Assembly (NCBI GenBank): GCA_005799495.1
Contig: SYGP01000019.1
Coordinates: 1-64,000, forward strand
Reading direction: 5' to 3'
Origin: Planctomycetia bacterium
GTDB lineage: Bacteria; Planctomycetota; Phycisphaerae; Phycisphaerales; SM1A02
DNA length: 64,000 nucleotides
Below, one piece after another: positions 1 through 64,000 of the stretch (positions within the stretch are counted from its first letter, which is position 1; each line of letters begins with the position of its first letter). The translations under genes were made by a program, and so were the position numbers. The notes under the pieces are model-generated. The model was not told where the DNA came from, ran no database searches, and saw only the letters and a list, made by a program, of their open reading frames with translations.

Positions 1-114
1 ATGCTCGATGCTGTGCGCTCTTCACGCATCACGGCGAGCGGCTCAGAGCCGATGCTCGTGATGCAGAGCGAGAAGGGCGACTGCGCCTGGTTCAGTCCGC
101 AGGCAACTGAGTGA
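1..114 (+). CDS. C-terminal fragment of an unidentified protein (runs in from the left edge)
   Basis: An open frame enters the window at base 1 and stops with TGA at 112-114, giving about 37 residues that end in CAWFSPQATE. The phrase MLVMQSEKGDCAWF faintly recalls small DUF2158/YodC-like proteins, which carry a conserved Cys-x-Trp-Phe segment, but the fragment is too short to assign. It lies tail to tail with the minus-strand aquaporin gene, with only 38 bases between them. The true start is outside the window, so neither length nor function can be judged. An ATG at base 1 is in frame, but nothing shows it to be the start. Confidence 0.35.
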   Translation: MLDAVRSSRITASGSEPMLVMQSEKGDCAWFSPQATE

Positions 115-152
115 GCCGTGGTGATGCCACGCCTTGCGGCGAACACCAGCAA

Positions 153-815
153 TCAAGCCAGACCCGCCGCGCCACTCGGTCGTAACAACCGAAACGCCAT
201 CACTGCAGCGATCGCACCTGCAATTGGGCCAAGGAGATACACCCAAAGGTGCATCGACTGCCCTCCCACCAACGCGGGTCCAAGCGATCGAGCAGGGTTC
301 ATCGACGCCCCGCTAATCGGTCCTGCGAATAGCGCCTCGAGCCCCACAACGCCTCCAATGGCAATACCAGCCAGCACTCCCTTTTCGCGCGACCCGCTCG
401 AAACCGCGAGGATCACCAGCATCAGCATCATGGTCAGGAACGCCTCAAGCACCAACGACTGCCCAAGCGCACCCGATGGCAGCGTTTCCCCGAGCGTTGG
501 GCTCTCGGGAAACAGCCCCCGCAGCACCCCCGATGCCGCGAGCGCCCCACCCACTTGCGCCACCGCGTACAGAACCAGTTCGCGCGCGGGCATGCGACCT
601 GCCACCCAGAAGCCGATCGACACCGCTGGATTCAGATGCGCCCCGGACACATCGCCGAGCGCAAAGATCATCGACATCACAACCAAGCCAAAGGTCAGCG
701 CGACTCCTACATGCGTCACGGCGCCATCGGTCTGCGCATTCACCACCACCGCCCCGGTGCCTGCGAACACGAGGAAGAAAGTCCCGAGAAACTCAGCAAC
801 CAATCGTGACCGCAT
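153..815 (-). CDS. Aquaporin-family (MIP) channel, probably arsenite-linked
   Basis: A 220-residue integral membrane protein of the major intrinsic protein family. The two hallmark half-helix motifs are present: NPA at residues 62-64 (HLNPAVS) and NPAR at 173-176 (SMNPARS). Hydrophobic segments fit the usual six-helix fold, and the length is normal. It starts 3 bases after the arsenate reductase gene ends, so the two are co-transcribed. In Sinorhizobium meliloti an aquaporin (AqpS) replaces the ArsB pump and lets arsenite made by ArsC leave the cell. The same gene pairing here supports that role, which is inferred from context because the motifs alone would also fit a water or glycerol channel. 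No ArsB or Acr3 pump is in view. Confidence 0.85.
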   Translation of the reverse strand: MRSRLVAEFLGTFFLVFAGTGAVVVNAQTDGAVTHVGVALTFGLVVMSMIFALGDVSGAHLNPAVSIGFWVAGRMPARELVLYAVAQVGGALAASGVLRGLFPESPTLGETLPSGALGQSLVLEAFLTMMLMLVILAVSSGSREKGVLAGIAIGGVVGLEALFAGPISGASMNPARSLGPALVGGQSMHLWVYLLGPIAGAIAAVMAFRLLRPSGAAGLA

Positions 816-818
816 GCT

Positions 819-1310
819 TCATGATCTCCTTTCAACGACTGTCAGTGCGCGTCCCGCCCATTCCATCATGACAGCGCGCGAACCATCCGACGGCATCGAC
901 TCGACGAACGCGCGAATCTCGTCGCGCACTCGTCGGTAGTGCGGCATCGCCTCGTCATCCGTGCGCGCTCCGCGCGCGAGGTGCGGCGGATCATCGAATC
1001 TCGCATGAATGCTCGGCAAGCCCACCGCAACTGGACACGACTCCCGCGCCGCATCGCACACCGTGACGACCAAGTCGATCGGCTCTGGCACATCCTCCAT
1101 CCGCTTCGACGAGTGCATCGAGATATCGACTCCCGCCTCCTGCATCGCGCGGACAGCCAATCGGTTCAGCCCCTGCGGACGGGTGCCAGCGGACCATGCA
1201 TCGATCCAACTGCCCCGAAGCGCACGCGCCCAACCCTCCGCCATCTGGCTGCGGCACGAATTCCCTGTGCAGAGGAACGCGATGCGAAGTTGCGGTTCGG
1301 GGGAGCGCAT
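819..1310 (-). CDS. arsC: Arsenate reductase, low-molecular-weight phosphatase type (ArsC)
   Basis: A cytoplasmic protein of 163 residues that reduces arsenate to arsenite using a Cys cascade, normally recycled by thioredoxin. The anion-binding P-loop FLCTGNSCRS lies near residues 12-21, with the nucleophilic Cys at about 14. The downstream segment VVTVCDAARESCP supplies the pair of resolving cysteines expected of the thioredoxin-coupled ArsC family rather than a tyrosine phosphatase. The ATG at 1310 is taken as the start; a GTG two codons upstream (1316) is equally possible, and no strong ribosome site decides. It is the first gene of an arsC-aquaporin operon and is divergent from the membrane protein gene at 1388. 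No ArsR gene is visible. Confidence 0.88.
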   Translation of the reverse strand: MRSPEPQLRIAFLCTGNSCRSQMAEGWARALRGSWIDAWSAGTRPQGLNRLAVRAMQEAGVDISMHSSKRMEDVPEPIDLVVTVCDAARESCPVAVGLPSIHARFDDPPHLARGARTDDEAMPHYRRVRDEIRAFVESMPSDGSRAVMMEWAGRALTVVERRS

Positions 1311-1341
1311 GGACACTTGACTGGCAGCGCGTTATATCGCG

Positions 1342-1363
1342 AGAGCGCCCATCGCGGCGCTCT
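1342..1363. promoter_or_regulatory. Inverted repeat in the arsC divergent promoter region
   Basis: AGAGCGCC (1342-1349) and GGCGCTCT (1356-1363) form a perfect 8-bp inverted repeat around a 6-base spacer, between arsC and the divergent gene at 1388. On the minus strand a TATAAC box (1336 to 1331) sits 15 bases or more before the arsC start, so the repeat covers the expected -35 region. It could be a repressor operator; a simple hairpin is the alternative. Confidence 0.4.
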
Positions 1364-1387
1364 TCGACCGCGACCAAGTGGCGTTCG

Positions 1388-2065
1388 GTGGATAATCTCA
1401 TCGCGCCCGTAGGGAGTCGGCCGATCGACAGCGCGCTCCAAACCACGCTCACAGTCACGCACATCGCCGCAGGTTCCCTGTGTCTTGTGTCGGGTGTCCT
1501 TGCCGCGTCAGTGAAGGCGCTGGGTTTGCCGCACCGTGCGCATGTGGTGGCGGGGCGCGCGTTTGTATGGGGGATGATCGGCTTGTGCGCGACTGCCATT
1601 GCGCTTGCATTGATCGGCGAACGAGTGCTGGTGCTGCTGTTGCTGGTGGCGGTGCTGAGCGGCTATCTCGCCTTTGCGGGTTGGCGCGAGGCTGTCCGCC
1701 TGCGACGACCGTGCGCTTGGCTTGACCGTGCCGCGGCGTTCCTCATGATTGCTGCCGCGGCGATCATGCTGATCTGGGGAGGGTGGGCGCTGCTTCGGGG
1801 TGCAACTGGGGGAATTGTGTTGATCTTGTTTGGCTCGATCGGGGGGATGGTGGCGGCGATTGACCTCCGTCGGCTTCGCCATCCTGCCAAGGGCCCCGCG
1901 CGCACTGCGCATCACATGGCGTGCATGCTGGGGGCGACCACAGCTGTTGTCACTGCAGCCCTTGTGGTGAATGTCCGTGTCGAACCCGCATGGGTGGTTT
2001 GGATCGCTCCCACACTGTTGTTCACGCCGATCATTGTGATTTGGTCTCAACGCGTCAAGTCTTGA
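1388..2065 (+). CDS. DUF2306-like polytopic membrane protein
   Basis: About 225 residues, nearly all hydrophobic, with seven or so predicted membrane segments. The N-terminal pattern of a His followed by a Gly-rich helix (THIAAGSLCLVSGVL), then HRAHVVAGRAFVWG, resembles the DUF2306 family of small membrane proteins, whose function is unknown. The GTG at 1388 is chosen as the start because the upstream frame overlaps arsC on the other strand and has non-coding character. No clear ribosome site is seen, so the start is uncertain. It shares the intergenic region with arsC and may respond to the same signal, but no biochemical role can be claimed. Confidence 0.6.
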   Translation: MDNLIAPVGSRPIDSALQTTLTVTHIAAGSLCLVSGVLAASVKALGLPHRAHVVAGRAFVWGMIGLCATAIALALIGERVLVLLLLVAVLSGYLAFAGWREAVRLRRPCAWLDRAAAFLMIAAAAIMLIWGGWALLRGATGGIVLILFGSIGGMVAAIDLRRLRHPAKGPARTAHHMACMLGATTAVVTAALVVNVRVEPAWVVWIAPTLLFTPIIVIWSQRVKS

Positions 2066-2095
2066 CCCTGTGCTCGGCATCGCGGGTCTCGCCGG

Positions 2096-2452
2096 TCATC
2101 GATGCCGCGGCCGAACCCGCGCGATGAACCGATAGAGCGCGTCCCGAAGACGGCGTGGGATCACCCGAAGCGCACGCAGGAGCGACCACGGCGGCGGCAT
2201 CGCTGCTGCGATGGCGAGGATGGCATCGGACTGTTCGAGCGCGCGATCGCCGACGAGGACGATGATGCTGTCTGGCGGCGACGGTGGGTTCACGGGTCGA
2301 CCGATCCTCGCGCACTCGCGCGCTGCGTCCGCGGACTGCAGAGGCAAGAGGCGGAACGCGCCGCGCCGATCCCGTGCGATCAGGAATCTGGCGAATCCGC
2401 TGCAGAGAACGCAGCCGCCGTCGAACAAGATGATGATCGGGTACTGCGACAC
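2096..2452 (-). CDS. DCC-family thiol-disulfide oxidoreductase-like protein (DUF393)
   Basis: A 118-residue protein that opens with the family signature FDGGCVLC (Asp11, Cys14, Cys17), the DxxCxxC motif that names the DCC or YuxK/DUF393 family, followed by the helix SGFARFLIARDR. Members are thioredoxin-fold-like proteins of poorly defined redox function. The start is a GTG at 2452, preceded by AGGAG with a 5-base spacer. The long open frame upstream of it is antisense to the amidohydrolase and is not part of the gene. It converges with the DUF2306-like gene, with a 30-base gap, and is divergent from the M20 gene at 2526. Confidence 0.8.
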   Translation of the reverse strand: MSQYPIIILFDGGCVLCSGFARFLIARDRRGAFRLLPLQSADAARECARIGRPVNPPSPPDSIIVLVGDRALEQSDAILAIAAAMPPPWSLLRALRVIPRRLRDALYRFIARVRPRHR

Positions 2453-2525
2453 GACTGCTCCTCGCGAGCCAGCGCGCTGGCTGTCCGAAGCGTAGCCCGC
2501 GGCTGAGCGCACTAGCATCCGCCCC

Positions 2526-3731
2526 ATGCCGTGGAGCGCACGCGTGCGGGAACTCATCGCGGAGGAACTGCCGTCGCTTGTTGCGCTGCGCCGCGATCTG
2601 CACGCGCACCCCGAGATTGCGTACACCGAAGTCCGCACGAGCGGGGTGGTCGAGCGGGAACTGACCGCTGCCAAGATTCCCTTTCGCGCGGGACTGGCTG
2701 GAGGAACGGGGATTCTTGGATCGCTGCCTGGTGCCGCGGCGCAGGCGGTGGCGCTGCGCGCGGACATGGATGCGCTGCCCATTGCCGAAGAGACGGGGGC
2801 GCCGTGGACGAGCACCTCGCCGGGAGTGATGCATGCGTGCGGGCATGACGGGCACACCACGATCCTGCTTGGCGCGGCCCGCGTGCTCTCGCGCCTTGGT
2901 CGCGAAACTCCCCTGCCGCGTCCAGTGGCGTTCGTGTTCCAGCCCGCCGAAGAGAACGGTGGCGGTGGTCGACGCATGGTTGCCGATGGCGTTCTCGATG
3001 GAACGCTGCTCGGACCGAGCGTCGACCACATCGTCGGGCTGCACTGCTGGCCGTGGCTTCCGACGGGGCGTGTGGCGCTTCGAGCGGGACCGATCATGGC
3101 CAGCGCGGACGAGATTCGCATCACGGTCCGCGGCACGGGATCGCACGCCGCGCTGCCGCACACGGGTCGCGATAGCGTGCTCGCCGCGAGCGCCATCGTT
3201 GTTGCGCTTCAGCAGATCGTGTCGCGCACGGTCGATCCGCTCGATGCAGCCGTGGTGAGCATTTGCGTGATTCGCGGCGGCGAGATTGGGAATGTGATCC
3301 CCGATCAAGTTGCCCTCGTCGGCACGATGCGGGCACTGACGGAGCCGATGCGCGCCGCGCTGCAGGAGCGCATCACCGCGGTTGGGTCGCTGACTGCGAA
3401 GGCGTACGGCTGTACCGCCGATGTCTCGTTTTCCTCTGGCTACCCAGTGACGCGGAATGATCCCGCGCTGACTGCATCGGTGCGCAGCCAACTGACCGCT
3501 GTGCACGGCAGCGAGTGCGTGGAAGAGTTCCCTGCGCCCGTCATGGGCGCCGAGGACTTCAGCTATTACGGGCAGCGCGTTCCCGCCTGCTTCTTCGTGC
3601 TTGGCACGGGGCGCGCCGATGCGCCGCTCCATCCGCTGCATTCGCCGCGGTTCGACTTCAACGACGACGCGATCGAAGCTGGAGTGCTGTCCATGTGCTC
3701 CCTGGCCCTCGCTCGCGCTTGCGCAGGCTGA
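2526..3731 (+). CDS. M20D-family metallo-amidohydrolase (hippurate/N-acyl amino acid hydrolase type)
   Basis: A 401-residue cytoplasmic zinc hydrolase expected to cleave N-acyl amino acids or similar amides. Landmarks of the M20D subfamily are all present: RRDLHAHPE near the start, RADMDALPI, the metal-binding ACGHDGHT, the catalytic-glutamate segment PAEENGGGG, a metal-ligand His in GLHCWP, a dimerisation domain opening with IRITVRGTGSHAALP, and the C-terminal GAEDFSYY with a final His in LHSPRFDFND. Length is normal for the family. It stands alone and ends upstream of a strong bidirectional hairpin terminator. The substrate cannot be read from sequence; hippurate, N-acetyl amino acids and indole-acetyl conjugates are all possible. 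Confidence 0.9.
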   Translation: MPWSARVRELIAEELPSLVALRRDLHAHPEIAYTEVRTSGVVERELTAAKIPFRAGLAGGTGILGSLPGAAAQAVALRADMDALPIAEETGAPWTSTSPGVMHACGHDGHTTILLGAARVLSRLGRETPLPRPVAFVFQPAEENGGGGRRMVADGVLDGTLLGPSVDHIVGLHCWPWLPTGRVALRAGPIMASADEIRITVRGTGSHAALPHTGRDSVLAASAIVVALQQIVSRTVDPLDAAVVSICVIRGGEIGNVIPDQVALVGTMRALTEPMRAALQERITAVGSLTAKAYGCTADVSFSSGYPVTRNDPALTASVRSQLTAVHGSECVEEFPAPVMGAEDFSYYGQRVPACFFVLGTGRADAPLHPLHSPRFDFNDDAIEAGVLSMCSLALARACAG

Positions 3732-3872
3732 TTTTCGGGTCGATTCACTCGAAACTCGTGATCGGGGGGAGCGGCCGGCTTGTTGGGTCGTCGTCGGCAT
3801 CGGCGCTGACCGCACCAGCCTCGCTCGGCAGGCGCAAAGCGCGTCGAAGATCAACGACAGTGACGAAAGAAA

Positions 3873-3898
3873 GCCCCTCGGCGCGCGCGCCGAGGGGC
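3873..3898. terminator. Bidirectional rho-independent terminator
   Basis: A perfect palindrome, GCCCCTCGGCGCG followed by CGCGCCGAGGGGC, has a T-containing tract on one side (CTTTC) and an A-rich tract on the other (GAAAGAAA). It can therefore end transcripts from both the amidohydrolase gene and the convergent exported-protein gene at 3930. Confidence 0.8.
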
Positions 3899-3929
3899 CT
3901 TTCATCTGCGAAATGCAGCGACGCTCGCG

Positions 3930-4688
3930 TCAGCGCGTACGACGCGTCGCAAGTCCTGCGAGTCCAAGCAGCGCGATCGCTCCTGGAGCGGGAATCGCTG
4001 TGCCATTCACGGTGACATTGTCAAAGCGCCAAGTGCCGCTTGCGCCATAGTTGCTCGAGCTGGTGCTGGTGCTTGGGATGGGCGCATACGTGGCACCGGA
4101 ATTCGCCCGCATGTAAGCCTCATTGGCTCCATACGAGAGGGTGGCGTTCTGATTGAACGCCAGTGGCGAAAAGATCGACACGACTCGCACGCCAAAGCCG
4201 GCGTTGTTGTTGGCCCCGCTGACGGACGAGAAGTCAACCGTGAACGAGTAGAAGGTGTCGTGCGGGCTCAGTCCGCCGTTGTTGTTCCAGAAGTTGGTCA
4301 CCCAAGTTGCTCCACCATCGAGGGTGTAGTCCACCTGAGCCCACCGTGAGTTCGTTCCAGAGGAGCGATGGTCAAATGTCAAACTGATGGCTTCATATCC
4401 AGAGCCCTGCGCCGTGGACGCGAGGAACTGAACGCCCGCCTCTCCGGAGCCCGTGCCTTGCGCCTTGTAGGTGGATGTGTTCCAGCCAAACCCGGTTCCA
4501 CCAGAGCCCGTAGCGAAGGTTGCAGTCGTACCTCCGATGAGGCTCGCTGTGCCCTCGCCGGTGGATGCATTGGCGCTGCTCGAATCGAAGTTCCACTGAG
4601 TCACAACCGCGCCCTGCGCAGTTGCAGCGATCAGTGCAGACAAACTCAAGGCGACGCACGCACTTCTCTGAAGATTGAAAGAGGTCAT
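3930..4688 (-). CDS. Exported protein with PEP-CTERM-like sorting tail
   Basis: 252 residues with a signal peptide (cleavage near ATAQGA). A Ser/Thr/Asn/Gly-rich beta-type body contains phrases such as YTLDGGATWVTNFW, and the tail IPAPGAIALLGLAGLATRRTR is arranged as proline-containing motif, hydrophobic helix and arginine cluster. That is the layout of PEP-CTERM or related exosortase tails. The likely fate is transfer to the cell surface after tail cleavage; no exosortase gene lies in this window. The ATG at 4688 is preferred over a TTG four codons upstream. The gene is isolated, convergent with the M20 gene and divergent from the Cys-rich protein at 4845. The body matches no enzyme I recognise. 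Confidence 0.75.
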   Translation of the reverse strand: MTSFNLQRSACVALSLSALIAATAQGAVVTQWNFDSSSANASTGEGTASLIGGTTATFATGSGGTGFGWNTSTYKAQGTGSGEAGVQFLASTAQGSGYEAISLTFDHRSSGTNSRWAQVDYTLDGGATWVTNFWNNNGGLSPHDTFYSFTVDFSSVSGANNNAGFGVRVVSIFSPLAFNQNATLSYGANEAYMRANSGATYAPIPSTSTSSSNYGASGTWRFDNVTVNGTAIPAPGAIALLGLAGLATRRTR

Positions 4689-4844
4689 GGGGAGTTCCAA
4701 TAGGGGTGAAGGGATAGCGGCACTGCCCCAATTCCCCCGACTCCTTCGATGGACACTATGTACCCGCTTTGTGATCGCCGCATTCGCATATTGTTCATTT
4801 TCTGTTCAGGTCGTTGCACTCGACCTGAATTTGGCTTACCTTCC

Positions 4845-5288
4845 ATGCCGATGCAGTCGGCGATCCGACAACTGCTCCTGACTTTCCTCGCAGCGGCAAT
4901 GCCCCTGTGCTGCTGTCAGGTGGGCGCGCTCGCTACAGCATTCGCCTCGAAGACATCGTCCGCGGTCTCGTGCTGCGCCAAATCGTGCTGCGAGCAGGCG
5001 TCGGACGCGTCGGAAGGAACGCAGTTTGGCTGCTGCACCGGAAATGACGATCCATCGCCGCATCATGACTGCGGCGGCGATTGCTGCAAGCGAGTGGCGA
5101 CCAATCTGTCGGGACCTTCTTGGACGGATGTCCACACGCTCGTGGCAGACAGTCCTTTGCCAGCGTTGCTGACGATGAGCAGCGCGTCCCAACCTGCGGA
5201 CGCCCGCTCACCCCGGTGGGAAACAGGACCACCGCCGCGACCAAGTGGTCGTGACGCACTGACACTGCATTCTGTGCTGGTGATCTGA
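4845..5288 (+). CDS. Cysteine-rich exported protein heading a metal/ABC efflux operon
   Basis: 147 residues starting MPMQSAIRQLLLTFLAAAMP, a signal-peptide-like segment. Twelve cysteines follow in clusters (LCCCQ, SCCAKSCCEQ, FGCCTG, HDCGGDCCK), then a low-complexity Pro/Arg tail. The clusters suggest metal binding in the periplasm or as a lipoprotein. No named family is recognised. It is the first gene of the run that continues with the CzcC-like outer-membrane protein, so a role in metal sensing or buffering for that export system is the natural inference. The ATG at 4845 is chosen because the frame upstream is intergenic in character; a second ATG at 4851 is possible. Confidence 0.6.
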   Translation: MPMQSAIRQLLLTFLAAAMPLCCCQVGALATAFASKTSSAVSCCAKSCCEQASDASEGTQFGCCTGNDDPSPHHDCGGDCCKRVATNLSGPSWTDVHTLVADSPLPALLTMSSASQPADARSPRWETGPPPRPSGRDALTLHSVLVI

Positions 5289-5310
5289 AACGAATCATGC
5301 CTCGAGCTGT

Positions 5311-5328
5311 CCACGGTTCGTGCCGTGG
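5311..5328 (+). terminator. Hairpin between the Cys-rich gene and the CzcC-like gene
   Basis: CCACGG and CCGTGG pair around a 6-base loop, and the outer AGC/GCT can extend the stem. Only a weak T tract (CTTTC) follows. It could attenuate transcription between the first and second genes of the operon or simply stabilise the message. Confidence 0.35.
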
Positions 5329-5362
5329 GGCTTTCGCATGACCTCGTTTCTTGGAGATCACT

Positions 5363-6859
5363 TTGAATCCACCATCCGGTTCCTCTCGTCCTGTCCGCTG
5401 TCTCATGGCCGCGGTAGTCATCACAGTCATCACGGGATGCGCGCAGACGCCGCCGTCCACGCTCCAGGATGTGGCGCCTGAACTCGCGGCTCGCGTTCCA
5501 CTGCCGCAAGAGCAGTTGAACGCCGTGCTCGCCGACGGCGGGGTCGATCCAAAGGAAATCTGGGATGGCGTGTCGCCACTCTCGGCGGATGTCGCCGTGC
5601 GCTGTGCGCTGAACGAGAACCGGATGCTTCGAAGAGCGCTGTTGGAGTCAGATCGCCGCACGGCGCTCTTCTCCGATGCGCAGTTGCCGCCAAACCCGAC
5701 CCTCAGCGCGGCTGTTGGAGCACCGCTGTCCATGGGCGTTGTTCCGGTGCTGGCGATGATCGGCGGGCAGATCGACTGGCTCTGGAAACGCGATGCCATC
5801 GTCGGCGAGGCGGACGCCCAGCTGCGTTCGGTGCTGCTCGAGTCCGCGACGATGGTGATGGCGACCATTGTGGAAACGCGCGCTGCATACATCGATGCAG
5901 CAGCGGTCAGCGAGCAGGCGGCACTGGCTCGCCGCGATGAAGAGGTGGCACGGCGCGTGCTGGCGGCCGAGGAGGCGGCACTCGCAACAGGGCAGTCCAC
6001 CACATCGGCGATGCTCCGCGCTCGGATGAACGCCGCCGAAGCTTCCAATCGCGTGATGAGCGCGGAAGTGGCTCGAGTCGAGACGATGACCCGCCTGCTC
6101 GAGGCGATCGGGCGCGGCGATCATCACCTGCAGTGGTGCCTTCTGGCTCGCGATACTGCGTCGGCGGTCGGCGAGTGCGCCATGCCCGTCGTTCCCGATC
6201 CAGCGGACGATGCGGAAGTGGCACGACTCGTGGACACGCGCCGTTTCGATGTGCGCGCTGCGCTGGCGCGCGCCGACGGTGCGGACGCTCGCGCGGCACT
6301 CGCGGCCACCGGTCGCCTGCCGTCACTGATGCTCGGCGGCGGGTACGAGCGCGACATGGAAGACGACAGTGCGGTGATGTTCGCCTTGGAGTCACGCCTT
6401 CCCCTGTTCAATGATGGACGATTCCTCGTCGCAGCTGCCGAGACCGATGCGGCGATCGCTCGGATCGACGCCGACCGCCTTCGACAGCGGGCCGTGATCG
6501 ATGCGCGCCGCGCCGCCATGGAGGTGCGTGCTGCGGACCACCACGCTTCCATCCTGCGAGACCGCACGCTGGCCGCGTTCAGTGCCCTTCGATCGCTCTT
6601 GGCGTCATCCGTGGATGCTGGCGAACGCGCGCCCATCGACCTTTGGCGCGCCGAACATCAGGAGAATCACATCCTTCTGCAGTTGGTGCAGGCCGAACGC
6701 AGCCGCGCGCTGGCCGCGTTGTCGTTCGAGCGCGCGCTCGCCGGCGGGCGGCTGCCTGTCATGGGTGGAGGCACGATGGCACCAAGTCAGTCAGGATCGA
6801 TGTCGGCTTCATCGTCGTCGATGAGCCTCGAATTCACGGCACTGGAGGAGATCGAATGA
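5363..6859 (+). CDS. TolC/CzcC-family outer-membrane efflux lipoprotein
   Basis: 498 residues. The N-terminus has a lipobox (VITGC) after a short hydrophobic segment, then the alpha-helical, Ala/Arg/Glu-rich repeats of the outer membrane efflux protein family (long coiled coils with ALARR, AALATGQ and DARRAAMEVRAA segments). It would form the outer-membrane exit duct of a tripartite pump. The TTG at 5363 is taken as the start, with GGAG 6 bases upstream; a TTG at 5351 and an ATG at 5405 are alternatives. The stop overlaps the start of the adaptor gene (ATGA), which shows tight coupling. CzcC-like members usually serve metal RND pumps, but here the partner is an ABC transporter. Confidence 0.8.
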   Translation: MNPPSGSSRPVRCLMAAVVITVITGCAQTPPSTLQDVAPELAARVPLPQEQLNAVLADGGVDPKEIWDGVSPLSADVAVRCALNENRMLRRALLESDRRTALFSDAQLPPNPTLSAAVGAPLSMGVVPVLAMIGGQIDWLWKRDAIVGEADAQLRSVLLESATMVMATIVETRAAYIDAAAVSEQAALARRDEEVARRVLAAEEAALATGQSTTSAMLRARMNAAEASNRVMSAEVARVETMTRLLEAIGRGDHHLQWCLLARDTASAVGECAMPVVPDPADDAEVARLVDTRRFDVRAALARADGADARAALAATGRLPSLMLGGGYERDMEDDSAVMFALESRLPLFNDGRFLVAAAETDAAIARIDADRLRQRAVIDARRAAMEVRAADHHASILRDRTLAAFSALRSLLASSVDAGERAPIDLWRAEHQENHILLQLVQAERSRALAALSFERALAGGRLPVMGGGTMAPSQSGSMSASSSSMSLEFTALEEIE

Positions 6860-8115
6860 TCACGAGCAACGCGATACCACGACCGCCTTCGCGCTGGATC
6901 ACACGCGCCGCGATTCCAATCACGATCGTCGCCGTTGCGGCGGGCACGCTGCTCTGGACGGCGTGGGACTCCCTCGTGCCGGCTGCCGTCGTGGATGTCG
7001 TTCCCGTGGCCGCGCGCACCCGCGCGGTGAACACGACGACTGCGGCGGTCGGCGAGGCGGTTTCATCGGACGAAATGCGCGAGGGCGCAGCCGTCCAAGC
7101 GCCTGGTTGGATCGAACCATCGCCGTTCCCCATCTTGGTGCCGACACTCACGCCCGGCATCGTGCGATCGGTGCGCGCGCTCGAAGGTGAACGCGTGCGT
7201 GCAGGCGATGTGTTGGTGGAACTCGTCGACGAACAGCATCAGATTGATGTGCGGCGGGCGGAGGCGGAGGTTGCCGCCGCGCTCGCCATGCTGCGGGAGA
7301 CAGAGGACGAGCATGCTCGAAAGTCCAAGATGGTGGCGGCGGGCGCGGCGAGTGCGGGCGAAGTGGCGCGACTGTCGCTGCGCGCGGATGCGCTGCGCGC
7401 CGCCTTGTCTGCGCGTGAAGCAGACGCTGCGCAGCGAGTCCTCGCCCGCGAGCGAACCAAGGTTCGCGCGCCGGCCGACGGAGTCGTGATGGTGCGAACG
7501 GTGGTGCCCGGCATGGCCGTCTCGGACATGCAGGATGCGAAGCCGCTGTTTGAGTTGTATGACCCCACCTCTCTTCAGATCCGAGCGGACATTCCACTTG
7601 CGGATGCGGGTCGCGTGGCAGTGGGAGATCGTGCGGAGATCAGTGCGGATGTTCTGCCGGGGAAGACGATGGTGGGCGAAGTGATCCGCATCGTGCATCA
7701 GGCGGACATTGCGAAGAACACGGTGCAGGCGAAGGTGCGAATCATCGATCCGTCTTCCGCGCTGAAGCCCGACATGCTGACGCGCGTGCGGATCATGCCA
7801 AAGGGAAGTACGAAGGCTGATTCGACGGGAGACGGCGAGAAGGTTTCGCTGTGGGTTCCCAGCGGATGCGTTCAGCGCCGAGCGGATCAGGATGAAGTCC
7901 TCGTCGTTCTCACCACGCCGCGCGGTGGTTCGACCTTGCATTCCCGCACCGTGGAGAAGGGCGCGGTCGATGCGGGATGGACTGAGATTCGCCGGGGAAT
8001 CCGCGCGGGCGATCTGGCGGTGGCCGATCCACGCACGGCTCCGCCCGCGGGGAGCCGCGTGGTGCCGCGTGAGGCGTGGCGTGACACGAAGGGAGGCGCG
8101 CATGGCGTCCATTGA
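6856..8115 (+). CDS. HlyD/RND-type periplasmic adaptor (membrane fusion) protein
   Basis: 419 residues. One N-terminal membrane anchor (residues about 18-38) is followed by a biotinyl-lipoyl-like half-motif (TPGIVRSVRALEGERVRAGDVLVEL), an alpha-helical hairpin rich in Ala/Arg/Glu, the second lipoyl half (VRAPADGVVMVRTVVPG), and beta-barrel and membrane-proximal domains. It bridges the inner-membrane transporter to the outer-membrane duct. The ATG at 6856 overlaps the preceding stop and has GGAGGAG upstream. The end overlaps the ATPase start by 14 bases. The gene order adaptor, ATPase, permeases resembles macAB rather than metal RND systems, because no RND pump gene is present. Confidence 0.85.
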   Translation: MITSNAIPRPPSRWITRAAIPITIVAVAAGTLLWTAWDSLVPAAVVDVVPVAARTRAVNTTTAAVGEAVSSDEMREGAAVQAPGWIEPSPFPILVPTLTPGIVRSVRALEGERVRAGDVLVELVDEQHQIDVRRAEAEVAAALAMLRETEDEHARKSKMVAAGAASAGEVARLSLRADALRAALSAREADAAQRVLARERTKVRAPADGVVMVRTVVPGMAVSDMQDAKPLFELYDPTSLQIRADIPLADAGRVAVGDRAEISADVLPGKTMVGEVIRIVHQADIAKNTVQAKVRIIDPSSALKPDMLTRVRIMPKGSTKADSTGDGEKVSLWVPSGCVQRRADQDEVLVVLTTPRGGSTLHSRTVEKGAVDAGWTEIRRGIRAGDLAVADPRTAPPAGSRVVPREAWRDTKGGAHGVH

Positions 8116-8797
8116 ATGTCGACAGCTGTGTCGGGACTATCGGCGCGGCGCCGAGATCATCCACACGCTGCTTGAAGTCGACCTCGACATCGCGGCGGGG
8201 AGCTTCGTCGCGCTCATGGGGCCATCGGGCAGCGGCAAGACGACGCTGCTCAACTTGCTCGCAGGAATCGACCAGCCAACCGCTGGTTCGATCCGCGTGG
8301 ACGGGACGGACATCGCTCGCCTTTCTCGCAGCGCACTTGCGCAATGGCGCAGTCGACAGGTTGGCTACATCTTCCAGCTGTACAACCTCGTTCCCGTGCT
8401 GACGGCCTACGAGAATGTCGAGTTGCCGCTGCTGCTGCATCCCATCAACGCCCGCGAACGGCATGCGCGAGTCAGCGAAGCGCTTGAGATGGTTGGACTG
8501 GCCGACCGTCATTCGCATGCGCCGCGCCAATTGTCGGGTGGTCAGGAGCAGCGCGTGGCCATCGCGCGCGCGATCGTGACGCGCCCGAGCGTGCTGCTCG
8601 CGGACGAGCCGACGGGCGACCTTGACCGCGCCAACGCGGCGCAGGTGATGGATCTGCTGGCACGATTGAACTGTGAACGCGGACAGACGATCGTGATGGT
8701 GACGCATGACCCCGCGACCGCTGCACGCGCCGATCGCACGGTGCTGCTCGAAAAGGGGAAGATCGTCGACGCGAACTTCCAGGCAGCGCAGCCATGA
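8102..8797 (+). CDS. ABC transporter ATP-binding protein, LolD/MacB type
   Basis: 231 residues. Intact nucleotide-binding motifs: Walker A GPSGSGKTT at residues 40-48, the Q-loop region YIFQLYNLVP, signature LSGGQEQRVAIARA, Walker B VLLADEPTGDLD and switch His in VMVTHDP. The sequence style matches the family that energises FtsX-like permeases, such as LolD, MacB and FtsE. It would power the two permeases that follow, to which it is joined by an ATGA overlap. The cargo is unknown; lipoproteins, peptides or small toxic molecules are usual for the family. Confidence 0.93.
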   Translation: MASIECRQLCRDYRRGAEIIHTLLEVDLDIAAGSFVALMGPSGSGKTTLLNLLAGIDQPTAGSIRVDGTDIARLSRSALAQWRSRQVGYIFQLYNLVPVLTAYENVELPLLLHPINARERHARVSEALEMVGLADRHSHAPRQLSGGQEQRVAIARAIVTRPSVLLADEPTGDLDRANAAQVMDLLARLNCERGQTIVMVTHDPATAARADRTVLLEKGKIVDANFQAAQP

Positions 8798-9954
8798 ACG
8801 CCTCCCGCGCTGCATTCTTGTTCGCCTTGCGCGGCATGGTGCGCCGACCGATGCGCACCGGACTGACGCTCACGGGCATTGCCGTGGCGACCTTCCTGTT
8901 CACCTTCGTCGAAAGCATGCGCGACGGCGTTCATCGGGCCACGACCGCTGGGGCTGGCGACACGCGGCTGATCGTCTATCGGCTCAACCGCTTCTGCCCA
9001 TTCGCCAGCCAGCTTCCGCAATCGTACGCGCGAACGATCGAGGGCATCGCGGGGGTCCGCGCGGCCGTCCCCGTGAAGATCATCGTGAACAACTGCCGTG
9101 CGTCGCTGGATGTCGTGACCTTCCGTGGCTTCCCGGATGAGGACGCGCTCATCGCTCGGCTGCGCGATGTGCAGTGGACGAGCGGAAGCCTCGCTGACTG
9201 GCGCTCGCGGAGCGATGCGGTCGTGGTGGGTTCGGGACTCGCTGAACGCCGCAGGCTGCGCGCAGGCGACCGTTTCGATGCCGCAGGTGTCCGCGCATGG
9301 GTCGCAGGCACCTTCGAGAGCGACGATCCGCAGGACCGCAACTGCGCATACGCGCATCTCGGATTCCTGCAGGAAACTGCGACGCGCGGCGGGACAGGCG
9401 GCATCGTGACGCAGTTCGAGGTGGAAGTGGAAAGCCCCGCGCAGCTTCAGAGCGTTGCTGCGGCTATCGATGAGCGGTTCGCAACGGACCAGTTCCCGAC
9501 GTCGACGAAGCCCGAGAGCGCGTTCATCGCCAAGGCTGCGCGCGATGTGGTTCATATCGTGCAGTTCGCAAGCGTCGTCGGCTGGGCAAGCCTTGCGGCC
9601 GTCTTCGCGCTCATCGCGAATGCCATCGCGCTGGCTGTTCGTGCGCGCGTGCGCGATCACGCCATCCTTCGCACACTCGGGTGGACGGACTGCGGCATCG
9701 GTGCGCTCGTGGGGTTGGAGGCACTGCTGCTCGGTCTCGGTGGCGGCGCGTGTGGTGCGCTCCTCGCCTGGATCGTCCTCAAGACCGCCACAATCACCTT
9801 CGGCATGGAAGGTGTTTCCATCGATGTGCTGCCCGATCCGACTGCCACGGCGCTCGGCGTCCTCCTTGCATCGCTGCTCGGGCTGCTGGCGGGCGCACTT
9901 CCCGCATGGACTGCGGCGCGCCGAGAAATCGTCGTGGGTCTTCGCAGCACCTGA
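8794..9954 (+). CDS. FtsX/MacB-family permease 1
   Basis: 386 residues. One membrane helix near residues 21-40, a large periplasmic domain (about 45-265), then three C-terminal helices with the FtsX-domain pattern (VGWASLAAVFALIANAIALA, then ARVRDHAILRTLGWT). This is the layout of LolC/E and MacB permeases. It overlaps the ATPase by 4 bases. With permease 2 it probably forms a heterodimer, as LolC and LolE do. The periplasmic domain has two isolated cysteines (Cys about 68 and 91), which may matter if the cargo is a metal or thiol. Confidence 0.85.
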   Translation: MNASRAAFLFALRGMVRRPMRTGLTLTGIAVATFLFTFVESMRDGVHRATTAGAGDTRLIVYRLNRFCPFASQLPQSYARTIEGIAGVRAAVPVKIIVNNCRASLDVVTFRGFPDEDALIARLRDVQWTSGSLADWRSRSDAVVVGSGLAERRRLRAGDRFDAAGVRAWVAGTFESDDPQDRNCAYAHLGFLQETATRGGTGGIVTQFEVEVESPAQLQSVAAAIDERFATDQFPTSTKPESAFIAKAARDVVHIVQFASVVGWASLAAVFALIANAIALAVRARVRDHAILRTLGWTDCGIGALVGLEALLLGLGGGACGALLAWIVLKTATITFGMEGVSIDVLPDPTATALGVLLASLLGLLAGALPAWTAARREIVVGLRST

Positions 9955-9964
9955 GGTTCGCGTG

Positions 9965-11188
9965 ATGAAACTCATCCCACTTCACTATGCGACGCGCAAC
10001 CTCGGACGAAGTCCGCCGCGGCTTGCGCTGTCGGTGGGTGGCGCGCTGCTCGTGGCCCTTCTCCTGATGGCGGGCGCTGGGTTTGCGCAGGGAATGGATC
10101 AGGCGCTGCAGGCAAGCGGGCATGAGCGCAATGTGCTGCTGCTCGGCGCGGGCAGCGAAGAGAGCCTCGAGCGCAGCGAGATTCCGCGGTCCGTGGCGGA
10201 GTCCGTGGGCGCGAGCGCGGCTGGCGTCGGATCGTGGGATGGTCGGCTGTTGGCGAGCCCCGAGATCCATGTTGCGCTTCCGCTCGGTGAAGCAACCGCG
10301 AACGATGCCGACGCGGAGGCGGAGAGCCGAACGGGGATCATTCGAGGCATCACGCCGATGGCATTCCTGCTTCACCCGCAGGTTCGACTGTCGGCGGGGC
10401 GCGCACCCGATTCGGGAAGCAATGAAGTGATCATCGGCGCGAGTGCTGCGCGCGCGGCGGGCCTCGATCCCACGGCAGTCAGCGGCGCGCTCGAGGAGCG
10501 CGAGCCATCACGGCGCGATGCACGCCCACCTGCCATCACCGTCGACGGTCGATCCATGCGGATCGTCGGTCTCTTTCAGGCGCCAGGAACAGTTCTCGAT
10601 GGCGAGATCTGGATGCCGATTGACGATCTGCTGGTGCTCACGAAGCGGGAGACCGTTTCAGGGGTGATCGTCGGACTCGCGCCTGGTGCGTCACCGTCGG
10701 ACATCGACCTGTTTGCGCAACGCCGCATCGACCTTGAACTGAGCGCCATCCACGAGCCCGCGTACTACGCAGCACAGAGTGCGTTCTACCGACCCGTTCG
10801 CATCCTTGTGCTGGTCAGCGCCGCGCTGGTGGCTGCGGGCGCACTCATCGGCGGACTGAACACGCTGTACGCAGCCTTCGCGACGCGTATCCGTGAACTG
10901 GCGATGCTTCAAGTACTCGGCTTCAGCCGCGCAGCCGTCGTCATCAGCATGATGCAGGAGTCGCTCATCGCATCGCTGTCCGGCGCGCTCGTTGCCGTTG
11001 TCATTGCGATGCTCTTCGTCGACGGCATCGCGGTCCGATTCTCGATGGGCGTGTTCGGCATCCGCATCGACGACCGGGTCATCGCCCTCGGCATCCTCTC
11101 TGGAATCGTGGTTGGGATCGTCGGCGCCATCGCGCCCGCGGTTCGCTGCCTGTCCACTCCCCTTCCTTCCGCACTCAAGTCCGATTGA
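9965..11188 (+). CDS. FtsX/MacB-family permease 2
   Basis: 407 residues with the same architecture as permease 1: N-terminal helix (LALSVGGALLVALLLMAGAG), a periplasmic domain with the MacB-like core (AGRAPDSGSNEVIIG), and three C-terminal helices containing the FtsX motif TRIRELAMLQVLGFSR. It starts 11 bases after permease 1. Two separate permease genes with one ATPase mean the transporter is probably an asymmetric LolCDE-like or MacB-like complex working with the adaptor and outer-membrane duct encoded upstream. Confidence 0.85.
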   Translation: MKLIPLHYATRNLGRSPPRLALSVGGALLVALLLMAGAGFAQGMDQALQASGHERNVLLLGAGSEESLERSEIPRSVAESVGASAAGVGSWDGRLLASPEIHVALPLGEATANDADAEAESRTGIIRGITPMAFLLHPQVRLSAGRAPDSGSNEVIIGASAARAAGLDPTAVSGALEEREPSRRDARPPAITVDGRSMRIVGLFQAPGTVLDGEIWMPIDDLLVLTKRETVSGVIVGLAPGASPSDIDLFAQRRIDLELSAIHEPAYYAAQSAFYRPVRILVLVSAALVAAGALIGGLNTLYAAFATRIRELAMLQVLGFSRAAVVISMMQESLIASLSGALVAVVIAMLFVDGIAVRFSMGVFGIRIDDRVIALGILSGIVVGIVGAIAPAVRCLSTPLPSALKSD

Positions 11189-11219
11189 CCCCCCCTCATC
11201 CTCATCCAACGGAGACACC

Positions 11220-11783
11220 ATGAACACTTCGGCTCCAACGCGCACCATGCGAATCTGCCCCGCACTCTGCCTCCTGCTCGCCGCCGCACTCGTGGGGTGC
11301 TCGGAGAATCCGACCGCTTCCCCCACGGCATCTGCCCTGCCAGCGGGATTCGTCACGAATGGTTCGGCCAATGGGCCAACCGTCACGACCGTGAAAGCGC
11401 AGGCACGAACGGGTGAACGCGTGACGATCGTCGGCCGAATCGGTGGCAGTGTCGAGCCATTCGTCGTCGACCGAGCCGTGTTCACCATCGTGGATCCTGC
11501 GGTGCCATCGTGTGCGGACGGCGGGGACCCCGATCACTGCGCAACCCCTTGGGACTACTGCTGCGAAGATCGTGCAAGCCTGAAGGCAGGAACGGCCTCG
11601 ATCGAGATCGTGGATGCGGCGGGAAAGGTGCTGCCCGTTGGGCTGCGCGGCGTTCAAGGTCTAGAGCCGCTCGCCACCGTTGCAGTCACTGGGGTGGTCG
11701 CCGACCGCAACGACCAAGGTTTGCTGATCGTTCGCGCAGAGCGAATCGAGCGCCGACCGAAGGCGACAGTCCCCGCTCCATGA
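11220..11783 (+). CDS. Conserved lipoprotein with Cys-rich centre
   Basis: 187 residues. It opens with a signal peptide and lipobox (LVGCSEN). The central segment VPSCADGGDPDHCATPWDYC and following CEDR carries five cysteines and acidic residues, flanked by beta-rich stretches (RVTIVGRIGGSVEPF, TVAVTGVVADRN) that look like an OB-fold-type domain. I do not recognise a named family. GGAG lies 6 bases before the ATG at 11220. It follows permease 2 by 31 bases, so it is probably the last structural gene of the export operon. The cysteines again hint at metal or redox chemistry in the envelope. Confidence 0.65.
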   Translation: MNTSAPTRTMRICPALCLLLAAALVGCSENPTASPTASALPAGFVTNGSANGPTVTTVKAQARTGERVTIVGRIGGSVEPFVVDRAVFTIVDPAVPSCADGGDPDHCATPWDYCCEDRASLKAGTASIEIVDAAGKVLPVGLRGVQGLEPLATVAVTGVVADRNDQGLLIVRAERIERRPKATVPAP

Positions 11784-11796
11784 ATACCCTGCAGCG

Positions 11797-12699
11797 ATGA
11801 CCGCACGCGGCACGAGGTCGCTGTCCCCATCGCACTCGCCGGGTGCCGCGCGCCCAGACATGCAAGCGTCCGCAGCGATTCGAGCGCTCGTCGACCGCGC
11901 GGGTGGTCCACTGCATGGACTGGCGAGGCGGCTCTGCAAGAACGGCGCGGACGCCGACGACATGATCCAGGATGTCTTCCTCCAGGCGTTTCGCAAGTGG
12001 CACACCTTTCGTGGCGATGCCGATCCGATGACATGGCTCTACGCGATCGCGGTGCGCTCGTGCCGACTGCATGCGGCGCGCGACCGGTCACGAGTGCGGC
12101 GCACACGAACCGCCAGCTATCTCATGCCGTGGAGCGAAACGACGGTGCTCGATGTGGCGTCTGACGAGGATTCGCCGCACGCGAAGGCGGTTCGACGGGA
12201 AGCAGTGGATGCAGTGCAGGCGCACATTGCGGACCTTCCTGAACATCTTCGGCTGCCGATCATCCTGAAGGAAGTGCTTGAACTCGATGTCGACGACACC
12301 GCGGCGGCGCTCGGCATTGCGGCAAACACGGTCAAGACACGACTGCATCGCGGTCGTCTCGCGCTGCGAAGGGCGATGACGGCAGCGGGCGCGCGGCGCC
12401 GCGCGCCTGCCCCAGCGTTCGACAAGCGAGTCTGCATCGACCTGCTGCGGGCGAAGATGGAGTCGATGGACCGCGGCGATTCACCTCGACGATTCGCTGT
12501 ACCGCAGGCGGAGTTCTGCGCGCGATGTCGGCATGTGTTCCACGAACTCGACCTCGTGCAGGATGCATGCAGGCAATTCGGCAGCGAACGCATGCCCGCG
12601 GTCCTTCGCCAACGGATCGTGCGTGCGGTGCGCGAACTCGATGACTCGCGCCCCTCCCACGCCGCGCGCCGCCGCGGACGCCCGCCTGTGCGGGCATGA
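11797..12699 (+). CDS. ECF-family RNA polymerase sigma factor with Cys-containing C-terminal extension
   Basis: 300 residues. Region 2 is clear (GADADDMIQDVFLQAFRKW, then TWLYAIAVRSC). Region 4 follows (LPEHLRLPIILKEVLELDVD, with the helix-turn-helix segment AAALGIAANTVKTRLHRGR). About 100 extra residues after region 4 contain FCARCRHVFHELD, a Cys-x-x-Cys-x-x-x-His arrangement like the zinc-binding heads of anti-sigma factors. That extension may make the sigma factor self-sensing. It starts 13 bases after the lipoprotein gene, so it is likely part of, and may regulate, the upstream efflux operon. No separate anti-sigma gene is adjacent. Confidence 0.85.
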   Translation: MTARGTRSLSPSHSPGAARPDMQASAAIRALVDRAGGPLHGLARRLCKNGADADDMIQDVFLQAFRKWHTFRGDADPMTWLYAIAVRSCRLHAARDRSRVRRTRTASYLMPWSETTVLDVASDEDSPHAKAVRREAVDAVQAHIADLPEHLRLPIILKEVLELDVDDTAAALGIAANTVKTRLHRGRLALRRAMTAAGARRRAPAPAFDKRVCIDLLRAKMESMDRGDSPRRFAVPQAEFCARCRHVFHELDLVQDACRQFGSERMPAVLRQRIVRAVRELDDSRPSHAARRRGRPPVRA

Positions 12700-12722
12700 C
12701 CGACCGCCAGCGCGCGAGCCCA

Positions 12723-13109
12723 TCAGTTCACGCTTGCCGCGTCGGTTGGCAGGGCATGCAGCGCGATCAGCGCCTCGGACACCTTGGGCATCTGCGTGTA
12801 CGCGGGTCCGCCTCCCATCATGACCGCCACGCCCGCTGCATCCATCACCTCACGCGGCGTTGCGCCAGCCTTGATGCACTTCTCCACATGGGAGTAGATG
12901 CACGCCTCGCACCGCAACGCGACGCCGATCGCCAGCGCGATCAGTTCCTTGTGCTTCGCATCGAGTCCGCCGGCCGCGCTTCCATCCTTCATGAGTGCCT
13001 GGAACATCCCTGCAAATCCCCTGCCGATGTCCGCGCCACCTGGCGCGTCCTTCATCCCATGCATGCGTGACTGCCATGTTTCAAAGAATGCCTGTGCGCT
13101 TGTCGACAT
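12723..13109 (-). CDS. AhpD-like carboxymuconolactone decarboxylase-family protein
   Basis: 128 residues. The active-site motif CEACIYSHVEKC has the CxxC plus His arrangement of the AhpD/CMD fold, which in AhpD-like members carries out peroxidase or disulfide chemistry. The segment HKELIALAIGVALRCEAC is characteristic. The start is the ATG at 13109 (MSTSAQAF), preceded by GGAG; the longer open frame upstream overlaps the rhodanese gene. It begins 2 bases after the rhodanese gene ends, in a sulfur-stress operon, so it probably handles reactive thiols or peroxides. The exact substrate is not readable. Confidence 0.85.
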   Translation of the reverse strand: MSTSAQAFFETWQSRMHGMKDAPGGADIGRGFAGMFQALMKDGSAAGGLDAKHKELIALAIGVALRCEACIYSHVEKCIKAGATPREVMDAAGVAVMMGGGPAYTQMPKVSEALIALHALPTDAASVN

Positions 13110-13110
13110 G

Positions 13111-13749
13111 TCAAACTCCTTTGTTGTTGGAAACGCCGCCGCAGCACGATCCGCCCGATGGAACGATGCGGTTCCAAGGCATCGAGCCAATCACGGACGC
13201 AAGCGCGCAAGTACCAGTCGCTCCGGCAAAGGCAAGGCCCGCGCCAAAGAACGCGGGCACGGCGATGAACCGCGGATCCACGAACCATGCCAACGCGCAG
13301 CCCGTGAGGACGCACGCGCCGATGACGAGTTGCACCTGACGCATGATGCTGATCCCCGGCGCCCGTGCATCGCAGGAAACGGGAAGGCTCGCCGCCTTCC
13401 ATGCCTCGATGCCGCCAGCGAGACTGACGACGGCGATGCCGCGATCGACAAGCGACGCGGCCATCCGGCACGCATCTGCCGAACGACGACCGCTTCTGCA
13501 GTGCAGAATCACACTCTGGCCTGGCTTGATCCATGTTGCCACCTGCTCGCGGTCGAAGCGCGAGAGGGACATCAGCCGCGATCCCGCGATGCGCTCACGC
13601 GCATGCTCGTCGGGCTCGCGCACATCGACGAGGATCGATTGAGCCTGCTGAAGGCGGCGCTGGGCTTCCGAGGGTGCGATTTCAGCAACGCCGCCAGAAC
13701 CGTTGCCGAGCGATTGTGAAGTTGGGGGATTTTGCGAGGCAGTCGTCAT
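13111..13749 (-). CDS. Rhodanese-membrane domain protein (YgaP-like sulfurtransferase)
   Basis: 212 residues. An N-terminal rhodanese domain (residues about 25-130) has ILVDVREPDEHARERIAGS and the active-site loop ILHCRSGRRSA, whose Cys is the sulfur carrier. It is followed by two membrane helices (DUF2892-type, segment GACVLTGCALAWFVDP) and a Gly/Cys tail ending GSCCGGVSNNKGV. This matches E. coli YgaP, an inner-membrane rhodanese. The ATG at 13749 is the best start. It sits between an AhpD-like gene and a TauE exporter, and probably moves persulfide sulfur near the membrane. The Cys pair near the C-terminus is unusual and might accept sulfur. Confidence 0.88.
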   Translation of the reverse strand: MTTASQNPPTSQSLGNGSGGVAEIAPSEAQRRLQQAQSILVDVREPDEHARERIAGSRLMSLSRFDREQVATWIKPGQSVILHCRSGRRSADACRMAASLVDRGIAVVSLAGGIEAWKAASLPVSCDARAPGISIMRQVQLVIGACVLTGCALAWFVDPRFIAVPAFFGAGLAFAGATGTCALASVIGSMPWNRIVPSGGSCCGGVSNNKGV

Positions 13750-13790
13750 GATGTTGTTTCCAGTTGTCGTGTCCGAGGAAAGCAGTGCGA

Positions 13791-14678
13791 TCACTGTAGG
13801 GGTGTCCGCACACTCCATTGGAGGACCGACAGGGCGGGTCGGTTCCATATTCGCGGTCCAGAACGCACAAGAATGAACCCCGCCATCAGCAGCAGGAGCA
13901 CCGCGAACGCCCGCCGGAGTGCCGCGGCTGGGATTCGTCCGCCGAGCGCGTTCCCCGCGATGCTCCCGGCGCAGCCGATCGCTGCAAAAACTGCGATCGT
14001 GTGCCAATCAACCACCAAGATCGCCACGGCGCCACCTGCGGCAACGCCATTGGAAGTTGCGCTGGCCGAATCAAACCCCTGCAGCATCATGACCTGCAGG
14101 AAGCCCGACATCGAGTTGATCGCGATGACCGCCAAGCTTGTCCCGACCGCGCGGTGCATGGGAAGTCCGCGAACGATGACCAACATCGGAACGATCAGGA
14201 ATCCGCCGCCGACCCCGACGAGGCCCGTGACAAGTCCGAGCGCGACGCCCTGCGCGAGCACGACCCACACCGAAGTGCGCAGCGGACCTGCGTGCGGTTC
14301 TGGAGACGAGATCGGTTGCGACGGTCGTGCTCCCGCGCGGAACATCAGGACGGCGGCGACACCCATCAGCAGGGCGAGCATCGACAACTGCACCGCGCCA
14401 GGGATCAACATCGACACGCGCGTTCCAACCGCAGTGCCGAGGATTCCCGGCAGCGCAAGGAGCAGCGCGCTGCGCACATCGACCGACTTTGCGCGGAACG
14501 CACGCGCAGCGCCAAGCAAGGCGATGGCGCCGACGATTGCCAGCGATTCGGCGATCGCGCTCTTTTCATCGTGGCCAACGAAGTACACCAAGATCGGCAC
14601 GGTGAGGATCGCGCCTCCCGAGCCGAGGAGCCCGAGGGACAGTCCCACCGCCGCCGCACCAAGCCATGCTCCGATCAA
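13791..14678 (-). CDS. TauE/SafE-family sulfite/sulfur anion exporter
   Basis: 295 residues, about eight membrane helices in two repeated halves. Each half opens with the family pattern: GLSLGLLGSGGAILTVPILVY and GLVTGLVGVGGGFLIVPML. The family (old name DUF81) moves sulfite, thiosulfate or sulfonates across the inner membrane. The likely start is a TTG at 14678, because no in-frame ATG fits and AGGCGG lies upstream. It follows the persulfide dioxygenase gene by 43 bases, and expelling the sulfite that enzyme makes is the straightforward role. The order sdo, tauE, rhodanese matches sulfide-detoxification operons in other bacteria. Confidence 0.88.
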   Translation of the reverse strand: MIGAWLGAAAVGLSLGLLGSGGAILTVPILVYFVGHDEKSAIAESLAIVGAIALLGAARAFRAKSVDVRSALLLALPGILGTAVGTRVSMLIPGAVQLSMLALLMGVAAVLMFRAGARPSQPISSPEPHAGPLRTSVWVVLAQGVALGLVTGLVGVGGGFLIVPMLVIVRGLPMHRAVGTSLAVIAINSMSGFLQVMMLQGFDSASATSNGVAAGGAVAILVVDWHTIAVFAAIGCAGSIAGNALGGRIPAAALRRAFAVLLLLMAGFILVRSGPRIWNRPALSVLQWSVRTPLQ

Positions 14679-14721
14679 GGCTGCACCGCCTGAAGGTGGT
14701 TCAAGCGACGGTTGGTCGGCA

Positions 14722-16155
14722 TCAGACTTCGACCGCCGCGCGCGCGTTCGACCAAGCGCTCATCCCGCCAGCGAGGTTGATGCAGGAAAACCCATGCCGC
14801 GCCAGCAACGAACAGGCGCGTGCAGACCGACCACCAAGTTGGCAGTTCACCAGAATCGGGCGATCACGGGGAATCTCGGTCAGTCGTGCGAGCATGCGGG
14901 TGTGCGCCATGTTGGTCGCGCCGGCGATGTGCCCTCCACGGAACTCGCTCGCGCGCCTCACATCAAGCACAAACGGTCGCTCGGTCTCGAGCAACACCTG
15001 CGCCTCCGCCACACTCTTCTCGGCGATCGTTGCCCACGCGCCGCCTCCCGATTGATACGCGACGAGGTCAGCTGGATCGAACCAACCGACGAACCGATCG
15101 AGCCCAACCCGAATCAGGTCGCGCACCGCTTCATCGACGCGCCCACCCTCGACAACAAGCAGCATGGGCTCATCCTCAGCGATGAGCGAACCCGCGTCGG
15201 TGTTGAACGAATTGTTGAGCGGCAGGTGAAGTGCGCCACGCACATGACCCCCGCGGAATGCAGCCCATGGACGGGTATCGATGATCGCCGTTTGCGCGCC
15301 ATCGATCCCACGAAGGTCCGCAGCAGTCAACCGCGGCGGCGTTGGAACGCCCCCGAGCACGCGCGGGCCCATCTTGTTGTCGCGCTTCATCCTTGCGAAG
15401 TACAGCGGCGGTTCAGGCTGCGCATCCAGGATGTAATCCACGAACCCCTGCTCGCTTCGAGCAGCGAGGATCGACGGGTTGAACATTTTCTCGTAGCCCA
15501 CCGTGGTGGTGGGAACGGCTCCGAGCGCCTTGCCGCAGGCGCTTCCCGCGCCGTGGGCCGGCCAAACCTGCAGATAGTCAGGCCACTCCATGAACTTGCG
15601 GACCGTTGCGTACAGACGGTGCGCCGACGGATCCGCCTGTCCGGCAAATCCCGCCGCGGACTCCAGCAAGTCTGGCCGTCCAAGATCGCCGACGAAGACG
15701 AAGTCGCCAGTCGCCACTCCCATCGGCTTGTCGGCGCCACCCCCAAGGTCGGTCACCATGAAGCACAAATGCTCGGGCGTGTGCCCAGGAGTGTGGACGG
15801 CACGAAACTCGATGTTTCCGATACGGAATGTGTCGCCATCCTTGAGCAGCTGATGCGCATACGCGCCGCCGCCGCTCTTCTTGTCAAGCCAGTGGTACTT
15901 CCAGTCTGCATCGCCATCATCGGAGACATACACCTTCGCGCCACGCTCGGCGAGCTCGCGGCCACCAGAGATGAAATCTGCATGGATGTGCGTCTCTGCA
16001 GCGGCAACGATGCGCAGACCATGCGCCGCTGCAAGCCGTTCGTAGCGGTCCACATCGCGCTCGGGGTCGATCACGATCGCCTCGCCCGTGCGCTGACAGC
16101 CGATCAAGTATGCAGCTTCTGCCAACTTCTCGTCATAGATCATCCGAAGAAACAT
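14722..16155 (-). CDS. Persulfide dioxygenase with two rhodanese domains (CstB/Blh-like)
   Basis: 477 residues. An N-terminal metallo-beta-lactamase-fold domain has THIHADFISGG, HTPGHTPEHLCF and TGDFVFVGDLGRPDL, supplying the His/His/Asp ligands of a mononuclear iron centre. The Phe after HAD replaces the His of other superfamily members, as is common in this branch. Next come a rhodanese-like domain without an active-site Cys (AIIDTRPWAAFRGGHVRGA, later LLVVEGGR) and a C-terminal rhodanese domain with Cys in ILVNCQLGGRSARA. The fusion oxidises low-molecular-weight persulfides to sulfite or thiosulfate. The ATG at 16155 has AGGAGA upstream. It leads the operon and has an inverted repeat just upstream. 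Confidence 0.9.
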   Translation of the reverse strand: MFLRMIYDEKLAEAAYLIGCQRTGEAIVIDPERDVDRYERLAAAHGLRIVAAAETHIHADFISGGRELAERGAKVYVSDDGDADWKYHWLDKKSGGGAYAHQLLKDGDTFRIGNIEFRAVHTPGHTPEHLCFMVTDLGGGADKPMGVATGDFVFVGDLGRPDLLESAAGFAGQADPSAHRLYATVRKFMEWPDYLQVWPAHGAGSACGKALGAVPTTTVGYEKMFNPSILAARSEQGFVDYILDAQPEPPLYFARMKRDNKMGPRVLGGVPTPPRLTAADLRGIDGAQTAIIDTRPWAAFRGGHVRGALHLPLNNSFNTDAGSLIAEDEPMLLVVEGGRVDEAVRDLIRVGLDRFVGWFDPADLVAYQSGGGAWATIAEKSVAEAQVLLETERPFVLDVRRASEFRGGHIAGATNMAHTRMLARLTEIPRDRPILVNCQLGGRSARACSLLARHGFSCINLAGGMSAWSNARAAVEV

Positions 16156-16181
16156 GGGTGGGTCTCCTGCACTGCTGGTTG

Positions 16182-16221
16182 ATGGCAGCTGACATGCTGC
16201 CATGTGTCCATGGCAACATGG
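16182..16221. promoter_or_regulatory. Nested inverted repeats upstream of the persulfide dioxygenase operon
   Basis: ATGGCAGC (16182-16189) and GCTGCCAT (16196-16203) are a perfect 8-bp inverted repeat with a 6-base spacer, 27 bases before the dioxygenase ATG. A second pair, CCATGT (16200-16205) and ACATGG (16216-16221), partly overlaps it. The position fits the operator of a sulfur-responsive repressor, but no regulator gene is adjacent and no consensus is claimed. Confidence 0.45.
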
Positions 16222-16232
16222 AGTTCGCGATG

Positions 16233-17444
16233 CTACGCCGTTGCGCTTCGGATGGCGCTTGGGACGGCAGTTCGGTCGCCCATGACGCCACCACGCGTGG
16301 GCCCTGCGCGCGCGCGTGCGAACGCAAGAGCCTCGGGCACATCGCGCGCAACGCTGCCGATTGGCAACAGTCGATCGAGCCCCGCCGCATGAAGCGATGG
16401 GAAGTGCCCCGGCGCGACGCCAGCAAGAACGAGCGAACGCCCTGACTTGTCGAAGCGCTCGGCCACCAAGCAGAGTTCTTCAGCGCTGGCGAACTCGATG
16501 TCCTTCGCTTCAGAGAGGTCAATCACGGCGACCTGAACCGCGGAGTCGAGGGACTCGCCCCAGTGAGTCATGTTGGGCAGTCGATGCGGCCTGCCTCGAC
16601 GCCGACCAGCACACCGCAGGCGGAAAAGCGCGATGCTTGTCGGCAGATCGGCCAAACCTGGTGCAACGCCGGGCAGCGACGATTCCTCGCGCACCAAATC
16701 GGCCACGGGCTGCGATTGATCGAGCCACACGAGCCAGAAGAGGAACAGGATGGGAGGCAGCATCACAAGTTGCAGCGACCAAGCCAGCAGAACACCGCCC
16801 AATCCAGCACCAAGGCCGAATCCCACCAGAATCAGCGTCAGCAGCAGCGCGCGCTCGTTGACCGTCAATCCGGCCGGCGTTTCAGCGCCGCCAACACGCC
16901 GCGGCGCCTTGGGGCGAAGGACATTCACGATCTCCAGTCCGAGATCGGTGAGAACACCCGTCACATGCGTCGTTCGAACCACGCCGCTGGAGATTCGTGA
17001 CACGGTGGCGTTCTGCAGTCCCATGGCGAAGCAGGCAAACGCCGTAGTCACCAGGAGTTCTGCCCCCTCGAGGTCAACGCCCGCCTCGATCTGCGGTGCC
17101 TCAGAGACCCAGATGGTGATCGCAAAGCCCAGCAGCGCCACTGCTTCGGCAGCGATGGGCAGCACGTAAGGAGACTTCCAGTTCCGCGCGCGAGCAACCG
17201 CGGTGGCTACACCCGAGGAAAAGGCGCCTGCAAAGAACCACCACAACAACCATCCCGACACGATCAGCGGTTCCCAATCGCTGTCGGAGATGTCCTTGCC
17301 GAACGCGCTCAGGGTGCCTGTGACATGCGAAACTCCCTTCCCGCACACCACGATGCAAACGATGTTGACATACCCCGCAACCCACGCCAGCGTGACCGCC
17401 AACCGCGCCTTTTGCGTAAAGGAGTAAGCCTGGGCGACGAGCAT
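16233..17444 (-). CDS. DUF1275 (YoaK-type) membrane protein fused to a STAS domain
   Basis: 403 residues. The first 260 or so form a DUF1275 membrane domain with an opening like that of YoaK (LAVTLAWVAGYVNIVCIVV, HVTGTLSAFG) and a second-half repeat (RTTHVTGVLTDLGLEI). The C-terminal 90 residues are a STAS domain (VQVAVIDLSEAKDIEFASAE, then GRSLVLAGV, ending in GLDRLLPIGS). STAS domains are regulatory nucleotide-binding or partner-switching modules best known from SulP anion transporters and anti-anti-sigma factors; the conserved Ser position reads as FASAEE. A DUF1275 protein carrying STAS suggests a regulated transporter. The ATG at 17444 is preferred. It stands between the sulfur operon and the PadR gene. 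Confidence 0.75.
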   Translation of the reverse strand: MLVAQAYSFTQKARLAVTLAWVAGYVNIVCIVVCGKGVSHVTGTLSAFGKDISDSDWEPLIVSGWLLWWFFAGAFSSGVATAVARARNWKSPYVLPIAAEAVALLGFAITIWVSEAPQIEAGVDLEGAELLVTTAFACFAMGLQNATVSRISSGVVRTTHVTGVLTDLGLEIVNVLRPKAPRRVGGAETPAGLTVNERALLLTLILVGFGLGAGLGGVLLAWSLQLVMLPPILFLFWLVWLDQSQPVADLVREESSLPGVAPGLADLPTSIALFRLRCAGRRRGRPHRLPNMTHWGESLDSAVQVAVIDLSEAKDIEFASAEELCLVAERFDKSGRSLVLAGVAPGHFPSLHAAGLDRLLPIGSVARDVPEALAFARARAGPTRGGVMGDRTAVPSAIRSATA

Positions 17445-17499
17445 TCGGCGGGGGCACACTACGCCAAGGCCGCTTCCCGATCAACCTTGCAACCACCTC

Positions 17500-17520
17500 A
17501 TACTATGTGTCGTATAGTAT
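17500..17520. promoter_or_regulatory. Perfect palindromic operator at the padR promoter
   Basis: ATACTAT (17500-17506) and ATAGTAT (17514-17520) are perfect inverted repeats around GTGTCGT, 17 bases before the PadR ATG. The half-site also looks like a -10 box, so a dimer bound here would block its own promoter. This is the usual PadR autorepression arrangement. The site is AT-rich in an otherwise GC-rich region. Confidence 0.75.
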
Positions 17521-17537
17521 GGCCATCGAGGTACACC

Positions 17538-17909
17538 ATGTCCATTGAAGGCGAATTCATCAGGGGAGCCGGCCCTATTGCGGTCCTGAAACTGCTTGAT
17601 CGCGGCGAGATGTACGGCTACGAAATCATCGAGGCGCTCGAGCGGCGGACGGACGGTGTTCTCGCGATGGGCCAGAGCACCCTCTATCCCATGCTCTACA
17701 ACCTCGAGGCGAAGTCGCTGATCACGGCGCGGTGGGATGAGTCGGGCGCGAGGCCGCGCAAGTACTACCGACTCACTTCCGGCGGACGAAAGCGCCTTGC
17801 GGAAGACTCGCGCACCTGGCGGAAACTGGCGGCTGCGATGGAGGCGCTCGGCGTGACTCGGATTGGTGCGTTGCTGCCACACTCCAACTGGAAAGGAGCC
17901 ATTGCATGA
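17538..17909 (+). CDS. PadR-family transcriptional regulator
   Basis: 123 residues. The winged-helix pattern is plain: IAVLKLLDRGEMYGYEIIEALE, then GQSTLYPMLYNLEAKSLIT, then PRKYYRLTSGGRKRL. It binds DNA as a dimer, and a perfect palindrome lies just upstream. The stop overlaps the start of the next gene (ATGA), so regulator and target membrane protein are made from one transcript. PadR genes paired with a membrane protein that starts with a short helical prefix are common in planctomycetes and acidobacteria. The inducer is unknown. Confidence 0.92.
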   Translation: MSIEGEFIRGAGPIAVLKLLDRGEMYGYEIIEALERRTDGVLAMGQSTLYPMLYNLEAKSLITARWDESGARPRKYYRLTSGGRKRLAEDSRTWRKLAAAMEALGVTRIGALLPHSNWKGAIA

Positions 17910-19774
17910 CGGACGGTTTTCCCGCGGATCTCCGAGCATTCATTGAGCGAACTGTCCGTCTCACGCGGCTTCGCAAACGCGAGCAAAGGGACTTGGAACT
18001 CGAACTTTTCTCGCACTTCCGTGAAGCACTGGCTTCCGGTCGCACCCCCGATGCGGCCATGGCTGCCTTTGGTGATCCGAAACTCGCCGCAGCATCACTG
18101 CGCGCTGGCGCAATCGCCAAGCGCACCATGCTCGATCGTGTGATCGGCAAGGCGGCGCTCGTGACATCGGTCGCCGCACTCCTTGCGTTCGTCGCCTACG
18201 CATCTTTCGCCGCCTACCTCCTGTCGCAGGAGCCCGTGCGGCGCACCGATACCGTCGCCGTGTTCCAAAGCACACTTCCCAAGTCAAGCAGCCCAGAGGA
18301 GTGTGCTTGGCCGATCTACCGAAGCGCGCTCTTGCAACTCGAATTCGCCTTCAATGCACCATCGAGCGAGGCGCGGGAAGCGCTCAATGCGATGCCGTGG
18401 CCAGGCGACGAGCAGTGGCCGAAGGTCGCCGAATGGCTGCAGAACCATGACGAGGGGATTCGCATGCTGCACACGGCTCGCGCCATTCCCAAACTCGGAT
18501 TCCCGGTCGGGGCTCCTCGCGACGCATTGAATGCGCAGCTCCTGGGAGAGCCATCGGCAGATTTCTCGTCGGCGACGGAGGACTATTCCAAAGTGCTGCC
18601 AATGCTTGCATTGGAACTCCCACACCTCGCCCAGATGCGCGCCGCTGCGCGGATCCTCTGCTGCGACGCCATTCGTGCCGTCGATCATGACGACGGGGCC
18701 CGTTTCGTCACCGACATGCAGACTGTGCTGGCGATATCCAAGCACGCCCAGGAAGGGCGCCTGTTGATTTGTGACTTGGTCGGATTTGGCATTCGTTCGA
18801 TGGCACGCACCTACACGACTGCGGCGCTTGAGTGGAAGCCGGAACTGCTCAACACGTCCCAGCTCGCCGAACTGCAGACCGCGTTCGAATCGGTCCCCGA
18901 TGAACTGCAGAAGTTCGTCGCGACTAGCGAGCGGCTCATGTGGGAGGACATTCTGCAGGCTCTCTTCACCGACAGCGGTAACGGTGATGGCGTCTTCTTG
19001 ATGAACAAGGACAGTGAGCGCGTGCTCATCAACATGCTCGCGATGATGGAACCGAAACAAGGCGTGTCCGCCGAGCGAGGGACCGCGCAGGTACTGGCAG
19101 CACTCCCTCGCGCCTTGTCCGCACCCATGGCAGCATGGAGCTTTGCAGACCGGAAGTCCACGAACGCGTTTGTCGACCGGCTGTTTGTCGCAGCTGAGAA
19201 CGCAAGTCAACTCCCTCTTCCCGACTATCTCAAGGTGCGCACGATGGACCGTGCGTTCGAGAGCGAAGTGCAAGATGCTCCCCTTCGCTGGACCCTGCCT
19301 CGCCTTCTGATGCCGTCCCTCTCGAGGGCGATGGCGGGTTACGCCGTTGACCGAGCGCAATGTGATTCGGTCGCTGTGACCTGCGCCGCGCTGCGATTCC
19401 TGCGCGACACTGGCAGATGGCCCGCAACCGCCGATGAGTTGGTGCCCAGTTACCTGCCGTCGATCCCGATCGATCCCTGGACGGGTTCAGCGATCTTGCT
19501 CGTGAGTGATGCCAAGGGGAATCGTGTTTGGTCCGTTGGGTGCGATGGTCGAGACAACCGTGGCGACCCTCTGGCATCCGATGGATTTGAATGGGCCATC
19601 GGCGGTGCCTCCGCTCCACTTCCGACAACCTTTCCCGTGCGCAATCCCTATTACGAGCAGGCTTCGTACCAGCCAACGAACGACATTGACTGGGTCTGGT
19701 ACGCGCCGCTCGGGTCGGTCGAGCGTTGGCGGACTACACAGGCGCCGCGCACTCAGGTGCGCAGCACGCAGTGA
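17906..19774 (+). CDS. Large membrane-anchored protein of unknown function, PadR partner
   Basis: 622 residues. The first 75 form a helical prefix (LTRLRKREQRDLELELFSHFREAL, GRTPDAAMAAFGDP) like the permease-prefix domain often encoded after PadR. One membrane helix (VTSVAALLAFVAYASFAAYLL) follows, then a long mostly helical extracytoplasmic body with no motif I recognise. The C-terminal segment (YLPSIPIDPWTGSAILLVSD, then WSVGCDGRDNRGDP) resembles the C-terminal fold of type II secretion pseudopilins. It may therefore be an envelope assembly or stress protein. It overlaps padR by 4 bases, and is followed by a 109-base gap with no clear signal. Confidence 0.6.
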   Translation: MTDGFPADLRAFIERTVRLTRLRKREQRDLELELFSHFREALASGRTPDAAMAAFGDPKLAAASLRAGAIAKRTMLDRVIGKAALVTSVAALLAFVAYASFAAYLLSQEPVRRTDTVAVFQSTLPKSSSPEECAWPIYRSALLQLEFAFNAPSSEAREALNAMPWPGDEQWPKVAEWLQNHDEGIRMLHTARAIPKLGFPVGAPRDALNAQLLGEPSADFSSATEDYSKVLPMLALELPHLAQMRAAARILCCDAIRAVDHDDGARFVTDMQTVLAISKHAQEGRLLICDLVGFGIRSMARTYTTAALEWKPELLNTSQLAELQTAFESVPDELQKFVATSERLMWEDILQALFTDSGNGDGVFLMNKDSERVLINMLAMMEPKQGVSAERGTAQVLAALPRALSAPMAAWSFADRKSTNAFVDRLFVAAENASQLPLPDYLKVRTMDRAFESEVQDAPLRWTLPRLLMPSLSRAMAGYAVDRAQCDSVAVTCAALRFLRDTGRWPATADELVPSYLPSIPIDPWTGSAILLVSDAKGNRVWSVGCDGRDNRGDPLASDGFEWAIGGASAPLPTTFPVRNPYYEQASYQPTNDIDWVWYAPLGSVERWRTTQAPRTQVRSTQ

Positions 19775-19883
19775 TCAGCAGCGGTTCGGCAGCGGCTCAG
19801 CGGCGGCGGCGCAAACCCACAAGACCTGGCCTCCGCCACGATCCAGTCCATCGGTGCCCTCGTGACACTGTTACCCTCGATTC

Positions 19884-21326
19884 ATGGCTCGAGCACCCGA
19901 TTCGTCGCAAGTCAACGACCTGCTCGCGCGGCATGACTTTCCGCAGGCATTCCCGCTGGCGGTGGCTTGGACCGAGTCGGCACCCCGCAGCCCCGCCGCT
20001 TGGTTTGCGCGGGCGCGCGGCGCATTTGGCATGGGGCGCCTAGTGGCTGCTCATGAGGCGGTCGATCAGGCTGTTCGCCTCGGGGCAGGCGGTCCCGATG
20101 TCGCCCTCCTGCGTGCGGTCATCAACCATCGGCTCGGCAGAAGCTCCGATGCGATCGCAGCGCTGCAGGCCCTGGTTCAACAGCGAGCGCCGAATGCTTT
20201 GGATGCGATGTTCGCGTTGGCTGAGGCGCTGTACCGATCAAACCGCCGCGAGGAGTTGGAGGATCTTCTCTCGCGCGGCGGCGATTGGCTGCAGGATTCC
20301 CGCGCTGCGATTTTCACGGCACGCATCACTGCACGCACCGACCGCGGCGGCACGATCGACCGCCTGGAGTCACTTGCGCGCTCCGACGCACCCGCTCACC
20401 TGCGGCGAATCGCTGGCTTCGACGCAGTGCGTCTGCTCGATGCCGACGCGCAGTATCGACGGGCGTTCGAACTTGCTGTGTTCCTGCATGCGTCGACGGG
20501 CTCGGTGTTCGATGTCGAAGGGCTGCTGGAGGATGCACGGGCGCAGTTGGCGTTGCTCGAGCGTGGGCGACCCTGGTTTGAACCGAGCATCCCTCCGCAA
20601 CCAGGCGCGCTGTTGGTGGTCGGCGCTCCTCGAAGCGGAACGACGCTGCTCGAGCAAATGCTCGATCGGCATCCAGCCATTTGCGGCATTGGGGAGTACG
20701 AGGGCATTGCGACACTTGGAGGCGAGCTTCTCGGGCGAGGCATGTGGCCGGCGGGGCTCCATCAGCTTGAACGCAGCGACGCACACCGACTTCGGGAGAG
20801 CTACCTCGCGGGAACGTTGATCTCGCGGCGCAGCGGTGCGTCATGGACTTTCGACAAGTCGCTCATGACCTGGCGCCATCTCCCGGCGGTCGCTGCGGTC
20901 CTGCCCGGCGCGGTGTGCCTGCGCATGCAACGGGCGGCGCGTGACACGGCGATCAGCATTTTCCTTGGCAACTTTCATCCGCGGGCGTTCGGCTGGACCC
21001 GCTCCCTCGATTCGATCCGCAGCGTCATCGCGGCGGAGCGTGCGCTTGCGCCGCGTGCCCTTGAAGTGCTCGGTCTGTCGCACGAGGCGATTCGCTACGA
21101 GTCGCTCGTGGAGTCGCCGCGTGAGCACATGGAACGGGTGCTGTCGCGGCTCGGGCTGCCGATGCACGAAGCGACGCTCACGCCAGAGGCCAACCGACGC
21201 ACCGTGCTGACCCTCAGTCACGAGCAAGTCCGCCGATCGATCAATCGTTCATCGATCGATCGCTGGCGAAACTACGAGTGGGCGTTCGACGGAACATGGG
21301 ACACCCTCGACACAATGGAGCGGTAG
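19884..21326 (+). CDS. TPR-sulfotransferase family protein
   Basis: 480 residues. The first 250 are helical repeats of TPR type (ALRAVINHRLGRSSDAIAALQ, ALFALAEALYRSNRREEL-like stretches). The C-terminal 230 are a sulfotransferase domain with the phosphosulfate loop VVGAPRSGTTLLEQMLDRHP, then CLRMQRAARDTAISIF for the 3'-phosphate site and IRYESLVESPREHMERVL. It would move sulfuryl groups from PAPS to an unknown acceptor, or belong to the look-alike group with no proven activity. The usual Lys or Arg residues of the PAPS loop are present as RSGTT. It stands alone between two unrelated genes on the same strand. Confidence 0.82.
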   Translation: MARAPDSSQVNDLLARHDFPQAFPLAVAWTESAPRSPAAWFARARGAFGMGRLVAAHEAVDQAVRLGAGGPDVALLRAVINHRLGRSSDAIAALQALVQQRAPNALDAMFALAEALYRSNRREELEDLLSRGGDWLQDSRAAIFTARITARTDRGGTIDRLESLARSDAPAHLRRIAGFDAVRLLDADAQYRRAFELAVFLHASTGSVFDVEGLLEDARAQLALLERGRPWFEPSIPPQPGALLVVGAPRSGTTLLEQMLDRHPAICGIGEYEGIATLGGELLGRGMWPAGLHQLERSDAHRLRESYLAGTLISRRSGASWTFDKSLMTWRHLPAVAAVLPGAVCLRMQRAARDTAISIFLGNFHPRAFGWTRSLDSIRSVIAAERALAPRALEVLGLSHEAIRYESLVESPREHMERVLSRLGLPMHEATLTPEANRRTVLTLSHEQVRRSINRSSIDRWRNYEWAFDGTWDTLDTMER

Positions 21327-21350
21327 CGAACGGCGATCTAGACTCCTGCC

Positions 21351-22727
21351 ATGGACACTGGGGCTCTTCTCCTTGGCGGCGTTGCGGGGCTCTTTGTCGG
21401 TGCTTCGGGGGTCTACGCATGGCTGAAGTCGGCAAGCGCCGCGGAGAGCGCGCGGAGTGCAGCAATGCTCGAGCAACTCGACCGCTCCCTTGCCGAGACC
21501 AAGGCTGAACGCGCCCGCGGAGAGGAAACAGCCCGCGGTCTTGCGCGCTCCGAACAGGAACGCCGTGCGCTGCAGGAGCGCATCACCGAGCGCGAGCGGA
21601 GCCTGAAGGATCTGAAAGAGTCGTTTGAACAGGCGCGATCGACGCTGATCGATACCTTCAAGGCAACCGGATCGGATCTGCTGAAGAGCACTTCGCAGCA
21701 GCTGCTGACATTTGCAAAGACGCAGTTCGACGGACAGCACCAACTGTCGCAGGCGGATCTCGAGGCACGGCAGAAGGCGATCGATGCGACGCTCCTGCCA
21801 CTGAAGGAGCAACTGACCGCGAACGCGCAGCTGGTGAGGGATCTGGCGGAAAGGCGCGAGGGTGACAGCAAGGCATTGAGTGAGCAGCTCAAGCAGATCG
21901 CTGACCTGCAGCAGCGTGCATCGGCTGCGGCGATGACGCTGTCGAGTGCGATGCGAGACAATCGCCAGCGCGGCCAATGGGGCGAAGTGGCTCTGCAGAA
22001 TGTGCTCGAGATGGCGGGCATGGCGGAACACATTTCGTACGTCCTTCAACAGGGAATCACGAATGACGAGGGCGTGATGGCGCGGCCCGACTGCATCATC
22101 CACCTGCCTGGAAAGCGCTTCATTCCTCTCGACTCGAAAGTTCCGATGAACGCCTATTTGGATGCGCTCGATGCCACGAAATCCGATGCGGAGCGCGCCG
22201 CGGCTCGCATGGCGCATGTCCAGGCAGTCAAGTCGCATGTGCGCGCACTCGAGAAGCGTCAGTATCCGAAGGCACTTGCGAATGATTACGGGACGGCGGA
22301 GGACCTGACGATCATGTTCGTCCCCGTGGAGAGTGCGCTTCACGCCGCACTCGAGACGGATGGCGACCTCTTCACTTCATCGCTGCGCAACAAGGTCATC
22401 ATCACCACACCATCCACGCTGCTCGCACTGCTCCGCACCTGCGCGATGCAGTGGACGCAAGAGCGACTGAACGAGAACGCGCGCAAGATCGGCGACGAAG
22501 CGAAACAACTTCTCGATCGGCTCCGAACATTCGCTGACCACCTGGAGAGGGTGAGGAAGGGGCTTGACGGTGCGAACAAGTCGTACAACGACGCGATGGG
22601 GTCCTTCAACTCCAGACTGCTGCCGTCCGCACGAAGGACAGCGGAACTGATGGGCCATGAGGACGCGGCGCCCGCTGAACTCACGGCCGTTGCCGCGATC
22701 TTGCCTCAGGACGGATCGGCTCGCTAG
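21351..22727 (+). CDS. rmuC: DNA recombination protein RmuC
   Basis: 458 residues. An N-terminal membrane helix (LLLGGVAGLFVGASGVYAWL), a long coiled coil (about residues 30-190, rich in Glu/Arg/Gln), then the RmuC nuclease-like domain: RQRGQWGEVALQNVLEMAGM, RPDCIIHLPGKRFIPLDSKV, YPKALANDYGTAEDLTIMFV and a helical tail. RmuC limits inversions at repeats. Length and domain order are normal. The start at 21351 is the only ATG that keeps the membrane helix. It is 24 bases after the sulfotransferase gene and may be read through from it. Confidence 0.92.
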   Translation: MDTGALLLGGVAGLFVGASGVYAWLKSASAAESARSAAMLEQLDRSLAETKAERARGEETARGLARSEQERRALQERITERERSLKDLKESFEQARSTLIDTFKATGSDLLKSTSQQLLTFAKTQFDGQHQLSQADLEARQKAIDATLLPLKEQLTANAQLVRDLAERREGDSKALSEQLKQIADLQQRASAAAMTLSSAMRDNRQRGQWGEVALQNVLEMAGMAEHISYVLQQGITNDEGVMARPDCIIHLPGKRFIPLDSKVPMNAYLDALDATKSDAERAAARMAHVQAVKSHVRALEKRQYPKALANDYGTAEDLTIMFVPVESALHAALETDGDLFTSSLRNKVIITTPSTLLALLRTCAMQWTQERLNENARKIGDEAKQLLDRLRTFADHLERVRKGLDGANKSYNDAMGSFNSRLLPSARRTAELMGHEDAAPAELTAVAAILPQDGSAR

Positions 22728-22781
22728 CTTCCTGATCGGATCGATGGTCCGGCGCCTCGGTATGCGTGCGTTCCTGAGCCG

Positions 22782-25493
22782 TTACCTGCAACCGCCCCAA
22801 CTCGCGAGCAGCACGGCAAGGTCGGTGCCGTCGGTGGTGCCATCGCCAGAAAGGTCGGTCTGCCCGCCTTTGCCCCAGCCCGCAAGGAGCATGGTCAAGT
22901 CGGCACCATCGACAAGTCCATCGGATGACAGGTCTGCAGGGCAGCTGTTGGGCACGCTCGTTGGATCTGCGGGATCGCTGCCTGCGTCCACTTCGTCGCG
23001 GTCAAGGTGCGTGTCTTGATCGCGGTCGATGCCGATGCGGCGGGCTGCGCCCGCAGGCACGAGTGTGTACACCAGCGGGTTCTGTGGTCCGCTGAGCGCC
23101 AAGAGCGCCGACGCCGAAACAAGTGGCTCCGCCTGACGATCGCTACGGAAGCCACCCGATTCAAGCATCCACCCGCGCGGCTGCGTTGAACCGCTTGCCT
23201 TCACAACGAGCCCCGCCGTACCACTCGATGCGATGGAGACGAGTTGGTTGATTCGTGCGATGTTGTCACCCGCTCCCCCACCGTTGGAGGCCACCGCCTG
23301 CTGCCCGACCCCCGCGTGCGTATCCGTGCCGAACGAGAGGAGGAACGCTTCCATGTCCCGTCGACGGGTGATCGCGGTCGCGCCCGTTCCCCATGCAAAC
23401 CCAACCTGCAAGAGATCCTGCAGCGTGGCGAACTCGGAATCTGCATTGAATCCGAATCCGCGGCGCGCGCTGGTGGACTGCAGGTCCGCGCCCGTCTTTC
23501 GATAGACCTCGCGAAGGTGCGGCACCTTGCGGTTCTGCTGAACGGGACCAAGTGGAATGCCGATCTCGTTGCCTGTCCCGACCTGCCCCGGGTGGCAGTC
23601 CACACAGCGCGTGTTGCCCCCGGGGGCGTTCGGCAGCGTGGCGAGCGTGTTGAACATGTTTTCGCCCGCCTGCGGATTGCCCGTGCCGCCGCTGCCCGTC
23701 ACGATGCCGCCGAAGATCGGCAGGCTCGAGCGGAGCGAGTTGTCGATGTTGCGGTTTGGCTGCGGTCCAAAGGCCAGCGTGGCGATGTAGGCCTTCAACT
23801 GCGCCATCTCTGCCGCGGTGATCTCCGACTCGCGTCCTTGCAGGTGGGTGTAGGCGACATTGAAGTCCTCGATGCCCGCCTTCTCCCCGCGCCAATGCAG
23901 CGGCTCCTGCCCGATGATCCCTTGGAGCGTTTGGGTGACCATCGGTCCCTTCATCGGATGCCAGTTGACGCAGAGCCCATCCTCAACGCAGGTTGCATTG
24001 AAGGCGATCATCGCACCCGAGGGGTCACCGAGGTTCCATGCCAAGCGGTCGCTGCGCGCATCGACATGGCAGGAAGCGCAGGACACATGCCCAAGCCCGC
24101 TTGTGAGGTGGGTGTCGTAGAGGAACGGCCGCCCCTGCTTGATGGCAGTTGGCGTCGGGTCATGGAACGCAACGCGCGCGAGTTCGCCGTTCGTGGCAGT
24201 GTCGATCGTCGAGATGCTGCCGTCGAAGCGGTTGAGGACGAACAGTTTCTCGCCGCCAGGCGCGAGCACCAGTCCACTTGGACCTTCGCCAACCTGGATC
24301 ACCGCCAGCCGCTGTCCCGCAGGTGACACTGCCACCACGCTGTTGGACCCCATGCCCGCAATGAACGCGCGAGATCCGCTTGGATGCCAGGCAACGCCGC
24401 GCGGGTCGCCGATCGACTGCAGTCGCGTGACGATGTCGGTGGACGGCAATGCGTAGTTCAAATGCTGATTGAGATCGAACGAGGTCGCGCTGCCGCTCCC
24501 ACCAGACGGCACGAGGCTCGCTTGGCAGCGAAGGAAAGTGCCATTGAGTTGCGCCTCAAAGGCAATCTCGTTTCGCGACTCCATGCCGACCGCGAGGACT
24601 TGACCGTTGGGTGCGGTGCCGATGCCGGTCACCGTCGTCATCAGCCCGGTCACCGCGGAGACGGTGCCGGTCGAGGCCTGAATCACCAGCACATCATTGT
24701 CGATCACATCGAATGGAATGAGCGATGTCCAGTTGCGGTTGTTGCCATCGCGCCACTGGCCCTGTGCGTTCTTGCGGACAACATGCGCAACGCGAGGAGG
24801 CTGCGAATTGTCGGGGTTGATCGCGGGCACGAAGGATGTGCCAGAGTTGGGCGGCGGATTCTGCCCTCCGTAGGGTCCTGTGCCTTGGGACACCGTCGCG
24901 CGCGGCACGATCACCGAACGGTTTCCCGACTCGAAGATCGCGACATACACCAGCGATCCATCGGGGCTGGTGGTCATTGCCCGCGGCTGGTTGCCGTTGA
25001 TGTTGATCGTCGTGATTGTTGGTGCGGCCACCTCGGGGTCAAATGTCGCAATCTGCCGCGGCTGCGCGAGCGAAACGAATGCCCGCTGCGGCGCACCGGC
25101 GAACACGATGTCCGCGGGCTCGTCGCCCACGAGCACCGTGCGCTCGAGGCTCATCGACTGGAGATTCACGACGCTCACCGAGTCGCTGATCTGATTGACG
25201 ACCCAGGCGTGAGAGTCGGTGCGGGCTCGCACGGAAACCGGTTCGAGCCCCGTGAAGACAGATCCTCGGTGCACTGGGAGTCCGCCAACGATGTCAAAAA
25301 CTTCCACGTGATTGTCAGCCGTGTTGACCGCAACCAGTACCAAGCCGTTTGGCGTGATGTCGATCGGATGGACCTGAGGAGTCTCGAAGTTGATGAACGC
25401 CGGCGCTTGAGCGAGCACTCCACGCGAAAGTGCCGCGCCCACGATGGCGGTCACGACATGCACTCCACGATGAACGGCTCGCCAGGTCATCAT
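22782..25493 (-). CDS. Exported YVTN beta-propeller/c-type heme protein with dockerin-like tail
   Basis: 903 residues. A signal peptide is followed by a YVTN-type beta-propeller (repeats such as HPIDITPNGLVLVAVNTADN, PRAMTTSPDGSLVYVAI, PRGVAWHPSGSRAFIAG, PSGLVLAPGGEKLFVLN). Next comes a cytochrome c peroxidase-like part with two heme-binding motifs, CASCH and CVDCH, and a conserved HYTH-like context (THLTSGLGHVSCASCH). The C-terminus is a double dockerin-like tag (CPADLSSDGLVDGADLTMLL and a second copy ending LLASWGGC). It should be a surface or secreted redox protein binding two hemes. The ATG at 25493 is preferred over an upstream TTG. It converges with rmuC and is divergent from the gene at 25746. 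Confidence 0.82.
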   Translation of the reverse strand: MMTWRAVHRGVHVVTAIVGAALSRGVLAQAPAFINFETPQVHPIDITPNGLVLVAVNTADNHVEVFDIVGGLPVHRGSVFTGLEPVSVRARTDSHAWVVNQISDSVSVVNLQSMSLERTVLVGDEPADIVFAGAPQRAFVSLAQPRQIATFDPEVAAPTITTININGNQPRAMTTSPDGSLVYVAIFESGNRSVIVPRATVSQGTGPYGGQNPPPNSGTSFVPAINPDNSQPPRVAHVVRKNAQGQWRDGNNRNWTSLIPFDVIDNDVLVIQASTGTVSAVTGLMTTVTGIGTAPNGQVLAVGMESRNEIAFEAQLNGTFLRCQASLVPSGGSGSATSFDLNQHLNYALPSTDIVTRLQSIGDPRGVAWHPSGSRAFIAGMGSNSVVAVSPAGQRLAVIQVGEGPSGLVLAPGGEKLFVLNRFDGSISTIDTATNGELARVAFHDPTPTAIKQGRPFLYDTHLTSGLGHVSCASCHVDARSDRLAWNLGDPSGAMIAFNATCVEDGLCVNWHPMKGPMVTQTLQGIIGQEPLHWRGEKAGIEDFNVAYTHLQGRESEITAAEMAQLKAYIATLAFGPQPNRNIDNSLRSSLPIFGGIVTGSGGTGNPQAGENMFNTLATLPNAPGGNTRCVDCHPGQVGTGNEIGIPLGPVQQNRKVPHLREVYRKTGADLQSTSARRGFGFNADSEFATLQDLLQVGFAWGTGATAITRRRDMEAFLLSFGTDTHAGVGQQAVASNGGGAGDNIARINQLVSIASSGTAGLVVKASGSTQPRGWMLESGGFRSDRQAEPLVSASALLALSGPQNPLVYTLVPAGAARRIGIDRDQDTHLDRDEVDAGSDPADPTSVPNSCPADLSSDGLVDGADLTMLLAGWGKGGQTDLSGDGTTDGTDLAVLLASWGGCR

Positions 25494-25572
25494 GACCCAG
25501 TTTGCGCCAAGATTGCCCAACGGGACAGCCGGGCTGCAAGAGAGATCGAAACCGTCAAGTCAAAGGACCAAT

Positions 25573-25594
25573 TCGGAAATCGAATCGGAAATCG
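25573..25594. repeat. Tandem direct repeat in a divergent promoter region
   Basis: TCGGAAATCG occurs twice at 25573-25582 and 25585-25594 with a 12-base period, inside the 252-base gap between the divergent genes starting at 25493 and 25746. Helical-phase spacing is close to one turn, so it could be a tandem regulator site. No other gene or terminator was seen in this gap. Confidence 0.4.
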
Positions 25595-25745
25595 CGCGCC
25601 CGACAGCATCAGGCTCACAAACCTTGAGCAACCCGCTCATAGGACATTTGTGACCTCTGAAAATTCTTGCGGCATCATCCCTCCCGCTCGAAGACCTGCG
25701 TCCCCTTTCCGCTGCTCCCGCAGCGGCGCAGTCCCCCCTTCTGCG

Positions 25746-26114
25746 ATGAGCGAGAGAACAGTCCCTATGCGATCGATCTTGTTTGCAGTTGCAAGCGTTG
25801 CGGTTGTCGGATCTTTGGAGTCGTCGGCCGCCGCGAGTGACACGCGCGAGATGTGGACCTTGGCCGGATCGCCCCCCTCGGTCGCCACCATGACGAACAT
25901 CCTCGGCGTTGCTGCCCAGTCGCAGGGGTTCGCCTCGGGCGTTGCGTTGGCATCGGGCTCCCGGTTGCACATGCGGTGGTCGATTGGCGGCACGGACCTG
26001 TCCATCCTTGAACAGTCCACTGCCCTGAACGGCGGGTCGATCGTTCCTTCCCCCGGAGTGTTCGCCCTGCTCTTCGCGGCCGGGCTGTTGGGCGCAAGCC
26101 GCATTCGCCGATGA
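25746..26114 (+). CDS. Small exported protein with PEP-CTERM-like tail
   Basis: 122 residues. Signal peptide (RSILFAVASVAVVGSLESSAAA), a short Ser/Thr/Ala-rich body, and a tail VPSPGVFALLFAAGLLGASRIRR with the proline motif, hydrophobic helix and basic end expected of exosortase-type tails. It is shorter than most PEP-CTERM proteins. Starts at 25746 and 25767 are both possible. Nothing in the body names a function. It is divergent from the heme-propeller gene and converges with the DUF4142 gene. Surface display is inferred from the tail only. Confidence 0.6.
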   Translation: MSERTVPMRSILFAVASVAVVGSLESSAAASDTREMWTLAGSPPSVATMTNILGVAAQSQGFASGVALASGSRLHMRWSIGGTDLSILEQSTALNGGSIVPSPGVFALLFAAGLLGASRIRR

Positions 26115-26165
26115 GGTCCGCTCTGAAGATTCAGCGCTCGAGTCTGACAGGGCGCGCTCGCTGCG

Positions 26166-26942
26166 CTACTTCTTGAACTTGCGAGTGGACTTCTTCGCGG
26201 CGGCGTCGGCGGCGGCTTGCGCCTCGGCCTGCTTGCGTTCCTGCTCCGCCTTGCGTTCGGCTTCGACGCGCCGTTCGAGGAGGCGGATCTCCTGCGCGTT
26301 CACCTTCTTGTGCAGTTCATCGGCGATGCGGGTGTGCACCTGGATGATCGGCGTTGTGCCAACGACAAAGACCTTGAGCTTGTCATCATCGCAGTTGTCG
26401 TACTGCCAGCGGTACATGGCCATGGTGCGGGGCTGCCGAAGCGACTGTTCCCAGAGGTACTCCCTGTCGAGTGCCTCACCGCTGAACGCGCTCAGGCGTT
26501 CGAGGACTTGCATCTGCTCGGGGGTGAGGTCGGTCGGCAGCGCGACACCGCTCGCAGCAGCTGCCTTCGCGAGAATGAGCTGGATGGCCGTGTGGTTCGT
26601 GACAATACGGTGGGCGTAATCACGCACCGACTTGGTCTCGCCGTTCTGCTTCACCAACTGACCGAGCGCGAGCTCCATCAGCACATCGGCCATCGCCAGT
26701 TCGGCAAATCTGGTTGCAGCGATCTCCGCGTTGAAGTCAGGCGCCTTCGGACGAGGCTCCGGGAACGGATTGCCGTTCTCGTCAAGCAGCGGCTTGGGTT
26801 CGATCGATGCCGGTTCGGCAGCGGCATCGCCTGCGGCAGCTGGAGCGCTTGGCGCATCGGACTGGGCCTGTGCCGGCGATGAGGTGAGCAGAAATGCGAG
26901 CGCGGATGCGATCAGTATGAGGGATGGAGCGATGGGTTGCAT
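26166..26942 (-). CDS. Exported DUF4142-family protein
   Basis: 258 residues: signal peptide ending PAQAQS, a Pro/Ala linker, then a DUF4142 ferritin-like helical domain (AMADVLMELALGQLVKQN, DYAHRIVTNHTAIQLILAKA, LSAFSGEALDREYLWEQ, TTPIIQVHTRIADELHKK) and a highly charged Lys/Glu/Ala C-terminal helix. DUF4142 proteins are periplasmic, with a possible stress or metal role that is unproven. The gene lies 12 bases downstream of the TonB-dependent receptor gene on the same strand, so it may belong to that transport operon. Confidence 0.82.
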   Translation of the reverse strand: MQPIAPSLILIASALAFLLTSSPAQAQSDAPSAPAAAGDAAAEPASIEPKPLLDENGNPFPEPRPKAPDFNAEIAATRFAELAMADVLMELALGQLVKQNGETKSVRDYAHRIVTNHTAIQLILAKAAAASGVALPTDLTPEQMQVLERLSAFSGEALDREYLWEQSLRQPRTMAMYRWQYDNCDDDKLKVFVVGTTPIIQVHTRIADELHKKVNAQEIRLLERRVEAERKAEQERKQAEAQAAADAAAKKSTRKFKK

Positions 26943-26953
26943 GGTGGAGTCCG

Positions 26954-29900
26954 TCAGAAGATCAATTGCCAGGAGAGTCCGAATGTCAGGTCGATGCCTG
27001 CCGTATAGGTGGAGTTGACGGCCGTCTGCCCGTCGAAACTCTCGAACTGCGTTTCACGAATCGGATTGGTCAGGTTCTTCGCTGCGAAACTGCATGCGAA
27101 ACCATAGATGAGCCGCTGCTGCAGCGTGAAGTTGAGTGTTCCGTAGGGAAGTTGGTAGATGGATGGCACAAGATCTCCGGGCACTGGAATCGGGAAGCCC
27201 GACGATTCGGTCGATGCACCAGAGACCAACGACTTCCCTTGGTAGTTGTAGAAGATGCCGACCTGAGTACCCGTCTGCTCATAGTCGTAGGTCACATTGA
27301 CATTGAACAGGTAGTCGGGAGTTGCGGTCATGGGCAGCGAAGAGACGTCGACGCCATACGCGCGGAAGGCCGCCTGATCAGCCTCTGGCAACTGCACCTG
27401 GGAGTTCATGTAGGTGAAGTTGGCACCCGTCGCCAAGCCCTTGAAGTCCTCGCCGAGGAGCGGCTCGGCGGTCACCCGACCTTCAATCTCAACACCAAAC
27501 AGCGTTGCATTGTCGAAGTTCGCGGGCGTCGTGTAACTGAAGCTGGTCGCGAATCGCTGCACATACTGGATGGGGTCGTAGATCTGCTTGTAGAACACCG
27601 ACCCCGAGATGAGCCACTCTTCCTCGGGGGTCCAGTCGAGACGCAGGTCGTAGTTGTTGAGGGAACTCATCTGAAGCGCCGGATTTCCGATGAAGAGCGG
27701 TCCACCGACATACTCGTATTGCAACACGGGCACGAGTTCGAAGAAGTTTGGGCGCGCGAGCGTCTGCGCGAACGCAGTTCGCAGCACCAAATCGTCACGA
27801 ATGTTCCAGTTCAAGCCGATCATCGGCAGGATGTTCGCCTGATTGATGTTGGCGTTGTACTCACTGGACGGATAATCGCGGATGAAGCCAGGGAGCCCAC
27901 CACCAGGGGGCAACCACAATGCGTCCGCATCCGGCACAACCGTGGTGGTCATGTCGGTCGTTTCATAGCGCACGCCCGTCACCAGGTTCATCGTCTCCGT
28001 GAAGGGCAAATCGATCATCCCGTAGCCAGCTGCGATGAGTTGGCTGCCGTTGTATGAAATGTCGGCGTTGCTCTGAAGAATCGGCTGACCCTGTGATGGA
28101 AACACTTGGCTCCACGGATCCGTCCACGGGGCCTGGTAGGAAGTCGTGCCCGGCGGGTTCGTGTCGTTGTAAAAGGTGTCTTGGGTGTACGTTCGCGACA
28201 GGGAGTCGGCGAACATGCCCACCTTGATGTACCCCTCACGGTCGTTCCACTGAAGGAACGGCAACTTGATGTTTGTCGCGCCTTGGATGCTCTGCTCTTC
28301 GTTGAAGTAGTTGATGTGCTGGACGAAGCCTGCGCTGCTGAACGGGACGAGATCGTCCGTGTATGTCCACTCCTCGGGGAGAACAAATCCGGGTGCGATC
28401 CCGCTGGCAGGCTTCCAGATGGATGCGAACTGAGTTTGGTCCGGCTGATTTTCGCTCGCCTTGCTCAGCGCGAATCGCCAGTCGATCTTTGGGGCGCCCA
28501 AGGCAATCGGTTCGGGCAGTTCCTCTGCCTCGTTGGGTCCGAGGAATCCAAGCGTGTGCTCTCCGTTGAGAATCAGCGCTTCGGTGATGACCTGTGAATA
28601 ATCGAGCGTCTCGAGTCGCTGCCACGGAGCTTCAAAGGCTTCGGCGCCTTCGTTGCCTGGACCGAAGGGATCATTCACGTCGTAGTTGGGGAAGAAATAG
28701 TCCTTGCCACGCTGGTCGATGAGCAGAACTGCCTGGCTCTCGGACAATTGCGTATAGATGAACTTTGCGCCGATCTTGTGCTGCTCGGTCTCGAGCCCAA
28801 AGGCCCCCATACCACCCCACTGGATCGACTGCGTTCCCTGCGTCACATCGTAGAGCTGCGTGATGTACTGCCCGCCTGGGACGGGGTTTGCCCCCTCCGA
28901 TGTCTGCGGGACCAACGACGTTCCTGGCGTCGCTTGCAAGTACTGATTCAACTGTCCGTTGTCGAAGTACGAGGCGCCTGCGTCGTAGAAGAAGTTGCCG
29001 AAACCACCAACCTTGAGGTCGTCGTCCACTTGCCACGAGTCGCCCGCGGCGACAGACCACTTGTAAATCGGCGGCGCATTGCCCGTCGTGGTCCCGGTGG
29101 GATTGTTCGGCCACGGCTGGCCGATCAAGTCGGGCTGCGTTTGCAGCACATCATTGCCACCCCAAAAGTCCAGTTGCCCGCCGGGATAGGTCAGGAACGA
29201 CCCATTCTTGACTTGAGAGTTGATCCCGTACTGCGCACGGATTTGGAAGATCCCTTCGTCAGGGATGTCCTTCAGCACGACATTCACGCCGCCTCCCGAT
29301 GCCTCGCCCTGCAGATCGGGGGTGAAACTCTTGCTGATTTGGATGCTCTGGATCACCGCCGCGGGGAACTGATCGAGCTGCACCGCGCGCTTGCCAGGCG
29401 TTGAGACAGGCAATCGCACACTGTCCAGCAGCACGCTCACATAGCGATCGGGAAGTCCGCGCACGACGGCGTACTTGCCCTCCTGCAGTGTTGCGCCCGG
29501 CACCAACAGCAGTGCTGCGGCAGCATCACCAGCGCCCGACCGTGAAATCGTGTCGACGCCGACAACATCGAGCAACTGCGGGCTGTCGAGTCGCAGCGTG
29601 AACTCCATCGGCTGCACGATCACGATCGGCACGATCTCGGGCGGCGTGATGACCTGGATCGGCGCCGCCTCTTGCTGCTCCACATTGATGTCTTGGACAA
29701 CGACCTCGTCGAGATCCTCGAACTCGCCGGCCATCGTTGCGTCGACATCCGTCAACTGACCATTGACAACCCCCACATTCGGCCGCACCTCACGGACATA
29801 GCCGTCCTTGGTGAACACAAGCGTGTAGGTACCGGTGGTGACATTCGGAATCGTGAACGAACCCGTTTCGGATGTGATCACCCGCGCCCGCGTTCCAAGG

Positions 29901-30055
29901 ATGCTGACCGCCGCACCCACCACGGGAACGCCGAACTCCTTGTCCGTGACGGTTCCGCGCACGGTGCCGCCGACAGCAGCCTGCCCGAGGGCAGGAGCGG
30001 CGGCCAGCAGCAGCACAATGACGAAGGCGACAACAAATCGCCCGTGCATCACCAT
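26954..30055 (-). CDS. TonB-dependent outer-membrane receptor with N-terminal carboxypeptidase-regulatory-like domain
   Basis: 1033 residues. Signal peptide to ALGQA, then a CarboxypepD_reg-like beta-sandwich (GTVRGTVTDKEFGVPVVGAA through about residue 105), a plug domain with GKYAVVRGLPDRYVSVLLD and an SKSFTPDLQGEASGGGVNV segment, and a 22-strand-type barrel rich in Tyr/Asn/Gln, ending in a terminal Phe (LTFGLSWQLIF). The domain layout is that of Oar-like and SusC-like receptors. The ATG at 30055 overlaps the end of the TPR lipoprotein gene, so the two are coupled. With the dedicated TonB system at 33233-38421 it should import a large substrate or, as shown for Oar in Myxococcus, help a protein leave the cell. 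Confidence 0.88.
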   Translation of the reverse strand: MVMHGRFVVAFVIVLLLAAAPALGQAAVGGTVRGTVTDKEFGVPVVGAAVSILGTRARVITSETGSFTIPNVTTGTYTLVFTKDGYVREVRPNVGVVNGQLTDVDATMAGEFEDLDEVVVQDINVEQQEAAPIQVITPPEIVPIVIVQPMEFTLRLDSPQLLDVVGVDTISRSGAGDAAAALLLVPGATLQEGKYAVVRGLPDRYVSVLLDSVRLPVSTPGKRAVQLDQFPAAVIQSIQISKSFTPDLQGEASGGGVNVVLKDIPDEGIFQIRAQYGINSQVKNGSFLTYPGGQLDFWGGNDVLQTQPDLIGQPWPNNPTGTTTGNAPPIYKWSVAAGDSWQVDDDLKVGGFGNFFYDAGASYFDNGQLNQYLQATPGTSLVPQTSEGANPVPGGQYITQLYDVTQGTQSIQWGGMGAFGLETEQHKIGAKFIYTQLSESQAVLLIDQRGKDYFFPNYDVNDPFGPGNEGAEAFEAPWQRLETLDYSQVITEALILNGEHTLGFLGPNEAEELPEPIALGAPKIDWRFALSKASENQPDQTQFASIWKPASGIAPGFVLPEEWTYTDDLVPFSSAGFVQHINYFNEEQSIQGATNIKLPFLQWNDREGYIKVGMFADSLSRTYTQDTFYNDTNPPGTTSYQAPWTDPWSQVFPSQGQPILQSNADISYNGSQLIAAGYGMIDLPFTETMNLVTGVRYETTDMTTTVVPDADALWLPPGGGLPGFIRDYPSSEYNANINQANILPMIGLNWNIRDDLVLRTAFAQTLARPNFFELVPVLQYEYVGGPLFIGNPALQMSSLNNYDLRLDWTPEEEWLISGSVFYKQIYDPIQYVQRFATSFSYTTPANFDNATLFGVEIEGRVTAEPLLGEDFKGLATGANFTYMNSQVQLPEADQAAFRAYGVDVSSLPMTATPDYLFNVNVTYDYEQTGTQVGIFYNYQGKSLVSGASTESSGFPIPVPGDLVPSIYQLPYGTLNFTLQQRLIYGFACSFAAKNLTNPIRETQFESFDGQTAVNSTYTAGIDLTFGLSWQLIF

Positions 30056-31251
30056 GGAGGTTGGAGCCCCCCCCTCATCTGCGCCATCTTGCTGCGCATC
30101 CCCTCCGTCGGCTCGATTCCCTGACGGGCCATTGCAAGCATGATCATGCAAAGATCCTCGGCGCGGGGACGAGCGTTCGGATTGATGCTGCCCGCCTCCA
30201 AAGCGAGTGCCCACACGCGCAGAGCGTTCTCAGTGTCGCCAACCTGTGCCAAGGCTGCAGCCAGCGGACAGAGGTAATCGGCGCGCTCAATGTCCACCAT
30301 CGACTTGGGATCGCGCTCGTACGCGGCAACCATGTCGAGCAGGAGTTCGCGCGCTCGCACTCCATCCCCGCGGCGCTCGAAGGCGAGTGCAAGATTTCGA
30401 CCGATCGGTCCGCTGGTGTCGGGGAGGAAATCCGATGTCCTCAGCAGGTCGCGCGCACGCACAACTTCCGCCATCGCCTCGTCGGTGCGCCCCTGCGCAT
30501 CAAGTTCATCGGAGAGGCGAATGGATGCGTCGATTCGATACTCGATCGGCAACCCCGGCATGGCGGCGCGGATCGCCTTCTCCGCGCGATCGCAGCGGCT
30601 CGCATCACCACGAACTCGCTTCAGGACGGCGAAGTAGCCGCCAACTCCCGAACGCACGACATCGAGGTTGCCAGTCTTGATCGCTCGATCGAAGGCATCG
30701 CACTGACGATCCAACTCTTCGATCGTCACGCGCGTGGCGATTTCCGCTTCGACCCGCCCCGTGAGTTCCTGTGGAACGCGCCCTGCAAACTGCCGCGCCC
30801 TTTCGAGTTGGCCCATCTTTGCAAATGCGACAGCAATCTCCGTGAGAATGCGCTCTTGCGTGGCACCCTCTGTGGACGCTGCAAGATCGATGGCGCGAAT
30901 CACACACTGATCTGCGCGCGCCCTCTCTCCCGCCTCGGCGAACGCCTGCGCGAGGATCGCAAGCGACTCCGCGCGCCGTCCATCCTCGATCCTGTCCGCG
31001 TAACGCAGCGCAGCATCAAATGCCTGCAGTTCAATGGCGGTGAGAACAACATCTCGCTGCAACCGCGACTTCACGCGCGCATGCGACTTGCCGTGCGGCG
31101 ATGAAGCCACATCCATTGCCTGATCGAGCAGTGCCGATGAATCGTTCGCCTTTCCCTTCGGCGTTGCCTGACAGCCCGCCCCCGCGACGGCGAATCCGAC
31201 GAATGCGGCAGCGAGCACAAAGACCGAACGGGAGATTTGTGGGTGTCTCAT
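30049..31251 (-). CDS. TPR-repeat lipoprotein partner of the TonB-dependent receptor
   Basis: 400 residues. Lipobox AGAGC after a signal peptide, then TPR-like helical pairs throughout (VLTAIELQAFDAALRYADRI, ILAQAFAEAGERARADQCVI, EIAVAFAKMGQLERARQFAG). It would sit at the outer membrane or periplasm as a protein-interaction scaffold. It ends 4 codons into the receptor gene and starts just after a strong terminator hairpin, so it begins the receptor transcription unit. Its precise role is unknown; SusD-like capture or receptor assembly are both possible. Confidence 0.72.
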   Translation of the reverse strand: MRHPQISRSVFVLAAAFVGFAVAGAGCQATPKGKANDSSALLDQAMDVASSPHGKSHARVKSRLQRDVVLTAIELQAFDAALRYADRIEDGRRAESLAILAQAFAEAGERARADQCVIRAIDLAASTEGATQERILTEIAVAFAKMGQLERARQFAGRVPQELTGRVEAEIATRVTIEELDRQCDAFDRAIKTGNLDVVRSGVGGYFAVLKRVRGDASRCDRAEKAIRAAMPGLPIEYRIDASIRLSDELDAQGRTDEAMAEVVRARDLLRTSDFLPDTSGPIGRNLALAFERRGDGVRARELLLDMVAAYERDPKSMVDIERADYLCPLAAALAQVGDTENALRVWALALEAGSINPNARPRAEDLCMIMLAMARQGIEPTEGMRSKMAQMRGGLQPPW

Positions 31252-31263
31252 TGGAAGCCGAAA

Positions 31264-31300
31264 GGCGCTTGGCGGGGAGCGATCTCCACCGCCAAGCGCC
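31264..31300 (-). terminator. Strong rho-independent terminator after the beta-helix exoprotein gene
   Basis: GGCGCTTGGCGG (31264-31275) pairs perfectly with CCGCCAAGCGCC (31289-31300), and the loop contains an inner GGAG/CTCC stem with a bulged A, giving about 16 paired bases. On the minus strand it is followed by TTTC. It lies about 30 bases past the stop of the 31333 gene and separates that gene from the receptor unit. Confidence 0.75.
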
Positions 31301-31332
31301 GAGAATGAAGGAAGCGTCTGTCTTGCGGTTAC

Positions 31333-33036
31333 TTAGGAGCAGTTGCCCCACGCGCCGAGGAGGATCGTGAGATCTGACCCACCAACTGATCCTGAGAAGT
31401 CGAGGTCAGCTGCGCCCGGTGTTCCCCAAGAACCCAGGAGAATGGTGAGGTCGCTACCGCCAACACTGCCGTTCGAATCCAGATCGGCTGGGCACGGAGC
31501 AGCGCAACCGCTAGGAGTCGTCACATATCCGTACTGCGATGCCGCACTCCAACCGCACAGCCAGTTGTCGCTTGGACCGAAGGCGCCACGATAAGACACT
31601 GGCACATAGAACCCATTTGGTGGAGGAGCAGTCACAGCCGATACTGCATCGTTGGCAGCGCGAGGATCCAGTCCGATGACGGGCTGGATGGCGACGCCGG
31701 TCAGAACCTGCGTTGGACCGCGGGTGATCGATGTGATCGGCGAAGCCGTTGCGATCACATTGTTGTTGCTGGCAGCGAAGACGCCAACGGAGTTCGCTGT
31801 CGTGTACGCAGCGGAATTGACGTTGTTGAAGAACACGGTGTCAGTGATCTGGCTCAGCTTGCCTCCATCTTGGCTCGTGTAAGCCTCAGCGGGGCTTGGG
31901 TTCGAGGTGAAGGGGTTCACCGTGGAGTACACGTTGAAATCCGTCGTCCAGCACGCGTTAAAGGTCAGGGTGCCGTTGTGGCCGTAGCCGGTCTGTCCGT
32001 CCGTTGCCTCGCCGTCGGTGTTGTCGTTTCGGACAACTGCCTCACCAGCATCCATGATGATGCTGTTGTTGACCTGGAGACGGGCTCCGTCACGGAACTT
32101 GATGGCGCGCTTCACGCTGAGCGGCTGTCCGATGAGCGTCATGTTGTAGAGCGACACAGTCGAAACAGGCTGGGCGTCAGACTTCGCAGCGCCGTCAATC
32201 TCGATCATCGAGTCGCACACGCCTGAGCCCGACGCTGCGTTCTTGGAGTAGCCCTGCACGATCAGTCCGAACTGACCGCGACCGCGCCATCCGTGGTCCA
32301 AATCGAACGAATCGTCACCGATGTTCCAGATCGAGAAGTATCGGAGGTCGACCTTGCCGCCCCAGATCTCGATGCCGTCATCGACGTTGTTCATGATCTC
32401 GACGTGATCGATCTGGGTCTGCTGACCAATACCGCCCAGCGAGAGTCCGTTGAGCTCGTTGGTGAGTCCCACCACGAGACCGCCGTAGCGGAACGAGGTG
32501 TAGCGGAGCGAGCCGCTGTCGTCCTGATCATCGCCGCCGCCGTAGCGGGTGCGTTCGTCAGAGCCGCCAGCCGGCGTCAAGCCTTCCATCAGGGAGTAGT
32601 TGCCCGCGCTTGGAGCAGCCGTGTTGGTCGATGGGGCGCCATTGCCGTACTTGCCCACGAAACCGCGACCCATGATCGTCAGGTTGCCCCACTCGTTGCA
32701 GCTTGCGCGCCACACACCGCGTGGAGCCGCGGGGGTCCAGGTGTCGTAGTCGGCCTTGGAGGTGAAGATGATCGGGTTTTCCGCAGTTCCCTCGCAATCG
32801 ATGCGAGCTCCGCGGCAAACCGCCAGCGAACCACCGGCGCTGCTGGCGATGATGGTGCCTGGCTCGATGGTGATGGTGGCACCGGCGAGCACGAACACCT
32901 GTCCTTGCAGGTTGTACGTGTTGTTGGCGGTCCAGGTGACCGACGTGGTGATGTCACCTGAAACGATGACCTCGGCAGCGTTGGCCTGAACAGCCACTGC
33001 TGCGACGAGACATGAGAGCAAGCACTTCGACTTCAT
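31333..33036 (-). CDS. Secreted right-handed beta-helix-like protein with two dockerin-like repeats
   Basis: 567 residues. Signal peptide (KSKCLLSCLVAAVAVQANA), then a beta-helix-type body (GDITTSVTWTANNTYNLQGQ, IEPGTIIASSAGGSLAVCRG, IDHVEIMNNVDDGIEIWGG, FSIWNIGDDSFDLDHG). The C-terminal tag is duplicated (CPADLDSNGSVGGSDLTILL, then ADLDFSGSVGGSDLTILLGA). The start at 33036 has AGGAG at normal spacing; an ATG three codons upstream is too close to it. It is encoded between the TonB/ExbBD/TPR genes and the receptor genes and is the obvious candidate client or substrate-binding partner of that system. No catalytic residues are identified. Confidence 0.75.
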   Translation of the reverse strand: MKSKCLLSCLVAAVAVQANAAEVIVSGDITTSVTWTANNTYNLQGQVFVLAGATITIEPGTIIASSAGGSLAVCRGARIDCEGTAENPIIFTSKADYDTWTPAAPRGVWRASCNEWGNLTIMGRGFVGKYGNGAPSTNTAAPSAGNYSLMEGLTPAGGSDERTRYGGGDDQDDSGSLRYTSFRYGGLVVGLTNELNGLSLGGIGQQTQIDHVEIMNNVDDGIEIWGGKVDLRYFSIWNIGDDSFDLDHGWRGRGQFGLIVQGYSKNAASGSGVCDSMIEIDGAAKSDAQPVSTVSLYNMTLIGQPLSVKRAIKFRDGARLQVNNSIIMDAGEAVVRNDNTDGEATDGQTGYGHNGTLTFNACWTTDFNVYSTVNPFTSNPSPAEAYTSQDGGKLSQITDTVFFNNVNSAAYTTANSVGVFAASNNNVIATASPITSITRGPTQVLTGVAIQPVIGLDPRAANDAVSAVTAPPPNGFYVPVSYRGAFGPSDNWLCGWSAASQYGYVTTPSGCAAPCPADLDSNGSVGGSDLTILLGSWGTPGAADLDFSGSVGGSDLTILLGAWGNCS

Positions 33037-33126
33037 GGGGAACATTCTCCTGATATTGACTTTGAACAAATGACTTGAGAGATCACACACAAGCGGAGAG
33101 CGATACCGATCGCGCCCCACACACGC

Positions 33127-33139
33127 CGACAGTCTGTCG
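33127..33139. promoter_or_regulatory. Short palindrome upstream of the beta-helix exoprotein gene
   Basis: CGACAG-T-CTGTCG is a perfect 13-base palindrome in the 196-base gap between the exoprotein gene (start 33036) and the upstream TPR gene. Its position in the promoter region fits an operator, but no consensus is known to me. Confidence 0.3.
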
Positions 33140-33232
33140 TTCAAACTTTTAGGTCTTCCAAGTCCAGTGTGAATGTCGCGCTTGAATGGTGTTCAGAAAT
33201 GGCTTGCGCGCAAGTGCCGATGCTTGCGGCCC

Positions 33233-34693
33233 TTACTTTCGCCCCTTGGAGGCGCGCTCGACCTGCTCGATGTATCTGGCCACATCCTCACGCGGGCGAA
33301 GCGACTGGGCATCACGAAGCAGTGGCAGCGCTTCGCCAAACCTGCCCTGCCCCACATACACCTGCGCCATCTTGACCTTGGCATTCGCGGCGAACGAGTC
33401 GATTCGCGCGGCCCGTTCGTAGTAGAGAATCGCCTGATCCGGGCGTCCCCCACGGTTGTGATACTGACCGAGAAGCATGAGCGCCTCTCCATCGAGGGGG
33501 TCAAGTTCGATCACTTCCTCGAGTACGCGGGCAGTTTCTTCATCCCCCGCCCCGCCAGCCATCGACAGGCGCGCCTCGAGTTTGAGCAACTTGCGCTTGT
33601 CGTTGTCGCTGATCGACGCGGAGGCGGATTCCTTCACTTTCCCGATCAGACTGCGCGCCTGATCGAGTCCGCCGCGTGCGGCGAGCCCCTCCGTGCTTCG
33701 AATGATGCGCGCGGATGACTGCGCTGGGTCCTTCTGGAGTGCGCGCTGGTAGGCGTTGAGCGCCAGGTCAAGCAGCGCTTCGGACACGTAGATGTCCCCA
33801 AGCGTGAACAAGCTGTCCACCGACGACTTGCCGATCGCATCAAGCGCCTCGAGGTTGACCGCTGCCTTCTGCGGCTCCTTGAGCCCGAGGTAGGTGTGCG
33901 CCTGCAGCAGCCAAAAATCCGCCTTTTCGGGATAGGTCTGGATCAGCACATCGAGGAGGCTTGCGGCATCCTCAAACTTGCCTTGCTTGAACACTGCGCG
34001 CGTCAGTCCAAGCCGCCACTCCACATTTGTCGGCTGCAGCAGCAACGCATTTCGGTACGCAGCCTCGGCTGGCTGGTAATCCTGCTTCTGCGAATGGCAG
34101 TAGCCAAGCAATCCGTAGGAGTAAGGATCCGCTCCACCGAGTTCGATCATCTTGTTGAATGCATTGATCGCATCGTCGAGTTGTGCCTTTCGAACGCAGA
34201 TCAGACCAATGCTGCGGTAGGCGCGGCGGAAGTTCGGATACTTCTCGACCGCACGGCGGTAGTTCACCAGCGCATCATCCGCGCGCTCCTGTTGGTACTG
34301 AATGCCGCCGAGGGTCAGGTCAAAGACGGCCGAGGTCTCCTCCCGAATGGAATCCCGCAGCAGCGCCTCCGCTGCGGGCAGCTCATCGGGCATCAACTGG
34401 CGGACCAGTTCAAGCAGTGCCATGTCATCCGATGAGATGCGCGGTTCCACATCAGGATTGACGCCGTACCCAGCCACGAATGACTTCTGGAAGGTGGGGT
34501 CGTCCCAGACGGAGCGCAGGTCGGCGGTCCCAACCTGCATCGATGGGCTCGGCGCCTTCCAAACGCCTCCAGGACCATTGTCCTTCTCCTGATCGGCACG
34601 GAGCGGCGCCGCGGCATGCGCGGAAACAGCTGACAATGCAAGTGAAACAAGCGCCGCGATTACGAAACGGGATGGACGCGTGGGATTGGTCAT
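33233..34693 (-). CDS. TPR-repeat periplasmic protein of the TonB system
   Basis: 486 residues with a signal peptide (VIAALVSLALSAVSAHAA) and at least eight TPR-like repeats (FDLTLGGIQYQQERADDALV, AYRSIGLICVRKAQLDDAIN, ALMLLGQYHNRGGRPDQAIL, VYVGQGRFGEALPLLRDA). In Vibrio-type TonB systems a TPR protein is encoded next to TonB and takes part in energy transfer. The same order is seen here. Start at 34693 overlaps the TonB stop (ATGA). The protein ends in a basic tail (RASKGRK). Confidence 0.8.
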   Translation of the reverse strand: MTNPTRPSRFVIAALVSLALSAVSAHAAAPLRADQEKDNGPGGVWKAPSPSMQVGTADLRSVWDDPTFQKSFVAGYGVNPDVEPRISSDDMALLELVRQLMPDELPAAEALLRDSIREETSAVFDLTLGGIQYQQERADDALVNYRRAVEKYPNFRRAYRSIGLICVRKAQLDDAINAFNKMIELGGADPYSYGLLGYCHSQKQDYQPAEAAYRNALLLQPTNVEWRLGLTRAVFKQGKFEDAASLLDVLIQTYPEKADFWLLQAHTYLGLKEPQKAAVNLEALDAIGKSSVDSLFTLGDIYVSEALLDLALNAYQRALQKDPAQSSARIIRSTEGLAARGGLDQARSLIGKVKESASASISDNDKRKLLKLEARLSMAGGAGDEETARVLEEVIELDPLDGEALMLLGQYHNRGGRPDQAILYYERAARIDSFAANAKVKMAQVYVGQGRFGEALPLLRDAQSLRPREDVARYIEQVERASKGRK

Positions 34694-35406
34694 TTTGGCT
34701 GGAACCTGAAGGGGACACGCATGCGGCAACTGACGCGCTTGCCGCCCTTGATGGCTGGCTCGAACTTCCACTGCCGCACCGCTTCGAGCGCGGGCTTCTC
34801 GAACTCGGGGTGCGTTGCCTTCTCGACGCGAGGGTTGACAACGCGCCCGGTTTCGTCGACGACGAAGATGACGGTTACGACTCCTTCAGCCTTGCGGGAG
34901 CGCATCTCGGATGGATAGGTCGCAGCAACCTGCATGAGTGCGCGCGGCCGCTGGTCGATCTCCGACATGCTGAACGCGCCGGAAAACTCCTCTTCCTCGG
35001 TCGGTCCGCCCTTTCCCGTACCGCCGATCCTTCCGCCCGAAGCCAACGATGCGCCACCTCCGCCAAAATCGCCCGCGCCACCCGCCCCGCCGAGCGCTGC
35101 CTCGAGCGCGCTCAGGCTCGCCGCATCGAGCGCTGGCGCATCGTCGCTCGTGGAAACCTGATCGACCGCGCTGGAAAGAGCCTGATTGGCATCGGGTGGC
35201 TGCTCCTCCTGTTCCTTGATCTCTTCAGGCTTCTGCTCTTCCTGCTTCTCTTCTTCCTTGTCCTGATTCACATCCTCGGCGACGATCTCGACATCGCGCT
35301 TGCTCGTTGCCTGTTCTTCATGCAAGAACAGCAGCCCACCGAAAAGAAGGACCGCCGCATGAATCACGACCGCCGCGATGAAGAAAACGACTCCAGAGGG
35401 CGACAT
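34690..35406 (-). CDS. tonB: TonB energy-transducing protein
   Basis: 238 residues. N-terminal membrane helix (VVFFIAAVVIHAAVLLFGGL), an acidic/Lys linker (DKEEEKQEEQKPEEIKEQEE), a Gly-rich segment, and a C-terminal TonB domain (YPSEMRSRKAEGVVTVIFVV, then RVEKATHPEFEKPALEAVRQ and WKFEPA). It couples the proton motive force gathered by ExbB/ExbD to outer-membrane receptors. Translation starts at the ATG at 35406, overlapping the ExbD stop. The highly acidic rather than proline-rich linker is unusual for TonB but common in planctomycetes and Vibrio TonB3-like systems. Confidence 0.9.
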   Translation of the reverse strand: MSPSGVVFFIAAVVIHAAVLLFGGLLFLHEEQATSKRDVEIVAEDVNQDKEEEKQEEQKPEEIKEQEEQPPDANQALSSAVDQVSTSDDAPALDAASLSALEAALGGAGGAGDFGGGGASLASGGRIGGTGKGGPTEEEEFSGAFSMSEIDQRPRALMQVAATYPSEMRSRKAEGVVTVIFVVDETGRVVNPRVEKATHPEFEKPALEAVRQWKFEPAIKGGKRVSCRMRVPFRFQPK

Positions 35407-35837
35407 CACTTCTTGTCCGTGCTGATGCCGACCTTGGCGATCCCGATCTTCCGTACTTCGTCGAGGACTCCCACGACAAACTTGAAGTCTGCCGCACCAT
35501 CGCTGTTGATGATGACCTTCGGGTCCTTCGCGGTGAGTTTGTAGGTCTGCAGTTTGAGCGGCAGTTGTGAGATCAGGATCTTGTCCTTGTTGAAGAAGAT
35601 CTCCCCCTTTTCATTCACGCTCAGCGTGACCGCTTTGTCCATCTCCTGCTGCTCACCGAGCGACTGCGCCGTGGATGCGCCAGGCAGCGCAACCTGCACT
35701 CCTTGGTTCTTGGACATGCTCAGCGAAACCATGATGAAAGTCGCGAGCAAGAAGAAGATGATGTCGATCAGGGGAATGATCTCGATGCGCGCAGACTTCT
35801 TCTTGCCGCGCCGATTGCCACCGCCACCGCCCGCCAT
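35406..35837 (-). CDS. exbD: ExbD/TolR-family proton-channel subunit
   Basis: 143 residues. Basic N-terminus (GGNRRGKKKSARIEIIP), a single membrane helix with the conserved Asp in PLIDIIFFLLATFIMV, and a periplasmic domain ending VVGVLDEVRKIGIAKVGIST. This is the standard ExbD layout and length. It starts 2 bases after the long ExbB gene and overlaps tonB, so the three are co-translated. Confidence 0.92.
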   Translation of the reverse strand: MAGGGGGNRRGKKKSARIEIIPLIDIIFFLLATFIMVSLSMSKNQGVQVALPGASTAQSLGEQQEMDKAVTLSVNEKGEIFFNKDKILISQLPLKLQTYKLTAKDPKVIINSDGAADFKFVVGVLDEVRKIGIAKVGISTDKK

Positions 35838-35839
35838 CG

Positions 35840-37339
35840 CTAGGCTCCTGCCCCGACGGGTTCGGCGCCCACGCTTTGTGCGTACGACTCCCGCGCCTCA
35901 GCCGCGGACGGCACCGCCGGACGCCCCTCGATCAGCAGCTTCAACTGCTCGCCGCAAGCGAGGAGTTCGCCCTCCATCGTCTCGATGCGGCTGTTCAAGT
36001 AGTTGAATGGAATGAGGCAGACGATCGCGATGATGAGTCCGAAGGCCGTCGCGATGAGCGCTTCAGCGATGCCACCCGTGATCGCGCCTGGCGAACTCAG
36101 ATCGCCGCCGATGACAGCGAACGATCCCATCATGCCTGTCACGGTGCCGAGCAGTCCGAGCAGCGGCGCGAGCGTAATGACCGTGTCGAGCACGGGGATG
36201 CCGCGCCGATACCGCTTGAGCGTGCGTGTCTCCGCGTAGGCGAGCGCGTGCCCGAGCGACTGATCGCGGTGCTCCAGCGCATATCCCAGCGTGGTGACGA
36301 TCGCATCCTTCGACTTCTGGGCGACCTCGAGCGCCGCGTCGAGATTGCCCTTGCCGACCTCAACAAAGAAGTTGGCAACGGCCTTCGAACTTCGCTTGCG
36401 CTGTTCGTTCAGCAGGAAGATGACTCGCTCGAGCGCGACCGCGAGCGCGATGATCGATGCGAAGAGCATCGGCCACATGATCGGACCACCCTTGATGAAG
36501 ATGTGAACGATGCTCGCCTTCTGCACGAGCGCCTTCAGTGCGCCACCACGCGAAGGGTCAAGCGGAAGCGTTCCCTCGCCCGCGGCGACGAGCGGTCGAA
36601 CAACATCCGCGAGACCTCCATCCAGTGTCCGAATCAGCGGATTGGCGGAACCCGCCTGCGGAACGGCGATGCCCGCATCGCCCGAATCAGCGCTGAAGAG
36701 TGAGATGGGGCCGATCATCGCGAACTGCCCGTTCATCACCGTGCCGAGCATGTCGACGCCCGTGCCTTGAAAGCGATGCCCGCCGACCACATCGAAGAGT
36801 CGCTTGAGCGTGAGGTTGACGAACAGTGTCTGCGTCGAAAAGCGCTCGCTCGGGGTCAGTGTCTTGTTCTCGAGAGCGCTCTTGGTCGCCTCGATGGGCT
36901 GCGCAAACAACTGCACTTCGCCGACATTGATCTTGGTCTCGAAGGTCCGCGCGTACTCGTCGAGCAGGCTGCTCATGTACGACAGTTCATCCTGCCGCGC
37001 TTTCATCTCCGCCTGGAGCGTGCCGATTTCGAGCGCGCCGGCGTCGACAAGGCGCTGCACTCGATCGCCCTCCTTCCGAAGTTCGATCACGCTCTCTTCC
37101 AGACCAGTGAGTTCCTGCGCCATCGGCAACTTCTCGCCAGCGATCCGCGCACGCATGCCGTTGAGCTCTTCGATGCTCTTGGCGAGTTCGCCATCGGCGG
37201 CGGCACCTGCGCTCTTCATGGCTCGACCAGACTCCTCGGACGACTCGGAGGCTTGCTGCGCCGCCGCGACTTGCGGCAGCACGAAGGCCGACGCGGCAAG
37301 GACGAGAGCAAGGGCGACGATGGATGCGGTGCGGTTCAT
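35840..37339 (-). CDS. MotA/TolQ/ExbB-family protein with long N-terminal periplasmic extension (TtpC-like)
   Basis: 499 residues, twice the usual ExbB length. Signal peptide (VALALVLAASAFVLPQVAAA), a periplasmic coiled coil (RARIAGEKLPMAQELTGLEE, DRVQRLVDAGALEIGTLQAE) and a beta-rich domain to about residue 280. Then comes the ExbB core: GGPIMWPMLFASIIALAVAL, a cytoplasmic loop, TLAPLLGLLGTVTGMMGSFA and GGIAEALIATAFGLIIAI. This fits TtpC of Vibrio TonB2/TonB3 systems. Those systems carry a second, short ExbB, which is absent here, so this protein must serve as the only ExbB unless one is encoded elsewhere. It overlaps the DUF3450 gene (ATGA). Confidence 0.87.
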   Translation of the reverse strand: MNRTASIVALALVLAASAFVLPQVAAAQQASESSEESGRAMKSAGAAADGELAKSIEELNGMRARIAGEKLPMAQELTGLEESVIELRKEGDRVQRLVDAGALEIGTLQAEMKARQDELSYMSSLLDEYARTFETKINVGEVQLFAQPIEATKSALENKTLTPSERFSTQTLFVNLTLKRLFDVVGGHRFQGTGVDMLGTVMNGQFAMIGPISLFSADSGDAGIAVPQAGSANPLIRTLDGGLADVVRPLVAAGEGTLPLDPSRGGALKALVQKASIVHIFIKGGPIMWPMLFASIIALAVALERVIFLLNEQRKRSSKAVANFFVEVGKGNLDAALEVAQKSKDAIVTTLGYALEHRDQSLGHALAYAETRTLKRYRRGIPVLDTVITLAPLLGLLGTVTGMMGSFAVIGGDLSSPGAITGGIAEALIATAFGLIIAIVCLIPFNYLNSRIETMEGELLACGEQLKLLIEGRPAVPSAAEARESYAQSVGAEPVGAGA

Positions 37340-38421
37340 TGGATGGTGATCGGAAGTGGGACGAAAGCGGGCGGATGCTTTCCCTGAATGATCTCGAGTG
37401 CGGTCAGGATGGCGGCTGCCTGATCGTTCGCCGCGCGCCACTGCCAGCCGTTTTCCGAAGGCTTGCCGATGCCCGCCTCGCCGCGCGGGCTCAGGAAGTA
37501 TGCCTGCGCGAGCCCGACATAAATGACCTGCACTTCGCTCGAAGACCCATCGGACAGTTGACGGATCTCGTATGCAATGGTTATCTCGCTGTTTGCCTTG
37601 TTCAGTTCGTTGAGGATGCCGAGAACGTTCTGGAATCGCTCTGCGGTGGAAATGCGGGTCTTTTCAGGGTCGGCTGGAATGCGCTGCAGCAGCGGTGTCA
37701 GCCGCGTCGCAACACCTTCGGGCGCCAACTTTGCCAACTTGCGAACTTGCGACTCCATTTCTGTCACCGCACCCGACAACTGCGCGCCCACTTCCTTCAA
37801 CTGCTCGTTCTGCGCCACGAGATCGTCGCGCTTCTTGTGCGACTCGGCCACGGCGGCCTCTGACTGCGTGATCCGCTCGCGCAGTTGGCTGACCTCCTTC
37901 CCCACCAGTTCGATGCGTCCCTGCAGGATTTCCTTGCCCTGCTGCCAGTCATTGCGCTCTTTCGAAATGATCTGCTGCGTTTCAATCCACTTCGAAAGGG
38001 TCAATCGAGTTTCTTCCAGTGAAGGGGGTGCCTTTGCCGGTGCTGACGGACTCGCAGGTTGCGCAGTCTGCGCTGGCGGCGCGTCAGCAGAGGCGGGCTC
38101 ACCCGATGACTGACTCGCGGGCTCGGGCGATTGCGTTGTTGCTGGATTGGTCGGCGGCGGCGTCGTAGGAGCGGCCGCGGGAGCCGACTTGGTAGCTGGC
38201 GCGGTTGGCGACTTCTTGGCGGCGGGGGCGATCGGGGCAGCAGCCTTCGACTTCGGAGGCTGCTGAGCCTGCGCGAAAGCGCTCGCGGTGAGCGACAGCA
38301 TTGTCCCCCACACAGGGATGACCAGTGCTATCGATGCGCAAAGCGGGCGCGCGTTTCCAAGAAACGCGCGAACCCGCAAACGAGATTGGGTTCGTCGTGC
38401 GGTCAATTTTTTTCCGATCAA
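37336..38421 (-). CDS. DUF3450-like coiled-coil protein of the TonB cluster
   Basis: 361 residues. An N-terminal export signal, a low-complexity Pro/Ala/Ser/Thr/Gln stretch (about residues 50-135), a long coiled coil (SKWIETQQIISKERNDWQQG, RITQSEAAVAESHKKRDDLV, QLSGAVTEMESQVRKLAKLA) and a C-terminal domain (AYEIRQLSDGSSSEVQVIYV, GLAQAYFLSPRGEAGIGKPS) matching the DUF3450 pattern. DUF3450 genes accompany TtpC-type TonB systems. It heads the operon. The start is uncertain: TTG at 38421 is used, but TTG or other codons further in are possible. Confidence 0.8.
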   Translation of the reverse strand: MIGKKLTARRTQSRLRVRAFLGNARPLCASIALVIPVWGTMLSLTASAFAQAQQPPKSKAAAPIAPAAKKSPTAPATKSAPAAAPTTPPPTNPATTQSPEPASQSSGEPASADAPPAQTAQPASPSAPAKAPPSLEETRLTLSKWIETQQIISKERNDWQQGKEILQGRIELVGKEVSQLRERITQSEAAVAESHKKRDDLVAQNEQLKEVGAQLSGAVTEMESQVRKLAKLAPEGVATRLTPLLQRIPADPEKTRISTAERFQNVLGILNELNKANSEITIAYEIRQLSDGSSSEVQVIYVGLAQAYFLSPRGEAGIGKPSENGWQWRAANDQAAAILTALEIIQGKHPPAFVPLPITIQ

Positions 38422-38676
38422 GCGTCTGTGCGTTGCCTTTATGAAGACCCAAAAAGGTATGAGCCGAGTGGTACCCGTTTGTATGGTTGGCGTTCATATT
38501 GTGTTCATCCTGCGGTGCGCAGAGCGGCGCAAAGCACCCGCAGACCGATTGCGATCTCCGGCGGGGCGCGCGCGCTGCACGGTTTCCCGAGCCACCCAGT
38601 TGGGACTCGTTGTCGCGACGCCCGCCACCGTCAGTGGAAAGTCACGACACCCGATGCGATCGAAGGCGACGCTGCG

Positions 38677-39080
38677 TGACGGGGTCGCTCTCATCGGTCC
38701 GCCCGTTATGCGAGTTTGCGGATAGTAGCGGTCCGTGTCCTGCGCTTCTGCGCCGCAGCGCGGGCGAGCGGAGCGAGCCTGCGCGCAGGCGCAGGAGCGC
38801 ACCGTGCCGCGAAGGCCGCCGGGGTCCGCTTGCCCAGCGCACGCTGGATGCGCCGGTGGTTGTAGAACGTCCTCCAGCGGTGCAGGGTCACTTCGCTTAC
38901 GCCAAGGGAACGCGCAACCTCAGCGATGGCCACTCGCTTGGCCAGCGCCTCATCAGCCTGCCTGAGCTTGGCCACGACCTCCTCGGGACGGTGCCGCTTC
39001 CTGTTCATCGGACGCTTCATCAGAGACTCCTCTCGGCCCTGTGGGCCGCGTAAGTCTCTCATAAGGCCTGGACCTGTTCA
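38677..39080 (-). mobile_element. Internally deleted IS3-family element
   Basis: A 404-base segment with imperfect 10-base ends TGAACAGGTC and TGACGGGGTC, starting TG and ending CA as in IS3 elements, flanked on both sides by GCG (38674-38676 and 39081-39083), a possible 3-base target duplication. Its only frame joins the first 45 or so residues of an OrfA helix-turn-helix to the last 25 or so of an OrfB integrase, so roughly 0.9 kb of the element is missing. It cannot move by itself. The 255 bases between it and the DUF3450 gene contain nothing I can name. Confidence 0.6.
38706..39020 (-). pseudogene. IS3-family transposase remnant (OrfA head joined to OrfB tail)
   Basis: 104 residues from an ATG at 39020 with AGGAG 6 bases upstream. 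The head KRHRPEEVVAKLRQADEALA and IAEVARSLGVSEVTLHRWR is the OrfA DNA-binding part of IS3 elements. It changes directly into FYNHRRIQRALGKRTPAAFA, which is the far C-terminal end of the OrfB DDE integrase; the whole catalytic core with its DDE residues is gone. The join is in frame, so a short DNA-binding protein could still be made, and then an unrelated Arg/Ala-rich read-out follows to the stop. Confidence 0.8.
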
Positions 39081-39290
39081 GCGCACCCCTGTCACGGCGG
39101 CGCGATGGCGCTCTTGAAGGCCATCCTGTTTGATGCCCGCGTTCCGCTCTCTGATGCGGCACCAGGCGTTGATGATCGACTCGCTGCGGTGCTCGACGCG
39201 GCCGTGTCGCTCGATCCATCGCGGCGCCCAACATGCGCCCGCGCCTTCGCTGAATCACTGCGGCCCTTCTTGGGTCTGCAGGTCGGCTGA
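39081..39290 (+). pseudogene. Probable C-terminal fragment of a serine/threonine protein kinase
   Basis: About 69 codons follow directly after the IS end, with an ATG at 39105. The segment GVDDRLAAVLDAAVSLDPSRRP and ARAFAESLRPFLG looks like the last helices of the C-lobe of bacterial Ser/Thr kinases (the usual text is DPxxRPxSAxAFAExLRPFL). No catalytic loop is present, so it is a tail only. The rest was probably lost on the IS side. The frame upstream across the IS position is also open but shows no kinase motifs. The assignment rests on a short match. Confidence 0.4.
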
Positions 39291-39377
39291 AGTGTCCGCG
39301 ACCGCTGTTTTCCGCAATAAAAATCTTGGTTTGGAGCGGGTTGAAGAAAAGTTCGCGATTGTGATCCTCAGGCCGCT

Positions 39378-39598
39378 GGATTGTCGTTTCTCCTGTTGAA
39401 CACGGCAGGCTTGGTTAGGGACTCCCGAGCCTGCCCGACACGGCTGAGGCGACGAAAGAAGCCAAAGCCACGACGCGGAGACGTAAGACACCTCCGAGTC
39501 ACGATGCGGGCCTCGACGGACTGGACACCCGACGACGGAACGCTGCAGGGAATACGTTGGGGAAAAATCGCCCGCCTCAGGCGGGCGTTTTCCTTTTT
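39378..39598 (+). ncRNA. Candidate structured small RNA, copy 1, with intrinsic terminator
   Basis: A 221-base non-coding segment nearly identical to 45021-45229. Predicted stems: P1 GGCAGGCT/AGCCTGCC (39404-39411 with 39428-39435); P2 GGC-TGA-GGC with GCC-AAA-GCC around a 10-base loop (39442-39469); P3 CGGAG/CTCCG (39476-39496); P4 CGGG/CCCG (39507-39531). It ends in an 8-bp terminator CGCCCGCC-TCA-GGCGGGCG (39569-39587) and a T-rich run. Most differences between copies fall in loops. Short open frames here are unlike any protein and are not kept. Class unknown: no riboswitch or 6S/tmRNA pattern is recognised. The flanks 39291-39377 and 39599-39678 hold nothing else I can identify. Confidence 0.6.
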
Positions 39599-39678
39599 GG
39601 GATCGGATTGCATTTGACCTCGCAACGACCGTGGAGATGGCGGGTTGATCCCTGACTCAGAGTCACCGCGCAGTGCGA

Positions 39679-41382
39679 TCACTCCCACGGCCATCCAACA
39701 ACTGATTCGGGTCTTGGCATTGGGTCGGGAAGGCTGACTTGAGATGCACCGAGCACCGTTCCCGTTGCAAACGCGAGATCAATCAGGGATATCTCGTACT
39801 GAGCCGATGCGTCGACTTCGCGCGCCTGCGCATCTGCAAGGCGCGCCGCGGCATCGAGCACTTCGACACTCGTCCGCAGTCCCACATCAAACTGCCGCTG
39901 TTCCGCCAGCAGAGCACGCTCCGCGAATGTCACCTCGAGCCGGGTGGCAACCACGCGCCGCCAAGCGCCGGCGACGGTGTCGACCACATCGTGAACTTCC
40001 TGCGTGATGGCCTGACGACGACTCTCCTTTGTCGCGAGGCGCTGAAGCCTTCGCGCAATGGCTTGGCTGAGCCGCGCCTTCCTCGCCTCGTTCCCAAGAG
40101 GAATGCTGCCACTGACACTGACCACGAATGGATCCGAATCGCCGAGGCTGCTGTAAGCCTGCCCCAGACTCGCAGCATCTCCGAGATACTGATACTGATA
40201 GTCCAGCGTGAACGAGGGAAGCGCTTCATTCCGAGCCAATGCAACGCGCTCCGCATCTACGGCAAGTTGAAGTTCAAGCTCAAGCAGATCCATGCGGTTG
40301 TTCAATGCCAACGCGGTGAGAGCCGCAGGATCCAGATTCAGTCCAAACGGCTCACTCGCCGTGATCGGATCGAGCATGGTGGGCCCGTCGACTGGATACT
40401 GCGGCGAATTCATGAAACGCTTCAAGGACCGAGCACGTATTCGCAGCACGTTGTCCGCCACGATGATCTGCTCGATTGTGCGACCAACACCGCTTTGTGC
40501 TCGAAGCAGTTCAATCGGCGCCGCATCGCCTTGATCGACCCTCCTCCTTGCGCGCGCCATCTGCTCCTCAGCAAGGCGATGCTGGCGTTCTCGAACCTCC
40601 AGTATGCGCCGCGCGGTGAAGAGTTGCCAATAGGACTTCTCGGCATTCGCAAGGATTCGAATCATCTCGAGGGTGGTTCGAGCGTCAATCTGCCGCGCCT
40701 CCATCTGTGCGACCCGAATGCTCGCCGTATTCGCTCGAATCCCAAAGCCTCGGAGCAGTGGAAGAGACAGATTGACGCTCAGCCCTGCTTCCCAAGGTTC
40801 TGGCGTCAACACACTATCCGCAGCGATGGCCAGCGTGCTGACATTGATCGTGCCACCAGTTGCAAGAGGGAAGTCGACACCGATCTTCGCGGAGTCGGAG
40901 GCGGTCGGGAGCCCGCTCTCCAGGTTCTCAACCAGCGTGCTGTCGTTGCGGGTGTAGTTGCCACGCAACACTGCCTCAAACTTGGCCGCCTCCGCATCGA
41001 GTGCGGTCACGCCGAGGGTCGGGTTGTAGCGCTGAACAGAGAGATCGAGGTTGTACTCCAGCGACCACTGACGAACATCGGCGAGCGACACAGTTGCACG
41101 TACTGGGTGGGTGGGTGAGCCGAAGCCAACTTCCACGGCATCCTGTACCGCATCCGCAAGCGTGACCGGTGGCTCCTGTGACTCTGCCTTCGGATCGAGG
41201 AGAGCAGGTCGACGCAGGCGCTCCAATTCCATCGGCGGTAGTGCGGTGTCCTCGAGATAATCGCGACCATTGCAGCCCTGAAGAAGGCAGAGCGTCCATG
41301 GCACCACTCCCCACATCACGGTGCGTTGCTGCTGGAATGCTCGAGCCTTCCCAACGGCGCGAGGGCAGTCATCGAGAGCCAT
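39679..41382 (-). CDS. TolC-family outer-membrane factor of a type I secretion cassette
   Basis: 567 residues with a lipoprotein-like start (LCLLQGCNG) and two outer membrane efflux repeats of long helices (RPALLDPKAE, LANAEKSYWQLFTARRILEV, RQHRLAEEQMARARRRVDQG, SRRQAITQEVHDVVDTVAGA). It would form the outer-membrane duct. ATG 41382 lies 5 bases past the adaptor gene's stop, so it is the last gene of an ABC-adaptor-TolC operon; an ATG at 41316 just before the signal is possible. Conserved phrases match efflux factors paired with HlyD secretion systems rather than metal pumps. Confidence 0.82.
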   Translation of the reverse strand: MALDDCPRAVGKARAFQQQRTVMWGVVPWTLCLLQGCNGRDYLEDTALPPMELERLRRPALLDPKAESQEPPVTLADAVQDAVEVGFGSPTHPVRATVSLADVRQWSLEYNLDLSVQRYNPTLGVTALDAEAAKFEAVLRGNYTRNDSTLVENLESGLPTASDSAKIGVDFPLATGGTINVSTLAIAADSVLTPEPWEAGLSVNLSLPLLRGFGIRANTASIRVAQMEARQIDARTTLEMIRILANAEKSYWQLFTARRILEVRERQHRLAEEQMARARRRVDQGDAAPIELLRAQSGVGRTIEQIIVADNVLRIRARSLKRFMNSPQYPVDGPTMLDPITASEPFGLNLDPAALTALALNNRMDLLELELQLAVDAERVALARNEALPSFTLDYQYQYLGDAASLGQAYSSLGDSDPFVVSVSGSIPLGNEARKARLSQAIARRLQRLATKESRRQAITQEVHDVVDTVAGAWRRVVATRLEVTFAERALLAEQRQFDVGLRTSVEVLDAAARLADAQAREVDASAQYEISLIDLAFATGTVLGASQVSLPDPMPRPESVVGWPWE

Positions 41383-41387
41383 GCGAT

Positions 41388-42653
41388 TCACAGTTCCGCC
41401 TTGCTTTGCTCCTGCGCCTTGGGTTCGCTCGGCGAAAAGACTGGGGGGAATCCATTCAACTGTCGCCAGACCTCCTGCCACAAGGGAACGGTCTGGAGAA
41501 GGACCCACGCCTTGGTGCGAACCCCTTGGCGAAGAAACTGTGCACTCGGCCACGGAGCATCAGACTTGTCTGGGCAAATCACGATTCGAAAGCGCCCCGC
41601 ACCATCGTCCACTGCGTCGATCGACATGACCCTTCCGCCAAACGTGCCAACAGCCACGCTCGGCCAACCGACAAACTGAATTGCTGGCCACCCCTCGAAC
41701 TGCAGCCGAACCTGCCCCACCAACCCCGATGGGAGCAAAGTGCCAACCGTCGGAGCCACCAACGGCATGTCCATCCCATCAATCCACGCCTCGACGAAGC
41801 GCTCCTCCGTCTGCGGAATCAGCACGCAGATGGAAGACCCTGGCTTCAAGTAGGCGCCCTCGGTCGCGGAAACACTGAGGATGATCCCATCACGCGGCGC
41901 AGAGATGATCTGCTGCTCTGACTTGCTGATCAGGATGTCGACCGCGGAGATGTCGCGTGTCGCCGCTGCGAGATCTGCTTCGGCAAGTCCGCGACTTGCC
42001 TTTGAACTGGCGATGGTCGCGTCATAGTCGCGTGCCGTGCGCTCAAGAACAGCCTTGGCCGCCGCGAGGTTTGCCTTGGCGCTGTCGACTGCGAGCTTCG
42101 CAAGTTCCCAGTCGCGCTTGGAAATGTCATCCGTCTTCAACAGTTCTTCCATTCGACGCGCGTTGATCTGCCCCGTGTCGAACACGACCTGCTCTGCATT
42201 CACGCGTTGCGCAGCCGCGTCAAGCGCTCGAGGCTTTGCAAGTTCCTGACTTGCGATCTGCTCATCAATGTCCCGAATCCGCTGTTCAGCCGCTGCACGC
42301 CGCGCCACCGCAGCGTCATGCTGGAGTCGAAGATTCAGAAGCAGGTTTGGATCGTTGTCTTGAATCTCCGCGATGAGATCTCCTTGGCGCACGGCCTGAT
42401 TCTCAACAACATGCAACCGCTTCACGCGCCCTTCCACAGGCGCTTCGATGTTGGCGCGGCGATCGAGCGGATTGAACGCGATGACCCGCCCCACACCACG
42501 AACAGACTGCTGCCATGGGAAGATCAACATGCTCAGAGCGACGAGGACTACGCCAACGGAGAGCAGGCGAGCAAGCAGCCGCGAGCGGCGGGTTGTGCCA
42601 GCCTGCGCAAGCACAGGAGGTGGAACTGGAAGGAGCGGAATCGGGTCAGGCAT
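41388..42653 (-). CDS. HlyD-family secretion adaptor
   Basis: 421 residues. One membrane helix (LLSVGVVLVALSMLIFPW), then a lipoyl half (IEAPVEGRVKRLHVVENQAV), a coiled-coil hairpin (AEQRIRDIDEQIASQELAKP, DSAKANLAAAKAVLERTARD), the second lipoyl half (SAPRDGIILSVSATEGAYLK) and a beta barrel. The C-terminus (AWVLLQTVPLWQEVWRQLNG) is of the type I recall from planctomycete secretion adaptors. The start overlaps the ABC gene's end by 8 bases. It would bridge the ABC protein to the TolC-like protein. It is distinct from the adaptor at 6856. Confidence 0.82.
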   Translation of the reverse strand: MPDPIPLLPVPPPVLAQAGTTRRSRLLARLLSVGVVLVALSMLIFPWQQSVRGVGRVIAFNPLDRRANIEAPVEGRVKRLHVVENQAVRQGDLIAEIQDNDPNLLLNLRLQHDAAVARRAAAEQRIRDIDEQIASQELAKPRALDAAAQRVNAEQVVFDTGQINARRMEELLKTDDISKRDWELAKLAVDSAKANLAAAKAVLERTARDYDATIASSKASRGLAEADLAAATRDISAVDILISKSEQQIISAPRDGIILSVSATEGAYLKPGSSICVLIPQTEERFVEAWIDGMDMPLVAPTVGTLLPSGLVGQVRLQFEGWPAIQFVGWPSVAVGTFGGRVMSIDAVDDGAGRFRIVICPDKSDAPWPSAQFLRQGVRTKAWVLLQTVPLWQEVWRQLNGFPPVFSPSEPKAQEQSKAEL

Positions 42654-44778
42654 GTGCGACAACCTCAGCGGATTCACACTCAACCACTCGGGAACACAGT
42701 GCAGCAACTCGGGGGTCACTCGTCCCCACGACGACCGTCCATGGAATGGGAGCTTGCAGCAGCGCGGCGTCGAGAGCCTCGCGCGTGAGATCGTGCCCAT
42801 CGAGAAGCCCATCGATGAGAAGAAGCGCAGGCCTTTGAACGATCGCGCGGGCTGCAATCAACCGATCGCCTTCGCTGTCCGACAGCGGCATGCCTCCCGT
42901 GACGAGCTGAGTGTCGAGCCCACCCGGGAGTGATTGCACCAAGTCCCCAAGCCCGACACTGTTGAGGGCGGAGAGCATCTTGCGCACATCGACGTTGGAA
43001 CTGCCCAGCGCGAGATTGTCAGCGATGGAACCCGAAAAGACATCACCAGCCCGAAGCAGGCAGATACGCGAGCGCAAACATGGCAGATCCCAAGCGCGCA
43101 GATCAATGCCATGGATGGTGATGTCGCCGCGCAGCGGGTGACGCAGTCCCGCGAGGTGCTCAAGAATGACGCCAGTCTCTGTCCCTCGCGAACCTACCAG
43201 CGCAATACGCTCGCCGGACGCGGCGGCAAACGACAATCCGACAACCCTCCGGCGGCAGTCCGTTCGAGAGCACTCGACCTGACGCACTTCGACGTGAAAT
43301 CCCCCATCCGACGGCAGCGCGCGCTCCCCCCCTCGACGCTGCAGCGGTAGGTCAACGAGGTACCCCAGCTTGTCCACCGCTGCCGCGGCGTCATACCAAG
43401 CCTCGAACTGCTTCCCGAGACTCGACACCGACTTCACGATCGCTGCGACAATGATCTCGCTTGCGACGAGTTGTCCCAAGGTGAGTTGCTGACTCAACAC
43501 AAGCCAACCACCGAGGACCAAGAGGAGCGTTGCGGCAATCACCTCCAAGGCGAGAAGCCCACCAATCTGCCGCATGAGCACGGAGAAGTGGCTGCTCCGA
43601 CCGCGCAGGTACTTTCGAACCAGGTCCTCCGCTCGCTCCCGTGCGAACTCGACCCCACTGCCAACCATGAATGTCCGCGGATGGCGCGCAATCTCCTCCA
43701 TCCAGGAGATCACTTCGTACTTGCATCTCGACTCTTCAACACTTGTACGAACGGCGCCTCGACCCGCGAGGAAGACGATGGCGGCCAGGGTAAGCAGCAG
43801 CACAATCGAAAAGGCGAGAAGAAAGGGGTGATAGAACGCCAACACGGTGAGCCCGATCGTGGTGCTGAGCACCAGATTGATTCCGCTGAGCAGGATCATG
43901 CTGGCGCTCTTTTGGACCGTCACAACATCGAGAAAACGATTGACCAGTTCGGGCGCGTGCTCTCGATCGAGCCCTGCCAGATCAACACTGGGAAGGCGCT
44001 GCGCCAGATCGGTCGCAAGCCTCACAAAGATCCGGCGGAGAATCACCTCCGCGACGACATACTGCAGCCCGCGCAGCAGCCCGGCCAAGGCAAAGCAGAC
44101 AAGCACGACCGCAGCGAGAGCCACCAAGCCTTGGAGGAAGGGATTCGCGCGGCTGCCAAAACTCAGGTTGCTGATGAACGCATTGATGGCGAGCGGCAGT
44201 GCGAGGTAGAGCAGTCCGGTCACCAGACTGAAAATCGCGATGGTCCAGAACTCGGGAGCTTCCGGCCGCATCAAAGCGAGCAGGCGCCTGACTGGATCAA
44301 CATGGGTTTGATCGGACGGGTTTTCTTCGGCATGTCGACCGTGCGACATGTCTTCGACGGGTCGTTCCAGATGCACGACTGCAACCTCGACCTCGCCGTG
44401 CACCCCGTCGCCATGGAGTGCACGCGCGAGAGACGCTCTGCTGATGCTCTCAGCGTCGTCCGTTGGCGTATCACTGAACCATGCCCTGGCTCGAAGAAAG
44501 CCGTGCGGTCGAATCGCGATCCACCGTTTCGCCGTTGCATCCCACCCGACCACCGTGACAGACCGACTTGCGAGCCAGACCACTTCTGAGACACGCATTC
44601 GGACGGGACGAGCCACGAGCCCTACGGCCGCTGCGAAACGCGGCAAGCAGGCCAGAGGATCTTCCGCATCCGATTCCTCAAACAGCGCGCGGATTGCAGC
44701 AGGATCGACTTTGTGTGAGAACTGCCGACCCAGCTCGAGGAACAGGTCGATGGTCTGTGAGACAAAGCTGGGGCCCAT
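42646..44778 (-). CDS. Type I secretion ABC protein with degenerate ATPase domain and C39-like N-terminal domain
   Basis: 710 residues. An N-terminal domain (about 1-150, containing ACLPRFAAAVGLVARPVRM) resembles the C39 or C39-like domain of bacteriocin and RTX exporters but shows no catalytic Cys-His pair. Six membrane helices follow (about 185-450), then a nucleotide-binding domain whose motifs are all broken. Walker A reads GSRGTETG (529-536), without the Gly and Lys. The signature reads LSDSEGDR (632) in place of LSGGQ. Walker B reads LLLIDGLLDGHD with Gly657 in place of the catalytic Glu. The switch His is replaced in VVGTSDPR. The frame is otherwise intact, so this is not simple decay. 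It is first in the operon and is expected to be membrane bound with weak or no ATP hydrolysis. Confidence 0.82.
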   Translation of the reverse strand: MGPSFVSQTIDLFLELGRQFSHKVDPAAIRALFEESDAEDPLACLPRFAAAVGLVARPVRMRVSEVVWLASRSVTVVGWDATAKRWIAIRPHGFLRARAWFSDTPTDDAESISRASLARALHGDGVHGEVEVAVVHLERPVEDMSHGRHAEENPSDQTHVDPVRRLLALMRPEAPEFWTIAIFSLVTGLLYLALPLAINAFISNLSFGSRANPFLQGLVALAAVVLVCFALAGLLRGLQYVVAEVILRRIFVRLATDLAQRLPSVDLAGLDREHAPELVNRFLDVVTVQKSASMILLSGINLVLSTTIGLTVLAFYHPFLLAFSIVLLLTLAAIVFLAGRGAVRTSVEESRCKYEVISWMEEIARHPRTFMVGSGVEFARERAEDLVRKYLRGRSSHFSVLMRQIGGLLALEVIAATLLLVLGGWLVLSQQLTLGQLVASEIIVAAIVKSVSSLGKQFEAWYDAAAAVDKLGYLVDLPLQRRGGERALPSDGGFHVEVRQVECSRTDCRRRVVGLSFAAASGERIALVGSRGTETGVILEHLAGLRHPLRGDITIHGIDLRAWDLPCLRSRICLLRAGDVFSGSIADNLALGSSNVDVRKMLSALNSVGLGDLVQSLPGGLDTQLVTGGMPLSDSEGDRLIAARAIVQRPALLLIDGLLDGHDLTREALDAALLQAPIPWTVVVGTSDPRVAALCSRVVECESAEVVAHA

Positions 44779-45020
44779 GGCAGATACAAGTTGGTCAGGT
44801 CAGCGCCTTCGGGGCACCCCCATTGAAGTGAGGTACTGACGGTTCGACATTTACGCCGAAGCTGGATAAATGTTCGAGGGCAAGTCAATCGATCCGCCCA
44901 AGAACCCTCTCCCTTTTCAAGTATTCTGCATGATAACTGCGTCAACATTATAGGACGTCAAGTACCACGCCATGTTGGGTTGAACGTTGAACTTGGGAAA
45001 ACTGTGATCGATGTTTCGGT

Positions 45021-45229
45021 GGACTGTCGTTTCTCCTGTTGAACACGGCAGGCTTGGTCAGGGACTCCCGAGCCTGCCCGACACGGCTGAGGCAACGAAA
45101 GAAGCCAAAGCCACGACGAGGAGACGTAAGACACCTCCAAGTCACGATGCGGGCCTCGTTGGACTGGACACCCGACGCAGGAACGCAACCGGGAAAGATC
45201 GCCCGCCTCAGGCGGGCGTTTTCCTTTTT
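45021..45229 (+). ncRNA. Candidate structured small RNA, copy 2, with intrinsic terminator
   Basis: Second copy of the 39378 element, same strand, about 5.64 kb away and 12 bases shorter just before the terminator. It keeps P1, P2 and the terminator CGCCCGCC-TCA-GGCGGGCG (45200-45218) exactly. In P3 the core GGAG/CTCC is kept but the closing C-G pair is A-A. A shared TGTGATC and a fixed 14-base spacing before the block extend the match upstream, so a promoter may be included. It fills most of the 510-base gap between the ABC gene and the PhoD-like gene; the part from 44779 to 45020 is AT-richer, probably holds the ABC gene's promoter, and has no gene. Confidence 0.6.
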
Positions 45230-45288
45230 GCCATTCGAACTATGCGAAGAGGAGAATCGGCAATGCGAAACGGCGAAGAGGCGAAGGG

Positions 45289-47160
45289 TCAGTTCCCCGC
45301 GCTGCAGTTTCCCTGCCATGCGGCCAACATGAACGCCAAGTCTTCGCTGTCGACGACGCCCGACCCATTGAAGTCTGCTGGGCAGCTTGCGTATTCGCAG
45401 TCGCCCCATGCGCCGAGCAGGCTGGCGAGGTCAGCGCCTTCCGTCACGCGATCTCCGTTGAGGTCACCAGGGCACAGCGGCAAGATGCCACGAGCCTTCA
45501 CCTTGAACTGCTGGCGGATGGTGATCGGGCGAGCGATGATGGACTGCGCATCGGCAATAACTTCAGCCGGCGAGTACCAGTCGACTCCGTAGGTCGTCAG
45601 CAACAGATCCTTTGTCAGGGGGTGGATGTCGAACTCCGTCCAACCGTAGTGGTGCAGAGCCACTGAACCGCCAACGAGGAATGTCTCATCGATGGAGGGA
45701 TCCTGGATGCCCGTCGGTGAGTAGCCGTAGCCACCCACAACCTGATCGAGCACCTGTCCAATGAACTGATCCTTGCCGAAATTCGGGAGCGACTGGTAGT
45801 ACTGGAACTGTTGCTGGGTGATCGCACCCGTCGACAGACCAAGCTGCGCGAAGGTCGGTCCAGCGGGCGCCGAATACGCCAACGATCCGGTCACGATCTC
45901 GAAGGTGCCAGTGAACAGCTGCTGCGAGGGATTGGACGGATTGATGACGGTCACATCATTCACGATGGTGCCGTGGAAGTCGGCGGTCACGAACACGACA
46001 TTGGTGAGCCCAAGCGCGAGGATTTGCTGCAGGATGTATGCGCGCTCAGCCGCGTAACCCTCCCAACGATCCTCGCCAGCGAGCGGACCGAAGTTCTGCA
46101 TCGGCATGGAAGTCATGATGAACTTCCAAGTCACACCGCGAGCCTGCGCGGTTGCAAGGTCGGTGAGCAGGCGCTGGATCTGTGCACTGCCCAACATCGT
46201 GCGCGCAGGGTTGTAGCTCGCGGTGATGAATGCAGTGACCTGCGCAGGATCGAAGGGATTCGAGACAGGCGCAAGGCTCGCGTCACGGAAACTGCGGGCA
46301 TCGAGCATGAAGACGGATGCGTCGCTTCCCCAAGCGAACGACCGATACAGGTCGGGACGACCAGCCATGCGCGCATCGATCGCGCTGTTGCCGGTGACGG
46401 GCCACACAGCGGGCACGAGCGGGTTGTGCTCAACGAAGGCCTGAAGTCCGTTGACATAAAGGCTGCCCTGATTGAACCAAGAGGTGCCGTCAAACGCTCC
46501 ACCGTCGAAGTCGTTCGTCACTTCGTGATCGTCGATGGATGCGAATGTCGGGACAACGGCGGTCAACTCGCCCCATGGATCGATCCCATAGGAGGGCGCG
46601 TAGTTTTCGACATGCTTTGCGCGGAACTCGTCAAGCGTCGCCGCAGGACCGTTGGGGACCGCAGGGCTGGCAACATCCGCGTACACCGTGTCACCCAACT
46701 TGACGAAGAAGTCAAGTTGGCGCTCATCGGCGTTGCCGATGGCGGTGAACAGTCCGACATCGCCGCGCCAGTCACCCGTCACGCCAAACCGAACCCCACG
46801 GTCGGCCGACGCTGCCGCCACTGGCGCTGCACGCATCGCGAAGCGCGCCGTTGAGACGGCTTGCCCCTCAACAGCCCGCGCGAAGTAGGCGCCTGGGGCA
46901 AGCCCCGTGACGATCGCCTTTCCTGGAACCAAGGCGTTGTCGACAGTCAGCTGCTGGGAACTGACGACATCCGTGAACAGCTCGTCGCGCGCGATCTCCA
47001 CGGTCACGACGCCCGTTCCCGTCGCTGGGCTCACCAAGATGGCCGCCCGACCGCCGATCACATCCCCGACCGAGATTCGAGGTTCCAAGACACCAGCAAG
47101 AGCACCACTTGCGAGGGCAGCGACGAGGGAAGAAACGATGAGCGGGCGTATGTTGGACAT
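45289..47160 (-). CDS. Exported PhoD-like phosphodiesterase/alkaline phosphatase with dockerin-like tail
   Basis: 623 residues. Signal peptide (LIVSSLVAALASGALAG), a fibronectin-like N-terminal domain (GRAAILVSPATGTGVVTVEI, PGAYFARAVEGQ), then a PhoD-like metallophosphatase core: FGVTGDWRGDVGLF, FFVKLGDTVYAD, FASIDDHEVTNDF and NVVFVTADFHGTIVND, all of which carry expected metal ligands. Two dockerin-like repeats close it (LCPGDLNGDRVTEGADLASL, then CPADFNGSGVVDSEDLAFML). It should release phosphate from organic phosphate outside the cell. ATG 47160 is preferred over an upstream start. It lies downstream of another exported phosphoesterase, 115 bases apart. Confidence 0.87.
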   Translation of the reverse strand: MSNIRPLIVSSLVAALASGALAGVLEPRISVGDVIGGRAAILVSPATGTGVVTVEIARDELFTDVVSSQQLTVDNALVPGKAIVTGLAPGAYFARAVEGQAVSTARFAMRAAPVAAASADRGVRFGVTGDWRGDVGLFTAIGNADERQLDFFVKLGDTVYADVASPAVPNGPAATLDEFRAKHVENYAPSYGIDPWGELTAVVPTFASIDDHEVTNDFDGGAFDGTSWFNQGSLYVNGLQAFVEHNPLVPAVWPVTGNSAIDARMAGRPDLYRSFAWGSDASVFMLDARSFRDASLAPVSNPFDPAQVTAFITASYNPARTMLGSAQIQRLLTDLATAQARGVTWKFIMTSMPMQNFGPLAGEDRWEGYAAERAYILQQILALGLTNVVFVTADFHGTIVNDVTVINPSNPSQQLFTGTFEIVTGSLAYSAPAGPTFAQLGLSTGAITQQQFQYYQSLPNFGKDQFIGQVLDQVVGGYGYSPTGIQDPSIDETFLVGGSVALHHYGWTEFDIHPLTKDLLLTTYGVDWYSPAEVIADAQSIIARPITIRQQFKVKARGILPLCPGDLNGDRVTEGADLASLLGAWGDCEYASCPADFNGSGVVDSEDLAFMLAAWQGNCSAGN

Positions 47161-47275
47161 TGGGGCGCTTTCTCCAAAAGAGTTGTGGGGGGAAAGTGCC
47201 ACCAAATCGCACAGGTTGCCCGCGCGATCGGTGAAGGGCGCATGAATTGACTACGAAGAACGCGTTCGCGCTGGA

Positions 47276-49183
47276 TCAGTTCCACGCGCTCAGCATCTGC
47301 GCGAGGTCACCACCTTCGACGACCCCGTCGTTGTTGAGATCCGCGGGACCGTTCAATCCCCAAGTGCCAAGCAGCGCCGCAAGATCGGCACCGTTGACCA
47401 AACCGTCGCCATCAAGGTCGGCAAACACGGGGACCACCACATAAGTGATTTCCAGTCGCGGGCGCAGGATGACATTGCCATTCTCGCTCGAGCGAATCTC
47501 GATGCCGTCGTCGTTGCCGCTGATGATTTGCGGCAGGACGGCAAACCCTTGGTTGGGAGTTCCATTCGCCCAAGCCTGCACAACGCTCGTGACATCGATC
47601 CGACGCATCGTGTCGCTGTCCGGCACATTGTCTCCGGGGAAGGATGCCACGAGCTCGCCGAGGTCCTGTCCGACGCTCAGTCCGCCCGACAGCGAGTTCC
47701 ATGTCGATGACTCGTTCCAATCGCGAATCACCCTGTAGACATAGAAGTCAGGGTTGTAGAACGGCGTGTCGATGTCGTCGGGAATGTCCAAGACGAGCGT
47801 TGCCTTGGTGATGGTGCTGCCTGCGGGGACCGCGCCGGCGCCGAAAATGCCGTCGAAACGAAGCAGCGCCTGCCCTCGGTAGTCGGAGAAGAAGGAGTTG
47901 GCCGTGTCGTCATCCGACACGCGAGTGTCGTTGTTCCCGTAGCTCGAGTTGGGATTCTGCTGGCTCACCCAAGTGTCCTGCGTTCCCTCATAGCCGTTGA
48001 TCCCCTGCTGGAACGCCTTGAAGCCGCGGTCTGGAGCAGTGCGGTACGAAGGGAAGTCGACCGCGAGCGTGAAGTCACTCTCCGATGCGGTGCGGATCGC
48101 CTGCAGGGTGGGCGAGTAGGTGTCGACATCGATCGTGCCCGACACCGTGTCGAACTTCATGATGCGAAGCCATCCATCGCCACCGTTCGGATCGTCCTGA
48201 TAGTCCGCAAGAACTTCGTGCACAGGCTTGCCCGCCACATTCGGGCTGGTTTGACGGAACTCCTCGTGGAAGTGCCCGCAGTTCACCAGAAAGATGTTGG
48301 TGTTCTTGCGGATGAACCACTGGAAAAAGTCCTCACTCTGGATCCCCTGCGGGTCATAGAGGCCCTCCGCCGCGTACCAGATCGATGGGTAGCGTCCCGA
48401 GGACACGAGCGGTACGCCGGAGGTGTAGTCCTCCGCATCCTGTAGGTAGCGGTGCGTGGTCAGCATCGCGCAGCGGCGCGGATTGGCATCCAAGACACCT
48501 TGCGCCCAGGACAATTCTGCGATCGGCGTATCGCACGCAAGATGCAGCGCGAGGAAGTCGACGCCGCCGGCCGAGAAAAACTGGTAACTGCTCAGTCCAC
48601 TCGGCGAGGCACCCTTGAAGTAGGGCGCATTGGCAAACCGCGATGGGCCGAAGCGTTGCAGGTAGTTCTGTGGGATGAAGGGCTGGCCCGACCCGCCGCT
48701 TGGGAGAATGTCGTGGTTGCCGGGGCACACGCCGTACGCGAGCCCCGAATCATCCAGCACCCGCATCGAGATGTCCGCGCGGTCCCACTGCAGCACCTGA
48801 TCCGCATTGTTCACAATGTCCCCATAGTGCGAGATGAACCGGATGTTGAGCTCGGCCGCATTGTCAACCACCCAGTTGGTCTGCGTCGTGAAGATCTCTG
48901 GGTAGTTGCTTGAGTAGTTCTGCGTGTCGGGCAGACCGATCACAGAGAAACCTGCTGGGAGCATCGAAGGCAGCGCCAGCGGGATCTGGTCTGCACGCAA
49001 CTCCTCGCCACCGAATCCGTACACGCGCTGGCGCCTTGCCTGCTCCTCGAACCACGGAAGGCGATGACGATGACCATGTTCTTCGATGCCGTCGTGAGCG
49101 AAAATGAACGATGCGCAGAGGGTGGCAGTGAGGATCATGGCGGTCAGCATCCTGCCACCGTGTGCAGATTTCGTTGGGTTCAC
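47276..49183 (-). CDS. Exported metallophosphoesterase with DNRLRE-type domain and dockerin-like tail
   Basis: 635 residues. Signal segment (MILTATLCASFIFA), a calcineurin-like phosphoesterase core (FSVIGLPDTQNYS, ISHYGDIVNNADQ, VCPGNHDILPSG, MLTTHRYLQDA, LVNCGHFHEEF), a second region with LRFDGIFGAGAVPAGSTITK, VYRVIRDWNESSTWNSL and RIDVTSVVQAWANGTPNQGF (a DNRLRE carbohydrate-binding-like domain), and two dockerin-like repeats (FADLDGDGLVNGADLAALLG, ADLNNDGVVEGGDLAQML). The GTG at 49183 overlaps the CcoS stop and gives the best signal peptide; ATGs at 49150 and 49138 are alternatives. It may be read from the cbb3 operon, an odd partner for a phosphoesterase. Confidence 0.82.
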   Translation of the reverse strand: MNPTKSAHGGRMLTAMILTATLCASFIFAHDGIEEHGHRHRLPWFEEQARRQRVYGFGGEELRADQIPLALPSMLPAGFSVIGLPDTQNYSSNYPEIFTTQTNWVVDNAAELNIRFISHYGDIVNNADQVLQWDRADISMRVLDDSGLAYGVCPGNHDILPSGGSGQPFIPQNYLQRFGPSRFANAPYFKGASPSGLSSYQFFSAGGVDFLALHLACDTPIAELSWAQGVLDANPRRCAMLTTHRYLQDAEDYTSGVPLVSSGRYPSIWYAAEGLYDPQGIQSEDFFQWFIRKNTNIFLVNCGHFHEEFRQTSPNVAGKPVHEVLADYQDDPNGGDGWLRIMKFDTVSGTIDVDTYSPTLQAIRTASESDFTLAVDFPSYRTAPDRGFKAFQQGINGYEGTQDTWVSQQNPNSSYGNNDTRVSDDDTANSFFSDYRGQALLRFDGIFGAGAVPAGSTITKATLVLDIPDDIDTPFYNPDFYVYRVIRDWNESSTWNSLSGGLSVGQDLGELVASFPGDNVPDSDTMRRIDVTSVVQAWANGTPNQGFAVLPQIISGNDDGIEIRSSENGNVILRPRLEITYVVVPVFADLDGDGLVNGADLAALLGTWGLNGPADLNNDGVVEGGDLAQMLSAWN

Positions 49184-49359
49184 GCACGATCTTTTTGTGA
49201 AGCGCCAGGTGCGCTGTCTGGAGCATCGTCGAGCAGCATCCGTCGTGGCGGCGTGTGAAGGTCCTCAAACTGCCCCGTTCGAGCTGCCCAAACGAATCCG
49301 AGCACCGCCGCAACCGCGACCACAAGTGCGACAGGAATCGCGATGGTCAGCAGTGTCAC
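49180..49359 (-). CDS. ccoS: cbb3 oxidase assembly protein CcoS
   Basis: 59 residues from a GTG start that overlaps the CcoI stop (GTGA). One membrane helix (IAIPVALVVAVAAVLGFVWA) is followed by the family signature RTGQFEDLHTPPRRMLLDD. CcoS is needed for heme and copper insertion into the oxidase. It is too short for usual open-frame cut-offs but its match to the CcoS pattern and its place after ccoI make it clear. Confidence 0.9.
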   Translation of the reverse strand: MTLLTIAIPVALVVAVAAVLGFVWAARTGQFEDLHTPPRRMLLDDAPDSAPGASQKDRA

Positions 49360-51902
49360 CGCGCGTCCTTTCCTGCCGCTGATCGGCCTTTCCAGCTCTG
49401 TCGCCCGATGCGCGGTCCCGCGGGTGCAAACTTGGGCATTCGCAGCGCCACTGCGGTGACGGTCAGCCCACTCAATGGCATCAGGATTGCGGCGATCAGC
49501 GGTGAGATGAGTCCAAGTGCAGCAAGCGAGCCGCCGAGCAGGTTGTATGCAAGGCTGATGCCGAACTGCAGGTGGATGATGTGCATCGAGCGCGCAGAAC
49601 CATCCACGAGCGCTACCAACTGCCGCAGCCCAGACCCCGTGAGGGTGACATCCGCGAGGTCGAGTGTGGCGTGTGCCCCCTGTTGCACGGCGACTCCCAC
49701 ATCAGCCCCAGCCATCGCCGCGAGATCGTTCAAGCCGTCACCCACCATGATCACGGGCTTGCGTTCCAACTGCCGGACCAGTTCGAGCTTCTCTTCAGGA
49801 GAGCGACCGCCGAGCGTGCGGGAGGGCGGAATGCCGATGGCGGCCGCTGCGCGCCCGACGGTGGCCGGATCGTCGCCTGAAAGGAGCCACACCCGCCAAC
49901 CCCGCGCGGTCAATTGCCTCACCAATCCGCTTGCCTCGCTGCGGATCGGATCGCCAACGCCAAGCACGCACTCCAACTGTCCATCCACCGCAATCGCAAC
50001 GGGGGTCAGGCAGCGTGCGCGGACAGCTGCGATCCACTGCATGGCCGCGGGATGGGTGCGCGGCGCGGCCGCGGCAACGAACGCGGGCTTGCCGACGATG
50101 ATCTCACGCCCGTTGATGCAGCCGCGAATGCCCTGCCCTGGAGTTTCACGAACCTCGGTCGCCTCGTCGGACACACCACCCAGTGCAGTGATGGCGCGGG
50201 CGATCGGATGCGTACTGTACTGCTCCACCTTCGCTGCGAGCTGCAAGAAATGCTCCTCGCCGAATCGCTCAACCACGCTCATCCGGCCCGTGGTCACGGT
50301 CCCTGTCTTGTCGAGCACAATGCTTCCAGGTTGAGCGAGCCTCTCGATCACCGCGCCACTGCGGATGAGGAGTCCCGCGCGAGCGGCCTTTCCCAGCGAC
50401 GCGACCATCGTGAGCGGCGTGGCGAGTCCGAGCGCGCATGGGCAGGTCACCACGAGCATGGCGATCACGACTTCCAAGGCGCGGCTTGGATCGATGCGCC
50501 ACCAGACCACGCCGGTCATGGCGGCCACCGCGACCACGGCGAGCGTGAACCATCCCGCGATTCGATTCGCAAACAACACGATCGGTGCCCGTTCGCGGGC
50601 TGCCCGATCGACCAGTTCCGCGATGCGCGCAGCGCGAGTCGCGTCGCCTGCACGAGTGATCCGCATCTCGATCGGACTGCCGATCGTGCGCATCCCTGCG
50701 AGCACTTCATCGCCGCAGCTTGTCTTGACCGGCTCACTTTCCCCCGTGAGCAGCTGCCGATCGATGCGCGCGTGCGTCGACAGCAGCAGCCCATCGGCGG
50801 GCAGCGCCTCGCCCGCCGTCACACGCACCACATCCCCCGCCTGCAGCGCATCGACGGGCACTTCATCGCTGCCTCCATCCGCCCGCACGCGCCTTGCCCA
50901 TTTCGGCACCAGCGCGCACATCAACTCCAAATCATGGCGCGCATGTCGCTGCCTTCGAAACTCGATGAACCTGCCGACGAGCAGCAAGAACACCAACATC
51001 GAGACACTCTCGAGGTACACCCCTGATCGCCCGAGCGCCGTCATGATCACGCCCCCGCACAGTCCCGCCAGCAACGCGATCGCGATCGGCAGGTCCATGT
51101 GTGGCACGCGGGTTCGCAGCGCCAACAGGGCATTCCGAAGATAGATGCGGCCAGGCCAGAGGACCGAGAGTGCCGCGAGCGCCACACTGGTCCACTGCAA
51201 GGACTGCCGCGTGGAGTCATCCATCCACGCGAACTGCGCGCCGTACAACGCGAACGCGATCGCCATCACATTGCCTGAAATGGCTGCCGCAACGCCAAGG
51301 TCGATGAGCCAACGCTGATCCTGCGCGCGCCACGCGGCACGGTCGGACAGGTTTCCGATCGGGCGAACGGCATAACCGACCGACGCGATGCGATCCGCGA
51401 TGCCGCTGAGCGATGTGATGCTCGGAAGCCACTCAAGCGTGATCGTCCCGCGGCCGATGTCGACACGTGAACTGTGAAGTCCCGCATGCAAACGCGGCAG
51501 TGCCTCCAGCAGCCAGAGGCACGCGCCACACTTGATGCCATCGACGCGCAGTTCGCAGGTCGCGGTGTCTGCCTTGATCACCACATGCTTGGCCGCAAAG
51601 GCGTCGTGGTCGAGCCATCGGTGCGCCGAAGCGCTCGGGCGATTCGCGTGCGATTGCTCGGCCGCCTGCAATTCGTAGAAGGACCCAAGCCCGCACTCAT
51701 GCAACGAACGCCAGACCGCCTCGCATCCAGCGCAGCAGAAGCGCGGCTCTTCCGATGGTCGCTCGGCAGACGCCATCGGCTCGGTCGGCGAGGCTGGCAT
51801 CCAAGTACTCCCGATCCCCATTGGCAGGCCGCAGTGCGCACAGCAGGCGGTTGCCTTGGCGGTGCGGAGTGCATCCGCTGTCACAGGCGCTGCGATGCTC
51901 AT
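49356..51902 (-). CDS. ccoI: CcoI/FixI copper-exporting P-type ATPase
   Basis: 848 residues. Metal-binding N-terminus (CCAHCGLPM, FCCAGCEAVW and a heavy-metal domain with DGIKCGACLWLLEALPR), eight membrane helices with the ion motif VTCPCALGLATP, phosphorylation site LDKTGTVTTG, and hinge GDGLNDLAAMAGADVGVAV. It supplies copper to the periplasmic or membrane side for the binuclear centre of cbb3 oxidase. Overlaps CcoS and the SafE-like gene by 4 bases each, in the usual ccoGHIS order. Confidence 0.94.
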   Translation of the reverse strand: MSIAAPVTADALRTAKATACCAHCGLPMGIGSTWMPASPTEPMASAERPSEEPRFCCAGCEAVWRSLHECGLGSFYELQAAEQSHANRPSASAHRWLDHDAFAAKHVVIKADTATCELRVDGIKCGACLWLLEALPRLHAGLHSSRVDIGRGTITLEWLPSITSLSGIADRIASVGYAVRPIGNLSDRAAWRAQDQRWLIDLGVAAAISGNVMAIAFALYGAQFAWMDDSTRQSLQWTSVALAALSVLWPGRIYLRNALLALRTRVPHMDLPIAIALLAGLCGGVIMTALGRSGVYLESVSMLVFLLLVGRFIEFRRQRHARHDLELMCALVPKWARRVRADGGSDEVPVDALQAGDVVRVTAGEALPADGLLLSTHARIDRQLLTGESEPVKTSCGDEVLAGMRTIGSPIEMRITRAGDATRAARIAELVDRAARERAPIVLFANRIAGWFTLAVVAVAAMTGVVWWRIDPSRALEVVIAMLVVTCPCALGLATPLTMVASLGKAARAGLLIRSGAVIERLAQPGSIVLDKTGTVTTGRMSVVERFGEEHFLQLAAKVEQYSTHPIARAITALGGVSDEATEVRETPGQGIRGCINGREIIVGKPAFVAAAAPRTHPAAMQWIAAVRARCLTPVAIAVDGQLECVLGVGDPIRSEASGLVRQLTARGWRVWLLSGDDPATVGRAAAAIGIPPSRTLGGRSPEEKLELVRQLERKPVIMVGDGLNDLAAMAGADVGVAVQQGAHATLDLADVTLTGSGLRQLVALVDGSARSMHIIHLQFGISLAYNLLGGSLAALGLISPLIAAILMPLSGLTVTAVALRMPKFAPAGPRIGRQSWKGRSAAGKDAR

Positions 51903-52678
51903 GGCTCGCCGCCGCTTTCGGATGCATGACAGCAGGAAGGCGGATCCGATGCGATGGACTCAAGCGTCGCGGCCTGCGACGACATCCTTTCCACCGCTGC
52001 GGACACCGACTGCGCACTGGAGGCGCGCACCACCGCGGCGTGCGTTCCCACCGCCACCATCAGTGCGCCAGCGAGTCCGCTCATCCAGCGTCGATGGTTC
52101 GCTGGGATGGCAGCAACCGATGCACCGACGATGGCAAGCACCGGAACCGTGCCGAGCCAGAACGCCGCCATGACGAGCGCACCCGCGGCGGCAGATCCCG
52201 TGCCCGCTGCCACCACGGCGAACGCCCACAGCCAGCCGCACGGGAGCAGCGGCGTCGCGATTCCGACGAGAAGCGCGCGCCGCACTGGCGGCATGAGTGA
52301 TGCAGTGCGGTGCACTGCGACCACGGCCCGCTGCAGGAATGGTGGGACGTGGGATGAGCCGGTCGTGATGCCTGCCGCCGTGACAAGCATGGACAGACCG
52401 ACCGCGATCACTGCGACCCCAGCGGCAATGGCCGCTGCGCGCTGGATGCCGATGAATGCGCCGCCAGACTCGATGGCCGCACCCGTCGTTCCCGCGATCA
52501 CGCCGACCAAGATGTAGGACAGCAGGCGCGACAGGTGATACACGCTGCCTGCCCAGGCGCTGGCGCGTCCGCCGCACTGCCCCGCTCCACTGCAAAAGGC
52601 GGCAAGACCGCCACACATCCCTGCGCAGTGGGGACTGCCGACAAGGCTCGCGAGCAGCACGCTTGATGCCAGCACCAT
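51899..52678 (-). CDS. SafE/UreH-like membrane protein of the cbb3 assembly cluster
   Basis: 259 residues, about six membrane helices, with the family motif GSPHCAGMCGGLAAFCSG near the N-terminus and LVGIATPLLPCGWLWAFAVV in the second half, both containing the paired Cys or Pro-Cys seen in cytochrome-biogenesis SafE/DsbD-like proteins. Such genes sit between ccoH and ccoI or after ccoS in many cbb3 clusters and probably help copper handling. Stop and start overlap both neighbours. A final Ser/Cys-rich tail (SCCHASESGGEP) could bind metal. Confidence 0.82.
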   Translation of the reverse strand: MVLASSVLLASLVGSPHCAGMCGGLAAFCSGAGQCGGRASAWAGSVYHLSRLLSYILVGVIAGTTGAAIESGGAFIGIQRAAAIAAGVAVIAVGLSMLVTAAGITTGSSHVPPFLQRAVVAVHRTASLMPPVRRALLVGIATPLLPCGWLWAFAVVAAGTGSAAAGALVMAAFWLGTVPVLAIVGASVAAIPANHRRWMSGLAGALMVAVGTHAAVVRASSAQSVSAAVERMSSQAATLESIASDPPSCCHASESGGEP

Positions 52679-53202
52679 CACGGCGGCACCTCCGACTGTG
52701 TTGGCGCCATCCACACGCTGCGCCGCACACGATCGACATAGGTGTGCCCGTTCCATTCGACCCTCATGCGCAGTTCCCAAAGTCCCCCGTCGCGCAGCGC
52801 GATGGATGCGCCGTAGCGGCCCGCCGCGCCTTCCAGCAGCGTGGCATGCACTCGTGCGTCGGCGCAGCGGATCGGGATGACCTCGACCTCCACTTGCGCA
52901 CCCTCGATCGGCACGGCGTGCTTGTCGGCAACCGCAACCTGCACATGCGCGCCCGCGCCACCAGGCAACGGAACGACTTCGGGTGTGAGAACCCACCGCA
53001 GCACGCCATTGTGCGCCTGTTGCTCCTTCCAGGCGTCCCACAACATGCCGCGGCGGTAACTGTCGGGCTCGCTCGCGCCTCCGCCCGCATCGCGGAGCGC
53101 GAGCGAGACGGCGATGGCCGCGCTCGACACCGTCGCAAGCAGCAGCGCAGGCGGCACGAAAGCCCATCGACATTCCCAGAGGTTGGTTCGCTGGGACTTC
53201 AT
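52678..53202 (-). CDS. ccoH: CcoH/FixH-like cbb3 oxidase assembly protein
   Basis: 174 residues. One N-terminal membrane helix (WAFVPPALLLATVSSAAIAVSL) and a beta-rich periplasmic domain with DSYRRGMLWDAWKEQQA, PGGAGAHVQVAVADK and GGLWELRMRVEWNGHTYVDR. The pattern is FixH. It overlaps ccoG by 4 bases and the SafE-like gene by one. FixH proteins aid assembly or stability of the oxidase. Confidence 0.85.
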   Translation of the reverse strand: MKSQRTNLWECRWAFVPPALLLATVSSAAIAVSLALRDAGGGASEPDSYRRGMLWDAWKEQQAHNGVLRWVLTPEVVPLPGGAGAHVQVAVADKHAVPIEGAQVEVEVIPIRCADARVHATLLEGAAGRYGASIALRDGGLWELRMRVEWNGHTYVDRVRRSVWMAPTQSEVPP

Positions 53203-54584
53203 TGCGCATTGCCCAAGGGGGAAAGGGAAAACGGGCCCGCCAGCGTGATGGGCGCCTGCCAGTGCGCGCCATCCGATGCTTCGATTTGGAGTGCGCCGCC
53301 GCGGCGTCCGCCGACGAATCCGCGATCAGGTGAACGCACATCAACATCGACGGTGATGGCGGTCCCCTGCACGACGCGCACGGGCCGCGGACCACCGACC
53401 AGTTCGACATCGCCGACTCCCGCGAGCATGAAGTCGCTTCCCTCGTGTGAGCGGTTCTCGATCAACATTCGAATGGGGCATTGAATGAACCCATCTGCAG
53501 TGGTCAGGAAGTTCGCCCCCACGATCCGCTCCTGCTCCAGCAAGACAGGAACGCGCCCGAGGAGCAGCACAACGAGCGCCGAAACGATCGCCGCGAGCAG
53601 CATCGGGTAGAGGATCACGCGCGGGCGAATGCCACGGCGCTTCGTTCGTGCCATGGCGTTCTGGCTGGCGTACCGAATGAGTCCCGTCGGCTGCCGTATC
53701 TGCCGCATCACCGCATCGCATGCATCGATGCACTGCGCGCAGTGGATGCACTCGAGTTGCAGTCCGTCGCGAATGTCAATGCCCGTTGGGCACACCTGCG
53801 TGCAGATCTGGCAGTCCACGCATGATCCCGGTTGCCCCCCGCGTCGTGCGCGCGGTTCGCCGCGGCTTGCGTCGTAACTGACGATCAATGAGTCACGATC
53901 AAGGAGCACACTCTGCATACGCCCATAAGGGCACACGAGCGTGCACAGCTGCTCACGGAAGAAGACGAAGTCGAAGAGCATCAGTGCTGTCGTCGCGGCA
54001 AAGATGCCGAACGCTGCCGGATGCTCGGATGGACTTCGAACGGTCCACTGCATCAACTGGTCTGTCCCGACGAAGTACGCGAGGAAGGTGTTGGCCAAGT
54101 GCGCGCTCAGCAGCAGATACACGGCATAGAGCGCTCCTCGGCGCCAGAGCGGCGTGCGTGTGCGCCGCGTGCTCCCGCGCCGCCCAAGGATGAACCTCTC
54201 GAGTGGGCGGTAGACGAACTCCAGATACACCGTTTGGGGACATGCCCATCCGCACCAGACTCGCCCGAACAGCGCGGTGACGAGAAAGATCGTCACGAAG
54301 ATCGACAGCATCAGCAGTGCGAGCAGGAGCGTCTCCGTGGGTCGGAAGGTCGATCCGAAGAAGGTGAACTGCCTCGCCATCACATTCAGCAGCACGGGCG
54401 GCTTGCCGTTGATGCGAATCCACGGAAGTGCGGTGAAGAGCAGGATCAAGACAACCGCAACCGCAAGCCTGCGACGCCAGAATCGCCCTTGGCTGACGCG
54501 CGGCTCGAGCCAGCGCCGCGATCCATCGGCATTGAGCGTCGAAAGGACGCGCTCGTCGAGTTGCGGGAGCGAGATGTTCGTCAT
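53199..54584 (-). CDS. ccoG: CcoG/FixG ferredoxin-like membrane protein for cbb3 assembly
   Basis: 461 residues. Several membrane helices, with GRVWCGWACPQTVYLEFVYR and CTLVCPYGRMQSVLLDRDS, and two 4Fe-4S motifs (CVDCQICTQVCPTGID and CIHCAQCIDACD), then a periplasmic C-terminal domain. CcoG acts as a cupric reductase in Rhodobacter. It is complete and of usual length. It starts 4 bases upstream of the ccoP end, in the standard order. Confidence 0.93.
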   Translation of the reverse strand: MTNISLPQLDERVLSTLNADGSRRWLEPRVSQGRFWRRRLAVAVVLILLFTALPWIRINGKPPVLLNVMARQFTFFGSTFRPTETLLLALLMLSIFVTIFLVTALFGRVWCGWACPQTVYLEFVYRPLERFILGRRGSTRRTRTPLWRRGALYAVYLLLSAHLANTFLAYFVGTDQLMQWTVRSPSEHPAAFGIFAATTALMLFDFVFFREQLCTLVCPYGRMQSVLLDRDSLIVSYDASRGEPRARRGGQPGSCVDCQICTQVCPTGIDIRDGLQLECIHCAQCIDACDAVMRQIRQPTGLIRYASQNAMARTKRRGIRPRVILYPMLLAAIVSALVVLLLGRVPVLLEQERIVGANFLTTADGFIQCPIRMLIENRSHEGSDFMLAGVGDVELVGGPRPVRVVQGTAITVDVDVRSPDRGFVGGRRGGALQIEASDGAHWQAPITLAGPFSLSPLGNAQ

Positions 54585-54587
54585 CTC

Positions 54588-55217
54588 TCACTCCTTCGCC
54601 GTTTGCTCTGCGGCTGGCAGGGTCCACGCAGCGATGGTGTTTCCCTGTGGGGCCTTCGGAGCAGACGGCGTGCTGCCGCGCAAGTGCGCCACATACGCCG
54701 CGAGCAGGACGCGCTGGGACTCAGTGAAGCGTTTGTCCCATGCAGGCATGCCTCGCTGCGGAACCCCTGCCGATATCACGGGGAACAGGTCGGCGACTGT
54801 CTTCACATTGATCCACTCGTCGTCGCAGAGATTCGGGCCCGTCAATCCACCGCCGTCCTTCGCGTGGCAGACCGCGCAGTTCGCGCCGAAGAGCCCTGAT
54901 GCCGCCTGCATCATGCGCGGGTCGGCAATCAATCGTGCGATGACGGCTGGCTCTGGCTTGAGTTCTCCAAGCCGCTCAGCCTGCACCTGCCAGTGCGCGC
55001 TGACATCTGCGTCGTAATCGGTGGCCGCGTTCGGTCCCGCGCCGAACATGTAGTACATCGCATACAGGCAGGAGTAGGCGATGGTTGCCCAGAAGGACCA
55101 TGTCCACCAGGCTGGCATGGGATTGTCGAACTCGCGGATGCCGTCAGCGTCGTGTGCGAGCAGCAGTGCTTCTTCGGCGGGGTTTCGGGTCGGGTCGTGT
55201 GATCGTTCATGGTTCAT
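54588..55217 (-). CDS. ccoP: cbb3 oxidase subunit CcoP, monoheme form
   Basis: 209 residues. N-terminal DNPMPAWWTWSFWATIAYSC is the CcoP signature and membrane helix; a periplasmic region has one c-type heme motif, CAVCH, followed by GPNLCDDEWI and GMPAWDKRFTESQRVLLAAY with the axial Met. Typical CcoP has two CxxCH hemes and about 290-300 residues; this one is short and has only one. It overlaps ccoQ by 4 bases. Confidence 0.9.
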   Translation of the reverse strand: MNHERSHDPTRNPAEEALLLAHDADGIREFDNPMPAWWTWSFWATIAYSCLYAMYYMFGAGPNAATDYDADVSAHWQVQAERLGELKPEPAVIARLIADPRMMQAASGLFGANCAVCHAKDGGGLTGPNLCDDEWINVKTVADLFPVISAGVPQRGMPAWDKRFTESQRVLLAAYVAHLRGSTPSAPKAPQGNTIAAWTLPAAEQTAKE

Positions 55218-55411
55218 GACTGTTCCTTGTCGCTTGCCTCAGATCGATGGGAGTGATGTGGACGAGATGGCTCGTCGGATTGCAGCGGGAGTTGTGCATC
55301 GCGTTGCCACGCGGAGCGCGGCACCAGCACGAACACCCAGATCATCAGTCCGATGAATGCACTCGCTGCAAGCAACAGGCTGATGACCGACGCCGATGCA
55401 ATCAGGATCAT
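55214..55411 (-). CDS. ccoQ: cbb3 oxidase small subunit CcoQ
   Basis: 65 residues. One membrane helix (SLLLAASAFIGLMIWVFVLV) then PRSAWQRDAQLPL and a charged tail. The short size, helix and position between ccoNO and ccoP identify CcoQ/FixQ; sequence conservation in this family is weak. Overlaps ccoNO by 4 bases. Confidence 0.8.
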   Translation of the reverse strand: MILIASASVISLLLAASAFIGLMIWVFVLVPRSAWQRDAQLPLQSDEPSRPHHSHRSEASDKEQS

Positions 55412-57687
55412 GGATGCTTCCCCCCGTCAGCGAGTGCTGGCTGCGCAACAGGACGATGGAGGTCGGTGCCGAGCCGCTGCATGTATGCCACCAGCGCAAC
55501 GATGCGCCTTTCGCGCAGCCCCTCGACCCCCTGCGCCGAACCGTTCTCGGTGATCAGTTGTCGCTCGATTGCCAGCGCTTGTGTCCGTGCATGGTTCGCG
55601 GCATCTGCGATCTCCTCCTCGCGGTAGGGAACGCCGACTCCCTGCAGCGCGCGCATCGCCGGCATCGCGGATGCCTCGTTGAGCGGCTGTTCGTAGAGAT
55701 GCGGATACGGCGGCATGATCGATCCGGCACTGGTGCTCTCAGGATTGAGGAAGTGGCGAACATGCCAGAGGGCGCTCGGATTCCGCACGCCCTCGCGTGC
55801 GAGGTCGGGACCGATGCGACGACTGCCCCAGAGGAAGGGATGGTCGAACACGCTCTCGCCAGGCTTCGAATACTCGCCGTAGCGTTCGGTTTCGGCGACC
55901 AACGGCCGCACCATCTGGGAGTGGCAGTTCACGCAGCCCTCGGCGACGTAGATGTCCCGCCCAATGCACTCCAATGGCGTGAGCGGCATCACGCTGGCGA
56001 TTCGGGGAATGTCGCTTCGGATGGTGAACATCGGGATCGCCTCGAAGAGCGTGGCAACGATCACGGCGATCACCACCCACACCGTGAAGACCATCGGGAT
56101 CGCCTCGAGGTTGCGATGCCAGCCAAGCGAACAGAATCGCCAGATGGGGTGCGCGATGTCCACCACCACACCGGTTGGCAATCCCGACGGGGGCGATGGG
56201 TCAGGCGTCCAATTGCGTTTCAGCGGCGCTGCTGCGTACACCGGCACTTCGTATCGGGCAGGTCGAGCGCGCCACGTCATCAGGAGATTCACGCAGCAAA
56301 GCACCGCCGAAACCAAGTACAGGGATCCACCGATGGTCCGCATCCAGTACAGCGGCATCAACTTCGTCACCGTCGAGAGGAAGTCGTATTGCAGCACGCC
56401 GTCATCGTTGAACGCTCGCCAATTGAGCCCCTGCGTGAGCCCCGCCGCGTAGATAGGCACGATGTAAAGCACAATGCCGATGGTCGCGAGCCAGAAGTGG
56501 AGATTCACCCAGGCGGGTCGGGCAATGGGCGCTTGCAAGAGCCTCGGCGCGAGCCAATACACCATGCCAAACACCATGAAGCCGACCCAGCCAAGCGCCC
56601 CCGCGTGCACATGCGCGATGGTCCAGTCGGTGTAGTGGCTCAGTGCATTCACGCTCTTCACGCTCAGGAGCGGACCTTCAAAGGTGCTCATGCCGTAAAA
56701 GGTGATGCCGAGCACGAAGAACTTGAGGACTGGATCGGTGGTGACCCTGTTCCATGCTCCGCGCAGCGTCAAGAGCCCATTGATCATTCCTCCCCACGAC
56801 GGCATCCACAGCATGACGCTGAACAGCATGCCGAGCGTGCTGGCCCACTCGGGCACCGCTGTGTAGTGCAGATGATGCGGTCCCGCCCAGATGTACACGA
56901 ACACCAGGCTCCAGAAGTGCACGATCGACAGCCGGTAGCTGAAGACCGGGCGTTCCGCTGCTTTGGGCAGGAAGTAGTACATCAGCCCGAGGAATGGCGT
57001 CGTGAGGAAGAATGCAACTGCGTTGTGTCCGTACCACCACTGCATGAATGCATCCTGACTGCCCGCATAGATGGAGTAGCTCTTGGTCCAGCCGCTTGGC
57101 ATCGCCAGGTTGTTGAAGATGTAGAGCACCGCAATCGCGATGACCGTGGCGATGTAGAACCAGATCGCGACATAGAGGTGGCGCTCGCGTCGCCTCGCGA
57201 TCGTGCCGAAGAAGTTCACCGCGAACACGACCCACACCAACACGACGGCGATGTCGATCGGCCACTCCAGCTCCGCGTACTCCTTCGCCTGGGTCCAACC
57301 GAGTGGAAGCGAGATGGCCGCCGCGACGATGATCGCCTGCCATCCCCAGAAGTGCACGCGACTGAGCAGGTCGCTGAACATTCGCGCCTTGAGGAGCCGC
57401 TGCGACGAGTAGTAGACCGCTGCGAAGATGGCGTTGCCGGCGAAGGCGAAGATCACCGCGTTGGTGTGCAGCGGACGGAGCCGACCAAAGCTCAACCACT
57501 CCGCCGGGTTGGCCTTGGGATAGGTGAGTTGGAACGCGATGAGAACTCCCACCAACATGCCGACCACGCCCCAAAGCAAGGTCGCGCCAACGAACTTGCG
57601 GACGATGTCGTCGTCGTAACTGAAACGGTCGAGGAGAATTGGGGCTGCCGTTGGATCGCTGGGACCTGGCTGATTCGCTGAAACCAT
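55408..57687 (-). CDS. ccoNO: Fused cbb3 oxidase catalytic and cytochrome c subunits (CcoNO)
   Basis: 759 residues in one frame: CcoN from 1 to about 500, CcoO from about 520. CcoN has the heme and Cu-binding His segments RPLHTNAVIFAFAGNAIF, WWYGHNAVAFFLTTPFLGLM, WAGPHHLHYTAVPEW and HYTDWTIAHVHAGALGW. CcoO has one membrane helix (IPMVFTVWVVIAVIVATLF) and heme motif CVNCHSQM, with RIGPDLAREG and the axial Met in GSIMPPYPHL. Fused NO subunits are known in planctomycetes and Bacteroidetes. Start at 57687 has AGGTAGG upstream. It is the first gene of the operon and is divergent from an Rrf2 regulator. Confidence 0.94.
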   Translation of the reverse strand: MVSANQPGPSDPTAAPILLDRFSYDDDIVRKFVGATLLWGVVGMLVGVLIAFQLTYPKANPAEWLSFGRLRPLHTNAVIFAFAGNAIFAAVYYSSQRLLKARMFSDLLSRVHFWGWQAIIVAAAISLPLGWTQAKEYAELEWPIDIAVVLVWVVFAVNFFGTIARRRERHLYVAIWFYIATVIAIAVLYIFNNLAMPSGWTKSYSIYAGSQDAFMQWWYGHNAVAFFLTTPFLGLMYYFLPKAAERPVFSYRLSIVHFWSLVFVYIWAGPHHLHYTAVPEWASTLGMLFSVMLWMPSWGGMINGLLTLRGAWNRVTTDPVLKFFVLGITFYGMSTFEGPLLSVKSVNALSHYTDWTIAHVHAGALGWVGFMVFGMVYWLAPRLLQAPIARPAWVNLHFWLATIGIVLYIVPIYAAGLTQGLNWRAFNDDGVLQYDFLSTVTKLMPLYWMRTIGGSLYLVSAVLCCVNLLMTWRARPARYEVPVYAAAPLKRNWTPDPSPPSGLPTGVVVDIAHPIWRFCSLGWHRNLEAIPMVFTVWVVIAVIVATLFEAIPMFTIRSDIPRIASVMPLTPLECIGRDIYVAEGCVNCHSQMVRPLVAETERYGEYSKPGESVFDHPFLWGSRRIGPDLAREGVRNPSALWHVRHFLNPESTSAGSIMPPYPHLYEQPLNEASAMPAMRALQGVGVPYREEEIADAANHARTQALAIERQLITENGSAQGVEGLRERRIVALVAYMQRLGTDLHRPVAQPALADGGKHP

Positions 57688-57755
57688 GATTTGCCTACCT
57701 GTGTTTCTGTGATTTGGAAGCTCAAAAAAGTGGATTGGGGGAAAGAACGACCATA

Positions 57756-57811
57756 TTGACGCGAAACGAACTCGGAGTATTATATCAGTGATTCTGAGAT
57801 TGCAATTCTCA
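57756..57811. promoter_or_regulatory. Divergent promoter region with inverted repeat between ccoNO and the Rrf2 gene
   Basis: On the plus strand TTGACG (57756-57761) and TATTAT (57778-57783) are spaced 16 bases, a good sigma-70-like promoter for the Rrf2 gene. On the minus strand a perfect TATAAT (57784 to 57779) can serve ccoNO. TGAGA (57795-57799) and TCTCA (57807-57811) are a perfect inverted repeat around TTGCAAT. The repeat would cover the start of one transcript and the -35 area of the other, so one regulator could control both. Confidence 0.6.
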
Positions 57812-57842
57812 ATCCACGCGCAGAGAGGACAAATCCCCCGAG

Positions 57843-58337
57843 ATGTATGGAAAACAAACAGAGCGAGCGATTGGCGCGCTGAGCCGCTTGGCGGAAGTGT
57901 GGGACGGCGGGAAAACGCGGCTGTCGGCGACTGACATCGCTCATCAGCGCGGGCTCCCAGCCCCCATGGTGGCAAAGATCCTGTCGACTCTTTCGCAGGC
58001 GGGCTTGGTTGTTGGTTCGCCGGGGCCCGGTGGTGGATACGCCCTCGCGCGTGCCCCAAGCGAAATCACCCTCAAGTCCGTTCATCAGATCTTTGAACGG
58101 GAGGAACGCACGCACAATTGCCCCTTTGGAGGCGGCGTGTGCGGGGTCGGCGAACCGTGTGCCCTGCACCATCGCCTTGTGGAGATGCAGCAGGACATTA
58201 CGAGCTTTTTGACCACGACCACCCTCGAGTGCTTTCGGGAAGCGGCGCAGGTGCGCGGGCTCACGCCAACTCCGCGAACTGTGCAGGTGACGACCCCGCG
58301 CGAGAGTTATCGCGCCCCAGACCGCGGAAGGAACTGA
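57843..58337 (+). CDS. Rrf2-family transcriptional regulator
   Basis: 164 residues. Winged-helix N-terminus (ERAIGALSRLAEVW, then LSATDIAHQRGLPAPMVAKI, LSQAGLVVGSPGPGGGYALA) and three Cys in CPFGGGVCGVGEPCALH, the spacing used by Rrf2 proteins such as NsrR and IscR to hold an Fe-S cluster. It should sense redox, nitric oxide or iron-sulfur status and control the divergent cbb3 operon. The shared promoter region holds a fitting inverted repeat. Confidence 0.9.
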   Translation: MYGKQTERAIGALSRLAEVWDGGKTRLSATDIAHQRGLPAPMVAKILSTLSQAGLVVGSPGPGGGYALARAPSEITLKSVHQIFEREERTHNCPFGGGVCGVGEPCALHHRLVEMQQDITSFLTTTTLECFREAAQVRGLTPTPRTVQVTTPRESYRAPDRGRN

Positions 58338-58500
58338 CCTAACCCGAGATCTGGATGGGGTCATTGGGTTGGACGGGGCACGGTTCGTTTCTTTGCGAGC
58401 CCAAAACACACTTTTCTTCATTGCGGATAGGTTGTCGCTCATGCGATTCCAAACTTGCGGAAGAGCTGAAACTCGCACTTTCTGGCGACTCGGCAGCCGA

Positions 58501-59598
58501 ATGGCCGTGCGAATTGCACTCGCTGCGGTTGCGGCGTGCGCAGTTTGCCCGCCTGCACTCAGCCAGACCGCAGATCCAGCGCCGACCGCGCCAGCACAAG
58601 CGGCTCCCGCTCCCGCGCCAGCGCCCCCCCCCGCACCGGGCAGCGTTGTCGTCGTTCAACTCGTCGGAGGCGATGTGCTCCGCGGAGAACTGGTTTCTGA
58701 GTCCGCCGAATCGGTTGTGTTGAAGCATCCAATCCTCGGACAGATCACGCTCGCGCGAGCAAGCGTCGCTTCAGTCGCGGTTCCCCCTCCCCCGCAGGCA
58801 GCGGACCCGACGGGTGCACAGGTGCCGGCTCAGGTTGCCGTCGCTGCGGCTGATGTTTCGCTTGGCAATGCCGCATCGAGCGCGCCAGCTGCCGTTGCTC
58901 AGGCAACGGCCGAGGCGCCGAAGGCGGAGGAAAAGCCACCTCCATCGAAATGGAAGTTCGCTTTTGCGGCCAATGTGAACTACGTCGACGCGAATGTTGA
59001 ACAGCTCGATTTTCGAGTTGCAGCCGGCGCCGTGTACGAGGATCCTGATGTCGAGAAGTTGCAGCTCAGCGCTGAGTACTTCTTCCGCAATGTCGACAGT
59101 GCGCAAACGGACAACAATCTGTTGGTCACGGGCGTTTATGACTATTTCATCAAGGAAACGCGGTGGCTGCTCTTCGGCAAGGTCCAGGGGCAGATGGACC
59201 AGCTGCAGAATTGGGAGCAGCGACTGTCGGGCTGGGGCGGAGTTGGCTACCGCTTTTACATCGCACCGCCAGTCGGACTGACAGGCAAGATCGGCGCAGG
59301 TGCCACCCGCGAATTCGGCAGCATCAATCTGACACGGGCAGAGTTGTATGGGCAGTTGGAGGGAAAGTGGCTCATCAGTGATGTGCAGACTCTGGAGGCG
59401 AGCGCCTGGATCGCACCGAGCTTCGAGGACTTTTCCCAGTACCTCGTGCTTGCGCGCGCTGAGTGGTCCATGAAGATCGACCCAGAGTTGGGTCTGTCGT
59501 TGCTTGGCGGCGTGCGATGGCAATTCCAGTCGCAGGTGCCGGCGGGACAGAACCCCGATGACACCCGCGTCTACGCCGGACTCAAGCTGGACTTCTGA
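58501..59598 (+). CDS. Exported DUF481-family outer-membrane protein
   Basis: 365 residues. Signal peptide (VRIALAAVAACAVCPPALSQ), a Pro/Ala linker, a small SH3-like segment (VVVVQLVGGDVLRGELVSES) of the type that precedes DUF481, and a beta-barrel domain (FAANVNYVDANVEQLDFRVA, YFFRNVDSAQTDNNLLVTGV, GWGGVGYRFYIAPPVG) ending in Phe (YAGLKLDF). The family is an outer-membrane barrel of unknown function. An ATG at 58441 in the same frame is an alternative start. Followed by a weak terminator. Confidence 0.82.
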   Translation: MAVRIALAAVAACAVCPPALSQTADPAPTAPAQAAPAPAPAPPPAPGSVVVVQLVGGDVLRGELVSESAESVVLKHPILGQITLARASVASVAVPPPPQAADPTGAQVPAQVAVAAADVSLGNAASSAPAAVAQATAEAPKAEEKPPPSKWKFAFAANVNYVDANVEQLDFRVAAGAVYEDPDVEKLQLSAEYFFRNVDSAQTDNNLLVTGVYDYFIKETRWLLFGKVQGQMDQLQNWEQRLSGWGGVGYRFYIAPPVGLTGKIGAGATREFGSINLTRAELYGQLEGKWLISDVQTLEASAWIAPSFEDFSQYLVLARAEWSMKIDPELGLSLLGGVRWQFQSQVPAGQNPDDTRVYAGLKLDF

Positions 59599-59623
59599 CC
59601 GCATTCGCAAGGAGTCGATGCGA

Positions 59624-59646
59624 GCCGCGATCTCTCCGTGGCTTTT
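59624..59646 (+). terminator. Weak rho-independent terminator after the DUF481 gene
   Basis: GCCGCG (59624-59629) pairs with CGTGGC (59637-59642), one pair being G-T, followed at once by TTTT. It lies 26 bases after the stop codon at 59598. Confidence 0.35.
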
Positions 59647-59765
59647 GCGGTGGCGGCAAGTGCATTTTTGCGCAAAGTTGAAACATGCGGGTCGACTTGC
59701 CCAGCAGTCGGGCTAGATTTCATTTGTTCGGTTTGCTCTGACTTGCTCTCCACAGGAGTTCATCC

Positions 59766-62039
59766 ATGTCGATTTGGGCTTCCGCTGTGTCGGTTCTTGT
59801 CTGCACAACAACATTGGTCTTTGCCGCCTCCGCCCGTGCCCAGAACAGCGGCGAGAACTTCAGGGAACGAGCCCGTGCAAATCCCGCGGTTGGTGATGAG
59901 CAAGAGCATGTCTCGACATTGACACGCGTGCGGGAGGGCGGGACCCCCTACAACCCAAACCAGTCGCTCTTTCCTTATGCCCTCGATCTGGGCGGAGTTG
60001 CGGAGGAACCCTCAACCGGACTGATCTCCTCGCCACCCGAGTACGCGCCAACCCGCGGTGTGCTCTATCAGTACGGCAACACTTGGAACTCGGTCGTGAC
60101 TGCACTCGTGGCATCGTTGACTTCGAGTTCGGCGTTCGATGAGATCGCTTATGTGGTCGTTGCAAATCAGTCGACAGCCACCTCGGCGGCAACCGCCTTC
60201 AGCGGCGCGGGCGCCAACCTCAGCAAGGTGGTGTTCATCATCCAGCCGAACAATTCCGTGTGGATGCGCGATTACGGTCCGCACTTCATCTTCCAAGGCG
60301 GCACCCTCGCGGCGGTCGACAGCCACTATTACCCAAACCGCCCGCAGGACAACTTCATTCCGACGCTGGTGGCTGACGGCACCCTCGGCGTTCCAAGCTT
60401 TGATCAGGGGCTCTACTACTCAGGCGGAAACTTCCAGCCCGGCCCGAATCGCACGGGCTTCTGCACTGCGCTGATCACGCTTGACAATCCAACTTCTGGG
60501 GGCCACACGGACGCGTTGATTCGCGAGCTCTACCAATCCTTCCAAGGCATCGACACGCTCCACATTCTTCCGCAGCTTCCCTTTTCCGTCGATGGAACTG
60601 GGCACATCGACATGTGGATGTATCTGGTGGACGAGAACACGGCGGTCATCAGCGAGTTCATTGCTGGCTCGAACGCAACCGCGATCAGTGTCACGAACAA
60701 TGCCGTTCCGTACATGCAAGGCTTGGGCTTCGAAGTCTTCCGCCCTCAAGCTTGGAATGTGTCTTCCACGCACTACACCTATGCCAACGCGTTCCGCGTG
60801 AACAACCGCATCTTCGTGCCGTGCTACGGAACGGCTCTCGCGCCAGGCGGCAGCGCCTCCTACAACACGCGGGATGCCGATGCGCTCGCCAAGTGGCAGG
60901 CGGCGGCGGGCCCCGGCGTCACCATCGTCCCGATCCAGTGCTCGAGCATCATTGGCGCATCCGGTGCGATCCACTGCATCGTGAAGCAGGTGCCCCGCTT
61001 CACCAATCTCATCCCCGCAGCACACATCACGGCTCCGCGTGGGGGCGAGATGTGGGTGGCGGGATCGACGCGGAGCATTCAATGGAATGCGACCGACACC
61101 AACAATGCGCCGCTTTCCAATGTCGATCTCGCCTATTCGGCGGACGACGGCGTCACTTGGACGAACATCGCGAGCGCGCTTGCCGATTCGGGTTCGTACA
61201 ACTGGACCACGCCGGCCATTGCGTCGACGGCCGTGCGAGTGCGCGTGACTGCACGCGCCGCGGATGGCGACACGGTCGTTGCCATCAGCAACGCTTTTCA
61301 GGTTGGAACTGGATCGGACACGGTGTACGACTTTTCCTCGGGTGCTGGCGTGAACAAGTTCGGCACTGGTCGGCAGACGGCTTCATGGACGAATGTCAAT
61401 GCCAACAACAATCCCGCGACGACTGCCCTGACGGCCACCAACTACACCGCGCTTGCGACATCGAATTCGACTGGGAGCATCACGGATACGAATCGTTACG
61501 TGCCTGCGGCACTCTCCTCCGGCAACGAAAGCACGAATGTCTTCCGCTTCACGATCACACAGCCTCTGGCTGACATCGACCAGCTCACCGTGCGCTTGGA
61601 GGGCTTCGCCGACTTTTGCACTCAAGTCGAGCTGTATGTCTGGAATCTGTCGCTCAACAACTGGGGCGACTTCAGTGGTCGCGTCGGACAGAACCGCTAC
61701 ATCGATTGCTGGGCTGGCAATGCCGACGGCATCATGACCGGGTTCACGAGCGAGAATCTGTCCAACTACATCGCAGGCGATGGAACGATTCGGTTCCTCG
61801 TGTACGGGGAACGCCCGAACGACGAGATCGGTCACGACTACATCTCCGTGACAGTGACGAATGTCGACATCGCTCCGTCATGTCCAGCGGACCTCGATGG
61901 CAGTTCTGCCGTCGAAGGCGGCGACCTTGCTGCTCTCCTCGCGGCGTGGGGCGGAAGTGGTGGCGATCTCGACGGCAGCGGCTCGACGGATGGAGCCGAT
62001 CTTGCGGTGATGCTCAGCGCATGGGGACCGTGCCCCTGA
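59766..62039 (+). CDS. Secreted agmatine/peptidylarginine deiminase-family protein with dockerin-like tail
   Basis: 757 residues. Signal peptide (to ASARAQ), then a guanidino-modifying fold of the agmatine deiminase/PPAD family: VWMRDYGPHF, YYSGGNFQPGPNRTGFCTAL, GTGHIDMWMYLVDE and the catalytic-Cys region IGASGAIHCIVKQVPR, in order. The C-terminal third is beta-rich, with RGGEMWVAGSTRSIQWNATD of the cell-surface repeat type and an FSSGAGVNKFGTGR domain, then a double dockerin-like tag (CPADLDGSSAVEGGDLAALL, then LDGSGSTDGADLAVMLSAWG). It should be active outside the cell. Substrate is open: free agmatine, peptidyl-arginine, or another guanidine. Confidence 0.85.
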   Translation: MSIWASAVSVLVCTTTLVFAASARAQNSGENFRERARANPAVGDEQEHVSTLTRVREGGTPYNPNQSLFPYALDLGGVAEEPSTGLISSPPEYAPTRGVLYQYGNTWNSVVTALVASLTSSSAFDEIAYVVVANQSTATSAATAFSGAGANLSKVVFIIQPNNSVWMRDYGPHFIFQGGTLAAVDSHYYPNRPQDNFIPTLVADGTLGVPSFDQGLYYSGGNFQPGPNRTGFCTALITLDNPTSGGHTDALIRELYQSFQGIDTLHILPQLPFSVDGTGHIDMWMYLVDENTAVISEFIAGSNATAISVTNNAVPYMQGLGFEVFRPQAWNVSSTHYTYANAFRVNNRIFVPCYGTALAPGGSASYNTRDADALAKWQAAAGPGVTIVPIQCSSIIGASGAIHCIVKQVPRFTNLIPAAHITAPRGGEMWVAGSTRSIQWNATDTNNAPLSNVDLAYSADDGVTWTNIASALADSGSYNWTTPAIASTAVRVRVTARAADGDTVVAISNAFQVGTGSDTVYDFSSGAGVNKFGTGRQTASWTNVNANNNPATTALTATNYTALATSNSTGSITDTNRYVPAALSSGNESTNVFRFTITQPLADIDQLTVRLEGFADFCTQVELYVWNLSLNNWGDFSGRVGQNRYIDCWAGNADGIMTGFTSENLSNYIAGDGTIRFLVYGERPNDEIGHDYISVTVTNVDIAPSCPADLDGSSAVEGGDLAALLAAWGGSGGDLDGSGSTDGADLAVMLSAWGPCP

Positions 62040-62066
62040 CGGCTCTCGAGATCGCTGCGATACGCA

Positions 62067-62927
62067 TCAGTTGAGTGCGGGACCGATCGGATCCCAAATC
62101 AACTTGTTCGTGTTCCAGTCGCCGCCCGGCGTTGATGTCAGGCGACTGCCCTGCGCATTCGTCGTCGCTTGCTCGTTCGTGAACCATGCGACATGCCCGT
62201 CGGCGAAACTGATATGACCACCTTTGAAGTGGCGCGCGGCAAGGCGCTTCCAACTGCATGCAGCTCGATCAAGATTCCTGTTGAACCCAGGATCGTCGGG
62301 CGGCAGCTCAGCGGGGTTCGCGCGCATCTCGAGCATCACGACTGTTCGGTCGGGCGCGGTGATGTGGCTCTGCCGAACGAGTTTCTGGAATGAGTCACTC
62401 GGCAGCCCTGCGTTGAGCAGCAATGTTTGGTTGAGCCGGATGTTCATCACATAGCAGAACCAGAAGCCATGCGAGATCCCCTGTCTTCCCACGGCGCCGA
62501 AAGGCCAAGGTTCCGCATTCATTGGGCGCGCAGCCGGGTCAGTCCACACTGAGTTGTGATTGTCCCAGTTGGCGACATGCACTTGCTGCGCAAAGGCATC
62601 CTCGACCATCTCGCTGTAGGGGCGCTCGCCGACGAGCGGCGCGAGCGCATTGGGCCAGAACACATCCTGCGTCAAGTTCGTTGACATTCCCGGCGTGTCT
62701 TTCGCTCCCTCCCACGGGATTTGCTCCTTGTGCGAGTTGCCCCACTGGACGATCGCGAAGCCCCATTGCTTGAAGTTGGATTGGCTCTTGGTCGCGAACA
62801 TCTGCGCGCGGATCATTCCAGATGCTGGAATCAGGATCCCTACGAGAACCACGATGATGCCTACCACCACCAGAAGTTCGACCAGCGTGAACGCCTGATT
62901 GGATGACCGAGGACGACATCGCACCAC
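62067..62927 (-). CDS. Type II pseudopilin-like protein with prepilin cleavage motif
   Basis: 286 residues. N-terminal NQAFTLVELLVVVGIIVVLV is the class III signal with the FTLVELLVV helix and conserved Glu. The rest resembles planctomycete DUF1559-type pseudopilins (FADGHVAWFTNEQ near the end, ISHGFWFCYVMN). These proteins are processed by PilD and assembled into pseudopili or carried on the surface. GTG at 62927 is the start, 6 bases after the upstream gene's stop. Many copies exist in such genomes, so a specific job cannot be given. Confidence 0.85.
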   Translation of the reverse strand: MVRCRPRSSNQAFTLVELLVVVGIIVVLVGILIPASGMIRAQMFATKSQSNFKQWGFAIVQWGNSHKEQIPWEGAKDTPGMSTNLTQDVFWPNALAPLVGERPYSEMVEDAFAQQVHVANWDNHNSVWTDPAARPMNAEPWPFGAVGRQGISHGFWFCYVMNIRLNQTLLLNAGLPSDSFQKLVRQSHITAPDRTVVMLEMRANPAELPPDDPGFNRNLDRAACSWKRLAARHFKGGHISFADGHVAWFTNEQATTNAQGSRLTSTPGGDWNTNKLIWDPIGPALN

Positions 62928-62933
62928 AGGAAA

Positions 62934-64000
62934 CTATCCGATGGATTCCTGCAGAAGTCGCAGCAGTTCCACATGAAGTCCATCCGATGCCGCACAGACA
63001 CTCTCCAGAGGCGGGCTTTCCTTGCTCCGCCCGCCCCAGTCGGTGCAGATACCCCCCGCCTCACGCACCAGGAGGGGGAATGGACCGATATCCCACGGCG
63101 CCATGACAGGATCCACCCAGCCGTCGCAGCGTCCCGTCACGAGCAGAACGCCCGCGTAGCAGTCGCTCCAACCGCGCAGTGAACCCACTTCGCGCGCGAG
63201 GCGTTCCCATGCATCCATTCGTTTGCTCCGTCGAAAGAACTCCGACCCGGATGTGCAAATCAGCGCTCGCGCCAGCGATGCACCATGGCGTACGCGGGCA
63301 CGGTCGACCGCGCGCTGTTGCGTCGTGCCAAGAGTGCCGCTGTCCGCGCGCTGCCACCACGCGCCACCTCCGGCTGATGCCCACACGCGCTCGCCAAGAG
63401 CAGGCATCGAGCACGCGCCGGTGAGCGCAACACCGCCATAGGAAGCCGCGATCAGCGTCCCGAACAGAGGAACACCGCTCATGAATGCCAGCGTGCCATC
63501 GATGGGATCGATGGTCCATGTCCACCCACTTCTGCTCGCAACCTGTCCATGCTCTTCCCCGACGATCCCATCCTCTGGGAAACACTGCCCGACCGCGCGA
63601 CGAAGATGCTGCTCAATCGCATGGTCCGCAACGGTCACGGGAGTCTGATCGGGCTTCGTGTTCACCCGCAACGAAGGAGACTGGAAGTGCTCACGCGCCA
63701 TGGCATCGGTTTCATCGAGCCACGAGAGCATGCGTCGCATGCGTTCCTGCAAGGATTGCTCCGACACAAGCCCGAGCGCAACTTCCGTGCGCTGTTTCGA
63801 CTCGCGTTCGGTCGCTGCGTAGGCGGCGTCCGCATCGATGATCGGCCGCCCGATGATCACCTCGAGATCCGCCTTGGTGTATGTGTGCGGCGCCGCTCCT
63901 TCGGCGCGAGTTCCATACTGGTTCAGATTGCTGGCGAAGATTCCCGCCGCACTGATGGGCAGGAAATCCTCGTAGCGGATGCCCTCACAGCGAACGAGCC
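62934..64000 (-). CDS. Open frame joining a DUF1338 C-terminus to an inositol-monophosphatase-family phosphatase (runs off the right edge)
   Basis: The frame is open from 64000 to a stop at 62934. The first 60 or so codons at the right edge read GIRYEDFLPISAAGIFASNL, then YTKADLEVIIGRPIIDADAA, which matches the C-terminal end of DUF1338 proteins (2-oxoadipate dioxygenase/decarboxylase, YdcJ-like). Without a stop it continues into a full phosphatase domain: TKPDQTPVTVADHAIEQHLR, IVGEEHG, IDPIDGTLAFMSGVPLFGTL and, near the end, DGWVDPVMAPWDIGPFPLLV. These are the motifs of inositol monophosphatase/HisN-type enzymes. An internal ATG at 63740 with AGGA nearby could start the phosphatase alone. 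Confidence 0.7.
   Translation of the reverse strand, partial: LVRCEGIRYEDFLPISAAGIFASNLNQYGTRAEGAAPHTYTKADLEVIIGRPIIDADAAYAATERESKQRTEVALGLVSEQSLQERMRRMLSWLDETDAMAREHFQSPSLRVNTKPDQTPVTVADHAIEQHLRRAVGQCFPEDGIVGEEHGQVASRSGWTWTIDPIDGTLAFMSGVPLFGTLIAASYGGVALTGACSMPALGERVWASAGGGAWWQRADSGTLGTTQQRAVDRARVRHGASLARALICTSGSEFFRRSKRMDAWERLAREVGSLRGWSDCYAGVLLVTGRCDGWVDPVMAPWDIGPFPLLVREAGGICTDWGGRSKESPPLESVCAASDGLHVELLRLLQESIG

Follow-up and report, generated by a model that had tools for sequence, protein, structure and literature searches.

Passive porins are usually regarded as the route by which phosphate passes the outer membrane. BtuB–BtuG, SusCD, TbpA–TbpB and HasR–HasA each consist of an importer and a ligand-capturing surface partner, and the receptor Oar has a layout that includes the CarboxypepD_reg domain. 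In Caulobacter, the T2SS belongs to the PhoB regulon. The parts of the published account used here link Caulobacter ElpS and CC0171 to phosphate starvation, and report that ElpS attains the cell surface without the T2SS, that deletion of cc0171 left ElpS production unsuppressed, that ElpS displayed no phosphatase activity whether refolded or immunoprecipitated, and that relatives of cc0170 range from Shewanella to Bacteroides (PMC2996285). The TonB2 system of Vibrio is encoded in the order ttpB2-ttpC2-exbB2-exbD2-tonB2-ttpD2, its engine serves siderophores, and it has a Fur box, according to the sections of the source on which we draw (PMC6957404). In the corresponding excerpts for Myxococcus xanthus, secretion of PopC depends on Oar and its Ton system (PMC6434023).

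Here we analyze a cluster of eight genes in a 64,000-nucleotide stretch of planctomycete DNA (the window), in which a complete TonB engine is encoded beside a single receptor (REC) and a beta-helix protein (BH). We consider it reasonably probable that the cluster mediates TonB-driven uptake of a phosphorus source across the outer membrane, switched on by phosphate shortage, with BH as the dedicated surface partner of REC. The observed basis consists of the genes, their order and their co-inheritance, of the importer-type fold predicted for REC and the beta-helix fold predicted for BH, and of a Pho-box-type element that precedes the module in two distant lineages, in one of which a like element precedes pstS.

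Table 1. Positions of the cluster genes and associated features in the window.
Feature	Position	Strand	Support or remark
11-bp tandem element, Pho-box type: good units TGAACACAATA TGAACGCCAAC and a weak third	38475..38507	-	
DUF3450 protein, TtpB-like	37336..38421	-	Pfam PF11932, 7.6e-31
Long ExbB, TtpC-like (N-terminal extension, MotA_ExbB domain)	35840..37339	-	PF01618, 2.4e-27
ExbD	35406..35837	-	PF02472, 1e-27
TonB	34690..35409	-	PF03544 (TonB_C), 5.7e-21
TPR protein, TtpD-like	33233..34693	-	TPR models and repeats; place matches ttpD2 of Vibrio
BH, predicted secreted right-handed beta-helix protein, putative partner of the receptor	31333..33045	-	
Dockerin-like tail of BH, lineage-specific tag	31336..31506	-	
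Second TPR protein, BH/receptor interval, PVC-type module member	30049..31251	-	74/79 loci
REC, TonB-dependent receptor: N-terminal CarboxypepD_reg, plug, barrel	26954..30055	-	
DUF4142 protein	26166..26942	-	Pfam; 11 nt past REC

All genes named in a preliminary description of this DNA were recovered from the ORF list and Pfam on the minus strand between 38421 and 26954 (Table 1). The cluster had been called self-contained there, and it is, because the only Plug, barrel and DUF3450 matches of the genome all fall inside it; no TonB receptor other than REC was recognised in the genome. The MotA_ExbB match sits in a 533-aa ORF in the Pfam scan. Judging from the sequence, the true starts of TtpC (~37339), the TPR protein (~34693), BH (~33045) and REC (~30055) are likely downstream of the longest-ORF starts, so that the engine genes would directly adjoin or share a few bases, as would the second TPR protein and REC. 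With TtpC ending at 35840 and ExbD starting at 35837, the window has no space for a separate ExbB between them; such a gene is labelled in 44 of the 79 relatives' loci, but not in L059–L065 or L067, nor in the window's genus. The gene between BH and REC had been described as a TPR lipoprotein, of which the TPR part stands; the lipoprotein part is weak: in a redundant set of 103 homologous ORFs, a regular expression finds a lipobox-like motif in just 31. The DUF4142 gene is probably an operon passenger, with homologues near REC in 5/18 relatives' loci, on either strand.

The expectation that these genes co-occur as a block was confirmed, and the alternative of random gene neighbourhoods in relatives therefore failed. 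BH, the second TPR protein, REC and the engine genes are all present in each of the 39 relatives' loci of at least 20 kb. Among 292 Planctomycetota genomes, strong BH matches (E<=1e-78) occur in 47 and strong REC matches (E<=1e-180) in 46, with both in 46; 45 BH–REC pairs lie on a single contig at a spacing of 485–7254 bp. This conservation is far beyond chance. The genus survey gave an all-or-none pattern, in which BH, REC, DUF3450 and Plug are found together in 10/19 genomes and are all missing from the other nine, one of which (G016) retains a 61-residue scrap of REC. The REC–BH pair also spans several bacterial phyla and some giant phages, REC adjoining BH in 52 of the 80 viral loci kept (gap -24 to +2 nt). 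In Pseudoalteromonas the engine–BH–receptor order recurs, in Alteromonas phoB-phoR-pstS adjoin the whole module, and one BH relative, on a Marinobacter plasmid, has no annotated receptor alongside. Outside the module, the recurrent neighbours (11 clusters listed, assigned by eye) include ExbD copies overlooked by the small model used, response regulators, an ABC ATPase and a Tat-signal protein; some of the remaining clusters are probably shadow ORFs. None of the 11 clusters, which are partly assigned, was recognised as a phosphate gene. PhoX was found in 2/19 genomes (0/12 in the window's genus).

The phosphorus reading draws on the tandem element ~55–87 nt before the annotated TtpB start. Alignment of the upstream regions gave no clear conserved promoter before the 11-bp register was applied; the units were first spotted by eye upstream of TtpB and then scored by matrices. 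With a matrix built from pstS units, the element scores p=0.002 (k=3) against shuffles, which preserve base composition alone, and no 3-unit site in the 64-kb window scores higher; two units of the site itself are among the 22 that make up the scanning matrix. The second-best 3-unit site of the window lies ahead of a gene (45289-47205) whose product, a PhoD-like phosphatase, bears the same dockerin-like tail as BH, and its position before this gene slightly raised our confidence in phosphorus.

Across genomes, a matrix trained on TtpB upstreams only was applied to pstS and to loci outside its training, along with lag controls. A few of the loci outside this matrix, such as L058, L060, L062, L066 and L067, may be of the same genus as those within it; more generally, loci within genera are related, so the element counts are not independent. 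The element was found upstream of pstS in 7/15 cases at p<=0.02 and missed in eight; two of the seven sites (L241, L245) may fall near or within coding starts, and the window's own genome has a weak one (p 0.034 and 0.046). None was seen at the second PstS-like gene (0/4), the second phoU (0/14) or phoX (0/2). A 5-position matrix recovered 4/15 pstS upstreams at p<=0.02 (k=3; controls 1/46). Conversely, the pstS-unit matrix recovered 9/9 TtpB upstreams at p<=0.01 (k=3; controls 6/107), a partly circular test because its pstS units were picked using the 5-position matrix, and one in which the window and L040, like L041 and L047, are near twins.

In Alteromonadales, 11-bp-spaced Pho-box-type elements precede the module in 19 of 20 regions, compared to 6/104 controls; for this gamma-type box, the counts at k=2, 3 and 4 are 16, 13 and 19 of 20 for targets and 2, 4 and 6 of 104 for controls, with the unannotated DUF3450 start of L234 placed by hand. 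The elements in the window's genus use units unlike those of Alteromonadales, and in PVC the gamma-type box shows no enrichment (3/106 heads versus 2/106 random windows). OmpR-family regulators besides PhoB bind tandem repeats too. As judged from sequence, the occurrence of Pho-box-type 11-bp elements before the module in both Alteromonadales and the window's genus appears to be new.

The nature of BH bears on what is transported. It has no Pfam or NCBIfam match at E<=0.01, a PHROGs search gave nothing useful, and a sequence search of the PDB returned only three matches (E 0.43–0.65), with none in a second search. Its AlphaFold model is a right-handed parallel beta-helix (pLDDT 90), a fold shared with pectate and alginate lyases, polygalacturonases and phage tailspikes, the best 50 matches having VIA Z values of ~17–21. 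BH also has an acid-rich stretch that is invariant (DDG.E, GDD..D.D). Both features would suit a TonB importer with a surface beta-helix partner whose cargo is something other than phosphorus, such as a metal complex or a piece of polysaccharide, with BH binding or cleaving a glycan. The siderophore role of the Vibrio TonB2 engine, within the scope of the source cited above, and a Pseudoalteromonas record with a siderophore receptor and a reductase 2–3 kb past REC point the same way. However, the fold matches are generic (~10% identity), no carbohydrate gene was recognised among the partly assigned 11 clusters of recurrent neighbours, and the Pho-type elements together with the available portions of the ElpS paper favour phosphorus. 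We regard a different cargo as rather unlikely.

The preliminary description also gave weight to the dockerin tag. The BH tail matches the solved cohesin–dockerin entry 2y3n_B over 60 residues (prob 1.00, target TM 0.78, rmsd 1.0), but the tail is generic, with 57 other matches in the same genome, and the duplicated motif is present in only 25 of 78 aligned BH proteins (15 by regular expression, 8 and 2 by eye), the remainder carrying other ends. By regular expression, the motif occurs in 0/17 BH relatives from Proteobacteria, Bacteroidota and phage, and BH gives no match to the GC-type dockerin model NF041540 at E<=0.01. The tail is thus a lineage-specific tag, and its candidacy as the key feature was rejected.

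A further possibility is an Oar-like export or display system, in which BH would pass outward through REC on power from the TonB engine and so cross the outer membrane. The requirement for Oar in PopC secretion and the T2SS-independent surface location of ElpS, as far as the excerpts cited above go, speak for it, as does the pairing of BH and REC in nearly every counted genome. REC has Pfam matches to CarboxypepD_reg (8.5e-16), Plug (4e-9) and the barrel (1.7e-24), and falls below the SusC/RagA model (31.2 bits, cut-off 368.25). The CarboxypepD_reg domain is not diagnostic of Oar-type export, because Pfam finds it in a Bacteroidota partner receptor and not in either of the two Proteobacterial partner receptors scanned. 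Against export, the predicted structure of REC matches the importers FecA (1kmo, Z 39.3) and BtuB (Z 37.5), as an Oar relative might too. T2SS genes adjoin BH relatives in two Alphaproteobacterial records (L219, L220) and GspH/K/L-like genes do so in L052, which suggests a different exporter. Moreover, 15/17 BH relatives from Proteobacteria, Bacteroidota and phage have a lipobox-like motif by regular expression, as does 1/78 aligned PVC-group proteins, which is not the window BH; most of the relatives checked outside PVC thus look like lipoproteins, suggesting another route to the surface. We consider export through REC improbable, and of the two roles first suggested for BH, exported client or binding protein for the receptor's substrate, the latter fits best. 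A role for REC and BH as a complex for sensing or surface adhesion, instead of transport, is very improbable: the N-terminal CarboxypepD_reg domain, the lone receptor in the genome and a tail that could link BH to other surface proteins are compatible with it, but all of the long loci retain engine genes alongside the pair, and no sigma/anti-sigma pair was recognised among the recurrent neighbours.

In the phosphorus-uptake model, a PhoB-type regulator would bind the 11-bp element at low phosphate. BH would be secreted and held at the surface, here through the dockerin-like tail and elsewhere through a lipid anchor or different ends, and would there bind or process a phosphorus-containing ligand beside REC. 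REC would then import the ligand, pulled by TonB, which the TtpC–ExbD motor, TtpB and the TPR protein would energise. More tentatively, and with slightly less than even confidence, we propose that this is a widespread, self-powered phosphorus-acquisition system with one receptor, one beta-helix partner and a private Ttp-type engine, which would be the only TonB importer of small planctomycetes, would be under Pho control in distant lineages via different operators, and of which large phages would retain just the two outer-membrane components, using them to feed infected cells. A phosphorus-acquisition TonB system of such make-up is not described as such in the literature searched. If true, a dedicated TonB-driven route from Proteobacteria to Planctomycetota and large phages would alter the view of how phosphorus is scavenged in water and soil, provide a role for proteins that for the most part carry the annotation hypothetical, and account for the upkeep of an entire TonB engine by a small planctomycete with just one receptor. 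The surface delivery of ElpS becomes testable as well.

Within the portions of the accounts used here, the cluster resembles Oar in having a receptor with a dedicated Ton system and in the CarboxypepD_reg, plug and barrel of REC, a likeness of layout, but the Oar client PopC is a protease whereas the conserved partner of REC is BH. DUF3450, long ExbB, ExbD, TonB and TPR protein follow the same order as in Vibrio TonB2, but the window's genus lacks the separate ExbB, the engine is tied to one receptor, and the Fur box is replaced by a Pho-type element. BH shares a duplicated C-terminal motif and dockerin fold with GC-type dockerin proteins (NF041540), but misses that NCBIfam model, and the tail is optional in its family. 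The likeness to ElpS/CC0171 lies in a surface protein adjoining a TonB-dependent receptor and in the phosphate link, which for the window takes the form of Pho-type elements. In L219 and L220, pairs homologous to BH–REC stand in the CC0170-CC0171-gspC..N arrangement: BH is homologous to proteins at the syntenic place of ElpS (L220, hhalign E 1.3e-34; L219, HMM 6.2e-80), and REC to receptors at the place of CC0171, beside BH (L220, 3.8e-34; L217, 9.6e-51). Unlike ElpS, the window BH has no lipobox by regular expression and carries a dockerin-like tail, no T2SS family was recognised among the scanned genes flanking the cluster on both sides, and BH–REC is accompanied by a TtpB-TtpC-ExbD-TonB-TPR engine, with a further TPR protein besides. 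In our proposal, BH–REC would work like BtuB–BtuG, SusCD, TbpA–TbpB and HasR–HasA, with BtuB1–BtuG1, TbpA and HasR among the structural matches of the REC model, and BH would differ from their surface partners in being a beta-helix.

The secreted beta-helix protein (BH), the second TPR protein, the TonB-dependent receptor (REC) and the engine (TtpB, a DUF3450 protein; TtpC, a long ExbB; ExbD; TonB; and a TPR protein) form a conserved cassette. In 18 relatives' loci, chosen for the presence of BH and then searched with tblastn for the other module genes, TtpB and TtpC are always present, and REC and the second TPR protein accompany BH in 17. In the remaining locus, L053, BH is a tandem protein (6923-9988) of two fused BH domains with a dockerin-like end, and REC of that genome lies just upstream of the L053 engine. 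A BH profile run against GTDB genomes gave at least 582 relatives among at least 593 candidates; 79 loci were kept from the matches listed, titled Planctomycetota and kin, Omnitrophota and Verrucomicrobia/Pontiellaceae, with some genomes repeating those of the earlier 18-locus set. Among these loci, kept from the matches listed, the second TPR protein is found in 74/79, REC in 67/79 and an engine gene in 67/79. All 18 kept loci lacking REC or engine have labelled genes reaching about 200 bases or less from a contig end, and all 39 kept loci of at least 20 kb contain the second TPR protein, REC and engine genes. The full set across relatives comprises BH, TPR, REC, TtpB, TtpC, ExbB, ExbD, TonB and TPR in varying order; in the window's genus the engine comes first and a separate ExbB is absent.

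BH and REC are also inherited together. At strong-match cut-offs (BH, E≤1e-78; REC, E≤1e-180), 47 of 292 Planctomycetota genomes have BH, 46 have REC and 46 have both; only G285 has a strong BH without a strong REC, and its BH lies near a contig edge. This count, which covers BH and REC, leaves out weaker matches to BH (genomes G116, G117, G159) and to REC (G072, G097, G117, G145, G159, G294; weaker-match E 1e-41 to 1e-54). The two genes are 485-7254 bp apart (median 1983) in 45 same-contig pairs, on the same strand in 42; one more pair is divided between two contigs. Within the genus, BH, REC, DUF3450 and Plug occur together in 10/19 genomes, and the other nine have none of the four, barring a 61-residue REC scrap retained by G016. 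The window's own genome (97.8% complete) has a single Plug, a single barrel and a single DUF3450 match.

If likely internal starts are used, the engine genes abut or have overlaps of a few bases, and the same holds for the second TPR gene and REC; gaps of ~187 nt and ~81 nt separate BH from the preceding TPR gene and the second TPR gene, respectively. The BH model (AlphaFold, 78 sequences; pLDDT 90) is a right-handed parallel beta-helix whose matches to pectate lyases, alginate lyases and tailspikes are generic (Z ~17-21, ~10% identity), and the predicted fold of its tail is that of a dockerin. For REC, the model shows a plug-and-barrel receptor (pLDDT 84.8) matching FecA (Z 39.3) and BtuB (Z 37.5). 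No T2SS families were found among the window genes scanned.

Outside the phylum, 21 PLSDB records contain BH relatives (26-35% identity). Engine, BH and receptor adjoin in all ten Pseudoalteromonas/Alteromonas records with gene tables (an eleventh had none), nine of them in the window's order; in the Alteromonas record, unlike the window, BH and receptor come first. Unlike the window's, these modules include ExbB as a gene of its own, and their BH and receptor have no second TPR protein between them. The gene table of L234 has no DUF3450 gene. Three Bacteroidota records carry the BH-receptor pair alone, and a Marinobacter plasmid (L221, 11617-13194) has a BH relative without an annotated receptor, with two short carboxypeptidase-regulatory ORFs upstream. 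With the Alteromonas receptor as query (E≤1e-40), 17 records matched, all within the 21. By regular expression, dockerin repeats are absent from all 17 BH relatives checked outside the PVC group, and 15 have a lipobox-like motif. A Hymenobacter relative (L229, 8854-10287) is labelled 'cell shape-determining protein MreB', likely a misannotation.

A viral search returned 103 BH relatives, from which 80 loci were kept: REC stands beside BH on the same strand in 52 (gap -24 to +2 nt), and BH is alone in 28. PHROGs matches on 71 ORFs pooled from five contigs include major head protein, head maturation proteases, endolysins and thymidylate synthases. The pair is present in the 635-kb phage record LR745206, for which the accessible part of the source lists a 'TonB-dependent receptor (SusC)' and names no partner (PMC9723777). 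On three large phage contigs (L182, 7650-11101; L189, 7428-11107; L223, 5785-9625) a TonB-dependent receptor is tightly paired with a beta-helix lipoprotein-like gene. The large-phage pair may be an auxiliary metabolic unit.

Operator-like DNA may link the cassette to phosphate genes. Published Pho boxes are described as direct repeats of 11 nt, with CTGTCAT in E. coli and GTTCACC in Streptomyces (PMC4415409), and as tandem CTTAACCT repeats in cyanobacteria (PMC1906773). On the Alteromonas plasmid, phoB, phoR and pstS (exceeding NCBIfam cut-offs TIGR02154, NF008235 and TIGR02136) stand before the whole module. In ten Alteromonadales loci, four CTGTCAT-type units at 11-bp spacing precede BH and DUF3450 (19/20 regions at p≤0.02 against shuffles), compared with 6/104 upstreams of other genes in the same loci and 0/10 before REC; the array also precedes phoB (p=0.003). 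The 11-bp spacing matters here: few regions reach p≤0.02 at lags 8, 9, 10, 12, 13 and 14 (0, 1, 1, 0, 0 and 3 of 20); at lag 14, 11/20 reach p≤0.05.

The CTGTCAT-type box is not enriched in PVC. A different 11-bp array (TGAACGCAATC, TTCACAGAACG and similar) precedes TtpB in the window's genus. A matrix built from TtpB sites only passes 7/15 pstS upstreams (k=3 units, p≤0.02) and 1/42 control windows, with 0/10 before pst-operon phoU, 0/14 before a second phoU, 0/4 before a second PstS-like gene and 0/2 before phoX. The pstS of the window's own genome has a weak element (0.034 and 0.046), and in genome G011 the 11-mer TGAACGCAATC lies upstream of both ttpB and pstS. Among 96 module heads outside the matrix set, 28 pass at k=3 vs 5/96 random windows (Fisher 1.3e-5), and 23 at k=2 vs 8 random windows. 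In the lag control, the number of passing heads among the 96 is 21 at lag 11, compared with 1, 8, 4, 4, 3 and 5 at lags 8, 9, 10, 12, 13 and 14; for other long ORFs, 13/235 upstream regions pass at lag 11, 11/235 at lag 9 and 15/235 at lag 13. In L093 (12-2484), an ACR3 arsenite pump, an arsenate reductase and a PhoB-like regulator (under cut-off) lie ahead of the BH module; arsenate is a mimic of phosphate. In L111 (6-2246), a verrucomicrobial BH gene is preceded by a divergent pair, an exopolyphosphatase-like gene and a PhoB-like regulator (both under cut-off).

When sites were ranked over the entire 64 kb by 3-unit score, the TtpB site, source of 2 of the 22 matrix units, came first, followed by a site ~40 nt before the PhoD-like phosphatase gene. 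Scored by 2 units, the sites rank 4808, TtpB, an unassigned one at 12571, then PhoD. A 3-unit site also lies upstream of the beta-propeller gene (p=0.008); 0.05 is not reached before the ABC gene, the CBM96 gene, the deiminase-like gene or BH.

Element sites, dockerin-tailed proteins and neighbouring features in the window
Feature	Coordinates	Strand	Remark
Element site before 3930-4700	4808-4776	-	Rank 3 by 3 units, rank 1 by 2 units; 3930-4700 encodes a small exported protein, PEP-CTERM-like by eye
Beta-propeller protein	22782-25520		Weak MauG match; dockerin-like tail as in BH
Element site before TtpB	38507-38475	-	11-bp array
Transposase remnant	38706-39258	-	~200 nt upstream of the cluster's element; IS3-type by eye, middle missing
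TolC-type, HlyD-type and ABC transporter genes	39679-44778	-	Directly upstream of cluster (Pfam); probably an export system
PhoD-like phosphatase	45289-47205	-	Pfam 5.6e-48; dockerin-like tail as in BH
CBM96 protein	47276-49183		Dockerin-like tail as in BH
Peptidyl-arginine deiminase-like protein	59766-62039		Dockerin-like tail as in BH

The direct observations are confined to anatomy, conservation and operator-like DNA. The cassette probably works as follows: phosphate shortage would lead a PhoB-type regulator to switch it on; BH would be exported and held at the surface through a lineage-specific anchor, where, beside REC, it would capture or process a phosphorus compound; and REC would import this compound, powered by the private engine. 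In the literature searched, which excludes most subscription journals, we recognized no description of the cassette as a unit.

Upstream of BH, locus L052 (9714-17048) carries GspH-, GspK- and GspL-like genes that score under their curated cut-offs, together with genes for a TIGR02597 protein and a PEP-CTERM-like protein; the L055 and L056 upstream regions look similar by eye. In the Indioceanicola and Sphingomonas records, BH and receptor are followed by a T2SS operon, and this alphaproteobacterial order is that of Caulobacter cc0170-cc0171-gspC..N, the published relative. According to the accessible text of PMC2996285, ElpS (CC0170) is a surface lipoprotein made on phosphate starvation, CC0171 is the adjoining TonB-dependent receptor, and the T2SS is dispensable for ElpS to reach the surface and required for its release; the Caulobacter PhoB regulon is described as including the T2SS (PMC11208175).
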